Positions 1 through 37,867 of a stretch of 37,867 bases of DNA are shown here, piece by piece. The notes under the pieces are model-generated. The model ran no database searches, was not told where the DNA came from, and saw nothing but the letters and a program-made list of their open reading frames with translations. This DNA comes from a virus, in IMG/VR virus record IMGVR_UViG_3300025769_000320, positions 1 to 37,867 of that record; one strand, given 5' to 3'. The first letter of the stretch is position 1. Each line of letters starts with the position of its first letter. The position numbers and the translations under genes were made by a program.

Positions 1-44
1 AAGCACGAGAATGGTTAAAAGTATCACCGAAGAGGAATGATTAA
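1..44 (+). CDS. 3' end of an upstream early gene (partial)
   Basis: An open frame enters from the left edge, with codons starting at base 3, and reads AREWLKVSPKRND before a TAA at 42-44. The TAA overlaps the ATG of the next gene as TAATG, the same coupling used elsewhere in the early operon, which supports this as a real gene end. Only 13 residues are visible, so no function can be given. Confidence 0.55.
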   Translation, partial: AREWLKVSPKRND

Positions 45-499
45 TGATAAGAGCAGAAAAATTAACAGGTACGGCAGGAGAACTTTTTACAGCCTTTGAA
101 CTTACAATGTTAGGTATTGAATGTGATTTAATAAAACAAGATGGTACTGATGTTGTTGCGGTAAAAGGAGATGGTGTGCTGTTGGCTCAACGAATAGAAG
201 TGAAGACAGCAACTTCAGTTGACAAGAAAAAATGCTATTGTTTTTCGACATCAAAAGGTAAACCCAAAAGACCTTACACTAAATTTGATTGCGATATAAT
301 AGCTTTGGTCGCTTTACCCCAAAGAAACATACAATTTATGAGTGTAGCATCTTTACCAGGACTAACCAAGAAAGTTCACATAGACACATTTGAATATGAC
401 AAAGACTTGATAAAAAGGTCTTGGAATTATGCTTTAGAAAAAAGTATGATTGAATGTAAGAAAATCTTTGACAATATGGAAAAAAATAGGCATAACTAA
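44..499 (+). CDS. PD-(D/E)XK family nuclease
   Basis: This 151-aa protein looks like a small PD-(D/E)XK nuclease of the Holliday-junction-resolvase/PDDEXK_5 type. An N-terminal helix carries Glu13 (GELFTAFEL). It is followed by GTD (Asp36) and the strand RIEVKTA with the Glu52-x-Lys54 pair, then a hydrophobic strand FDCDIIALVAL near residue 81-90, the usual order of the core. The start is the ATG of a TAATG overlap with the preceding gene. As the first complete gene of the replication operon it probably acts in recombination, branch resolution or host-DNA breakdown. The exact substrate cannot be told from sequence. The fold call is fairly sure, the role is inference. Confidence 0.7.
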   Translation: MIRAEKLTGTAGELFTAFELTMLGIECDLIKQDGTDVVAVKGDGVLLAQRIEVKTATSVDKKKCYCFSTSKGKPKRPYTKFDCDIIALVALPQRNIQFMSVASLPGLTKKVHIDTFEYDKDLIKRSWNYALEKSMIECKKIFDNMEKNRHN

Positions 500-515
500 G
501 AAAAGGGAGAACAAA

Positions 516-695
516 ATGGATCCAGATAGATGGAAATCAGTAGCAGTACCAATCAAAACTTGGGACATGCTAAAAGAATTGTCGGAAGACAATGATAGAT
601 CAATAGGTGGTCAAATATCTTTTCTCACAAAGCAAGAATATATGTGGAAAAAGAGTCAGACTAATTCTATTGACAAACAAAAAGCTAGGGTGTAG
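516..695 (+). CDS. small ribbon-helix-helix-like protein
   Basis: A 59-aa protein. The pattern is a short strand (WKSVAVPIKTW), a helix (DMLKELSEDNDRS) and a second helix (GGQISFLTKQEY), resembling Arc/MetJ-type ribbon-helix-helix DNA-binding proteins. I chose the ATG at 516 because an AAGGGAGA ribosome site lies 6-8 bases upstream. The longer frame from 450 would overlap the nuclease gene by 50 bases without such a site. It may be a small early regulator, but no operator is visible, so that is inference. Confidence 0.6.
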   Translation: MDPDRWKSVAVPIKTWDMLKELSEDNDRSIGGQISFLTKQEYMWKKSQTNSIDKQKARV

Positions 696-748
696 AACCT
701 TAGAACCAATACCGAAGGGTATAAACTTTAACGTAGAAGGAGAGAACG

Positions 749-1318
749 ATGAGTGATGTGTTTTCACTATTCGAAGAAGAGGCAGCTAACCCTCAAGCAT
801 TTAATAAAGTTAGCGAAGGAGAGACTTCAAAGCTCTCTACATTGATAAGGCAATCCATTGATCTCGATAAAGAGATTAAGGATGCCGAACAACATCTCAA
901 AGATTTACAACAAAGAAAAAGAACTGTTGATGAGGAAGACATTCCATCATTAATGGAGACACTCGGAGTTGAAAGTCTAACTGTTGATGGCAACAAAGTT
1001 TCTATTGATAAATATGTATCGGCAAGAATACCTGACGATAAGAAGGATGAAGCATTTAGTTTTATTCGTTCTATTGGCGAGGGCGATATTATCAAGAACG
1101 AAGTTGTTGTCGGCTTTGGTATGGGTCAAGACAATGTAGCGGGAGCCGTGGTTGATGATTTACGCAATCAAGGTTTAGCACCTGCTCAAAAGACTCATAT
1201 TCATCCAATGACATTAAGAACTTGGGCGAAGAACCGAATAGAGAATAATCAAGAAATTGACTTTGATACTTTCGGAATATATGTAGGCAATCGTGCAAAA
1301 ATAAAGGGAGCAAAATAA
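749..1318 (+). CDS. conserved early phage protein with N-terminal coiled coil
   Basis: A 189-aa protein with a strong AAGGAGAG ribosome site before the ATG. Residues about 25-60 form a charged heptad-like helix (LDKEIKDAEQHLKDLQQRKR). The remainder is a mixed alpha/beta domain with a conserved-looking C-terminal part (HIHPMTLRTWAKNRIE). Its TAA overlaps the start of the SSB-like gene as TAATG, so the two are probably made together. Proteins of this shape sit before SSB-like genes in other marine podophages (from memory). I do not recognise a biochemical activity; a DNA-binding or recombination partner of the next gene is a guess. Confidence 0.75.
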   Translation: MSDVFSLFEEEAANPQAFNKVSEGETSKLSTLIRQSIDLDKEIKDAEQHLKDLQQRKRTVDEEDIPSLMETLGVESLTVDGNKVSIDKYVSARIPDDKKDEAFSFIRSIGEGDIIKNEVVVGFGMGQDNVAGAVVDDLRNQGLAPAQKTHIHPMTLRTWAKNRIENNQEIDFDTFGIYVGNRAKIKGAK

Positions 1319-2109
1319 TGGCTAATGCAGTTGCAGAAAAGAAGGCTACGGAAGTAGCACCATCCAACCTATCTTCTTTATTAGAGGAAGAGGCGGGAGC
1401 AGGACTTGAGAATTTTACTACGGAAGATATGCAAATACCTTTTATAAGGATATTACAAGCATTATCTCCACAGTTAAATAAACAAGATTCTATGTACATC
1501 AAAGGTGCTGAACAAGGAGATATATTTAATACAGTATCTCAAACAGTATATAGGGCGGACGAAGGTGTGCTTGTTGTACCTTGTTTCTTTGAGAAGAAGT
1601 TCTTGGAGTTTGCACTTAGATCAAGTGGTGGTGGTTTTATAAGAGAACTATCAGCAGATGATAAAGACATTACTCTTACAACTCGTGAGGGGGCAGCAGA
1701 AATACTGCCTTCGGGTAATGAACTCGTAAGAACCCATCAGCATGTTGTGATGGCTATGGATCCCGAAACTAAACTCGGATCTCCTGCCATTCTTGATATG
1801 AAGAAGACACAGTTAAAAGTGTCTCGTAGATGGAATACTGTTAAGAACGGCATAAGATTACCTTCGGGTAAGCCAATGCCACTATACGGAACTGCATGGA
1901 GTATTCAAACTATTGCAGAAAGCAACGATCAAGGTAGTTGGTATAACTATAAGATTGAAAGAGTAACTGAGATAACAAAAGAACTAGAGACTATGATGTT
2001 AGAAGCTAGAACTATGTATCAAAGTTTTAGAAAAGGGGAGATTAAAACGGCTTCCGCACCTGCTGACGAAATGCAAAGTGCACAGAAGGATGATGAAGTA
2101 CCGTTTTAA
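1318..2109 (+). CDS. SSB-like / DNA-replication accessory protein
   Basis: A 263-aa protein. The last residues are KDDEVPF, closely like the acidic -DDDIPF tip by which bacterial SSB recruits replication and repair partners. Before it lies a low-complexity linker (SAPADEMQSAQ). The body (about residues 35-230) is beta-rich with aromatic positions, consistent with an OB-like single-strand-binding domain, but I cannot prove that fold by eye. It sits between the coiled-coil gene and the primase/helicase/polymerase genes, the place expected for the phage SSB (gp2.5-like role). A terminator follows at once. A RecT-like annealing role is an alternative. Confidence 0.6.
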   Translation: MANAVAEKKATEVAPSNLSSLLEEEAGAGLENFTTEDMQIPFIRILQALSPQLNKQDSMYIKGAEQGDIFNTVSQTVYRADEGVLVVPCFFEKKFLEFALRSSGGGFIRELSADDKDITLTTREGAAEILPSGNELVRTHQHVVMAMDPETKLGSPAILDMKKTQLKVSRRWNTVKNGIRLPSGKPMPLYGTAWSIQTIAESNDQGSWYNYKIERVTEITKELETMMLEARTMYQSFRKGEIKTASAPADEMQSAQKDDEVPF

Positions 2110-2116
2110 TTAGTAA

Positions 2117-2154
2117 GGGCCGTGGCTACTCCTCCAAGTCACGGCTCTTTTTTT
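2117..2154 (+). terminator. Rho-independent terminator after the SSB-like gene
   Basis: An 11-bp hairpin pairs 2117-2127 with 2137-2147, including two G-T wobbles, around a 9-base loop. It is followed directly by seven T residues (2148-2154). It begins eight bases after the SSB-like stop codon and ends 12 bases before the primase start. It should reduce transcription into the primase-helicase-polymerase genes, giving more SSB-like protein than replication enzymes. Confidence 0.85.
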
Positions 2155-2166
2155 ATGGAGTGAAGA

Positions 2167-3705
2167 GTGAATTTAGCAGAAGAATTATTAGAGGCCTTTA
2201 TTGGGTTTAGTACGGCTCATGGTCAAACAGAAGTATCGCAAGAACGTACCGCAGGTAAACAAAAAGCAAAATCATTTATAGTAAGAAACCCTCTTACATT
2301 ACAATTAATAGAGGGTCACATCAACGGCAAAAAAGGTGTCGGTGCTATCCCTATTAATGAAGAAAACAAATGTAGGTTTGGTGCTTTGGATATAGATGAG
2401 TATCCATTAGAACATAATAAATTAATAGACAAATTAGAGGAACTCAAAGTTCCGTGTATCGTGTGCCGTAGTAAATCAGGTGGTGCACATATATTCTTTT
2501 TCTTTAAGGAGTGGATGAATGCAGGAGATTTCAGAGACAAGGCTGCAGAAATTTCTTCTGCACTTGGTCATGGCAGGTGCGAAATATTCCCAAAACAAGA
2601 ACAGATTCTTGTCGAAAGGGGTGATGTTGGCAACTTTATCAATTTACCGTATTTTGATTCAGAGCAAACTCTACGATATGCGATCATCCGAAGAGAGGGA
2701 ACTTATGTCGAGGCATCGTTGTCGGAATTCATTGAAGAGATACAAAAGGTCAAGACCTTACCGAAGGACTTTTTAACTCTGCCTATAGGTGGACCTGTAG
2801 ACCTTTTACCAAATTATATACCTTGCCTTAGAACTAAGTTAGCTATTGGTGTATTTGAGGGAGAAAGAAATAGAACTGCTTTTCAACTAGGTGTATTCCT
2901 ACAAAGGCTTGATCCTGGTAATTGGAAAACAAAATTTGAAGAGCACAATGTAAGAGATTTTCATCCACCTTTATCTGCATCAGAAGTTGTAGCCATACAA
3001 AATACTTTAGAGAAAAAAGAATATCAGTACTTATGTAAAGAAGAACCTATGGCCTCGCATTGTAATCAAGGTGTGTGTAGAACAATGAAGTTAGGTATTG
3101 GTGCCACATCGATGCCAAGCATAAGTGGGTTGTCTGTGATTTTATCAGAGCCAAGACTATGGTTCGTGGATATAGGTGGGCAAAGACTAGAAATAACTAC
3201 AGAAGAATTGCAAGCACCACGACTCTTTCAACGAGCATGTATGGAGCAATTAAAGGTAATGCCACCTAAATTAAAAGATGCGGATTGGGAAGTGACTGTT
3301 AATGATTTAATGGAAAAATGTAATGAGATACAAGTTCCCGAAGAGTTGACATACAAAGGACAATTTATTTCTATTCTTGAGTCTTATTGTACAGGTCGAA
3401 TACAAGCACAAACATTTGAAGAAATTATGTTAGGCAAACCTTATACAGAAGCAGAGGAAGCTAAAACTTATTTCAGATTAGATTCTCTTATGGATTTTAT
3501 GAGACAGAAGAAGTTTGATTCTTACACGAGAGCACAAGTTCAAGAAAGATTAAAGGAAATGAACAACGAAGAAAGTTCTATAGTTAAAACATTTAAAACA
3601 TCTTCTGGTAAATGGAAATCTGTAAGGGTTTGGTGGATCCCTGAGTTTGCTTCTGAGGTTGAAGTTAGTGAGATAGCTATAGAAAAAGAAGAGGCTCCTT
3701 TCTGA
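2167..3705 (+). CDS. archaeo-eukaryotic-type primase (TOTE conflict-system primase-like)
   Basis: A 512-aa DNA primase of the AEP superfamily, expected to make primers for the phage polymerase. Motif I is FGALDIDEY (Asp75, Asp77, the metal-binding hDhD). Motif II is SKSGGAHIFF (His108). EIFPKQ at about residues 139-144 fits motif III. A Cys/His cluster near residue 290-305 (LCKEEPMASHCNQGVC) looks like the metal-binding part of the C-terminal primase domain. The C-terminus reads KEEAPF, again SSB-tip-like. The start must be GTG at 2167, preceded by GGAG: the nearby ATG at 2155 is out of frame and the next in-frame Met falls after motif II. Its stop overlaps the helicase start (TGATG). Confidence 0.88.
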   Translation: MNLAEELLEAFIGFSTAHGQTEVSQERTAGKQKAKSFIVRNPLTLQLIEGHINGKKGVGAIPINEENKCRFGALDIDEYPLEHNKLIDKLEELKVPCIVCRSKSGGAHIFFFFKEWMNAGDFRDKAAEISSALGHGRCEIFPKQEQILVERGDVGNFINLPYFDSEQTLRYAIIRREGTYVEASLSEFIEEIQKVKTLPKDFLTLPIGGPVDLLPNYIPCLRTKLAIGVFEGERNRTAFQLGVFLQRLDPGNWKTKFEEHNVRDFHPPLSASEVVAIQNTLEKKEYQYLCKEEPMASHCNQGVCRTMKLGIGATSMPSISGLSVILSEPRLWFVDIGGQRLEITTEELQAPRLFQRACMEQLKVMPPKLKDADWEVTVNDLMEKCNEIQVPEELTYKGQFISILESYCTGRIQAQTFEEIMLGKPYTEAEEAKTYFRLDSLMDFMRQKKFDSYTRAQVQERLKEMNNEESSIVKTFKTSSGKWKSVRVWWIPEFASEVEVSEIAIEKEEAPF

Positions 3706-5219
3706 TGGAAACAACAATATTCGGGCCACCAGGCACAGGTAAAACAACTAGTTTAATTAATTTAGTTAAAAACAAAATAGCAGACGGAATGGATCCTACC
3801 AAGATAGCTTTCATGTCTTTTAGTCGTAAGGCTGCAACAGAAGCAAAAGATAGGGCTACACTAGAATTAAGTTTAGATAAAGAACAAATGATTTATTTTA
3901 GAACCTTACATTCTTTGGCTTTTACATGGTTAGGCCTAGATGTTAAAAAAGTTTTTAAAGGATCAGACTATAATGAATTAGGTAATTTAGTAGGTTTAGA
4001 ATTTAGAAGTAATCCAACAGTAGGTTTAGAAGATGGGCCTTTGTTTCAAATTGGGGCAGGTGGCGATAAATATATGTCAGTCATACAAATGGCTCGTGTT
4101 AGAGAAGTGACTTTAGAAGAACAATTTAATGATACTTGGGATCACACCTTGCATTGGCAACAATTAAAAAACTTAGCTAAAGCATATAGTGATTATAAAG
4201 AAGCAAAGAATAAACTAGATTTTGTTGATATGATAGAGAAGTTTATCGAAGAAGGTACAAGTCCAAAATTTGATTTACTTATAATAGATGAAGCACAAGA
4301 TTTAGCTCCACTGCAATGGCGAATGGTTAAGGAAATTTTAGTTCCGAACTCCAAAGAAATTTATTATGCAGGAGATGATGACCAAGCCATATATACCTGG
4401 ATGGGTGTAAAAGTTGATGATTTTTTAAATGCTTCTAAAAATAAATTAGTGTTAAATAAATCGTATCGTGTGCCGAGTGCCGTGCACGAGTTTTCACAAA
4501 ACCTCATAAAAAAAGTCTCTATCAGACAATTAAAAGAATGGCAACCCACTAAAAAAGATGGCACTATAGAATGGCATCGAGATATACTTGATGTAGATCT
4601 AACTAGTGGCGAATGGTTGATACTTGCGAGAACTAATTATATCACAAATAAAATATGTACTCGTCTCAAAGAAGAAGGCTATCTCTATTGGAGAGAAGGC
4701 ACTGGTTGGTCTATTTCCCCAAATGTACTTAACGGAATAGAGGTATGGCTTAAACTATGCAAAAACCAAAGCTTGTCTACATCAGAACTGAAGAATTTTG
4801 CGAAACTATTGAACCCGAATATTATCACGAAATCTGGGAGAAAAAGATTCTCTCATTTAGATCCCGAACAAACTTATACTCTAAAAGAAATTATAGAGAA
4901 ATGCAATTTGACCGCATCACACGAGACTCCGTGGCAGAATGTGTTGAAAGTATCGGATCAAGAGACGGCCTATATAATGTCAGCGAGGAGACGAGGGGAG
5001 AGAATACTGACGGGGACTCCGAGGATTCGGATATCGACAATACACAAAGCCAAAGGTGGAGAGGCGGATAACGTAGCTCTACTTCTTGACTCCACTAAAG
5101 CCTGTGTAGAAAGCTTAGACCAAGATTCTGAGACAAGAATTTTTTATGTCGGAGCAACTCGTGCTAAACAATCATTACATTTAATAGAATCAACAACTAA
5201 GTATGGATTTAATACATGA
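3705..5219 (+). CDS. UvrD/Rep-like SF1 DNA helicase
   Basis: A 504-aa superfamily 1 helicase, ATP-driven and acting on DNA at the replication fork or in repair. Visible motifs: Walker A GPPGTGKTT (7-15), motif Ia region AFMSFSRKAATEA (35-47), Walker B IIDEAQD (193-199), motif III GDDDQAIYTW (223-232), motif V ISTIHKAKGGEADNV and motif VI YVGATRAK (about 481-488). The protein is shorter than cellular UvrD/Rep (about 670-720 aa), mostly through reduced 1B/2B insertions. It starts inside the primase stop and its own TGA overlaps the next start (ATGA), so primase, helicase and the next gene are translationally coupled. No separate DnaB/gp4-like helicase is present, so this may be the replicative helicase (inference). 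Confidence 0.9.
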   Translation: METTIFGPPGTGKTTSLINLVKNKIADGMDPTKIAFMSFSRKAATEAKDRATLELSLDKEQMIYFRTLHSLAFTWLGLDVKKVFKGSDYNELGNLVGLEFRSNPTVGLEDGPLFQIGAGGDKYMSVIQMARVREVTLEEQFNDTWDHTLHWQQLKNLAKAYSDYKEAKNKLDFVDMIEKFIEEGTSPKFDLLIIDEAQDLAPLQWRMVKEILVPNSKEIYYAGDDDQAIYTWMGVKVDDFLNASKNKLVLNKSYRVPSAVHEFSQNLIKKVSIRQLKEWQPTKKDGTIEWHRDILDVDLTSGEWLILARTNYITNKICTRLKEEGYLYWREGTGWSISPNVLNGIEVWLKLCKNQSLSTSELKNFAKLLNPNIITKSGRKRFSHLDPEQTYTLKEIIEKCNLTASHETPWQNVLKVSDQETAYIMSARRRGERILTGTPRIRISTIHKAKGGEADNVALLLDSTKACVESLDQDSETRIFYVGATRAKQSLHLIESTTKYGFNT

Positions 5220-5503
5220 AAAAAGATAGAGAATTTTTCTTACGAGAAGCAGAGAAACTTATCAATGGACAGAGAGCCAAGGAATATGGACCTGCTAAAA
5301 AGAATCATCAACGTATAGCTGATATATGGACTATATTGTTAGATAAAAAATTAAATGGTGCAATTACTCCAGAGGAAGTTGTGGCTTGTATGATTGGTGT
5401 TAAGGTAGCGAGACTTGCTGAAGACATATCAAAGGACGATTCGTGGACAGATGTTATTGGTTATGCGGCACTAGGTGGAGAAATTATTAATGACAAATCA
5501 TGA
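5216..5503 (+). CDS. DUF6378-like small phage protein
   Basis: A 95-aa, mostly helical protein. It resembles a widespread phage family with the pattern EAEKLINGQRAKEYGPAKKNHQRIADIW near the N-terminus and MIGVKVARLAEDISKDDSWTDVIGYAALG near the C-terminus. I know this as DUF6378, naming from memory. The all-helical form and the acidic/charged pattern recall MazG-like nucleotide pyrophosphohydrolases, but the classic EExxE...ExxD metal site is not clear, so an enzymatic claim would be weak. The gene is locked between helicase and polymerase by ATGA-type overlaps, which suggests a replication or nucleotide-metabolism role. Confidence 0.7.
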   Translation: MKKDREFFLREAEKLINGQRAKEYGPAKKNHQRIADIWTILLDKKLNGAITPEEVVACMIGVKVARLAEDISKDDSWTDVIGYAALGGEIINDKS

Positions 5504-7403
5504 TCAATATCATTTTTTAGACCAAGACATAAAAGATATGTCTTGGGGAAACATAGATTCTGACTGGACTCCTCCTCAAACCTTTCCAGATTTATCTCAA
5601 TACGAAACAGTTTCAATAGACTTAGAAACAAAAGATACAAATCTATTAACACTTGGTCCTGGTTGGACAAGAAAAGATGGGTATGTGATAGGTGTTGCAG
5701 TTGCAGCGGGAGAAAGCTCTTGGTATTTTCCTGTTGCACACAAATCTGGTAACATGTCAAAAAACATAGTTTATAAATGGCTACAAAAATTATGTAATGA
5801 TGAAAAAATAACTAAAGTATTTCATAATGCTTTGTATGATTTAGGTTGGCTTAGAGCAGAAGGTATAGAGGTTAAAGGTAAAATAATAGATACCATGATT
5901 GCGGCACCTTTGCTGGATGAAAATAGAAAATGGTATAATCTTAATTCTCTTGCTCGTGACTATTTAGGTGAGTTTAAAGATGAAAAACTTTTAAAGTCAG
6001 CAGCGGATGAGTTTGGTGTTGATCCTAAATCTGGTATGTGGCAGTTGCCTCCTAGATATGTAGGTAAGTATGCCGAGCAAGATGCTTTGATAACTTTAAA
6101 ACTTTGGGATAATCTTAGAAAGAAAATAACTCAAGAAGAATGTTCAAGTATCTTTGAGTTAGAGATAGATCTACTACCTGTACTTTTTGAAATGAAAACA
6201 AAAGGTGTTCGTGTTGATGTAGAGAAAGCAAATAAAACTAAAAAAGAACTAACTAAACTTGAGAAATCACTTATAGATGAAATAGTCAAGGAAACTGGAG
6301 TCACGGTTGAACCGTGGGTCGCCACATCTGTAGCAAAAGTCTTTGACGCTGTAGGACTTCCTTATTCTCGCACAGAGAAGTCTGGGGCACCCATGTTTAC
6401 AAAACAATTTCTTGCGAATAATACTCATCCTATTGCACAAAAAATTATAAAAATTAGAGAAATAAACAAAGCTAATACAACTTTTGTTGATACAATCCTT
6501 GAGCATTCTCATAATGGTAGAATACATTGTGATTTTCACTCCTTACGATCAGATGGTGGTGGAACTGTTACTGGACGTTTTAGTTCAAGTAACCCCAATT
6601 TGCAACAGATTCCTGCACGAGATCCTGAGATTAAAAAATTAATTCGTGGTTTGTTTATCCCGGAGGAGGGCCACAAATGGGGTTCATTTGATTATGCATC
6701 ACAAGAACCAAGATGGCTAGTGCATTATTGTGCTACCTTGACGGGTGTTGATAAACATCCTCAAATAGATGACGTTGTTAAGATGTATCATGAAGGTAAT
6801 GCTGACTTTCATCAGATGGTTGCAGATATGGCCAACATACCAAGAAAGCAAGCTAAGACAGTTAATCTTGGTATTATGTATGGAATGGGTAAAGCAAAAC
6901 TTGCTAATGTTATGGATATAGAAATAGAAGAAGCAGAAAAATTATTGAATACATATAATCAGAAAGTACCTTTTTTGAGATCTTTATCCGAAAAAGCCAT
7001 GGATCGTGCAGCGAGCACTGGTGTTATACGAACTTGGTTAGGACGTAAATGTAGATTTGATATGTACGAGCCTGTGTCTTATGGTTTCAATAAAGCATTA
7101 CCAATGAAAGAAGCTATCAAAGAATATGGAGAGAAAGGTCGAGTGAGAAGAGCCTTTACATATAAGGCCTTGAATAGATTGATCCAAGGTTCAAGTGCTG
7201 ATCAAACAAAGAAAGCTATGGTCGAGTGCTATAAGGAAGGGCTGTGTCCTGTGTTGACCGTACATGACGAACTTTGTTTTAACATAGAAAACCAAAAACA
7301 AGCAGACAAAATTGTTGAGATAATGTCTACTTGTATTCCTGGTTTAAAAGTGCCTTTTGATGTAGATATGGCTCTGTGTGATAATTGGGGCGAAGTTGAT
7401 TAA
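5490..7403 (+). CDS. polA: DNA polymerase I (family A) with 3'-5' exonuclease
   Basis: A 637-aa replicative family-A polymerase lacking a 5'-3' exonuclease. The proofreading domain shows SIDLETKD (DxE, Exo I), VFHNALYDL (Exo II) and YAEQDALITL (Exo III, Y-x3-D). The polymerase domain shows FDYASQEPRW (motif A), RKQAKTVNLGIMYG (motif B) and TVHDELCF (motif C). At the position equivalent to E. coli Pol I Phe762 there is Leu (Leu460 here). I chose the ATG at 5490, overlapping the end of the previous gene with GGAG upstream, over an in-frame GTG at 5475. It is the last plus-strand gene; its stop interlocks with the convergent DUF1127 gene. Confidence 0.95.
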   Translation: MTNHDQYHFLDQDIKDMSWGNIDSDWTPPQTFPDLSQYETVSIDLETKDTNLLTLGPGWTRKDGYVIGVAVAAGESSWYFPVAHKSGNMSKNIVYKWLQKLCNDEKITKVFHNALYDLGWLRAEGIEVKGKIIDTMIAAPLLDENRKWYNLNSLARDYLGEFKDEKLLKSAADEFGVDPKSGMWQLPPRYVGKYAEQDALITLKLWDNLRKKITQEECSSIFELEIDLLPVLFEMKTKGVRVDVEKANKTKKELTKLEKSLIDEIVKETGVTVEPWVATSVAKVFDAVGLPYSRTEKSGAPMFTKQFLANNTHPIAQKIIKIREINKANTTFVDTILEHSHNGRIHCDFHSLRSDGGGTVTGRFSSSNPNLQQIPARDPEIKKLIRGLFIPEEGHKWGSFDYASQEPRWLVHYCATLTGVDKHPQIDDVVKMYHEGNADFHQMVADMANIPRKQAKTVNLGIMYGMGKAKLANVMDIEIEEAEKLLNTYNQKVPFLRSLSEKAMDRAASTGVIRTWLGRKCRFDMYEPVSYGFNKALPMKEAIKEYGEKGRVRRAFTYKALNRLIQGSSADQTKKAMVECYKEGLCPVLTVHDELCFNIENQKQADKIVEIMSTCIPGLKVPFDVDMALCDNWGEVD

Positions 7404-7597
7404 AGACCAGATTTTACAAACAAATCTAATTCAGACATTTGATCTTCTTCTGGTTTTTCATTTTTAAAAACATCATAGGCATGAGACGTAATATTTGATC
7501 TGTCTATACCTATGTCTTTTAATGTTGCATCGTCCAAGCTATTTAATGCACTTACAGTTCTCGCTATTTTGAATTTATAAAACCAGTTTGATAACAT
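7400..7597 (-). CDS. DUF1127 family small protein
   Basis: A 65-aa protein with the DUF1127 (YjiS-like) signature in its first 40 residues: an aromatic/basic helix (WFYKFKIARTVSALNSL) followed by DDATLKDIGIDRSNI. DUF1127 proteins are common in alpha- and gammaproteobacteria, and some have been linked to RNA binding and phosphate/carbon or stress physiology. The acidic tail (EKPEEDQMSELDLF) is extra. It has a strong AAGGAGA ribosome site. Its TAA shares the TTAA at 7400-7403 with the polymerase stop. It is separated from the other late genes by a 197-base gap, so it may have its own transcript. A host-takeover role is inference. Confidence 0.8.
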   Translation of the reverse strand: MLSNWFYKFKIARTVSALNSLDDATLKDIGIDRSNITSHAYDVFKNEKPEEDQMSELDLFVKSGL

Positions 7598-7794
7598 TTA
7601 TTTCTCCTTTTCTATTATTAGTTATACATTTTTTCTAAAAGATAGAGAACCGAGCAAAAGTGAAAGACATTCTTTCCAAAAAAGCATAAATTAACGCTAG
7701 GATATTAAATTTAAATGTAGAAAAACAAAGCCTATTCTAGCTAGGAATCATACCAAGGACTCTTGTTTCGTTGATTCTGAGGCATCTGAGAGCC
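7598..7794. other. 197-base intergenic gap between DUF1127 and DUF1289 genes
   Basis: This is the longest untranslated stretch in the window. Next to the DUF1127 gene there is a TATAAC box on the minus strand (about 26 bases before its start) without a convincing -35. A small GC-poor hairpin with a T-rich tail lies at 7720-7745 (minus), and an AGGC/GCCT hairpin followed by T6 lies at about 7779-7803 (plus). I see no tRNA, integrase site or long repeat. It may hold the end signals of both convergent transcripts and a promoter for DUF1127. Confidence 0.4.
7720..7745 (-). terminator. possible weak terminator of the late operon
   Basis: On the minus strand, CCTA and TAGG pair across a 7-base loop, followed by CTTTGTTTTTC. 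The stem is only 4 bp, so this is weak. Its place, 50-75 bases after the DUF1289 stop codon, is where the late transcript would be expected to end. Confidence 0.25.
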
Positions 7795-7962
7795 TTATTT
7801 TTTGAGGGATTGCATAATTTCGGTGCGTTTTTGGCCAGATAAACGTGACCAGGTAGAAATTTGCTCTAAGGTTCGAAAACAGCCAATACAAATATTATTT
7901 TCTATTTTGCACACGTTTAGGCACGGGCTTACAATAGGCTGTGATCTTTCTTTTCTCGTCAT
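7795..7962 (-). CDS. DUF1289 family small cysteine protein
   Basis: A 55-aa gene that is short and overlapped, so easily missed. It reads from ATG at 7960-7962 to TAA at 7795-7797. Four cysteines form the DUF1289 pattern: SPCLNVC (Cys14, Cys18), then ICIGCFRTLEQI (Cys25, Cys28), then W38 and SGQKRTEIM, matching the family's C-x3-C-x6-C-x2-C ... RTxxEI..W....xxxR layout. The cysteines probably bind metal (Zn or Fe-S). Its first 68 bases overlap, in another frame, the end of the preceding 65-aa gene. DUF1289 is common in proteobacteria; its function in phage is unknown. Confidence 0.85.
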   Translation of the reverse strand: MTRKERSQPIVSPCLNVCKIENNICIGCFRTLEQISTWSRLSGQKRTEIMQSLKK

Positions 7963-8092
7963 TGGGGTATGGAATCTCTGGTTGTTCGTTTAATCTTCTG
8001 GCAAAATACAGGCAGTCGTTGACATTTTCAAATGTCTGGTCTTGATTAATAATTAACGTGCCTATCATATAGACTAAAGCAAACTCTATCAT
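7895..8092 (-). CDS. small membrane-anchored or secreted protein, unknown
   Basis: A 65-aa protein with a short hydrophobic N-terminus (residues 1-15), which could be a signal anchor. It is followed by a soluble part with two cysteines (NDCLYFARRL and AYCKPVPK) that could form a periplasmic disulfide. Its start overlaps the end of the 213-aa gene (ATGA) and its last 68 bases are shared out of frame with the DUF1289 gene. Similar small proteins occur near the lysis/late end of marine phage genomes (from memory). Function unknown. Confidence 0.65.
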   Translation of the reverse strand: MIEFALVYMIGTLIINQDQTFENVNDCLYFARRLNEQPEIPYPNDEKRKITAYCKPVPKRVQNRK

Positions 8093-8730
8093 TCATCTTT
8101 GGTTTTCCAAAAGTATTCGTCTGTGTCACCAAGTCTGAATCTCTGACCATTCTCGACTTGATACTCTATTGTACTCACTTTGAAGTCTGGTTGCAATGGC
8201 TCTTGAGGTGTTAATGAATTATCATAAACTCTCATTCTGTTGTTTGGGTATAAACAGAATTGTCCGTTCTTTAGTTCAAGTAAATTAAATGATTTGTGTT
8301 CGGCTGGTGTTTCACTTGTAGCGTAATCAACTACGTCTGGATCTTGATGATAGTTGTCAATCGTACAAATATAAGAACCCGTCAATGGACCGTGATCCCT
8401 GGTCAGTATTTCAAAATCCATTGACCCTATGAATTGTTTGTGAATAGACACCACGCCATAATCCATACAATTCCAAAACTGAAGATTGTAAAGATCCAAA
8501 TCTGGGGTCGGGGTATCGGGGCGTGATACGAATGCAGAAATAGGTAGTTTGTCATACAAAGCACCATAATCAGGAAGGTAAGTTTCAAAGTAAAATGCTC
8601 TACCAGGAATAGATTTTGCAGTAACCCAGACACCTTTTACAAATTCCCCGTGTCCATCTTGATGATCCCTTAAATATTCTCGTCTAACCCAAACGTCTAC
8701 AGAAGGTAAATTGCAAATCAATGTTGCCAT
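8089..8730 (-). CDS. conserved late phage protein, unknown function
   Basis: A 213-aa, beta-rich protein without membrane segments or a recognisable catalytic motif. It begins MATLICNLPSVDVWVRREYL and contains many aromatic and Asp/Asn residues. Proteins with this opening recur in marine podophages (from memory), placed downstream of the endolysin as here. Its start overlaps the stop of the HNH-like gene and its end overlaps the next small gene, so it is part of the late operon. Function unknown. Confidence 0.7.
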   Translation of the reverse strand: MATLICNLPSVDVWVRREYLRDHQDGHGEFVKGVWVTAKSIPGRAFYFETYLPDYGALYDKLPISAFVSRPDTPTPDLDLYNLQFWNCMDYGVVSIHKQFIGSMDFEILTRDHGPLTGSYICTIDNYHQDPDVVDYATSETPAEHKSFNLLELKNGQFCLYPNNRMRVYDNSLTPQEPLQPDFKVSTIEYQVENGQRFRLGDTDEYFWKTKDE

Positions 8731-8984
8731 TATGATTTAGGGTTCTTTTTTTTAGCATTTTTAGTTCTTGCATATGATCTGTTTTTTGATGCGGAAACAA
8801 CTTTTAACTTACTTTTTTTATTTAAAGCATTGCCACCAACGTGATGTACATCTTTACCATCACCTTTGCATACTTTGCCTTTACGCATCATAATCCTACG
8901 AGCTAAATTTCTATTAGCTCGTTTCTTTCTGCGAGACTTAGGTTCTATCGCATACTCTCTTTGATAATCACGTTCATAACCCAT
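8730..8984 (-). CDS. HNH-like small basic protein
   Basis: An 84-aa, strongly basic protein. The segment KGDGKDVHHVGGNALNKK, then LKVVSASKNRSYART, follows the layout of a compact HNH module (DxHH, N, then a helix with an Asn-Arg pair). The usual Zn-binding cysteine pairs are absent, as is common in this phage family. The N-terminal half is an Arg/Lys helix (KSRRKKRANRNLARRIMMRK) suited to DNA binding. It could nick DNA during packaging or degrade host DNA, but activity is inference. It is coupled to its neighbours by one-base overlaps at 8730 and 8984. Confidence 0.6.
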   Translation of the reverse strand: MGYERDYQREYAIEPKSRRKKRANRNLARRIMMRKGKVCKGDGKDVHHVGGNALNKKSKLKVVSASKNRSYARTKNAKKKNPKS

Positions 8985-9196
8985 TAGTGCATTGTCTCAT
9001 CTGTTAAGTCACTAACATTTAATAAACGCTCTGACATATAACTATCTTGATATTCTCCATAAAAACTATGGTTTCTCATGTGTGTTTCTTTTACTATTTT
9101 TCCATCTTTTATTTTAAGAACAATAAATTGTTGCATGATAATTTTATCATCATCTTCTTTTTCTATTGCTGTTTTAAACGGGCCTTCTTTCATCAT
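8984..9196 (-). CDS. small late protein, unknown function
   Basis: A 70-aa acidic protein starting with two Met codons that overlap the endolysin stop. The sequence shows a beta pair (IIMQQFIVLKIKDGKIVKET) and a polar tail (SFYGEYQDSYMSERLLNV). It has no membrane segment or known motif. It is kept by tight coupling between the endolysin and the HNH-like gene, so it is probably real. I do not recognise it. Confidence 0.6.
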   Translation of the reverse strand: MMKEGPFKTAIEKEDDDKIIMQQFIVLKIKDGKIVKETHMRNHSFYGEYQDSYMSERLLNVSDLTDETMH

Positions 9197-9648
9197 ACAA
9201 TCCCCTTTGTATATCCATTTGCTCTAGTATATGTTAGCACATCTTTTCTGTTTGCGATATCATTGACATACGACACATGTACCCATCCAGAGTTTGGTTC
9301 TATACCATCCCAACATTCTAATATAAGTTGATCAAAGTTTAAATTGTTCTCGATATATTTTGCAAGGTCGTAATTACTCACACCAAATATTTCTATATCT
9401 GCTGCTTCTCCATCACAATGTTGTGAGGTTGGTTTTGATCCTATGGCTTCACACAATGCAGGACTACGATACCCAGAGTTAATCATAACTGGCTTACCAA
9501 AAGCTGATCTAACTCTTTCTAATATATTGTGGCATAAAGATTCTAACGCTATAACGTGAATCTCATTAGGATTATTTTCTATACCTTTCCTTTGGGCTGT
9601 CTGTGATTTAGTAAATTCTATTAGTGAAAAATTGTTTGATAGTTTCAT
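9193..9648 (-). CDS. M15-type peptidase endolysin
   Basis: A 151-aa Zn-dependent peptidase of the Peptidase_M15_3 type, expected to cut peptidoglycan cross-bridges for lysis. The sequence shows INSGYRS (52-62 region), SQHCDGEAADIEI with His77 and Asp84 (the HxxxxxxD metal site) and GWVHVSY with His124, the third metal ligand. No signal peptide or cell-wall-binding domain is present, so it needs a holin. The only membrane protein candidates are the 65-aa (7895-8092) and 82-aa (33167-33415) proteins. It follows the giant internal virion gene by an ATGA overlap, so a virion-associated role is also possible. Confidence 0.88.
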   Translation of the reverse strand: MKLSNNFSLIEFTKSQTAQRKGIENNPNEIHVIALESLCHNILERVRSAFGKPVMINSGYRSPALCEAIGSKPTSQHCDGEAADIEIFGVSNYDLAKYIENNLNFDQLILECWDGIEPNSGWVHVSYVNDIANRKDVLTYTRANGYTKGIV

Positions 9649-12600
9649 CCTATATTCCTTTGTCTCTCTGCAATGATTCGATCATTGGGGTTTAGTAGTG
9701 TAGCTAATCTAGTATTAATATCTCTTGCCACAGGAGATACTTGACCAGTTTTAACCACAGGAGTTGTAGGAACATCTGTTACCACAGGTTCATTATTAGC
9801 ATTATTAAGTACTTCACTCAAATCAAAATCAACTTCTTCAACTTCTTCCGTTTCGATAGGCATACCATCAAATTGATAATACAGCGATTCCAATTCTTCT
9901 ATTGGTATTTCGTGCTCTTTTTCTTCAGCCGTTAAAAAAGATTTATCACTAGGAAAAAAAGGAACATAAGTGTTGCTTATAATAGAACCAATTTCTGTAT
10001 TACCTACATTTTCTTTTTTCCATCTTTCAATAATTTGATCTTCAGTAGCTCCCAAAGCTTGTAAGGCTAAAAAATCTTTTCTTCCTGCTCTGAAACTTCT
10101 GAGTCGTGCATCATTCGCATCTTTCCATGCTTGTATAATATCTTCTTTAGTAACAACAGATCTATTAATAATTCTATTATATTGACCAGCAGCCGAAGAT
10201 CTGTTTTCTTTAAATTCATTTGCTTTAAATCTACCTAATCTATCCCAATCATAGGTTTGCGTATTTATCCCTATTATAGCTCGTAAAATTTCACCACCTC
10301 GACCATACTGCCTACCTGTACTAGGTTCTTTTGAACCAGGAGAAATTGTGCCTCGGAGGAATCTACCTAGTTCATAATCTTCAAACTTAGATCCTATTGG
10401 TACACGAAAAGGTGAAGCTCCTGGAGTCAAGCCCTCTAGTAAATGGACAAATGCTTTTTCCACTTTATCTCCTTGAGTGTCCCCACCCTCTCCCGTTCTA
10501 TATACTTTGGATCCAGTTTTTGTCACTCCTCCTCTTCCAAGAGGAAAACCTTGAGGTAAAATATCTAGTAGTTTTTCTGTTATTATGGATTCATCAGTGA
10601 ATGGAGCAAATAGTTCTCCAAAACTTTCCCAAGAAGCGTTAACTAATTGAGCACCTACACCTTTTTCTAATTTACCGTCTCTATCTAAACTTCTAAGTGT
10701 TGCTGTAAAAGGTTTAATCAAAACACCATAAGGATTTGTATAACTAAAGTCATACACCTCTAAATGCCCATTCTTGTCTCTGCCTACAGGCACTAAGGTT
10801 GAGTTTTTTTGCCAAGGTGCTGATAAATCTTGAACAGCTTGCATTTCTTTTTCTGAAGTTCCTGTCAAGCTCATACCCATTTCTCTAATAGCCATAGGTA
10901 AGGCGACAAAGGTAGTTAAAGCACCCATCAATCTTCTCATACCTATTTCTCTGATTTCTGGAACTTCACTACTTAATTCTTTTACTGCTGATTCTAAAGT
11001 ATTAAAGCCTGTTCTCATTATCTCAGCAGGAAACGAGACGAAGTTACCAATAGGTAGTTTTCTAAAAGCTTTTATAGTTTCAGAAGTTAAGTCATAGTTA
11101 GGTACTAAATTTCTTACATTGTCTCCAGCATAATCTTCCATAGATTTGCCTTGTAAAAAATTTTCATCAAATTGTTTTGCAAAAAGTTTTGCTTCATCTG
11201 AAGTTTTAGCTCTGGATATAGCTTTGGCTCTAGCTGTTCTTAATTTGTTTAACTCAAATTCATAATTATAAATTTTCCATATGTCATCCTCACCTTTATA
11301 CGCATCTTCCATAAATTTTAAGGCTTTGTTGGTTTTTTTACCTATTCCAGAGGTAAAATTAAAAACCATATTTTTTTCAGATAGTTTATCCATCATGATT
11401 GGATCAGGATTATTACCATATAGTTCTCTTGCAGGTCTTTCTGTAAGACTCTCGGCTTCTCTTCTGACAATAGGAGTTTCATAGCCTACTCCTTTACGCA
11501 AGTTTGCTTGCAATTCTCTTAATTCTGCCTGACTACCAATAACACCCATTTTCTGAAGCTTGGCTAAATATGCAAGTCCTCCATCATCTCCTCTATTGAC
11601 AACATCTAAAGCTACTAATCTTACAGACTCTAAAAGATTTGCACCACGACCTATGTTTCCTTGTGCCATTGCAAATGCTGCGGCTGAAGTTAAGTTACGA
11701 ACATGAGTTATAGGAGATAAAATTGTTTTTGAATATTGTGACAAACCTTTTAACCACAAAAGACCACCTAACATTTGTCTTCCCAAGTTCCCTATTTCAG
11801 TTGAATCATTTACCACATGTTGAGATAAACTTTTCCACATAACTTTTGGTATAGCCATACCGTGCATAGATCCAAAAGGAGACTCGGTAACATCAATATC
11901 ATCAACCGAGCTTCCAGATAAATCAGATCTACCTAAAACATACCATTCTCTACCATTCTCTTTTTGAGTATTTAACCAATTTTTCAACTCATCTCTTGAA
12001 AGTCTGCTTGTGTCGTAATAAATAGAATTATCAATTCCTCTAGCTACAATATTGCTATCAGCTAGTTTTCTAAACTTGGAATAAAAATCATCAATAGCAT
12101 TAAATTCAGCCATTTTAGTTATAGTACCAACATAAGACTCTCGCAAAGATTTTACTTCACCATAGATTTCTCTTAAAGTAGGTAAATCAATTCTTCTCGC
12201 ATTGATAAGTGTAGTAGGCATACTTTTTATAGGAGATCTATAAACCATATCAGTGCCTGTTGATTTACGCTTAGAAGTCGTAAAGTTATGAACTAAATCA
12301 ATATATTTTTTTATTTGCTTCGGGGAAGGTGGACCTTCAAATGTTTTTAATTCATTTACGGCTCTATATTGAAGAAGTTCTTTTTCATCAAGTAGTTTTT
12401 GCGGAACAACTTGTTCGGTGTCTTCTAATCTTTTTATGTTTTTTTCTAGTTCTACTAATCTTCTGTTAAACACTTTAGAAATATCCATATATATATTTTG
12501 CATAGTGTTTTCATTAAACCCAAGTTTTAATCCTCTTTCATCTAACATTAGATCATATTGAATATTGCCTTCTGAATCTTTGACAATTTTACCATCCGAG

Positions 12601-14765
12601 CCTTTAGTCGCTTGCCACCCCATCATATTCATTACATTTTCAGTTTGTGCTTCTGTGACTTCATACTTCTTGTCTTCAAATATTCTATAACGTCTTTGAA
12701 AAAAACCATCTGTGTTTGAACCATCTGGTTTAATAATACTTTGTTCAATAGCGTCAATTATCTCTTCCTTAGAAGCTACGCCCTGACCTTTTTTTAATTT
12801 AAGATAGGCTTCATCTAGTTGTTGTTCTTTCCATTCTTTCTTCGCTGTTGCCTCACTACTACCTTTAAACCAATCTGGTTTTTCAGCTACATCTCCTTTT
12901 GCTATAGCAGATTTTATAAATTTATCTGATTGTCTAAAAGGTTGTTTTAATATTTGTTTTCGTGTCAATAGATTTTTTACGGCACCCGATTTTAATATTT
13001 GTTCAGCCAAATTGTTCTTTAAAGTAACCATTTCTCGTATAGGCTTGATTAGTTCACTAGTTATGCCTAGTTCTCTTAATTCTTGTCGTGTCGCTTTAGA
13101 TAAATTGTTAATTGATTTATCTCGAGATATTATCTTACCGTCTTTAAATTTAGGAAGAATATTAATGATTTTACTTCCTGTAAAGTAATCATAAATGTTA
13201 TTTAATATTTTTTGTCGAGTAAGATTACTTTGTTCTACAAACTCTCTTTTATTCATAACTTTATCTAAAGCTTTGTTTAAATTTTTCATTTGATTTTCAG
13301 CAATCTTCAAGGCTGATTCTTGTATTGGACCTGTTAAAGAAAACAATTTAGGTAAGTCTATTGTTTCTTCTGTACCTTCGACAAATTTTTTACTCTTTGG
13401 TATTTTTATGACTTGTGCTTTGAACATATCTCTTATTTCTTGAAACTTTTCTTGTTCAAGTATTTTTTGTTCGTCTATTAAAGCAGAATCAGCTGCTTCA
13501 TTATCTGGATCGTTGCTTCTTTTCTTTTGAATATTCTGCCATTCTTCATCTTGACGAACCAAGCTTTTACTATATTCTTCTAAATCTATAAAAGCTTCTG
13601 TTTCTGATTTGTATTTTTTTACTTCTCCATTCGCATTTACAAATTCCATGTCTGTTTCTTTGTTAAGAAGAGTTATTATCTTTTCTTCGTCTACGCCTTT
13701 TACGTCCTTAACACCTTTTTCAACTCCTGGTAAATAGCCTCTACTTCTAAGAGCGGAGACAACAGAACTTCCAAATTTTTCTAATCTTGACTGTTCAATT
13801 CTCTGACCAGTTTGCTCATCAGTTAGTCCTTTGGTTAAAGATTTATCATCTAACTTAGCAATTTTTTCAGATGCTTTTTTAACAACTGCTCCAAAAGCTC
13901 GAGTAGCTCCCAGTGTAGTTATGTCTGCACCTGTGATCGTGGTTCCTGGAACACGGGCAGCACCAGTTTTGACAATTAATTTACCTGCACCTGATAAAAC
14001 AGGAGGTAAAGTTCCAGCTAATGCACCACCTTCTATGAACATAGACAATCTATTTGTTAGTCTACGAGAAGCATCTTCGACACCTGTATTAGCAACATCA
14101 TAAACATCTGTTCCTGTAAATCCACCATCGAAGAAATCACCAATGGTCTGTGTGCCGTCAGTCGTGACCACTGCATCAGCAATACCTGCACCTACAGCTT
14201 GTTGAGTACCTAACGCTAACTTTTGTGATTTAGTTAATTTCTTTTGAATAAGAAGTTCTGGTTTATCAACTGAACCTCTTGCTCTTCTTTTATTAGTTTT
14301 ATCATAAATTTTAGCTAATTTACCTAACTTAGATATTTTACTTACGGCAACTGCTGCACCAATACCAGGAACGGCAAATTGAGTTATACCCGAAGCAAGG
14401 CCTCCTGCAAGACCTTCTGGATCAATACCCATTTTCTTTCTTGTCTCATCTGCCCATAAATTAAATTGTCTTGAGTGATGTGTATCATTTGCATAATCGT
14501 ATACGTCAAGACCTAGCTCGATAATACCTTGAGGTATTTTAGTAAGACCCTCAACGATACCTTCTGCTGATTCGCTTAACCATCCTTCGTAAGTATTAGA
14601 CTCATTGTTTGTGAGGTCAATATCAACAGCCGTCATTTTTTCTGAGTCTGTTGGTTTCTCTGCTGATTCAAGATTAAAATCAACAGTTTTTATTTCTTCT
14701 GTCGGTGCTGTTTGATCTTCTGATGAATCAAGATTAAAATCAACAGTTTTCATTTCTTCTGCCAT
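9645..14765 (-). CDS. giant internal virion (ejection) protein
   Basis: A 1706-aa protein, the largest here, last of a run of four internal-virion-type genes. By size and place it matches the T7 gp16-like role of entering the cell envelope during DNA ejection. The N-terminus carries a short repeat (KTVDFNL at 6-12 and 26-32, TAVDIDL at 45-51), and VDFDLSEV reappears near residue 1645. Hydrophobic amphipathic stretches occur in the second half (for example GGLLWLKGLSQYSKTILSP and LMGALTTFVALPMAIREMG). Long charged helical regions fill residues about 300-950. I see no lytic transglycosylase or polymerase motif. Assignment rests on size, order and composition. Confidence 0.7.
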   Translation of the reverse strand: MAEEMKTVDFNLDSSEDQTAPTEEIKTVDFNLESAEKPTDSEKMTAVDIDLTNNESNTYEGWLSESAEGIVEGLTKIPQGIIELGLDVYDYANDTHHSRQFNLWADETRKKMGIDPEGLAGGLASGITQFAVPGIGAAVAVSKISKLGKLAKIYDKTNKRRARGSVDKPELLIQKKLTKSQKLALGTQQAVGAGIADAVVTTDGTQTIGDFFDGGFTGTDVYDVANTGVEDASRRLTNRLSMFIEGGALAGTLPPVLSGAGKLIVKTGAARVPGTTITGADITTLGATRAFGAVVKKASEKIAKLDDKSLTKGLTDEQTGQRIEQSRLEKFGSSVVSALRSRGYLPGVEKGVKDVKGVDEEKIITLLNKETDMEFVNANGEVKKYKSETEAFIDLEEYSKSLVRQDEEWQNIQKKRSNDPDNEAADSALIDEQKILEQEKFQEIRDMFKAQVIKIPKSKKFVEGTEETIDLPKLFSLTGPIQESALKIAENQMKNLNKALDKVMNKREFVEQSNLTRQKILNNIYDYFTGSKIINILPKFKDGKIISRDKSINNLSKATRQELRELGITSELIKPIREMVTLKNNLAEQILKSGAVKNLLTRKQILKQPFRQSDKFIKSAIAKGDVAEKPDWFKGSSEATAKKEWKEQQLDEAYLKLKKGQGVASKEEIIDAIEQSIIKPDGSNTDGFFQRRYRIFEDKKYEVTEAQTENVMNMMGWQATKGSDGKIVKDSEGNIQYDLMLDERGLKLGFNENTMQNIYMDISKVFNRRLVELEKNIKRLEDTEQVVPQKLLDEKELLQYRAVNELKTFEGPPSPKQIKKYIDLVHNFTTSKRKSTGTDMVYRSPIKSMPTTLINARRIDLPTLREIYGEVKSLRESYVGTITKMAEFNAIDDFYSKFRKLADSNIVARGIDNSIYYDTSRLSRDELKNWLNTQKENGREWYVLGRSDLSGSSVDDIDVTESPFGSMHGMAIPKVMWKSLSQHVVNDSTEIGNLGRQMLGGLLWLKGLSQYSKTILSPITHVRNLTSAAAFAMAQGNIGRGANLLESVRLVALDVVNRGDDGGLAYLAKLQKMGVIGSQAELRELQANLRKGVGYETPIVRREAESLTERPARELYGNNPDPIMMDKLSEKNMVFNFTSGIGKKTNKALKFMEDAYKGEDDIWKIYNYEFELNKLRTARAKAISRAKTSDEAKLFAKQFDENFLQGKSMEDYAGDNVRNLVPNYDLTSETIKAFRKLPIGNFVSFPAEIMRTGFNTLESAVKELSSEVPEIREIGMRRLMGALTTFVALPMAIREMGMSLTGTSEKEMQAVQDLSAPWQKNSTLVPVGRDKNGHLEVYDFSYTNPYGVLIKPFTATLRSLDRDGKLEKGVGAQLVNASWESFGELFAPFTDESIITEKLLDILPQGFPLGRGGVTKTGSKVYRTGEGGDTQGDKVEKAFVHLLEGLTPGASPFRVPIGSKFEDYELGRFLRGTISPGSKEPSTGRQYGRGGEILRAIIGINTQTYDWDRLGRFKANEFKENRSSAAGQYNRIINRSVVTKEDIIQAWKDANDARLRSFRAGRKDFLALQALGATEDQIIERWKKENVGNTEIGSIISNTYVPFFPSDKSFLTAEEKEHEIPIEELESLYYQFDGMPIETEEVEEVDFDLSEVLNNANNEPVVTDVPTTPVVKTGQVSPVARDINTRLATLLNPNDRIIAERQRNIG
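14668..14760 (-). repeat. two near-perfect 33-base direct repeats in the start of the giant virion gene
   Basis: Bases 14668-14700 and 14728-14760 are nearly identical (one difference) with a 60-base period. They encode the repeated (T/E)E-x-KTVDFNL(D/E)S motif at the N-terminus of the 1706-aa protein. A recent in-frame duplication is the simplest reading. Confidence 0.8.
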
Positions 14766-14774
14766 TTAATAATC

Positions 14775-16664
14775 CTATTCTAATAGAACTGCGGTGTTTT
14801 CTCCAGTTCGTTTGTATTGTTTACCGTTTGGTGTTTTAAATTTTTCGCCTATTTTAGTGTTTTGACTATTTAATTGTTCAATTAAATTTGATGGTAAGTT
14901 AACAGTGTTTTGACTAATTGATCCAGTGCTACTACCATCTATTCTACGAATAGCTCCAGTTGCCTTAAAAAATTCTTGTTTTAAACTATCCACATTTTGC
15001 TGATATTTTTCTCTATCAATTTTTTTCAAAGAATTTTCAGATAGTTTTTCTAGCACTTTAATTCTAGGTTCATATTCTCCTTTAAATACCAAATATGCAG
15101 ATTCTGCAGCATCTGCCGTTGCATATTCAGAACCATAAACAATTTTATTTTTACCAAACGCTTGAGCTGTTTTTATTGTATCTGTTATCGAAGTCTTACC
15201 AAGAACTGAAGCTAATACTATTTTTTGACCCTTGTCATTAAGAGTGAATTTTCCTTTATCATCAAATGAGCCGAAATCTTCTCCAAAGGCCATGACATTT
15301 TTAACTTCAGGGGTCATTGTTCCAAGTTGAAACTTTTGATTAAGTTCTTTCTCAAAATTAACTAGGTAATCTTTTTGCTTTTGCTTGTTTAAGGCTAAAG
15401 TTTCAACTCTTAAATCGTAGTTACCTTTTCCTAATGCCATATCATTAAAAGTTTTTGCAGCAGTTAACTGTAAAGAAGCTCTTGCCATTTCATTTTTAAT
15501 ATTGTCGCTTTCTTTTTTGTACTCCATTTCAGATCTAAACTGAAATTTCTTTTCTTCCAAGTTTGCTAATGCTTGATAGCCTTGTATTTTTAATGTTCTT
15601 TCGGCAAGTTTAGCACTCTTATCATCTTTTATTAACTCATAGCTTAATTTAGCTACATTCTTCCTGTCTTCTCTTTCCTCTTCATTTATAGCATTTAAAT
15701 CTTTACCATATTGTTGGACACCAAATTTCAAACCTCTTGCAAAATTAGTAAGAGCGTTAGAACTTTGTCCTGCTGCTGTTTCAGCACCACCTGCAATCAT
15801 AGCCATCCAAAAGGCAGTCATCTTATCTTCGTCATAACGTCCTTCTTTTACACCTAATTGTTTTTCAGCTTGCTTATAAGCATCATCTAAAGATAAAGGC
15901 TTATCTGTTTTATCCATTAAAGTTTCTATCTTAGAAGTGAAATCTTTTACTTTATCTTGACTAGCTTCAAATTTCTTGTCTTCTTGTTTTCTTTCTTGAA
16001 ATTTTGTTTTCCAAGACTCATAATCATTTCTAGATTCAGTGAGTATATCTTTACCTGTTTTAAGACCTAGATTTTTACCCTCTGGGATATTGTCTTTTAA
16101 TTCTTTGTCTGTTTGTAAAATACTTTTATTTTCATTATTAATCACGGCACCTGGTTCTTGTATCATTGATTTTTCTGATACTTTTGGTTGACCTGATGTA
16201 TCACCACTACCTGCTCTATTAAAAGTAGCTGATTTATCAGTGCTAAAATCATCCATTGCGGTTACTTCTGGAGCTTCTTTTTTAGTTCCAAACTCTCCTT
16301 CTTTTTTTATTAACTTTTTATTTTTTTGTTCTGTTGTTACAGGTATCTCCGCTGTTGTTTCAGCAGGAAGATCGATAAATTTATATTTTCTATCCTTTGG
16401 ATCAAAATAAATATTTGCGTATTTTGATTCTATTAAAGAAGGACTAGCGGTAATAGCACCCTTATTAAGTTGATCTAATCCTGCAGCATCTATGACTGAT
16501 TTAGATCCACCAATTCCTCCAAGACTATACCCTTTAACTGCACCACCATTAGCATACCCTTGAACGGCACCCATCAACTGTGGAGATGACGCAAGAATAC
16601 CCATAGGCTGATTGGCTCTTACAGGCTGACGAAACATTCTTCTGCTTAGTGGATTATCCATCAT
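14775..16664 (-). CDS. internal virion protein, 629 aa
   Basis: This protein starts with a Gly/Met/Gln-rich segment (SSPQLMGAVQGYANGGAVKG) typical of marine podovirus internal virion proteins. It continues with a Lys/Glu/Thr-rich, probably disordered region (about 60-200) and a long charged helical region (about 215-420, rich in KEDK and QLTAAK). A short C-terminal domain ends it. The gene starts with tandem ATG codons overlapping the previous stop, with AAGGGAA upstream. It lies directly before the 1706-aa gene, as gp15-like proteins do before gp16-like ones. No enzyme motif seen. The role as ejection-complex component is inference from order. Confidence 0.65.
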   Translation of the reverse strand: MMDNPLSRRMFRQPVRANQPMGILASSPQLMGAVQGYANGGAVKGYSLGGIGGSKSVIDAAGLDQLNKGAITASPSLIESKYANIYFDPKDRKYKFIDLPAETTAEIPVTTEQKNKKLIKKEGEFGTKKEAPEVTAMDDFSTDKSATFNRAGSGDTSGQPKVSEKSMIQEPGAVINNENKSILQTDKELKDNIPEGKNLGLKTGKDILTESRNDYESWKTKFQERKQEDKKFEASQDKVKDFTSKIETLMDKTDKPLSLDDAYKQAEKQLGVKEGRYDEDKMTAFWMAMIAGGAETAAGQSSNALTNFARGLKFGVQQYGKDLNAINEEEREDRKNVAKLSYELIKDDKSAKLAERTLKIQGYQALANLEEKKFQFRSEMEYKKESDNIKNEMARASLQLTAAKTFNDMALGKGNYDLRVETLALNKQKQKDYLVNFEKELNQKFQLGTMTPEVKNVMAFGEDFGSFDDKGKFTLNDKGQKIVLASVLGKTSITDTIKTAQAFGKNKIVYGSEYATADAAESAYLVFKGEYEPRIKVLEKLSENSLKKIDREKYQQNVDSLKQEFFKATGAIRRIDGSSTGSISQNTVNLPSNLIEQLNSQNTKIGEKFKTPNGKQYKRTGENTAVLLE

Positions 16665-17662
16665 CGTGCATATTTCCCTTGGTTCATTAATCCATAAGCA
16701 CCTATACCTGCTTGTGCAAGGCCAAGTAGTTGTGATGAGGTACTTGGAGCGGGGCTCGTGGATGTTGAGTAAGTCTGTTGCAGTGCTGGAACACCTCTAA
16801 AGATATCAGACATAAATCCAATTTGTTGATAAGGTAGAGCTTGTTCTGCGAGTGCGTTGGCTCTTGCTATATCAAGTGCTTTCTGTGACTGACCTTGTTG
16901 TAGACCACCAATACCTAATAATGTGTTGACATCTTGAACACCCATCTGTTGTCCTAGTTGTCCTAAACCAGCAGTTTGAACACCCATCTGTCCAATTTGT
17001 GAACCCAAAGCACCTGTTGTTTGACCAAGTTGACCAGTTAATTGTGCTTGTTTTAAAGCTTGTTGTGCTCCTTGTGATGCAGCTTGTTGTGCTAAGTTTT
17101 GTGCTTGTGCAAAACCTTGTGATCTTAGTTGAGCACCAGTTCTTGCTTGTTGATCCATCACATTTCGAGCAAGTTCTTGTTCTGCAACTGCTTGTCTTGA
17201 ACCACCAAATGCACCTTGCGATACTGCATTCGCTCCAATATTCGTTCTTTGTATATCACCTTGTCTTGCTATATCTCTTTGTGTTGCTGCAATGGTATCC
17301 TCCATAAAAGGATCCATGAATTGTTGATAAGATCTAGGATCAAAATCATAAGTAGCACCAGCAGTTTGTCCTATTGCACTACCAATTGTTCCTAGACCAG
17401 CACCAACTGCACCTATGCCTTGACCCATGGCTTCTGCACCTTTTTGCAGATAAGGTTGAAAACTTCCAATACCACCTAATGCACTTGCTATAGCTTGTTG
17501 TTGTCCTTCAGAAAGATCTGCTAACTGTTGAGCAGAAAAAGGCATTTGTGAGCCATCACCTGTAAGTGCTTTCGCACTTGCAAATATATCAGCCAAATAT
17601 TCTTCTTGAAAAGGTGCTAACCTTACAATTTGTTCTTGTTTGACTTCTTGTGGATCTGCCAT
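16661..17662 (-). CDS. Gln/Ala/Gly-rich internal virion protein, 333 aa
   Basis: A low-complexity helical protein very rich in Gln, Ala and Gly (for example GQGIGAVGAGLGTIGSAIGQ and AQLTGQLGQTTGALGSQIGQ). A more regular central part has FDPRSYQQFMDPFMEDTIAATQ near 110-130, followed by NAVSQGAFGGSRQAVAEQEL. It starts with ATG at 17662 in a TGATG overlap; a GTG one codon earlier is possible. It belongs to the four-gene internal-virion block. A membrane-pore or core role like that of T7 gp14/gp15 is inference. Function is not recognisable by motif. Confidence 0.65.
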   Translation of the reverse strand: MADPQEVKQEQIVRLAPFQEEYLADIFASAKALTGDGSQMPFSAQQLADLSEGQQQAIASALGGIGSFQPYLQKGAEAMGQGIGAVGAGLGTIGSAIGQTAGATYDFDPRSYQQFMDPFMEDTIAATQRDIARQGDIQRTNIGANAVSQGAFGGSRQAVAEQELARNVMDQQARTGAQLRSQGFAQAQNLAQQAASQGAQQALKQAQLTGQLGQTTGALGSQIGQMGVQTAGLGQLGQQMGVQDVNTLLGIGGLQQGQSQKALDIARANALAEQALPYQQIGFMSDIFRGVPALQQTYSTSTSPAPSTSSQLLGLAQAGIGAYGLMNQGKYAR

Positions 17663-18651
17663 CACGCAACCCTTTCTAATTGTGACATCATGTCATACAT
17701 TCTTGCAGCACCGACATCTCTGTCTCCGCCACCTGCACCACGGACAGCCTTTGCTGTTACTACAAATTCTCCGTCTGATAATCTAGCAGGAACTGAATCA
17801 CTGGTTCCTGTACCGGGGCCTGTTACTTCACCACCTACCATAAAATTACGCATTAATTGACTTGGATCACCCACAGAAGCCATAGGCATCATAGGTGCTT
17901 TTGGTGCTAGTCTCTTGTCTAACTCATTTTGAATCTGTCTTATCTCTGCTTCTGTATAACCTGCTTTTCCTGCTCTTGTATTAAATTTTAATTGTCCAGT
18001 GGTCATTTTTTCAGCAAAAGTTCTAGTATCATTTAGATCTGGTAGCTTCATATCTATTTCTGCTATACCACCTTCATTCATTTCTAATTCGCCTCGTCTT
18101 CTTCTGTTGTCTTCAAAATATTGCCTACGCTCATCTGGGTCATCTAAATTATACAGCTTATTACCAATTCGTCCAGTACCTAACCTAGTTCTTCCCACTG
18201 GATCAGGACGCATCTTAAAACCACCTGTTTGTTGTTCTTCACCAAGTCCTCCAGCTAGTCCTAATATTCCACCACCTAATGCTATTTTACCCATGGTGCT
18301 TTCTGGAATTAATTTACTGAAAATAGAATCAGTGCCTGCTGATTTTATAGAAGTAAGTGCATTAGTATCTGCGAACTCTCCTGGGCCGAGTGCTTGTGGT
18401 GATGCAAAAGGCGAACCTTCTGTACTAAAATCAAACTCTCTACCAAAATCTTTACCGCCCATAGCATATGTTGTGACTCCAGTTAGTGCAGCATTTCTTA
18501 ATGCTTCTTCGGCACTTCTACCTGCTGCAAGTGATCCAATACCCGATCCTATTGAGGCACCTAACGGACCACCAAAATACATACCAATAGCACTACCAAT
18601 TAAGGGAGCGGCTTTCTTTAGTGTTTTTGTGATGTTTCTAAATATTCCCAT
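17662..18651 (-). CDS. virion protein with N-terminal glycine-zipper membrane segment
   Basis: A 329-aa protein. Residues about 12-60 form a glycine-zipper hydrophobic segment (LIGSAIGMYFGGPLGASIGS, then GIGSLAAG) that can insert into membranes, as expected for an ejection-pore subunit (T7 gp14-like). A second short hydrophobic stretch lies at about 120-137 (GKIALGGGILGLAGGLGE). Near the C-terminus, ARLSDGEFVVTAKAVRGAGGG is a motif common to phage internal and tape-measure-like proteins. It is coupled by a one-base overlap to the next gene. Confidence is good for a virion role, moderate for pore function. Confidence 0.65.
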   Translation of the reverse strand: MGIFRNITKTLKKAAPLIGSAIGMYFGGPLGASIGSGIGSLAAGRSAEEALRNAALTGVTTYAMGGKDFGREFDFSTEGSPFASPQALGPGEFADTNALTSIKSAGTDSIFSKLIPESTMGKIALGGGILGLAGGLGEEQQTGGFKMRPDPVGRTRLGTGRIGNKLYNLDDPDERRQYFEDNRRRRGELEMNEGGIAEIDMKLPDLNDTRTFAEKMTTGQLKFNTRAGKAGYTEAEIRQIQNELDKRLAPKAPMMPMASVGDPSQLMRNFMVGGEVTGPGTGTSDSVPARLSDGEFVVTAKAVRGAGGGDRDVGAARMYDMMSQLERVA

Positions 18652-18654
18652 TTA

Positions 18655-18951
18655 CTATACCGACACAGTTACAGTTCCAACAGAGCTTGTTCCAGATACC
18701 CCATCAGTACCTGCTATATTTAATAAACTTATCTTAACATTATTTCCTTGTCTGTACAAGGTTCCCACCTCTAAACCCACATCACTTGTAGGCATGGCAG
18801 TAAAAACTAATTTAGTATTTCTACCCTCCCCAGGGTTATCTGATTGTTGTATAAAAAAATCAAGTGCTCTAACCAGGTCTATAATATATTCTTGGTCAAC
18901 ATTACCTATGGGTAATGGAAGTCTTGGAGAAGCAACATTCCTCGAAGACAT
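18655..18951 (-). CDS. small conserved virion-associated protein
   Basis: A 98-aa protein with an N-terminal helix (VDQEYIIDLVRALDFFIQQSDN) and a C-terminal beta segment (TSDVGLEVGTLYRQGNNVKI, ending in small Gly/Ser/Val-rich residues). The start overlaps the end of the nozzle gene by one base. Small proteins with the pattern P-x-S-x-x-GL-x-x-G-x-LY occur next to tail nozzle genes in other marine phages (from memory). Probably a minor tail component; function unproven. Confidence 0.65.
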   Translation of the reverse strand: MSSRNVASPRLPLPIGNVDQEYIIDLVRALDFFIQQSDNPGEGRNTKLVFTAMPTSDVGLEVGTLYRQGNNVKISLLNIAGTDGVSGTSSVGTVTVSV

Positions 18952-20816
18952 TATCTTCTCCCGTCTGGTCTAATATCTACTCTTGGGGTTCCAAGTTTCC
19001 ATGCCACACCTTGTTCCGTTGACTCAAGCTTCATGTTAAAGGATCTTCCTCTAAGCCTTACGTTAACTAAATCTGTGAACTGTTCTACTGGAGTTGTTGC
19101 AGTTCTTGTAGTAGAACCACTAGAAGTGTTTGAGTATGTGCTTCCAGGTCCCTTTCTAGCTTGTAGTGTAAAGTTTGCAGTGGGGTTACCAGTTGTAGAA
19201 GTAGAACCTGCAAACGTAATGTCTGGTATCAATTGTTTTATAAATGTGAATTGATATCCATCACCTATATCTATTTGACTTGATTCTATAGATGCAGTCA
19301 TTGCACTACCATCGTCATCGTTTCCATTCTCATGTTCAAATAAGTATGAAGGACCTGCTGCAACGGGAAACTGACGTATTCCTCTATCATGCCACGCTGT
19401 TCTAGTTAATGTTCCGTAGTACCATGTTTTTTCTAAATAGTTATATATAACATATTTATCATTTTCTTCTGAACTAGCAGACGGATAAAACCACCATATC
19501 TCACCCCATTTTGAGTTAACACCTGCCACTACTTTGTCTTGTTGTTGTGTATTAAAATCTAAGAAAATTTTGTCTCTTACAGTGCAAGGTATCTGTTGAG
19601 TTTGTCCAGCATATAGATAAAAATTATCTTTACCCATCCAAAACACTGCGTCATCTACGGCTACGGCAGCTTTAGGACTTGCGATTGTAATATTTTTAGA
19701 AAGTTCTTGTAATCCAAAAGTGAAAGGTGGACCTATAAATCTCATGCTAAACAGACTTCGATCTGTGTAAACAAGTATTTGTTGTTTTGTTTCTACTGCT
19801 TGTACAAAAGTAGATCCACTACTTAACCTTAAATCACCAGCAGTATTTGTTGCTGTTGGTGTAAAATCTGTTAAAGATTCTTGAGATCCAAAACGAATAA
19901 GCAATGGATCTTGTGTCGTTGTACCAAGTGTATTTGCACCAAAAACAATTATATGTCGATCTAAATCAGACACTAGAACTTGTTTCGCTATGGTAGGAGC
20001 ATCAGAAGCTCCAGATAAAGAGGTTATATTTACTGCTGCACTGCCAGTGCCGTTTGACTCATCCCAATGAAAAATACCACCATCTCTTGGATTTATGAGT
20101 AAGTCTTCACCAAAGTTATCATGAGACCATAATCTTATTTGAGCAGTTGTTCCACTAGCTGCAGCTTCACCCCAACCAAATGTTGATAAATCTGCATTTA
20201 CACCACTCCAACCTCCAGCACCCCATCCATTGCCACCAACGGCAGTGTCAAGACCTACATTGATTTGATAGACACCATCAACACCAGAACCGCCATTACC
20301 ACTATCAGAAGAGTTTGCTGTTACACTAACAACAATTTCATAAGAATTAGCATTAACTATTTTTGTTATTTGATGTTCTGCATTTAGAACATCTGCCGTA
20401 ACAAGACCACCTAGAGTTACTGCACCAGATATGGTTACAAAATCATTGACTACTGCACCATGACTAGAATCTGTTACAGTTATAGTTGATGAACCATTAG
20501 TAGCAGAGAAAGTGATACTGTTCGTAGAGGTTTTACGAACTGGAGTTACATCAAAGAATTTACCACCTTCTTCTATGTAATACTTTAAGTGTGTGCCCAC
20601 ACCCATGTAGTTAGATCCGTCTAATGCGATCCAATTGTGTAAAGCTCTTGCTGTTCCTTGATAGGTGTTGTCAGATTGTTTGACCCAACCACCTATTTTT
20701 TCTGGAAAGCCTGCATAAAACCTAACTTTCTCACAGTCAAAATAACCACCTTCATTAGAATATGAAGTTATTTCTCTGTTTATACCTGGTCTGAATTTTA
20801 AAGATGTAATAGGCAT
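18951..20816 (-). CDS. tail nozzle / tail tubular protein B-like (stabilisation) protein
   Basis: A 621-aa beta-rich protein beginning MPITSLKFRPGINREITSYS, then GYFDCEKVRFYAGFPEKIGGW. This opening is shared by podovirus tail nozzle or DNA-stabilisation proteins (T7 gp12 / P22 gp10-like roles). The body contains propeller-like repeats with WGEIWWFYPSASS and VFWMGKDNFYLYAG. Between about residues 100 and 190 there is a Ser/Thr/Gly-rich insertion (SFSATNGSSTITVTDSSHGA) resembling a surface domain. No clear SD precedes the ATG. It lies immediately downstream of the oxygenase cassette. Confidence 0.75.
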   Translation of the reverse strand: MPITSLKFRPGINREITSYSNEGGYFDCEKVRFYAGFPEKIGGWVKQSDNTYQGTARALHNWIALDGSNYMGVGTHLKYYIEEGGKFFDVTPVRKTSTNSITFSATNGSSTITVTDSSHGAVVNDFVTISGAVTLGGLVTADVLNAEHQITKIVNANSYEIVVSVTANSSDSGNGGSGVDGVYQINVGLDTAVGGNGWGAGGWSGVNADLSTFGWGEAAASGTTAQIRLWSHDNFGEDLLINPRDGGIFHWDESNGTGSAAVNITSLSGASDAPTIAKQVLVSDLDRHIIVFGANTLGTTTQDPLLIRFGSQESLTDFTPTATNTAGDLRLSSGSTFVQAVETKQQILVYTDRSLFSMRFIGPPFTFGLQELSKNITIASPKAAVAVDDAVFWMGKDNFYLYAGQTQQIPCTVRDKIFLDFNTQQQDKVVAGVNSKWGEIWWFYPSASSEENDKYVIYNYLEKTWYYGTLTRTAWHDRGIRQFPVAAGPSYLFEHENGNDDDGSAMTASIESSQIDIGDGYQFTFIKQLIPDITFAGSTSTTGNPTANFTLQARKGPGSTYSNTSSGSTTRTATTPVEQFTDLVNVRLRGRSFNMKLESTEQGVAWKLGTPRVDIRPDGRR

Positions 20817-20914
20817 AGCATCATGATACTACTCTTTTTAAAATATTACAATATTACTTGTATTACCAAAACAAAAGGGCATCGCCAACTCTTGTAGAAA
20901 TGTATTCTTTCATT

Positions 20915-21538
20915 TTATTTTGCGAAGGCATAATACCAACCAGTAGCAATATACTTGGTATTCGATATAGGTGGGTTACCCCTATGGGTATGCGTAAATC
21001 CAGCAGGAAATAATAACATACTACCTTTTTTGGGTTTAACTCTCATACTATGGTACAAAAATTCTGTTTCTCCGCCTTCTTCAACATCGTTTAAGAATAT
21101 ACTCCAAACTAAAAATCTTTCTTTATTTTCTTGACTACCATTTTCGTAATGCCAATCATGAAAGCCACCACTGGGTGTTGTCTCTTGAAATTTAAATTCT
21201 GTAAAATCAATAAAAGAATGTTCTACAGTTGAAATCAAACCCTCTGCCATTGTGTTGGTATATACTTTTAAACCCTCTTTTAAACAATTAGTAAATATGT
21301 CACCAACTTTACCATCAAATTCTATCTTTTCTGCAACTTGTATACCTGTCAAATGTGTTAAATAAAGTGTTCCTGGAATTTGTATGTCTTGCCTACCTTT
21401 TCTGTTGTCTATGGTTGTATATACTTTATAATGTTTTTCTGGATCATTCATTTGTTCGACTATAAAATCACAAATTTGTGTACTGAGCATATTATCTATC
21501 GTCATAACAAAGTTTTTTACATGAACATTTTTATTCAT
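20915..21538 (-). CDS. 2OG-Fe(II) oxygenase-like protein, HxE variant (cassette gene 6)
   Basis: A 207-aa prolyl-4-hydroxylase-fold protein. Metal site: HDWHYEN (His130, Glu132, an H-x-E variant of the usual H-x-D) with distal His183 or His185 in FPAGFTHTHRG. Between them lie SIFLNDVEEGGETEF and VKPKKGSMLLFPAG, the classic jelly-roll strands; Lys195 or a nearby residue may hold 2-oxoglutarate. The WHxEN/HTHRG form is a subfamily seen in marine phages and bacteria (from memory). Last gene of the six-gene cassette; its start overlaps the QueC-like stop (ATGA). Substrate unknown. Confidence 0.85.
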   Translation of the reverse strand: MNKNVHVKNFVMTIDNMLSTQICDFIVEQMNDPEKHYKVYTTIDNRKGRQDIQIPGTLYLTHLTGIQVAEKIEFDGKVGDIFTNCLKEGLKVYTNTMAEGLISTVEHSFIDFTEFKFQETTPSGGFHDWHYENGSQENKERFLVWSIFLNDVEEGGETEFLYHSMRVKPKKGSMLLFPAGFTHTHRGNPPISNTKYIATGWYYAFAK

Positions 21539-22236
21539 AGTGGTATACCTTTATCATCATATATATTCATTTTTCTGAGGTTGTTGCATTTAGGACATTC
21601 ATTACAATGCCATTCAGTTGAAAAGCAAGTTCTAACCATTTTTTTCAAATCTATTTCTAATGTATCCCAAGCCTCTTTTTTATTTTTAAATCTATCTATA
21701 CCTTCACCTTTATATACAGTAGCTGGAGTACAAAGGTCTATATCAGAGTTTTGTAACCTTGAACCCACATCAATATAAAATTGCATTTTTTCCTTTGTGT
21801 AGTCACCAGGAAGACAATGATGACCATAAACTTCTGTATCATTTTCGTGTTTTACGTATTTTTGTCTTAATATTTCATCTGTATAACTATAGTGACCCAT
21901 CCACATACGATCAATGTTATAATTATTGCAAAACATTGCTCCATAAAAAACACACCATTGATTATCTGTGCCAAAATATGTGCTTTCATTTTCTTCATCT
22001 AATGTTGTCATCACAGTAGCTTGTGAATATTCAAAATCACCATACTTTTCTTTCATGTATTGAAGAATATTATTTGCTGCGATGTTTTGTAAACGCACTC
22101 TACCATGCATCCTTTCTGCCCAACCTAATTCTATATACAAAACTCTTACTTTTTTCTTCTCTTGTAAAAAGTGCTTGAGTAATATTGTACTATCTATTCC
22201 ACCAGAAAATAAAAGTAATTCAGTCGCCTCATTCAT
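21535..22236 (-). CDS. QueC-like PP-loop ATPase (cassette gene 5)
   Basis: A 233-aa PP-loop (N-type ATP pyrophosphatase) protein. The loop is LLFSGGIDST (SGGxDS at 11-16). The C-terminal zinc motif is C-x6-C-x2-C-x2-C (Cys204, 211, 214, 217), followed by RKMN, matching QueC, which turns 7-carboxy-7-deazaguanine into preQ0 (C-x8-C-x2-C-x2-C in E. coli). TPATVYKG, then KKEAWDTL, also matches the QueC end. The middle diverges: the usual DYPDCR-like segment is replaced by GTDNQWCVFYGAMFCNN, so the substrate may differ. No QueD, QueE, FolE or DpdA partner is seen. It sits between oxygenase genes with an ATGA overlap downstream and a 4-base gap upstream. Confidence 0.82.
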   Translation of the reverse strand: MNEATELLLFSGGIDSTILLKHFLQEKKKVRVLYIELGWAERMHGRVRLQNIAANNILQYMKEKYGDFEYSQATVMTTLDEENESTYFGTDNQWCVFYGAMFCNNYNIDRMWMGHYSYTDEILRQKYVKHENDTEVYGHHCLPGDYTKEKMQFYIDVGSRLQNSDIDLCTPATVYKGEGIDRFKNKKEAWDTLEIDLKKMVRTCFSTEWHCNECPKCNNLRKMNIYDDKGIPL

Positions 22237-22240
22237 TGAA

Positions 22241-22888
22241 CTACCTACTACGATCTAGAAAAGGATAATTTTCAGACATCATTGTTGGTTGTGGTTTTGG
22301 TCTACTAAATAAATAATTTGGATGGATTCCACGACCAAAGTAATTAAAGTTTATTGTCATTCTATAGGGTACATTTGTGGGTGATGAACTTGAATGAGGA
22401 GTAGCAGAATTAAATATTAATATCCTATTTCCTTTTGATTCTATTTCTGTTCCATCTGCTAAATAAGTAGGTGCATTGCAATCAGAAACAAAAAACAAAG
22501 CACCAACATTATACATATCATAATCAATATGTGGTGCATGAATATAATGTTCTTTTGCACCTATGTAGAAATTACATTTAACTCTCATTAAAGCATCGAT
22601 GTATAGTTTAGAAGTTATGTTTGTGAAAGGCTCTATATCAGTTTCAGAAGTCCATTGCTCTCTTGCAGGTCTATTATTGCTGAATATAGAATTAACCATG
22701 TAGAAATCATCGTTAGATACATCATTGTAATTTATTTGTGGAGCAATATGCCAACCCATGTTAGATTCCATGTGTTCTTTTAGAGAACCAAATTCATGAT
22801 AAGGCAAAAAATCATCATAAACAGCATAAAAAAAATCACCATAAGACTTTTCTTTTTTGCACATTTCTAAAAATTGTTTTTTATTCAT
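22241..22888 (-). CDS. 2OG-Fe(II) oxygenase-like protein (cassette gene 4)
   Basis: A 215-aa protein with a double-stranded beta-helix signature. HAPHIDYD gives His120 and Asp122. About 43 residues later SATPHSSSSP gives distal His165, and PYRMTINFNYF gives Arg176 for 2-oxoglutarate binding. The intervening strands are VGALFFVSDCNAP and GNRILIFNS. The N-terminal half (AVYDDFLPYHEF) is helical, as in other phage members. It is four bases from the QueC-like start and six bases after the preceding oxygenase. All catalytic residues are present, so it is probably active. Substrate unknown. Confidence 0.8.
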   Translation of the reverse strand: MNKKQFLEMCKKEKSYGDFFYAVYDDFLPYHEFGSLKEHMESNMGWHIAPQINYNDVSNDDFYMVNSIFSNNRPAREQWTSETDIEPFTNITSKLYIDALMRVKCNFYIGAKEHYIHAPHIDYDMYNVGALFFVSDCNAPTYLADGTEIESKGNRILIFNSATPHSSSSPTNVPYRMTINFNYFGRGIHPNYLFSRPKPQPTMMSENYPFLDRSR

Positions 22889-22894
22889 TTATAC

Positions 22895-23458
22895 TTACCT
22901 AAAATTATATCCACGCACCCAACATACTAAACTATATCTTGTACCTTTAGTCACTGGAACAACCCCATGCCTCATGTAAGATGGGAAAAATATAGCTGTT
23001 CCTTGACTTAAAGAGTCTTCGACAATAAATTTCTCTTTATCATCTGGGAACTCAAACGTGCCACCTTCATAATATTCTGGTGCCGTTAATTGAATAGAAA
23101 CAGAAAGTTTTCTTACTAGTTCATTTGGTGAAATATTGTCATAAACACCATCTTCGTGTGGTTCATAAAAACCTTGATTTTTTTCATCATACTTTGTTAT
23201 TTGAAAATGTTCAGGTTCTAATAATTCAAAATTGTAAAATTCATTGTTAACTTTATTTATTAACTGAAGTATAGGAGTATATATATCTAAATACTTTATA
23301 CTCCCAACAAGAAAATTTGTTTCACTTTTTCTTACAGTAGGTTGGTTTCGACCTCCATCAGTTAGTGCTGATGTAAATCCTGGTTTAGCTACTTCTATTA
23401 TCTTATTACATAAATCTGAAGAAATAGCATTTTTAGCTATAATAATATTTCTTTTCAT
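22895..23458 (-). CDS. prolyl 4-hydroxylase-like 2OG-Fe(II) oxygenase (cassette gene 3)
   Basis: A 187-aa protein and the most canonical member of the set. FYEPHEDG supplies His101 and Asp103. YYEGGTFEFPDD is the conserved GG-x-x-x-F strand. GTAIFFPSYMRHGVVPVTKG supplies distal His164, and TRYSLVCWVRG supplies Arg174. This is the P4Hc domain order seen in phage PKHD-type hydroxylases. Its start ATG overlaps the stop of the DUF6445-like gene (ATGA). Typical reactions are hydroxylation of Pro, Lys or Arg in proteins; the actual target is unknown. Confidence 0.9.
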   Translation of the reverse strand: MKRNIIIAKNAISSDLCNKIIEVAKPGFTSALTDGGRNQPTVRKSETNFLVGSIKYLDIYTPILQLINKVNNEFYNFELLEPEHFQITKYDEKNQGFYEPHEDGVYDNISPNELVRKLSVSIQLTAPEYYEGGTFEFPDDKEKFIVEDSLSQGTAIFFPSYMRHGVVPVTKGTRYSLVCWVRGYNFR

Positions 23459-24132
23459 GTTCTTCTCATTTCGGGTACTGGGTAATACGGAGCATTTATG
23501 TCAAAAAAACTAATAAATGTAAGTCTTTCCTCTTCTGGTTTTAGATTGTAAATTGCTCCATGTAAATTTGAACCATCAAAACCTATTAATTTGTTGTAAG
23601 ATGAATTAAATAAACAATCTAATTTAAACTGATTTAAATGATTGTTAAGATATTTATAATAATCTTCCATGTTTAAATCAGGGCTTTTGCTATAATATAA
23701 ACTTTTTAACGTAGGATCGATTGCAGCAAAGTTGAAACCACTTTTTTGAGAATATAGAGCGGTTCCACAAAAATCGTTTTCTGAAAGATATATTATAGCT
23801 GTAAATTTTGTCTCATGATCACCATGTATCCACCCTTTTCCTAGGTGTTCTTTATTTAAAACATGAGCTTCTACATCTTCATATCTTATTTTTTGAAAAG
23901 AAGAAGTTGCTTGATATGTCAAAGTTTGAAATTGATTAAAATCAGGATATAAAAGTCTTAAAATTTTGCAATTAATTTTTTGAACAAGATCAACACTATG
24001 ATCATCTTTTGCCTCTGCTCTTAGTCCTGGATAATTTCCAAGTGGTTTTTCATATGTTAATGATTCAGCAAATTGTTTAATATAATTAGGTTTTTCAAAA
24101 AAATTGTTCACTTGTAAACTTGGGTAATTCAT
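23455..24132 (-). CDS. DUF6445-like, 2OG-oxygenase-fold protein (cassette gene 2)
   Basis: A 225-aa protein. GNYPGLRAEA near residue 32-41 and WIHGDHETKFTAIIYLSEN (His103, Asp105) match a family I recall as DUF6445, which belongs to the oxygenase-like jelly-roll group. CGTALYS follows, then GFDGSNLHGAIYN with distal His191 and RLTFISFF with Arg203. The full H-x-D...H...R set is therefore present. Local base composition is very low in GC: two sampled 60-base lines, at 23581 and 23641, are about 18% and 22% G+C. It overlaps both neighbours by ATGA. Confidence 0.75.
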   Translation of the reverse strand: MNYPSLQVNNFFEKPNYIKQFAESLTYEKPLGNYPGLRAEAKDDHSVDLVQKINCKILRLLYPDFNQFQTLTYQATSSFQKIRYEDVEAHVLNKEHLGKGWIHGDHETKFTAIIYLSENDFCGTALYSQKSGFNFAAIDPTLKSLYYSKSPDLNMEDYYKYLNNHLNQFKLDCLFNSSYNKLIGFDGSNLHGAIYNLKPEEERLTFISFFDINAPYYPVPEMRRT

Positions 24133-24668
24133 TCTGATACCATCATATTTTCATATAAATTTGGTCTTTTATCGTATTGAAATTCTGGATAAAACTGACC
24201 ATCTTTTTCTATGTAATGTAAAAAAACTTGCCTATGCCAATCGTATTGTAACTCATGTCTCCAGTGCTCTTGTTCACATCCTTTGTAAATCACACCTTCT
24301 CCAATATTTAATTTAAAAACATTATCATCTACATTTATTGTCCACATATCTTCTTTATGTGATGCGTCTATACATAAAGTCACACTTACTTCACAAGAGG
24401 GTCTGTCTGTATGTGGAGGACAATCTTGTGTTTTAAAGTAAGTTCTCCAAAAAGAATAAGTTGGAATCAATTCTTTACCATACGCTTCTTCTACTTTTGG
24501 TTTAATAAAGTGTAGCAAATTTTCAAAAACTGGATCAGCATAAACACTTTTTGTTCCAGTAAACATTTGTTGTGAAGAGGGATTAATTAATTTTTCAATA
24601 TATGCCATATGATCAGACAAACACTTTGCATGATCTTTTTCTAAAAGTTTGATTTTTGTATTAATCAT
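24129..24668 (-). CDS. 2OG-Fe(II) oxygenase-fold protein, first gene of the cassette
   Basis: A 179-aa protein. CPPHTDRPSCEVSVTLCID gives His86 and Asp88 in the H-x-D position, followed by a jelly-roll strand. GEGVIYKGCEQEHWRHE gives candidate distal His135 or His138, and HRQVFLHYI gives Arg146. FWRTYFKT before the motif is a strand-helix typical of these folds. This is the most divergent member, so fold is likely but activity less sure. A sigma70-like promoter lies 22-50 bases before the ATG, with AAGG about ten bases upstream, making it the first gene of the operon. Confidence 0.72.
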   Translation of the reverse strand: MINTKIKLLEKDHAKCLSDHMAYIEKLINPSSQQMFTGTKSVYADPVFENLLHFIKPKVEEAYGKELIPTYSFWRTYFKTQDCPPHTDRPSCEVSVTLCIDASHKEDMWTINVDDNVFKLNIGEGVIYKGCEQEHWRHELQYDWHRQVFLHYIEKDGQFYPEFQYDKRPNLYENMMVSE

Positions 24669-24689
24669 ATTCTTGCTACCTTATAAAAG

Positions 24690-24718
24690 AATTTATAAGA
24701 AATGAAGATATATGTCAA
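24690..24718 (-). promoter_or_regulatory. sigma70-like promoter of the oxygenase/QueC-like cassette
   Basis: In the 53-base gap between the 126-aa gene and the cassette, the minus strand has a perfect TTGACA at 24713-24718. TATAAATT lies at 24690-24697. Read as TAAATT the spacer is 17 bases; read as TATAAA it is 15. Transcription would start about 10-15 bases before the first ATG (24668). Confidence 0.6.
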
Positions 24719-24721
24719 ATG

Positions 24722-25102
24722 TTAAGACCAAGGAAAAGAAGCTGTAAAGTTCCCTTCAGAATCAGTTGAGCCTTTAGCTACAGCCCCATTAACTTTTTCT
24801 TGAAAATCTATGTTGTTTTCAATGCCAGTTTTTATATCAGCTAATTGAGTAGATCCAACTCTTCCTTCAATCCAGCTTGCTACATTCGCTTCTGTGACAG
24901 AACCATATGCCGTAAAATTACTATCTATATTATCTACATTCATATCTAAATCAAAACTTGCTTCAGATGTTATACTGTTAATAGTTTCACTTGTTCCAGT
25001 TAAAGTTGCTTCTACCCTAAGAATTGCATCACTATAAGTAGTTCCATTTTTTGTAATATCTTTAGTATGTAAAGTGTTTATTGTCCAAGCGTATTTTGCC
25101 AT
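24722..25102 (-). CDS. small conserved tail-region protein (DUF7936-like)
   Basis: A 126-aa protein beginning MAKYAWTINTLHTKDI, with a beta-rich first half (AILRVEATLTGTSETINSIT) and a helical part around WIEGRVGSTQLADIKTGIEN. It ends AKGSTDSEGNFTASFPWS. The same build (a Y-x-W-x-I start and an F-P-W end) is seen in small proteins beside fibre genes in cyanophages and pelagiphages, which I recall as DUF7936. It follows the Gly-rich adhesin directly. A fibre-assembly or minor tail role is inference. Confidence 0.65.
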   Translation of the reverse strand: MAKYAWTINTLHTKDITKNGTTYSDAILRVEATLTGTSETINSITSEASFDLDMNVDNIDSNFTAYGSVTEANVASWIEGRVGSTQLADIKTGIENNIDFQEKVNGAVAKGSTDSEGNFTASFPWS

Positions 25103-26388
25103 TATTCTGTGCCTCCTGCGACTGTACCATTATTTGTAAAACTTACGTTTGATATACCTTCGATGTAGTTTCCTGCACCTCCAGCTGAACCTCCAGATCC
25201 TCCAGCAGATCCTGGTGTTGTTGAATTTGCTCCAGTTGCTCCAGTAGATCCAGCACTTCCAGCCTGACCATATCCACCTCCTGCACCTCCAGCACCTCCA
25301 GTTCCACCATCTCCAGCAGGAGTTGGTGATCCTCCACTTCCAGAACTGCCTGATCCTGCAGAAGGATTATTAAAACCTCTACCTACTCCTCCTGCACCTC
25401 CAGCACCTCCAGCACCTCCTGATGCTTGAGTTTGTTGTGATTGTGGATATGTCCTATAAATTTCCCACGATGTTCTTGTACCTACATTAAATTGATTTTC
25501 GCCTTGAGAGATTTGTACGGGACCAGTACCTCTTGGATTTCCTCTGTTATAAGTGTACTGACCTTGAGTAAATGAAGTTCTATTGAGAGGACCAACGGGA
25601 TATGAGGCTGCTCCAGGAGCAGGACCATATTGTATTGCTGAATTTTGTGAGTAAGTGCCTTGTCCATATGGAATGCCATAAGGAGCTTTGTATGAAGGGT
25701 TATTATTTGCAACTGATGCCCATTTATAATAAGCATTTCCAGGACCTCCAAAAAAAGGACCTTGTGTGGCATTGGTTTGAGATTGTTGACTTAGGTTACC
25801 ACCAACACCTCCGCCTCCACCACCAGAGCCACCTCCACCTCCAGCTAATATACTTCCATTGTTAATTAAGGTTACTGCTACTGATGCTTTAAAAGCGTCT
25901 CCACCTGCAGATCCTGCAGAACCTGCTCCAGAATTTGCTGAACCACCAGATCCTGCCGCTCCTCCTGCACCTATTATACTACCATTATTGGTGATAGTGA
26001 TAGTTCCATCACCTCCAGAATCTGCTTCTAAAGCATATTCAGAAGTGTTGTTTGTGCCTAAAGTTACTGAAGAAGGTATTACAACCTTTTTAGGATAGTC
26101 TACTCCATAATCAGTAGATCCAAATACATCAGATAAATTTTGATCTGTAGCTCCAGAGGAATAGGTAAAAGTAAAACCTTTACCTTGATCATAAAAATCA
26201 CTCACATCTAAAGCACCACTTTCAGGCACATTCGCGGCATCATTAACGGCATTATTTGTGGGGTGTTTAGCTCTTATGTTAGAGCCACCTCTATAAAGAT
26301 CACCAAGACTAACGGCACTTGAGCCACCAACAAATTCGGTTCTTAATGCAGAAAATGATAAAGATTGTCCAGACGATGGAATTGCCAT
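25102..26388 (-). CDS. glycine-rich tail fibre adhesin
   Basis: A 428-aa protein. The N-terminal 60 residues (MAIPSSGQSLSFSALRTEF, then SLGDLYRGG) match the attachment part of many marine-phage adhesins. A beta segment (PSSVTLGTNNTSEYALEADS) leads to two glycine-rich blocks, at about 140-200 and 325-415, made of GGAGGAGG/GSGGSG repeats like the polyglycine-helix adhesins of gp38-like fibre tips. Between them (about 205-325) lies a Tyr/Pro/Gln/Asn-rich segment (YGIPYGQGTYSQNS, GQYTYNRGNPRGTG) that looks like a variable receptor-binding loop region. It is one base from the 126-aa gene. Probably host-recognition protein. Confidence 0.75.
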   Translation of the reverse strand: MAIPSSGQSLSFSALRTEFVGGSSAVSLGDLYRGGSNIRAKHPTNNAVNDAANVPESGALDVSDFYDQGKGFTFTYSSGATDQNLSDVFGSTDYGVDYPKKVVIPSSVTLGTNNTSEYALEADSGGDGTITITNNGSIIGAGGAAGSGGSANSGAGSAGSAGGDAFKASVAVTLINNGSILAGGGGGSGGGGGGVGGNLSQQSQTNATQGPFFGGPGNAYYKWASVANNNPSYKAPYGIPYGQGTYSQNSAIQYGPAPGAASYPVGPLNRTSFTQGQYTYNRGNPRGTGPVQISQGENQFNVGTRTSWEIYRTYPQSQQTQASGGAGGAGGAGGVGRGFNNPSAGSGSSGSGGSPTPAGDGGTGGAGGAGGGYGQAGSAGSTGATGANSTTPGSAGGSGGSAGGAGNYIEGISNVSFTNNGTVAGGTE

Positions 26389-27429
26389 TTAACTACCTTT
26401 TAATTCATTAACTTCTTGTTTTAATTTTTCAATTTGCAATTTAGATGTGATTACATCATCACTAAGCTCTTTGACTGCTTCTATTAAAACAGATGTTAAT
26501 TTACCATAGTCTACAGATTTTGTCTGCATCTCATCCTCTGCTGTTAACACAACTTCTGGTACAATAGTTTCCATATCTTGTGCTAGAACACCAACTTGAG
26601 TTTTAGCATTTTCAACATCGTTTCTTTTGTAGTAAACACCTTGCATACTCATAACTTTTTCTAAGGCATTTGATATTGGCTCTATGTCTGTCTTTAATCT
26701 TTTATCAGAAAAAGCAGTTACATCATTATTAAATGTTGCGGCTCCAGCAGCAGACATATCAAGGGTCAAGGCTGTAATTGCTGAACCGCCATCGTTACCT
26801 TGGAACTTCATATCTTTATCAGAGACTATTGATTTAATAACAAAATCCGTTGAAGAATTAAAGATACGTCCAAATTCAGTGCCAGCGTCTTTAAACATAA
26901 TAGCCGTGCCGTCAGCATCAAGAATAATATCGCCAGCAGAGTCAAATGTCATATTACCAGAGTTTGTCTTCACTGTGCTAACATTTACAGAGCCACCAGA
27001 TAAATCTAAATCTACGAAGGCATCCACAACAGCCGCACCAGAACCTGCACCATCAAGATAAACTGCTTTAGCATCTCCAGGTCCAATAGTAATATTAGCT
27101 CCACTACCTTGACTAATTACAATATTTTGTGATCCACTTGTTGCATTTTCAATAATGTGAAATCTTTTCATTGTGTTCGGGCCGATAGTAATCGTACATG
27201 CAGAATCTAATGTTCCAGTATATTTCAAGAACAATGCTCTTCCAGCATCTGACGATCCATCTGCTATTGTTGTTGTGTGAGTATCTGCATTTGTTGTTAT
27301 GGCTTCTGTTCCAAAACCTAATGCTTCACCTATTAATTCTAGATTTGTGTTTGTTGATGTACCCCAAGTTCCAGACTCGTCACCCGTGGCTATTTCTTTT
27401 AATCTAAGATTATTTACATATGTTGCCAT
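26389..27429 (-). CDS. tail fibre/spike protein with C-terminal S74 chaperone domain
   Basis: A 346-aa protein. The N-terminus (MATYVNNLRLKEIATGDESG, then WGTSTNTNLELIGEALGFG) is the common attachment segment of marine fibre proteins. The middle is beta-rich with SGNMTFDSAGDIILDAD-type strands. From about residue 235 follows a peptidase S74 intramolecular chaperone: FSDKRLKTDIEPI carries the Ser241-Lys246 self-cleavage pair, then VGVLAQDMETIVPEVV and VDYGKLTSVLIEAVKEL with a terminal coiled coil. I chose ATG at 27429 (TAATG overlap with the previous stop) rather than a 7-codon-longer frame. It should trimerise and then release its chaperone. Confidence 0.88.
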   Translation of the reverse strand: MATYVNNLRLKEIATGDESGTWGTSTNTNLELIGEALGFGTEAITTNADTHTTTIADGSSDAGRALFLKYTGTLDSACTITIGPNTMKRFHIIENATSGSQNIVISQGSGANITIGPGDAKAVYLDGAGSGAAVVDAFVDLDLSGGSVNVSTVKTNSGNMTFDSAGDIILDADGTAIMFKDAGTEFGRIFNSSTDFVIKSIVSDKDMKFQGNDGGSAITALTLDMSAAGAATFNNDVTAFSDKRLKTDIEPISNALEKVMSMQGVYYKRNDVENAKTQVGVLAQDMETIVPEVVLTAEDEMQTKSVDYGKLTSVLIEAVKELSDDVITSKLQIEKLKQEVNELKGS

Positions 27430-28691
27430 TATGCCGCCTTTTCTACCCAATTTGCCAGTTGATCTGGCTCAATTAAACTATAAACTTGTTCCTCACCAGT
27501 TGATCCAGTGACACTTAATCCTGTTAAAGATAACACAGAACCACCTTGTATGGCAAGAGTGCCTGCTAAAATTGATAAGCCTGCTAGTGTTACTGCAATA
27601 TCTGCACTACCAATGGCGGTTTCATTGCCAACTGCTGTTGTTCCAACAACTGTTGTAACTGGTGCTCCAGTTGTGGTTTGTACTGTATAAACAATAGGAG
27701 TATTCGCTGTCCAACCCATCGCTGAATGATTAGAACAATAATAATATAAAGTTGGAGCATCTGTTGCCACAGTTATTTCTGTGTAAGCTCCAGCACTTCC
27801 AGGTGTTCCGCTAGTTGTTACTCCAGTTGTATATTGAGTTCCACCACCATGTGTCCCATTTGCAGTTGTGCTAAATCTTAGTGGATGACCAGAATTACTA
27901 CTATCACTTTGATCGAATCGATAAGTGTTACCTTCAAATAATTCTAAAGTAACATCTGCCGTAGCTGTTGATCCATCTATTGCATATTTGTTTGTAGATC
28001 CTACATTGTAGTAAGGATGATTTGCTGGATTGCCACCTACTACAGTTACAGTTTTTGTTATTGTTGTAGCAGAATATCCACTTATTAATGTAGAAGCAGA
28101 AACACCTGTAGGTGAAATGAGTGCCGTACCAGTAACTGCCTCATCACCAATGTTTACTGTACCAGTAAGTCCAGTTTCAACAACTCTTGCACCTGCACCT
28201 GCGAGTGCGTCACCGATTGCCATTGTCCCTGCAACACCAGTAACACTAAAAGTACATGTTCCACTAACTGTTGGATTATTGGATTGACCAGTTGCTTCTA
28301 AACCAGTCATAGGAAGAGTTTGTCCTACATCAGCAAAAACACCACCACCCCATATATGTGCACCCCAAGCGTCACTACCCCAACCAGATAAAAATTGAGA
28401 GGTGGCTTCTAAACCAGTAACACCAAAAGAGATAGGTATTTTAGGTAATACAGTGCCAACGGAAGCAGTTGCAGATATACCAGTAGGTGTAATGATGTGA
28501 ATACTACTAGCGTTTACTGTTCCTACAGAACCAGTTGCTTCTAAACCAGTCTCTATTACTAGAGACCCAGCAGTAGTTCCTTCATCACCAACGGCTGTTG
28601 TACCAGCAACACCAGTAACAGCAAAAGAAGTGTTACCAATACCACCCCAGCCAACAGCACCCCAGGTGCCTTGTCCCCAACCGTTAGCCAT
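27429..28691 (-). CDS. repeat-rich tail protein with cupredoxin-like motif
   Basis: A 420-aa protein. Residues 1-200 and the end contain many short beta repeats built on (V/E/P)TG(L/V/I)xxT or ETGLEATG, with Trp/Gly stretches (GWGQGTWGAVGWGG and SGWGSDAWGAHIWGGG). In the middle (about 205-335) is a different domain: YAIDGSTATADVTLELFEGN, then SGHPLRF and PTLYYYCSNHSAMGW. His269, Cys319, His322 and Met325 have the order of a cupredoxin copper site. It is followed by the S74 fibre gene. Probably a fibre or baseplate component. Confidence 0.7.
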   Translation of the reverse strand: MANGWGQGTWGAVGWGGIGNTSFAVTGVAGTTAVGDEGTTAGSLVIETGLEATGSVGTVNASSIHIITPTGISATASVGTVLPKIPISFGVTGLEATSQFLSGWGSDAWGAHIWGGGVFADVGQTLPMTGLEATGQSNNPTVSGTCTFSVTGVAGTMAIGDALAGAGARVVETGLTGTVNIGDEAVTGTALISPTGVSASTLISGYSATTITKTVTVVGGNPANHPYYNVGSTNKYAIDGSTATADVTLELFEGNTYRFDQSDSSNSGHPLRFSTTANGTHGGGTQYTTGVTTSGTPGSAGAYTEITVATDAPTLYYYCSNHSAMGWTANTPIVYTVQTTTGAPVTTVVGTTAVGNETAIGSADIAVTLAGLSILAGTLAIQGGSVLSLTGLSVTGSTGEEQVYSLIEPDQLANWVEKAA

Positions 28692-28702
28692 AAGGAGTTA
28701 CC

Positions 28703-29158
28703 CTATGCTATACGGATAATAGCGTTTGAAGCGTCAGCAGTTGGAAACTGTATTGTAAATGTACCAGATGTTGATGTCTTGTTAGATGTAAAATCTAAAA
28801 CACATACAGCTTTGTTACTATCAGAGCTATTGTATACCAAAGCTCCCATTGCAGTAATTGTTGCAGTTGTAAAACTTAAATCAGCAAAATCTGTAAATGC
28901 AGTTGTACCAGAAGTAGTTGGGTCTACTCTTGTTAAACTTCCACCACCAGTTGCATATGTACCACTAGATGCGATTTCACCAGTTGTGGTAAAAGCAGTA
29001 CTTGTAGCTCCTAATGTTGCAGTTGTAGATGATTTACCACCACTACCTTCTGCATAAAGTGCTAACTTAAAAGTGTCTCCACCAGAGTTTTTAAAATTGT
29101 GTACACCTTCTAACAACTCTTTCTTGAAGGAAGTACACATTGCTTGTGCTATAGCCAT
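28703..29158 (-). CDS. conserved virion protein, 151 aa
   Basis: It begins MAIAQAMCTSFKKELLEGVH, then FKLALYAEG, and is rich in Ser/Thr/Gly beta strands (ALVYNSSDSNKAVCVLDFTS). The end TFTIQFPTADASNAIIRIA is typical of a small phage structural protein often found just before fibre genes in marine phages (from memory). It has no enzymatic motif. It is separated by one base from the preceding 95-aa gene and by 11 bases from the repeat-rich tail gene. Probably a tail or fibre-attachment protein. Confidence 0.65.
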   Translation of the reverse strand: MAIAQAMCTSFKKELLEGVHNFKNSGGDTFKLALYAEGSGGKSSTTATLGATSTAFTTTGEIASSGTYATGGGSLTRVDPTTSGTTAFTDFADLSFTTATITAMGALVYNSSDSNKAVCVLDFTSNKTSTSGTFTIQFPTADASNAIIRIA

Positions 29159-29159
29159 A

Positions 29160-29447
29160 TTAGAGTCTCCTTATATATTCGGCTGTTTCCTTTTGACCAC
29201 TCGATCTTAAGGCTTGGATTATAGTACCACGCTCTTCCTTTCTTGCCAAGACTAGGTAGTGATACAATACTTTTTTAAGATGTTCTCTAAATTGATTTGC
29301 TTGTTGTCTTATATGTGGAGGTGCTTGATCTGATATACTGACTATTTTATCAACTGCTAAATCTGCTATTTGCTCGTTGTTTAAACCACCTTTGTCTGAA
29401 GTCATTACATTTACTTTCCCCGCTTGTGATACTCCTACGTTAAACAT
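29160..29447 (-). CDS. small helical conserved phage protein
   Basis: A 95-aa protein. MFNVGVSQAGKVNVMTSDKGG is followed by helices (LNNEQIADLAVDKIVSIS, and IRQQANQFREHLKKVLYHYL with ARKEERGTIIQAL). The C-terminus RSSGQKETAEYIRRL is strongly helical. Homologues with the same G-x-T-x-x-x-x-L...GH pattern occur in cyanophage and pelagiphage structural regions (from memory). It may be a head-tail or scaffold-like factor, but function is unknown. Its start overlaps the end of the 239-aa gene by eight bases. Confidence 0.65.
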   Translation of the reverse strand: MFNVGVSQAGKVNVMTSDKGGLNNEQIADLAVDKIVSISDQAPPHIRQQANQFREHLKKVLYHYLVLARKEERGTIIQALRSSGQKETAEYIRRL

Positions 29448-30159
29448 TTTTCTTCTCCTCGTATGTTACTCCTGGTATGTCCTCTCTACCAATTATATTA
29501 GGTGTCGCATCTAAAGGCTCTGGAGGATCTAGTTTAGATTTTTTAGTAATCAACATTTCACCTTGTGTAGTTGTAGAAATTAGTGGGTCATCCAGCCTAT
29601 GATAGCCATATAGTTTTTGATCCTCTGAAACATTAGTGTCTAACAAAGAAGAACTATTTGCTATGTGAAGTTTTATTCCTTTAGATACTGCTATAGCTAA
29701 CCAAAACTCACAACAAGCTCTACCTGCCTCTGCAAAATTAACTGCTTTGTGTGTGAAATCTATACCATACAAATGTAGATCAGAAACTTCTTCTGCTATT
29801 GCATAGGCAAGTGCATAAGCAACAGTGTTGTTTAAATATGCATATTTAGTTTTCTGCAACACATCTTGTAGTGGATATTCTACAACATCTGGACATCTTT
29901 CATCTAACGTACAAGAAAAAATAGGAACATTTATTTTTGTTTTTAATCTTTCTGCCATTATATTTGTTTGTGTTCCAGCGTTAGGTGTATCTAAAAACCT
30001 TGACGGTGGATCCATCATGAAACATTTATCATGATATATAACTCCAGACATAGCGTTTATTGCCCAAACTTCATCGAACTTTTCGCTTCTAATTTTAGCT
30101 AAAATATATTCTGAAAAACTATTGCCTAATCCAACAATAGCTATGCTTTTATTTTTCAT
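29440..30159 (-). CDS. Rossmann-like protein in the tail operon (MptE/DUF115-like?)
   Basis: A 239-aa protein starting MKNKSIAIVGLGNSFSEYIL, with a Gly-rich nucleotide-binding-type turn (VGLGNS) after the first strand. Further elements are EVWAINAMSG, a DP (MMDPPSRF), and HLYGIDFTHKAVNFAEAGRA, resembling the core of DUF115/6-hydroxymethylpterin-pyrophosphokinase-like proteins. Its C-terminal 70 residues look disordered. No sugar or pterin substrate can be read from it. A promoter-like element lies directly upstream and no SD is visible, so it may be read from a leaderless mRNA. Function unknown. Confidence 0.6.
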   Translation of the reverse strand: MKNKSIAIVGLGNSFSEYILAKIRSEKFDEVWAINAMSGVIYHDKCFMMDPPSRFLDTPNAGTQTNIMAERLKTKINVPIFSCTLDERCPDVVEYPLQDVLQKTKYAYLNNTVAYALAYAIAEEVSDLHLYGIDFTHKAVNFAEAGRACCEFWLAIAVSKGIKLHIANSSSLLDTNVSEDQKLYGYHRLDDPLISTTTQGEMLITKKSKLDPPEPLDATPNIIGREDIPGVTYEEKKNV

Positions 30160-30166
30160 ATTGTGT

Positions 30167-30194
30167 AATATAAAGTTTGGACTAAAAAAGTCAA
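30167..30194 (-). promoter_or_regulatory. sigma70-like promoter before the 239-aa gene
   Basis: On the minus strand TTGACT (30189-30194) and TATATT (30167-30172) are separated by 16 bases, each 5 of 6 to consensus. It lies in the 36-base gap after the adaptor gene. The expected start point is within a few bases of the ATG at 30159, implying little or no leader. Confidence 0.5.
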
Positions 30195-30195
30195 T

Positions 30196-30834
30196 TTATT
30201 TGGTAGGTAGTCCTCTTCTGTAAGCATCTAGATTCTCTTGTCCCTCTGCATATCCTTTTAATCTTTGAATAGCTTCACTAAATCTACCATTGTATAATTG
30301 TAATATGTCTGCTTCACCTTTCATAAAAGTATATGCTTCTACAAGACAGGCATATAAAAGTGCGTCAGGTGCATTGGTGCTTATCCATGTGCTTCCAGAA
30401 TCATCTGTAGTAAGTGATGCAGGTCTATAATAATAGTGTAACTCTACTGCAAAATCAGTGCTTGGAGTTGGTGCTACTATAAAATTGTCTACATCAAAAG
30501 AAGCGTAGTATATAGGAGACCCAGTAGTTGTTGGATCAGCAGTATATTCTTGAATAAGATTAACATCTTTTTGTAATAAAAAAACATTTTCATTACTAGC
30601 GTTTACATACGATAACGAATAAGTAGCTAAGTAATCAGATGGTTTTTGTAAAAACTTATTACTGGCTGTCATGGTTCCAGTAACATTTTTTCTAAAATAA
30701 TCTAAGTCAACAAGTTTGAATATTCTTTCTTCTGCGTTTTTTATAAAAAAATCTAGCTCATTAACAAAAGTCGTTTCATCGTTTTCTGTCCAATCTTGTA
30801 TAGATTGTTTTAATGTTGTTAATGTAAAACTCAT
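30196..30834 (-). CDS. head-tail adaptor / tail tubular protein A-like
   Basis: A 212-aa protein. MSFTLTTLKQSIQDWTENDE is followed by FVNELDFFIKNAEERIFKLVDLDYFRKN, the N-terminal helical pattern of phage adaptor proteins (T7 gp11 / SU10 adaptor-like). A beta-sandwich follows (FLQKPSDYLATYSLSYVN, then AVELHYYYRPASLT). C-terminal helices (APDALLYACLVEAYTFMKGE and YNGRFSEAIQRLKGYAEG) then pack on the connector. It should form the ring between portal and nozzle. Its start overlaps the previous stop (ATGA). Confidence 0.8.
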   Translation of the reverse strand: MSFTLTTLKQSIQDWTENDETTFVNELDFFIKNAEERIFKLVDLDYFRKNVTGTMTASNKFLQKPSDYLATYSLSYVNASNENVFLLQKDVNLIQEYTADPTTTGSPIYYASFDVDNFIVAPTPSTDFAVELHYYYRPASLTTDDSGSTWISTNAPDALLYACLVEAYTFMKGEADILQLYNGRFSEAIQRLKGYAEGQENLDAYRRGLPTK

Positions 30835-31148
30835 GATGTACTCACTGTAACTTCTCCAAGGCTAGTTGTAACCTTAAAACTTGATAATTTTTTCCCTATT
30901 ATACCATCTCCAACATTTGTGTACACCACGAATGCAGTTAAGTCTGTGTCTTGATTTGGTCTTGGCTCATACAAAGCTGTTGGATCTGGTCCAGGATGAT
31001 TAGGCTCTAACTGTGGGTGTTTAGCCTCATACTCATCGGGGCCGACTTTCAAACCATTCCACTCTGTCTTCATTTCTCGTAAACGATAACGAAAACCTGA
31101 TCGATCTGAATATCCCCATGCTTTTTTTCCTGTTGCGAATCTTGCCAT
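30831..31148 (-). CDS. small conserved virion-region protein
   Basis: A 105-aa protein. The segment WGYSDRSGFRYRLREMKTEW, then NGLKVGPDEYEAKHPQLEPN, then DPTALYEPRP, resembles a Pro/His-rich short protein found next to adaptor genes in cyanophages and pelagiphages (from memory). The C-terminal part is a short beta segment (LTAFVVYTNVGDGI, then SFKVTTSLGEVTVSTS). It has no known motif. It is one base from the preceding adaptor-like gene and overlaps the next by four bases. Probably a head-tail completion protein; function unknown. Confidence 0.65.
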   Translation of the reverse strand: MARFATGKKAWGYSDRSGFRYRLREMKTEWNGLKVGPDEYEAKHPQLEPNHPGPDPTALYEPRPNQDTDLTAFVVYTNVGDGIIGKKLSSFKVTTSLGEVTVSTS

Positions 31149-31149
31149 A

Positions 31150-31815
31150 TTAGTAACTATAGTATGTCATGCTAGGTGTTAGTTTTAAAGGAGTGCTATT
31201 AGCATCCTCAGCTGCGGCTCTTTGAAATTCTTCTTCATATACAGCTTTCAATAGCTGAACTCTTTCTGGTGCTTTCTTCATAGCTAAATAATAAGCAAGA
31301 CCTGCTACCATACAAGGAAGAAATCTAAACGGAGTGTCTGCGTTATTAACTAAAGCGTCTGCGTCTTGAATACGACTTACATAATAATAAACTAAGGTAT
31401 AAGTTGCATTGGGTGTTGCCCATAGAGTTATTGTCGGAGTAACTTGTCTGTCAAAGAAATACTGACTTGGTTGTCCAGTAGTTGTTTTGTTTGGAATAGT
31501 TAAATACTCACTTCTACTCATTTGAGTTAAAGTAAAATCTGTACCACTACTATTTCTTAGAACAACTTCCAAGAGATCGACATAGGTAGCATCAAAGGAA
31601 TAAGTTGCCGTGCCAGAAGTAATAGTTTTAGTGTCTTGTGTAACTGTCCACATGTTCAATCCTCTGTTCGCCCAATCAGCAAACATAAGATTTAATGAAC
31701 GTCTAGCAGTTCTAGCATCATAGCCAGTTCTCATCTCTAGGCCACAACGCTCATATGCTTCTTCTATTATCTCTGCGACATCTAAGTCGAAATCTCTTGA
31801 ATTTGAAGTTGCCAT
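31150..31815 (-). CDS. second adaptor-like head-tail connector protein
   Basis: A 221-aa protein with DLDVAEIIEEAYERCGLEMR, then DARTARRSLNLMFADWANRG, and the strands LWTVTQDTKTITSG-like and PTITLWATPNATYTLVYYYV. C-terminal helices follow (FLPCMVAGLAYYLAMKKAPE and LLKAVYEEEFQRAAAED). The helix-sandwich-helix plan is like that of adaptor proteins such as the 212-aa neighbour and P22 gp4/T7 gp11-like rings. Two adaptor-like genes are therefore present, as in some SU10- and cyanophage-type tails. Function by structure analogy. Confidence 0.7.
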   Translation of the reverse strand: MATSNSRDFDLDVAEIIEEAYERCGLEMRTGYDARTARRSLNLMFADWANRGLNMWTVTQDTKTITSGTATYSFDATYVDLLEVVLRNSSGTDFTLTQMSRSEYLTIPNKTTTGQPSQYFFDRQVTPTITLWATPNATYTLVYYYVSRIQDADALVNNADTPFRFLPCMVAGLAYYLAMKKAPERVQLLKAVYEEEFQRAAAEDANSTPLKLTPSMTYYSY

Positions 31816-31818
31816 TTA

Positions 31819-32478
31819 TTATGTAGACCCCATCATTCTCTTACGCATTCTATCTCTTTGAAGTTTAGTAGGTTTAATGTTCGTACCCTTATAGGTTTTA
31901 GGAGTTTTTGTAGACATAACTTTAGACCCTAAACCTGTTTTAACCTTACTTTTCTTTTTTACAGTCGTGGCAGCACCATCAATGCCTGACCTAGATACTT
32001 TTAACGAAGGAACTATTTTCTTTTTGCCTCTGTTTGGTGCTGGAGGTGGAGCTTTTGGAGCAGAAGATTTTGTTTTTGTTGTTTTGACAACTTTCTTTCC
32101 GTCTCTTCTTGTTAAACCTCTTTTATCATTTAAATAGTCTCTCAATGTAGTAAAACCTGCATCTTTAATCATCTTAGGTGTAACTACTTTTGGTTTAACT
32201 TTGGTTTTAGTTGTGGTTTTAGTTGTGGTTTTAATTTTTTTACTTTTATCAGTATCTCTAAACTCACCTCTACCTGTTATTTTTTTAGGTGCTCCAGAAC
32301 CCTCGGGTTGTCTTTGAATCAGCTTTTTCTTTTTAGGTGCTCCAGAACCTTCTGGTTGTCTTTGAATTAGTTTATTTGGTGCTCCAGAACCTTCTGGCTG
32401 ACTAGGTTTTTTCGGTATAGGTTTCTTTTTAAAAATATCTACACCGCCCTCTGGCTGACTTTGTTTAGGTTTTTTCAT
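31819..32478 (-). CDS. repetitive Lys/Pro-rich protein
   Basis: A 219-aa basic protein. The N-terminal 75 residues repeat QPEGSGAPKK units (QSQPEGG, KPSQPEGSGAPNK, IQRQPEGSGAPKKKK, then a further IQRQPEGSGAPKK). The rest is a Lys/Thr/Pro-rich low-complexity tail with GFTTLRDYLNDKRGLTRRDG in the middle, the only folded-looking segment. It is likely disordered and DNA- or RNA-binding, or a virion cement. Its start overlaps the previous stop. Function unknown. Confidence 0.6.
   Translation of the reverse strand: MKKPKQSQPEGGVDIFKKKPIPKKPSQPEGSGAPNKLIQRQPEGSGAPKKKKLIQRQPEGSGAPKKITGRGEFRDTDKSKKIKTTTKTTTKTKVKPKVVTPKMIKDAGFTTLRDYLNDKRGLTRRDGKKVVKTTKTKSSAPKAPPPAPNRGKKKIVPSLKVSRSGIDGAATTVKKKSKVKTGLGSKVMSTKTPKTYKGTNIKPTKLQRDRMRKRMMGST
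32288..32407 (-). repeat. tandem direct repeats encoding QPEGSGAPK units
   Basis: Three copies of a roughly 30-base unit begin at 32288, 32336 and 32378 (plus coordinates). The offsets are 48 and 42 bases, both multiples of three. They differ by a few synonymous changes and encode Q-P-E-G-S-G-A-P. A fourth partial copy lies near 32440. Confidence 0.8.
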
Positions 32479-32759
32479 TATTTTTTCCTTTTCTTTCTTA
32501 GTGATGCTACTCTTCTTGGTTTACCAGCGGGCTGCCCCAACCGATTCTTTTGTCTTATTCTACTACGTTTTTCAGTAGAAGTCATCTCCGAAGCAGTTTT
32601 CGGAGTTTTCGAAGACACCCTTTTACTTGGGCGACAATAAGGCGTACCCCTTTTCTCGCCCTTTTTCCTACCACATGGCTTACCCGTTTTAACATCTTTC
32701 CAGCCCTCCTTGAACCATCTTTTAAGTGCTAAACCTGATTTTGTCTTTCTTACTGCCAT
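32478..32759 (-). CDS. basic protein, DUF5872-like
   Basis: A 93-aa protein. KSGLALKRWFKEGWKDVKTG, then KPCGRKKGEKRGTPYCRPSK and RVSSKTPKTASE, agrees with a short family I recall as DUF5872, found in phages and giant viruses. Two cysteines in GRK-like settings could bind metal. The C-terminus is a poly-basic tail (RRVASLRKKRKK). It starts immediately after the 92-aa gene. Probably packaged with, or condenses, DNA, or is a head-associated cement; function unproven. Confidence 0.65.
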   Translation of the reverse strand: MAVRKTKSGLALKRWFKEGWKDVKTGKPCGRKKGEKRGTPYCRPSKRVSSKTPKTASEMTSTEKRSRIRQKNRLGQPAGKPRRVASLRKKRKK

Positions 32760-33037
32760 TATGTAATCTTTGTCTTTTTTCGTCTTTCATTCAAGACATT
32801 ACCACAACCTCTTGCGATTCGTGAATCTTTTGCTTTTCTTTTTCTGTAAACTTTTCCATTAGATGCTTTGATGACGGCTTGTTTATCCATGATGCCACCA
32901 TCTGCTTTTTTCTTTGATTTATTACCATAGTTTGCAGCACCAACCTTTCGGCACTTTGCAATAGCCCCTGATGCATAAGCGGAAGGGAAAACCTTATATC
33001 TTGCTTTTACTTTGTGATAACATGCGTCTTTTGGCAC
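32759..33037 (-). CDS. conserved Cys/Lys-rich protein (KDACYHKVKARY type)
   Basis: A 92-aa basic protein. The first 45 residues, PKDACYHKVKARYKVFPSAY, then ASGAIAKCRKVGAANYG, form a signature seen in marine phages and giant viruses, with Cys6 and Cys29 (approximate) as candidate metal ligands. The C-terminal part is Lys/Arg-rich with a further Cys (RGCGNVL). The start is GTG at 33037, chosen because GGAG lies 7-10 bases upstream; no ATG would keep the signature. Function unknown. Confidence 0.7.
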   Translation of the reverse strand: MPKDACYHKVKARYKVFPSAYASGAIAKCRKVGAANYGNKSKKKADGGIMDKQAVIKASNGKVYRKRKAKDSRIARGCGNVLNERRKKTKIT

Positions 33038-33176
33038 TTCTTAACTCCTCTAATCCACTAACTTTGTAACATGTACAAGTCCATTTTTTCTTTCTACAAT
33101 TTAGACAGTACTTAACAGGGCTTCCTCTGAATATTTTTTGTTTTTCGTTTTCTTGTTTTTCTTTTTTTATTTCCAC
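32994..33176 (-). CDS. possible small zinc-ribbon-like protein
   Basis: A 60-aa frame with four cysteines as C-x2-C and C-x-C (KYCLNCRKKKWTCTCYKV). It could bind one zinc. It fills the otherwise empty 130 bases between the 82-aa and 92-aa genes. The start would be GTG at 33176, overlapping the stop of the 82-aa gene; no good SD is seen. Its last 44 bases overlap the next gene and contain that gene's SD. Without homologues it remains a moderate call. Confidence 0.5.
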   Translation of the reverse strand: MEIKKEKQENEKQKIFRGSPVKYCLNCRKKKWTCTCYKVSGLEELRSAKRRMLSQSKSKI

Positions 33177-33415
33177 TTGAAACCGACTTTGTTATTTGTT
33201 TGCTCATCGAGCCTCTTGACATAACCATCTTGTTTACTCCTGATAAAATTTTCCCATAAAGGTTTTATCATTTTGTGATTTTCAGAAACTTTCATCTCTG
33301 TCATAGCTGTTCTTTTATCAACCTCAATGAGAGTGCTTACTATCCAAATAATGGAACCCGCTACAAGAACGACAGAAACACCATTTATTAAATCTCTTGT
33401 CTTTAACACTTCCAT
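33167..33415 (-). CDS. small single-pass membrane protein (holin/spanin candidate)
   Basis: An 82-aa protein with one clear membrane segment at about residues 11-30 (INGVSVVLVAGSIIWIVSTL). It is followed by a charged helical outer or inner part (EVDKRTAMTEMKVSENHKMI, then KPLWENFIRSKQDGYVKRLD). This is the layout of a type-II holin/antiholin or i-spanin-like protein, but it is far from the M15 endolysin. It overlaps the end of the 94-aa gene by 13 bases. A head-vertex or DNA-delivery role is an alternative. Confidence 0.6.
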   Translation of the reverse strand: MEVLKTRDLINGVSVVLVAGSIIWIVSTLIEVDKRTAMTEMKVSENHKMIKPLWENFIRSKQDGYVKRLDEQTNNKVGFKWK

Positions 33416-33687
33416 CTTCTCCTAGCTTGTCTTAATCTACTATTAGGATTTTTTGCAGCTTTTGGAAATTGTTTCATTTGCCCAGCTGATCGTGCACAAT
33501 ATGACTTACGTCTCTTTGCAGCGGTGCTACCTTTTTTTACTTTACCAGTAACTGCCGTTTTTAATTTACTCCCAGGGTTGTCTCTACGATATTTTTCAAC
33601 ACCCTTTTTAGTCATTCCCGCCCCACTTTTAGTAGAGCGGAAATACTTTTTAGTTTTAGGTGGCTGTTTGTCTTTTTTTCTAGTCAT
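33403..33687 (-). CDS. basic protein, DUF6321-like
   Basis: A 94-aa, strongly basic protein. GAGMTKKGVEKYRRDNPGSK, then LKTAVTGKVKKGSTAAKRRK and SYCARSAGQM, followed by NSRLRQARRRWKC, is a well-spaced signature I recall as DUF6321, common in marine phages. It carries two cysteines, one in the invariant C-terminal RRWKC. It could be a small DNA-binding head protein. It starts one base from the end of the 95-aa gene. Confidence 0.75.
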   Translation of the reverse strand: MTRKKDKQPPKTKKYFRSTKSGAGMTKKGVEKYRRDNPGSKLKTAVTGKVKKGSTAAKRRKSYCARSAGQMKQFPKAAKNPNSRLRQARRRWKC

Positions 33688-33974
33688 TACGATAAGAATA
33701 TAGTCAACTTGTTGCCACTGCCAGTGAACGCAGATAGATAGGCACCACTCTCTGCTAATATACCATTGTCTGGAATATTAAGAGTGTGTAATCCAGTTGG
33801 AAAACTTTGTACTATCAAAGTGGAACCACCATTACCATCTGTTATAGTAAGAGCACCAGCAGAATTACCAAATACGACTATTTGTCTTATTCTTGATCTT
33901 GCAGGTCCTACCACAGCAGCAGAGGCTCCTTGATCTACATTAAAGGCTTTTACGTCAGATCTTGATCCAGCCAT
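33687..33974 (-). CDS. small beta-rich head protein
   Basis: A 95-aa protein. RSRIRQIVVFGNSAGALTIT, then GSTLIVQSFPTGLHTLNIPD, then SGAYLSAFTGSGNKLTIFLS, is an all-beta pattern like minor capsid decoration or head-completion proteins of marine podophages. It ends one base before the DUF6321-like gene and starts 12 bases after the 208-aa gene. No catalytic residues. Function inferred from shape and place only. Confidence 0.65.
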   Translation of the reverse strand: MAGSRSDVKAFNVDQGASAAVVGPARSRIRQIVVFGNSAGALTITDGNGGSTLIVQSFPTGLHTLNIPDNGILAESGAYLSAFTGSGNKLTIFLS

Positions 33975-33986
33975 ATTAAACTCCTA

Positions 33987-34613
33987 TTAAGCTTCGTAAC
34001 CCATTAATTCAATGAATAACTTACCAGCAGTGTAATCTGCATCTGTTGCATCACCAGTTGTTAAGTATAAGAATTGATCTGCGGCTGGAACAGCAGTGAA
34101 GTAAACTTTGCTTCCCAATGTTGCATCACCTGCGTTAACCAATAATGTTTCAGTTAAATCACCAATAGCACCATCTTCAACACCAGTACCTTCTGTTGCA
34201 GAGTGTACGTTAATGTCAGGATCACCACCAGCTGGTGCTTCAAAACATTCCATGCTACCAGTTAAGATAGTTCCGTTTTGTGCAGCAGTTATCTGACCAA
34301 TATGACAAACCAATGATGTTCCGTTAACACCAATGATGTCACCAGATCCTGTTGATCTTAAACCTGTTAGGTCAATTAAAATTTTTGTTGTGATAATTCC
34401 ACCAACTCTTTGAACGGCAGTTCTGTATATAGTTCCAGAACCAGTTGTAATACCTGTTCCTGCTTCTACAGAAAGTGTATTAGCATCAAAGGATGCCACG
34501 CCAGTTGAGTTAATGCTTGAGAGGGTTGTTATAGCACCTGTAGTGCTGTTTTTAGAAATGGATGTAAATCCACCTTCTGATCGGACTGGACCCGAAAAAG
34601 TTGTGTTAGCCAT
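33987..34613 (-). CDS. head decoration-like protein, 208 aa
   Basis: It begins MANTTFSGPVRSEGGFTSIS, an opening found in marine-phage head proteins encoded beside the major capsid gene. The rest is beta-rich (YRTAVQRVGGIITTKILIDL, then KVYFTAVPAADQFLYLTTGD, ending KLFIELMGYEA). The start is ATG at 34613 with AAGGAG six to eight bases before it; a 14-codon longer frame exists but would include the UTR hairpin and lacks an SD. It has its own promoter-like element after the capsid terminator, which suggests high and separate expression. Confidence 0.7.
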   Translation of the reverse strand: MANTTFSGPVRSEGGFTSISKNSTTGAITTLSSINSTGVASFDANTLSVEAGTGITTGSGTIYRTAVQRVGGIITTKILIDLTGLRSTGSGDIIGVNGTSLVCHIGQITAAQNGTILTGSMECFEAPAGGDPDINVHSATEGTGVEDGAIGDLTETLLVNAGDATLGSKVYFTAVPAADQFLYLTTGDATDADYTAGKLFIELMGYEA

Positions 34614-34639
34614 ATCAATCTCCTTGTCTTGGCAAATGT

Positions 34640-34658
34640 CAGTCGCACCATGCAACTG
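34640..34658 (-). promoter_or_regulatory. 5'-leader stem-loop before the 208-aa head gene
   Basis: On the minus strand an 8-bp stem pairs CAGTTGCA (34651-34658) with TGCGACTG (34640-34647) around the triloop TGG, with one T-G wobble. It lies 13-20 bases upstream of the SD and has no T tract, so it looks like a leader or mRNA-protecting hairpin rather than a terminator. Confidence 0.6.
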
Positions 34659-34672
34659 TCAAGGTTTAGTTT

Positions 34673-34701
34673 ATTATACACAAAAAAGGGCAGTATGTAA
34701 C
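34673..34701 (-). promoter_or_regulatory. promoter-like element overlapping the capsid terminator
   Basis: The minus strand has a perfect TATAAT at 34673-34678. A GTTACA box (4 of 6 to TTGACA) lies 17 bases upstream at 34696-34701, inside the loop of the terminator hairpin. It would restart transcription for the 208-aa gene and those after it. Confidence 0.5.
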
Positions 34702-34709
34702 TGCCCTTT
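34682..34709 (-). terminator. Rho-independent terminator after the major capsid gene
   Basis: A perfect 10-bp stem pairs 34700-34709 with 34685-34694 around a 5-base loop. On the minus strand it is followed by a T tract (complement of 34682-34687). It lies 21 bases after the capsid stop codon, so most capsid transcripts should end here. Confidence 0.85.
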
Positions 34710-34729
34710 CTTTAAAATTGTATTTAAGC

Positions 34730-35632
34730 TTACGCTCCTGGTGAACCAAACACGGCACGAGGATCAGAGAAACCAAAAGAATATCTTTCTCTTGCTTTAT
34801 ATCTCATGTTTCCTGTCTCGAAATCTGGATCCATAGCTGTTGCTAAAGCCATTCTTTCGAAATGCTTTAATCCGTTTGGAGCATCTGTCTTAATGAAGAA
34901 AGCATCAGTGTCAGTTAAGAAATCATTCACTACATAGCCATTTGGTAACATACCAGTTGACTTGATAGCGTTGACATCGTTATCTGCTGTTGCCACTCTT
35001 AGATTAGTTGCCATTAATCTCTCTGCTACAAATTGTAACTGACGAGGTATAATTAACTTCATGCCTCTTAAAGCAATGATTAATCCACGCTCATCTGTAA
35101 AACCTGCGATAGAAATTAAAGCATCTTCTAAAGATGTTTCGTTAAGATCGGCTGCTGAAACATTGTCTAGTGTACCACCATTTGTTAATGGGTGATCTGT
35201 TACACACAATGCTTTTCCGTCACCACCTGTTACAGTTGTATCGAATGCATTATTCAACACATTTGCTGCTTTTACTTGCTTGGTATGTGCCATGGATCTT
35301 GCAAGTGCTCTTGTGTAACGAGAAGAGATTTTGTCATAAAGGTTATCCTCTACGGCTTCTTCTGTTATTGAGAACGCCATTGCAACTGTCTCATGGTTAT
35401 ACCTTGCAGTATAAGCCTCATTTGCATCGTCAAATGTCACTGCGTTACCTTCTGCTTTAGTCGGTGCAGCTCCAAATCCACTCAACATTACTTCTTCTTC
35501 AAACGCTCTGTCAGATGACTCGGTGTCAAAGATTTCGGCATGTTGACCTTCATACCTATTATACTCCATACCAAAGAGGGCGTTTAAACCAGGCTCTAAT
35601 TCTTTGGCGAGTTGTGCTCTTGAAATTGCCAT
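34730..35632 (-). CDS. major capsid protein
   Basis: A 300-aa HK97-fold-like major capsid protein (Mu gpT-like type). Visible parts are the N-arm/E-loop region (GMEYNRYEGQHAEIFDTESS), a spine-helix region (DNLYDKISSRYTRALARSMA, then HTKQVKAANVLNNAF) and A-domain strands (GLIIALRGMKLIIPRQLQFV, then AERLMATNLR). A C-terminal segment follows (TDAFFIKTDAPNGLKHFERM and RYSFGFSDPRAVFGSPGA). It is placed directly after a scaffold-like protein and a decoration-like protein and before a strong terminator, as expected for the most abundant virion protein. No prohead protease is seen. Confidence 0.88.
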   Translation of the reverse strand: MAISRAQLAKELEPGLNALFGMEYNRYEGQHAEIFDTESSDRAFEEEVMLSGFGAAPTKAEGNAVTFDDANEAYTARYNHETVAMAFSITEEAVEDNLYDKISSRYTRALARSMAHTKQVKAANVLNNAFDTTVTGGDGKALCVTDHPLTNGGTLDNVSAADLNETSLEDALISIAGFTDERGLIIALRGMKLIIPRQLQFVAERLMATNLRVATADNDVNAIKSTGMLPNGYVVNDFLTDTDAFFIKTDAPNGLKHFERMALATAMDPDFETGNMRYKARERYSFGFSDPRAVFGSPGA

Positions 35633-35644
35633 AATTAAAACTCC

Positions 35645-36268
35645 TTATGATATAGCAGCATCAGCGTCACCACTAGAAGAGGCGTACACATGATTGTTAA
35701 TTTTAACGATATAGGAGATACCTGCGGCAGAGTGATCAGCATTAGTCACATCCTCATGAATACCAACAATCATCAAAGGATTTGATGGGTCGCTGGCTTC
35801 AGCTGTAGATATATCTATCATTGCACTTGATAAACCAGTGGTAGTATTTCCAGCTGTTGCAGTCGCAAGTTGTGCAGTTTTGAATATATCTGCCTTTGCG
35901 GTTGCTCTGTTTGTGTTTGTACCATCTGATGCAATAATAAATTTTTGCATTGGGTTATCATAAACAAAACATTTAATATCAAAGTTAGTATCAGCTGTTC
36001 CTGATCCTGCCCATGTGTTTTTAAATGTTAATTTACCTGTTGACGCATCAACGTATTCACATCCAGCAAAAACACCAAGGAGTTGTTTACCATCTCCATC
36101 GGCACTTGTTATGATTGCTGCGGTTCCACCTGTCAACTCGACTTCAACTGGAGAACCTTGGAAAATCGCTGAAGCATCGCTTTTGATAAAGTACTGACTA
36201 GTAGAATTGATGCCACCACCAATTACACTAATCGGCTTTAATCCAAACTTTACGTTTACATTAGCCAT
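35645..36268 (-). CDS. capsid-associated (decoration) protein, 207 aa
   Basis: It starts MANVNVKFGLKPISVIGGGI, then NSTSQYFIKSDASAIFQGSP, a beginning shared by small capsid-associated proteins located just upstream of the major capsid gene in marine podophages. It is beta-rich with a GVFAGCEYVDASTGKLTFKN and VYDNPMQKFIIASDG core, and lacks enzymatic motifs. It is 12 bases from the capsid gene. Probably head decoration or head-stabilising; evidence is order and sequence style. Confidence 0.75.
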   Translation of the reverse strand: MANVNVKFGLKPISVIGGGINSTSQYFIKSDASAIFQGSPVEVELTGGTAAIITSADGDGKQLLGVFAGCEYVDASTGKLTFKNTWAGSGTADTNFDIKCFVYDNPMQKFIIASDGTNTNRATAKADIFKTAQLATATAGNTTTGLSSAMIDISTAEASDPSNPLMIVGIHEDVTNADHSAAGISYIVKINNHVYASSSGDADAAIS

Positions 36269-36295
36269 CTTTAAGCTCCTTTTGCTTCATTATAG

Positions 36296-36766
36296 TTACT
36301 CGGAGGGCTTTGGTTTCCCACCGAAAGATACACGACTTTGCCTATCCGTATGGATCGGCATTGAAGGATGTTGTTCCCTCATTAGGTTTTCATCCACGGC
36401 TTTCATCTGGTTGCGGGTCTGGTCCCGATAATATTCAGTTCTTTCTTGTACCGTTTCTTCTGGTATTCGGGCAAGCATTAAACCACCTACACCAATTACC
36501 CCTGCATTCTTACCCTCTTCAATGGTTGGATACATGTCTCCAGAATCTGGATACTCATCCGCCCTTACTGGTTCCCAGCCTTCCCGAAGTCTTGAGTGCA
36601 TATTCGTTTTATCATCCTCACCTCTTAAATGAGTTCTGATCCAACGATGTTTGTACCCAGCGGGTGCCTCTGGCATTGCCAGCTTTGATGGGGGTGCCCA
36701 CGGTTTTCTTCTTGCCGGGGTCTTTGCACGAGACTCATTCTCTCGTGATGTTCTTTTGTCTGTCAT
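36296..36766 (-). CDS. conserved head-region protein, unknown function
   Basis: A 156-aa protein. APAGYKHRWIRTHLRGEDDK, then TNMHSRLREGWEPVRADEYP, and VIGVGGLMLARIPEETVQER, is a pattern conserved in the scaffold-capsid interval of marine phages (from memory). The N-terminal part is Arg/Pro-rich and likely disordered; the end is a helical/charged segment. It is four bases from the scaffold gene and 27 bases before the decoration gene. Possibly a virion component or assembly factor; function unknown. Confidence 0.7.
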   Translation of the reverse strand: MTDKRTSRENESRAKTPARRKPWAPPSKLAMPEAPAGYKHRWIRTHLRGEDDKTNMHSRLREGWEPVRADEYPDSGDMYPTIEEGKNAGVIGVGGLMLARIPEETVQERTEYYRDQTRNQMKAVDENLMREQHPSMPIHTDRQSRVSFGGKPKPSE

Positions 36767-36770
36767 GTTT

Positions 36771-37667
36771 TTACTCCTTCACATATTTAGCATATTCTTC
36801 AAGCGGAACATTCAGCCGTTTCGCAATAGCAATCTGCGAAGCAGTCAACTTGACTGTTCTGCGTCCCTTTGGTGATGACGACTTAGAAGCCGTTGTCCCA
36901 GCAGAGGCGACTCTGGGACTATTAGATTTTTTCTGAGCTTCCTGGAATTTATGTGGAAACTCTGATCTAATTCTATTATCAAGTTCATTATAGTACTCAT
37001 CTGACGTTGCGTCAAACCCCTCATCCTCAATTAATTGTTTGTGTAGGCCAAAAGCTGCATAGGTCATAGTCTGATCTTGACCAAACCATGTGTTCTTTTT
37101 AGCCCATTCTTCCGCTTTAGGGTCGGGACGAGGTTGTTGAGCTTGAGGTTGTTGAGCTTGTGTCGGCTCAACTTCAGCTTGTTTAGCTTGTTCTTCTTTT
37201 CTTGTTTTTAATTGATTAAGTCGAGCTTCTTCCATAGCTATTCTAGAAATGTTTTGAGATGCTTCGTACATTGCATCAACATCATTTTCTTCTACAGCTT
37301 TTCTATAAGCTTCTTTTGCAGCTATTGATTGAGATTGGACTCTTGTGTCAAACTCACCTACATAAGTATTGTCTAGTTTATCAAGCTTTGCTTTCAATTC
37401 TTCGTTTTGTTTTTTAACAGATTCAGCAAATTTTATAGCTTCGTTTCTTTGTCTCTCTTCCTCTCGAAACTTAGACGTAAGTTTGCTAATACGTTTCTTG
37501 ACAGATTCCGAATATTCAGACAAGTCATCAGACTCTGTTTGTTTATCCTCGGTTGAATCTTTGGTGTTGACGACAACTTCTTCTTGTTTGCTGTCATCAA
37601 CTTTCTCCTCTATTTCTATTTCTTGACCTTCTTCTTCGGCTTCTTCAACTTTTATTTCTTCTTGCAT
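36771..37667 (-). CDS. capsid assembly scaffolding protein
   Basis: A 298-aa protein. A very acidic N-terminus (EEIKVEEAEEEGQEIEIEEK) is followed by long charged coiled-coil helices (about 50-190, KRISKLTSKFREEERQRNEA and SVKKQNEELKAKLDKLDN), a Gln/Pro linker (AQQPQAQQPRPDPK) and a basic C-terminal part (GRRTVKLTASQIAIAKRLNV, then PLEEYAKYVKE). The C-terminal basic helix is the usual capsid-binding end of phage scaffolds. I chose ATG at 37667 with GGAG upstream, one base after the GroES-like stop; the frame is open further but would overlap that gene. Confidence 0.85.
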   Translation of the reverse strand: MQEEIKVEEAEEEGQEIEIEEKVDDSKQEEVVVNTKDSTEDKQTESDDLSEYSESVKKRISKLTSKFREEERQRNEAIKFAESVKKQNEELKAKLDKLDNTYVGEFDTRVQSQSIAAKEAYRKAVEENDVDAMYEASQNISRIAMEEARLNQLKTRKEEQAKQAEVEPTQAQQPQAQQPRPDPKAEEWAKKNTWFGQDQTMTYAAFGLHKQLIEDEGFDATSDEYYNELDNRIRSEFPHKFQEAQKKSNSPRVASAGTTASKSSSPKGRRTVKLTASQIAIAKRLNVPLEEYAKYVKE

Positions 37668-37668
37668 A

Positions 37669-37867
37669 CTATACTCCGTATGATTTGATGTCGTCAGGAT
37701 CGACAATGGTTGCAATGACTTCATCGTCATTGATTATTCGAACTTCCCCACCCTCTATCTGGAATCGTGACCCAGCGTAACGACCAATACAAACCCAGTC
37801 GCCTTCCTTACACCAAGCTCCGTCTTCTCCAAATTTGTCAATATCTTTATATGCCAAAGGTCCCACT
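37669..37867 (-). CDS. GroES-like co-chaperonin (partial, 5' end outside window)
   Basis: The last 66 codons of a 10-kDa co-chaperonin-like protein. The visible part has FGEDGAWCKEGDWVCIGRYA, then GSRFQIEGGEVRIINDDEVI and ATIVDPDDIKSYGV, matching the GDxVxFxxYAG...E..IxxxDDI end of GroES. The reading frame runs off the right edge (the first visible codon, GTG, is an internal Val), so the mobile-loop part is not seen. It lies upstream of scaffold and capsid, as expected for a protein that helps the host GroEL fold the capsid protein. Confidence 0.75.
   Translation of the reverse strand, partial: VGPLAYKDIDKFGEDGAWCKEGDWVCIGRYAGSRFQIEGGEVRIINDDEVIATIVDPDDIKSYGV

What the first reader, a model, noticed from the sequence alone, without database searches (positions are those of the whole stretch)
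20915..24668. Six-gene cassette of five 2OG-Fe(II)-oxygenase-fold genes plus a QueC-like PP-loop ATPase, inserted in the tail operon
Seen: five consecutive minus-strand genes, split by one PP-loop gene, each with an HxD (or HxE) ... H site of the 2OG/Fe(II) jelly-roll fold. The genes are 24129-24668 (H86/D88), 23455-24132 (H103/D105/H191), 22895-23458 (H101/D103/H164), 22241-22888 (H120/D122/H165) and 20915-21538 (H130/E132/H183). Junctions are ATGA overlaps or gaps of 4-6 bases. Established: phages often carry one or two such oxygenases; they hydroxylate protein side chains or nucleobases. Inference: five different paralogues in one phage of about 40 kb, coupled to a QueC-like enzyme and set between adhesin and nozzle genes, suggest a dedicated multi-step modification of virion fibres, a host surface target or a nucleobase. 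I know of no described system of this composition.
Basis: partly seen in the sequence, partly recalled or inferred. Interest (0 to 1): 0.88.

Follow-up and report, generated by a model that had tools for sequence, protein, structure and literature searches.

The report
Adhesin-linked phage oxygenase cassette
A small marine phage carries, right behind its predicted receptor-binding adhesin gene, a row of five unrelated iron/2-oxoglutarate oxygenases plus a QueC-like ATP-dependent ligase; this set is swapped between phages together with the adhesin, so it probably decorates a virion or host-surface target rather than serving general metabolism.

Summary
All five oxygenase genes keep an HX[DE]...H metal site across homologues, all six genes are under purifying selection (dN/dS 0.03-0.31), and the five oxygenases are five different families. 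OX1, which has no Pfam hit, models as a jelly roll. The set occurs in 42 non-redundant viral contigs in a fixed order: glycine-rich adhesin - DUF7936 - OX1 - OX3 - OX4, plus interchangeable accessories (OX2, further oxygenases, PP-loop, PLP lyase). In one phage backbone, 25 of 25 slots with this adhesin carry OX1+OX3+OX4, against 1 of 44 with other adhesins; 8 tree-independent switches agree (p about 0.008). The PP-loop protein folds like QueC/Cap9/QatC and keeps the ATP loop and zinc cysteines but lacks the QueC substrate motifs. It stands beside oxygenases in all 31 readable contigs, even without this adhesin. OX1 is the family labelled 'ferrochelatase' in PHROGs and recent papers; that label looks wrong. 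Oxygenase clusters near tail genes already exist in annotated marine phages, so 'no described system' is only partly true. Best reading: stepwise modification of the adhesin or tail fibre (0.45). Host-surface and amino-acid chemistry remain open.

The parts
24129..24668 (-). OX1, 179 aa, Fe(II) oxygenase fold (PHROG phrog_2954, mislabelled 'ferrochelatase'); H86, D88, H135
23455..24132 (-). OX2, 225 aa, DUF6445 / phrog_1644 family with H103, D105, H191, R203; accessory, present in 5 of 25 complete GlyR slots
22895..23458 (-). OX3, 187 aa, 2OG-FeII_Oxy_3 (PF13640, phrog_61); H101, D103, H164, R174
22241..22888 (-). OX4, 215 aa, phrog_274 (mislabelled 'DNA endonuclease V'); H120, D122, H165, R176
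21535..22236 (-). PPL, 233 aa, divergent QueC-superfamily PP-loop ATPase; SGGIDST loop and zinc cysteines C204, C211, C214, C217
20915..21538 (-). OX5, 207 aa, 2OG-FeII_Oxy_3 (PF13640, phrog_61), HxE variant; H130, E132, H183, K195; accessory
24722..25102 (-). DUF7936 protein (126 aa), always between adhesin and cassette
25102..26388 (-). GlyR, 428 aa glycine-rich predicted adhesin with a hypervariable middle (about residues 201-322) flanked by glycine-rich stretches; the partner with which the cassette is inherited
26389..27450 (-). tail-fibre protein with Peptidase_S74 chaperone domain; upstream border of the exchangeable slot

Best explanation
The cassette is a late-expressed protein-modification module for the phage's own receptor-binding apparatus. 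In the infected cell the oxygenases, using host 2-oxoglutarate, O2 and Fe(II), hydroxylate or further oxidise side chains of the neighbouring glycine-rich adhesin (or of DUF7936 or the S74 fibre) in several steps. The QueC-like PP-loop ATPase then activates a carboxylate by adenylation and joins it to an amine or ammonia, in the manner of QueC or Cap9. In some relatives a cystathionine-lyase-like PLP enzyme, found only with the PP-loop gene, may supply ammonia or a sulfur or amino-acid unit. Different adhesins need different enzyme sets, so adhesin and enzymes are exchanged as one block. SHOWN: gene content, metal and zinc sites, folds of OX1 and PPL (predicted models), fixed order behind the adhesin, co-inheritance with the adhesin, obligate PPL-oxygenase linkage. 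INFERRED: that the proteins are active, that the substrate is a protein of the tail, the order of steps, and the role of the PLP enzyme.
For: 25 of 25 complete GlyR slots carry OX1+OX3+OX4 versus 1 of 44 non-GlyR slots on the same backbone. On a backbone tree GlyR switches at least 10 times, and in 8 supported independent pairs the trio follows it in 7.8 on average and never opposes it (p about 0.008). Slots with large 700-1200 aa spikes have no detected oxygenase (0 of 11). Accessories turn over in GlyR slots (PPL 11, OX5 8, OX2 5 of 25) while the trio never does. Distances of D7936, OX1, OX3, OX4 and PPL correlate with each other (0.28-0.83) but not with backbone genes g28 and tRBP. GlyR residues 101-200 and the C-terminus track the oxygenases, whereas its first 100 residues track the upstream S74 fibre. 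The block sits behind GlyR even where the flanking virion genes are unrelated (L003/L004, L010). Isolated phages HTVC033P, HTVC023P, Mosig, S-CAM8 and S-SSM5 have glycine-rich proteins shortly upstream of an OX3-OX1 pair. OX1's best Foldseek matches are protein prolyl hydroxylases, including one solved with its protein substrate; PPL's best Foldseek match is Cap9, which conjugates a carboxylate to a protein N-terminus (PMC13279940).
Against: Adhesin and cassette are contiguous, so block exchange by recombination could keep them together without a functional tie. PPL and oxygenases also occur together in phages with a tail-collar or other fibre instead of GlyR, sometimes on the opposite strand from the virion genes and next to an exported amino-acid-binding protein. 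No GlyR or DUF7936 residue segregates clearly with PPL. The hypervariable tip of GlyR does not track OX1 or OX3. In other cyanophages many oxygenase genes lie far from glycine-rich genes. No activity or modified peptide is known.
Confidence: 0.45

Rival explanations
1. Small-molecule chemistry: the enzymes act on free amino acids or another metabolite (hydroxylation, amidation or ligation, lyase steps), as auxiliary metabolic genes that happen to be housed in the adhesin slot.
For: A family-3 solute-binding protein of the amino-acid type lies beside PPL and oxygenases in six non-redundant contigs (L308, L310, L311, L312, L313, L318). A cystathionine-beta-lyase-like PLP enzyme occurs in five cassettes, all with PPL. 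Published readings of phage 2OG oxygenases favour host metabolism (PMC9602691, PMC11561400).
Against: Does not predict that the trio follows one adhesin type on a constant backbone, nor its absence with spike-type adhesins.
Confidence: 0.2
2. Host-surface modification: the enzymes alter the receptor (surface glycan, lipid or protein) during infection, so that released phage is not trapped or secondary phages are excluded; co-inheritance with the adhesin reflects receptor specificity.
For: Same co-inheritance evidence. PP-loop amidotransferases of the QueC superfamily act in O-antigen synthesis (PMC13329287, cluster 5). The phage-borne exported solute-binding protein is an envelope component.
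Against: The window's cassette is co-directional with the virion genes and shares their operon, which suggests late expression; no glycosyltransferase or membrane protein lies in this window's cassette.
Confidence: 0.17
3. Hitchhiking cargo: the slot between fibre and nozzle genes is a recombination hot spot that holds unrelated genes; linkage to GlyR has no functional meaning.
For: The slot is exchanged as a block and holds varied content; contiguous genes travel together anyway.
Against: Within GlyR slots accessories come and go but OX1, OX3 and OX4 are never lost (25 of 25); OX4 lies nearer the downstream backbone gene than the adhesin, yet its distances track the adhesin C-terminus (0.47) and not that gene (0.11); PPL is never found without oxygenases in readable contigs.
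Confidence: 0.12
4. Nucleobase modification of phage DNA or tRNA through a 7-deazaguanine or oxidised-base pathway.
For: QueC superfamily fold and zinc site in PPL; 2OG oxygenases can act on bases.
Against: QueC substrate motifs are absent (against PMC13329287). No queD, queE, folE or transglycosylase family was found among the window genes scanned. The cassette varies while the replication and virion backbone stays constant and is tied to the adhesin type.
Confidence: 0.06

Closest known systems
Multi-oxygenase clusters of marine phages (HTVC023P-type pelagiphages, PMC9599517; S-CREM1, PMC9964418; S-SCSM1, PMC9602691)
   Same: Several 2OG-Fe(II) oxygenase genes, among them OX1- and OX3-type, near tail-fibre genes
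   Different: No PP-loop gene and no DUF7936 homologue found in those records by tblastn; no link to a particular adhesin had been reported; OX1 homologues are called ferrochelatase there
QueC family (PF06508), with Cap9 of type IV CBASS and QatC of qatABCD
   Same: PP-loop ATPase fold, SGGxDS loop, four-cysteine zinc motif
   Different: Lacks YxQxHxxE and VPxRN, no clear YPDC; altered cysteine spacing; oxygenase and tail neighbours instead of queD/queE, CD-NTase or QatB
YcfA-YcfC (6-thioguanine synthesis), a PP-loop enzyme with a PLP partner (the pairing is recalled, not checked here)
   Same: YcfA is among PPL's best fold matches; some cassettes add a PLP lyase
   Different: No invariant cysteine outside the zinc site (C103 and C169 are lost in divergent members); PLP is absent from the window and most PPL loci
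Bacterial and viral prolyl-4-hydroxylases (4j25, 4iw3, 5c5t)
   Same: Fold of OX1 (TM about 0.6) and the HX[DE]...H site
   Different: About 12% identity; the residue holding 2-oxoglutarate in OX1 is not established (R146 is not conserved)
Glycine-rich gp38-type phage adhesins (from memory)
   Same: Glycine-rich stretches around hypervariable segments in GlyR
   Different: No sequence test of gp38 homology was run beyond weak PHROG tail-fibre hits

Membership tests
2OG/Fe(II) oxygenase superfamily (OX1-OX5) | HX[DE]...H metal triad | tested here: met
   Invariant in alignments of all five
2OG/Fe(II) oxygenase superfamily (OX1-OX5) | Double-stranded beta-helix fold | tested here: met
   OX1 modelled; OX3 and OX5 above the Pfam cut-off, OX2 in DUF6445, OX4 sub-threshold only; OX2 and OX4 not modelled
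2OG/Fe(II) oxygenase superfamily (OX1-OX5) | Basic residue anchoring 2-oxoglutarate about 10 residues after the distal His | tested here: inconclusive
   R174 in OX3, R176 in OX4, K195 in OX5 invariant, R203 in OX2 in 3 sequences; in OX1 R146 is not conserved in the wider family
2OG/Fe(II) oxygenase superfamily (OX1-OX5) | 2OG-dependent oxidation activity | not testable with these tools
   Needs enzymology
Canonical QueC | SGGxDS pyrophosphate loop | tested here: met
   Invariant in 21 homologues
Canonical QueC | C(x)8CxxCxxC zinc motif | tested here: met
   C204-x6-C211-x2-C214-x2-C217, 21 of 21, with shorter first spacing
Canonical QueC | Substrate motifs YxQxHxxE, VPxRN, YPDC (PMC13329287) | tested here: not met
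   Residues at the first two read M/L37-G-W39 and YFxxDxQW with D91 invariant; the YPDC site is ambiguous; alignment beyond residue 42 is by eye, hhalign aligned only the N-terminus
Canonical QueC | queD/queE neighbours | tested here: not met
   None among the window genes scanned or the neighbours read
Cap9/QatC-type protein-modifying QueC | Fold similarity | tested here: met
   Cap9 best Foldseek match; VIA Z 12.3 for Cap9 and QatC, 13.0 for QueC, argininosuccinate synthase similar
Cap9/QatC-type protein-modifying QueC | Partner substrate with N-terminal glycine | tested here: not met
   GlyR and DUF7936 begin M-A or M-T; other acceptors not excluded
Ferrochelatase (label of phrog_2954 = OX1) | Match to the ferrochelatase family | tested here: not met
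   No Pfam ferrochelatase match for OX1 or seven phage relatives, six of them annotated 'ferrochelatase'; H, D, H invariant

The most novel reading that the evidence does not exclude
A phage-encoded, combinatorial post-translational modification system in which a QueC-like ligase and interchangeable sets of 2OG oxygenases build a chemical group on the receptor-binding adhesin, so that host range is set by the adhesin sequence together with its chemistry.
Probability: 0.3. Interest if true: 0.9.

Novelty: new variant of a known kind. Interest (0 to 1): 0.62.

Why it matters
2OG oxygenases are abundant in marine phages, and papers assign them to host metabolism. Finding that one conserved set is inherited with the adhesin gives a concrete place to look for the substrate. 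The QueC-like partner extends a superfamily that was recently shown to modify proteins in anti-phage defence. The 'ferrochelatase' marker (phrog_2954), used as a haem-related auxiliary gene in ecological studies (PMC9599517, PMC11561400), is on this evidence another oxygenase, which changes how those results read.

Tried and rejected
A bacterial home for PPL: two genome-contig scans gave no full-length relative. PPL in phage records: none by tblastn with two queries. A residue in GlyR or DUF7936 that segregates with PPL, OX2 or OX5: nothing convincing. Thiolation by PPL: the only candidate cysteines outside the zinc site are not invariant. A general rule that marine-phage oxygenases lie beside glycine-rich genes: not supported across 11 regions (15 of 58 oxygenase genes within 3 kb, 37 of 290 other genes; three cyanophage regions had oxygenases and no glycine-rich gene at all). 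GlyR presence against any oxygenase (rather than the trio) on the tree: weaker, p about 0.06; a g28 tree had too few supported pairs. Tandem duplication as origin of the five: rejected.
Full report
OBSERVATION. The window is an IMG/VR virus record of 37,867 bases. I name them in transcription order OX1 (24129-24668), OX2 (23455-24132), OX3 (22895-23458), OX4 (22241-22888), PPL (21535-22236) and OX5 (20915-21538). Upstream lie DUF7936 (24722-25102), a glycine-rich protein GlyR (25102-26388) and an S74 fibre; downstream lies a virion protein of phrog_3287.

ARE THEY OXYGENASES? OX3 and OX5 pass the Pfam PF13640 cut-off, OX2 passes DUF6445, OX4 is a weak PF13640 hit, and OX1 has no 2OG hit. The metal residues HX[DE]...H are invariant in homologues of all five. 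OX1 was modelled from 13 sequences (pLDDT 82). It matches prolyl-4-hydroxylases in Foldseek and 2OG-oxygenase-fold proteins with Z 12-14.6 in VIA-align. OX2 and OX4 were not modelled. dN/dS against three relatives is 0.03-0.31 for all six genes; among the five oxygenases only OX3 and OX5 show any mutual BLAST match of length, 24% at E 0.06. They are therefore five old families, not recent duplicates.

OX1 IS NOT A FERROCHELATASE. OX1 belongs to phrog_2954, named ferrochelatase. Seven relatives from isolated phages, six of them annotated ferrochelatase, have no Pfam ferrochelatase match and share the invariant H86, D88 and H135. PMC9599517 reports that whenever these pelagiphages encode a 'ferrochelatase' a 2OG oxygenase is adjacent, and PMC11561400 uses phrog2954 as a seasonal auxiliary gene. 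On this evidence both count an oxygenase. phrog_274, named DNA endonuclease V, has members with 2OG hits and the same metal motif too.

THE PP-LOOP PROTEIN. PPL passes the Pfam QueC cut-off narrowly (24.2 against 22 bits). Its model (pLDDT 79, residues 119-142 poor) matches Cap9, YcfA and QueC best in Foldseek, and QueC (Z 13.0), Cap9 (12.3) and QatC (12.3) in VIA-align, with argininosuccinate synthases scoring as high (13.8). In 21 homologues the SGGxDST loop and four cysteines (204, 211, 214, 217) are invariant. By the catalytic signature in PMC13329287 the YxQxHxxE and VPxRN motifs are absent and YPDC is doubtful. Alignment there is by eye, because hhalign against E. coli QueC covers only the first 37 columns. 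PPL is thus a QueC-superfamily enzyme with a different substrate site, as QatC is.

DISTRIBUTION. Scans with PPL, DUF7936 and OX1 gave 42 non-redundant contigs with DUF7936. Where the contig is long enough the order is GlyR - DUF7936 - OX1 - (OX2) - OX3 - OX4, followed by a changing set: PPL, OX5, OX6, further 2OG-type genes, a phrog_7084 protein, and in five cases a cystathionine-beta-lyase-like PLP enzyme, always with PPL. In L003/L004 and L010 the flanking virion genes are unrelated to the window's while the block keeps 56-93% identity. The block therefore moves between phage backbones.

NATURAL EXPERIMENT. Backbone genes on both sides gave phages with the same frame and other adhesins. Of 69 readable slots, 25 hold GlyR and all 25 have OX1+OX3+OX4; of 44 others one does (L277). 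Spike-type slots have no detected oxygenase (0 of 11). On a tree of the downstream backbone gene GlyR changes at least 10 times; in 8 supported independent pairs the trio goes the same way in 7.8 on average, never the other way, p about 0.008. The weaker trait 'any oxygenase' gives p about 0.06, because other adhesins carry other oxygenase sets. Protein distances of DUF7936, OX1, OX3, OX4 and PPL correlate with each other and not with g28 or the downstream gene. Within GlyR, residues 101-200 and the C-terminus follow the oxygenases, and the first 100 residues follow the upstream fibre, which suggests that exchange occurs inside the GlyR N-terminal region.

BEYOND GlyR. A deeper PPL profile found further contigs, L308-L318, on a more distant backbone. 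PPL has oxygenases within three genes in 31 of 32 non-redundant contigs; the exception, L316, is a 719-base fragment of the same contig as L057, which carries OX1, OX3 and OX4. In the distant group the fibre is a tail-collar or another protein and not GlyR. In L308-L311 the enzymes lie on the strand opposite to the virion genes, and in six non-redundant contigs an exported amino-acid-binding protein (SBP_bac_3) is among them. The PPL-oxygenase partnership is thus independent of GlyR. This is the main reason the confidence in adhesin modification is below one half.

KNOWN CONTEXT. Isolated marine phages have related clusters: HTVC033P, HTVC023P, Mosig, S-CAM8 and S-SSM5 carry a glycine-rich gene shortly upstream of an OX3-OX1 pair, and S-CREM1 has nine oxygenase-type genes in a row. 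P-SSM7 and others have oxygenases far from any glycine-rich gene, so there is no universal rule. In marine metaviromes, Fe(II)-dependent oxygenase genes were already listed among the genes of variable host-recognition islands (PMC3909814).

MECHANISM. The best-supported reading is modification of the tail adhesin or its partners by several oxygenations and an ATP-driven ligation. Shown here: architecture, active-site motifs, predicted folds, co-inheritance, obligate PPL-oxygenase linkage. Inferred: activity, substrate, order. Rivals are small-molecule chemistry, host-surface modification, hitchhiking and base modification; the last is least likely because the cassette varies with the adhesin while the rest of the backbone does not.

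VERDICT. Novelty: a new variant of a known kind, in that oxygenase clusters by tail genes are known in marine phages, while the QueC-like partner, the adhesin linkage and the relabelling of 'ferrochelatase' were not found in the papers read.

Noticed in passing
L178:8211-9719, also L195 and L199: Relatives of the backbone carry, in the same slot, a 237-aa glycine-rich protein starting MGTGEL directly followed by a different PP-loop-like protein (263 aa, SGGINST, no zinc cysteines, no Pfam hit): an independent pairing of a glycine-rich protein with a PP-loop protein.
   Followed up: partly
L308, L310, L311, L312, L313, L318: Phage-borne exported amino-acid-type solute-binding protein (SBP_bac_3) beside PPL and oxygenases.
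   Followed up: partly
window 29440-30159: 239-aa protein in the tail operon, 82-100% identical in relatives, no Pfam or PHROG match; L270, L280 and L287 have an OX5-like oxygenase inserted just behind it.
   Followed up: no
window 34611-34664, minus strand: Rfam Mu-gpT-DE RNA (67 bits) overlapping the start of the gene behind the presumed major capsid gene.
   Followed up: no
window 8089-8730, minus strand: 213-aa protein matching phrog_3704 'ferredoxin' (E 1e-109) with no Pfam hit; the label may be another PHROG misname.
   Followed up: no
window 2167-3705: Primase of the AEP-TOTE type (PF22548), known from conflict systems, in the replication operon.
   Followed up: no
L110, L112, L113 (around 7001-7393): Contigs with distant OX1 and OX2 homologues next to three divergently transcribed genes of about 500 aa each; contents not identified.
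   Followed up: no
window 7404-8088: About 685 bases without an ORF of 70 aa or more, where transcription and GC skew switch; likely promoter or origin region.
   Followed up: no
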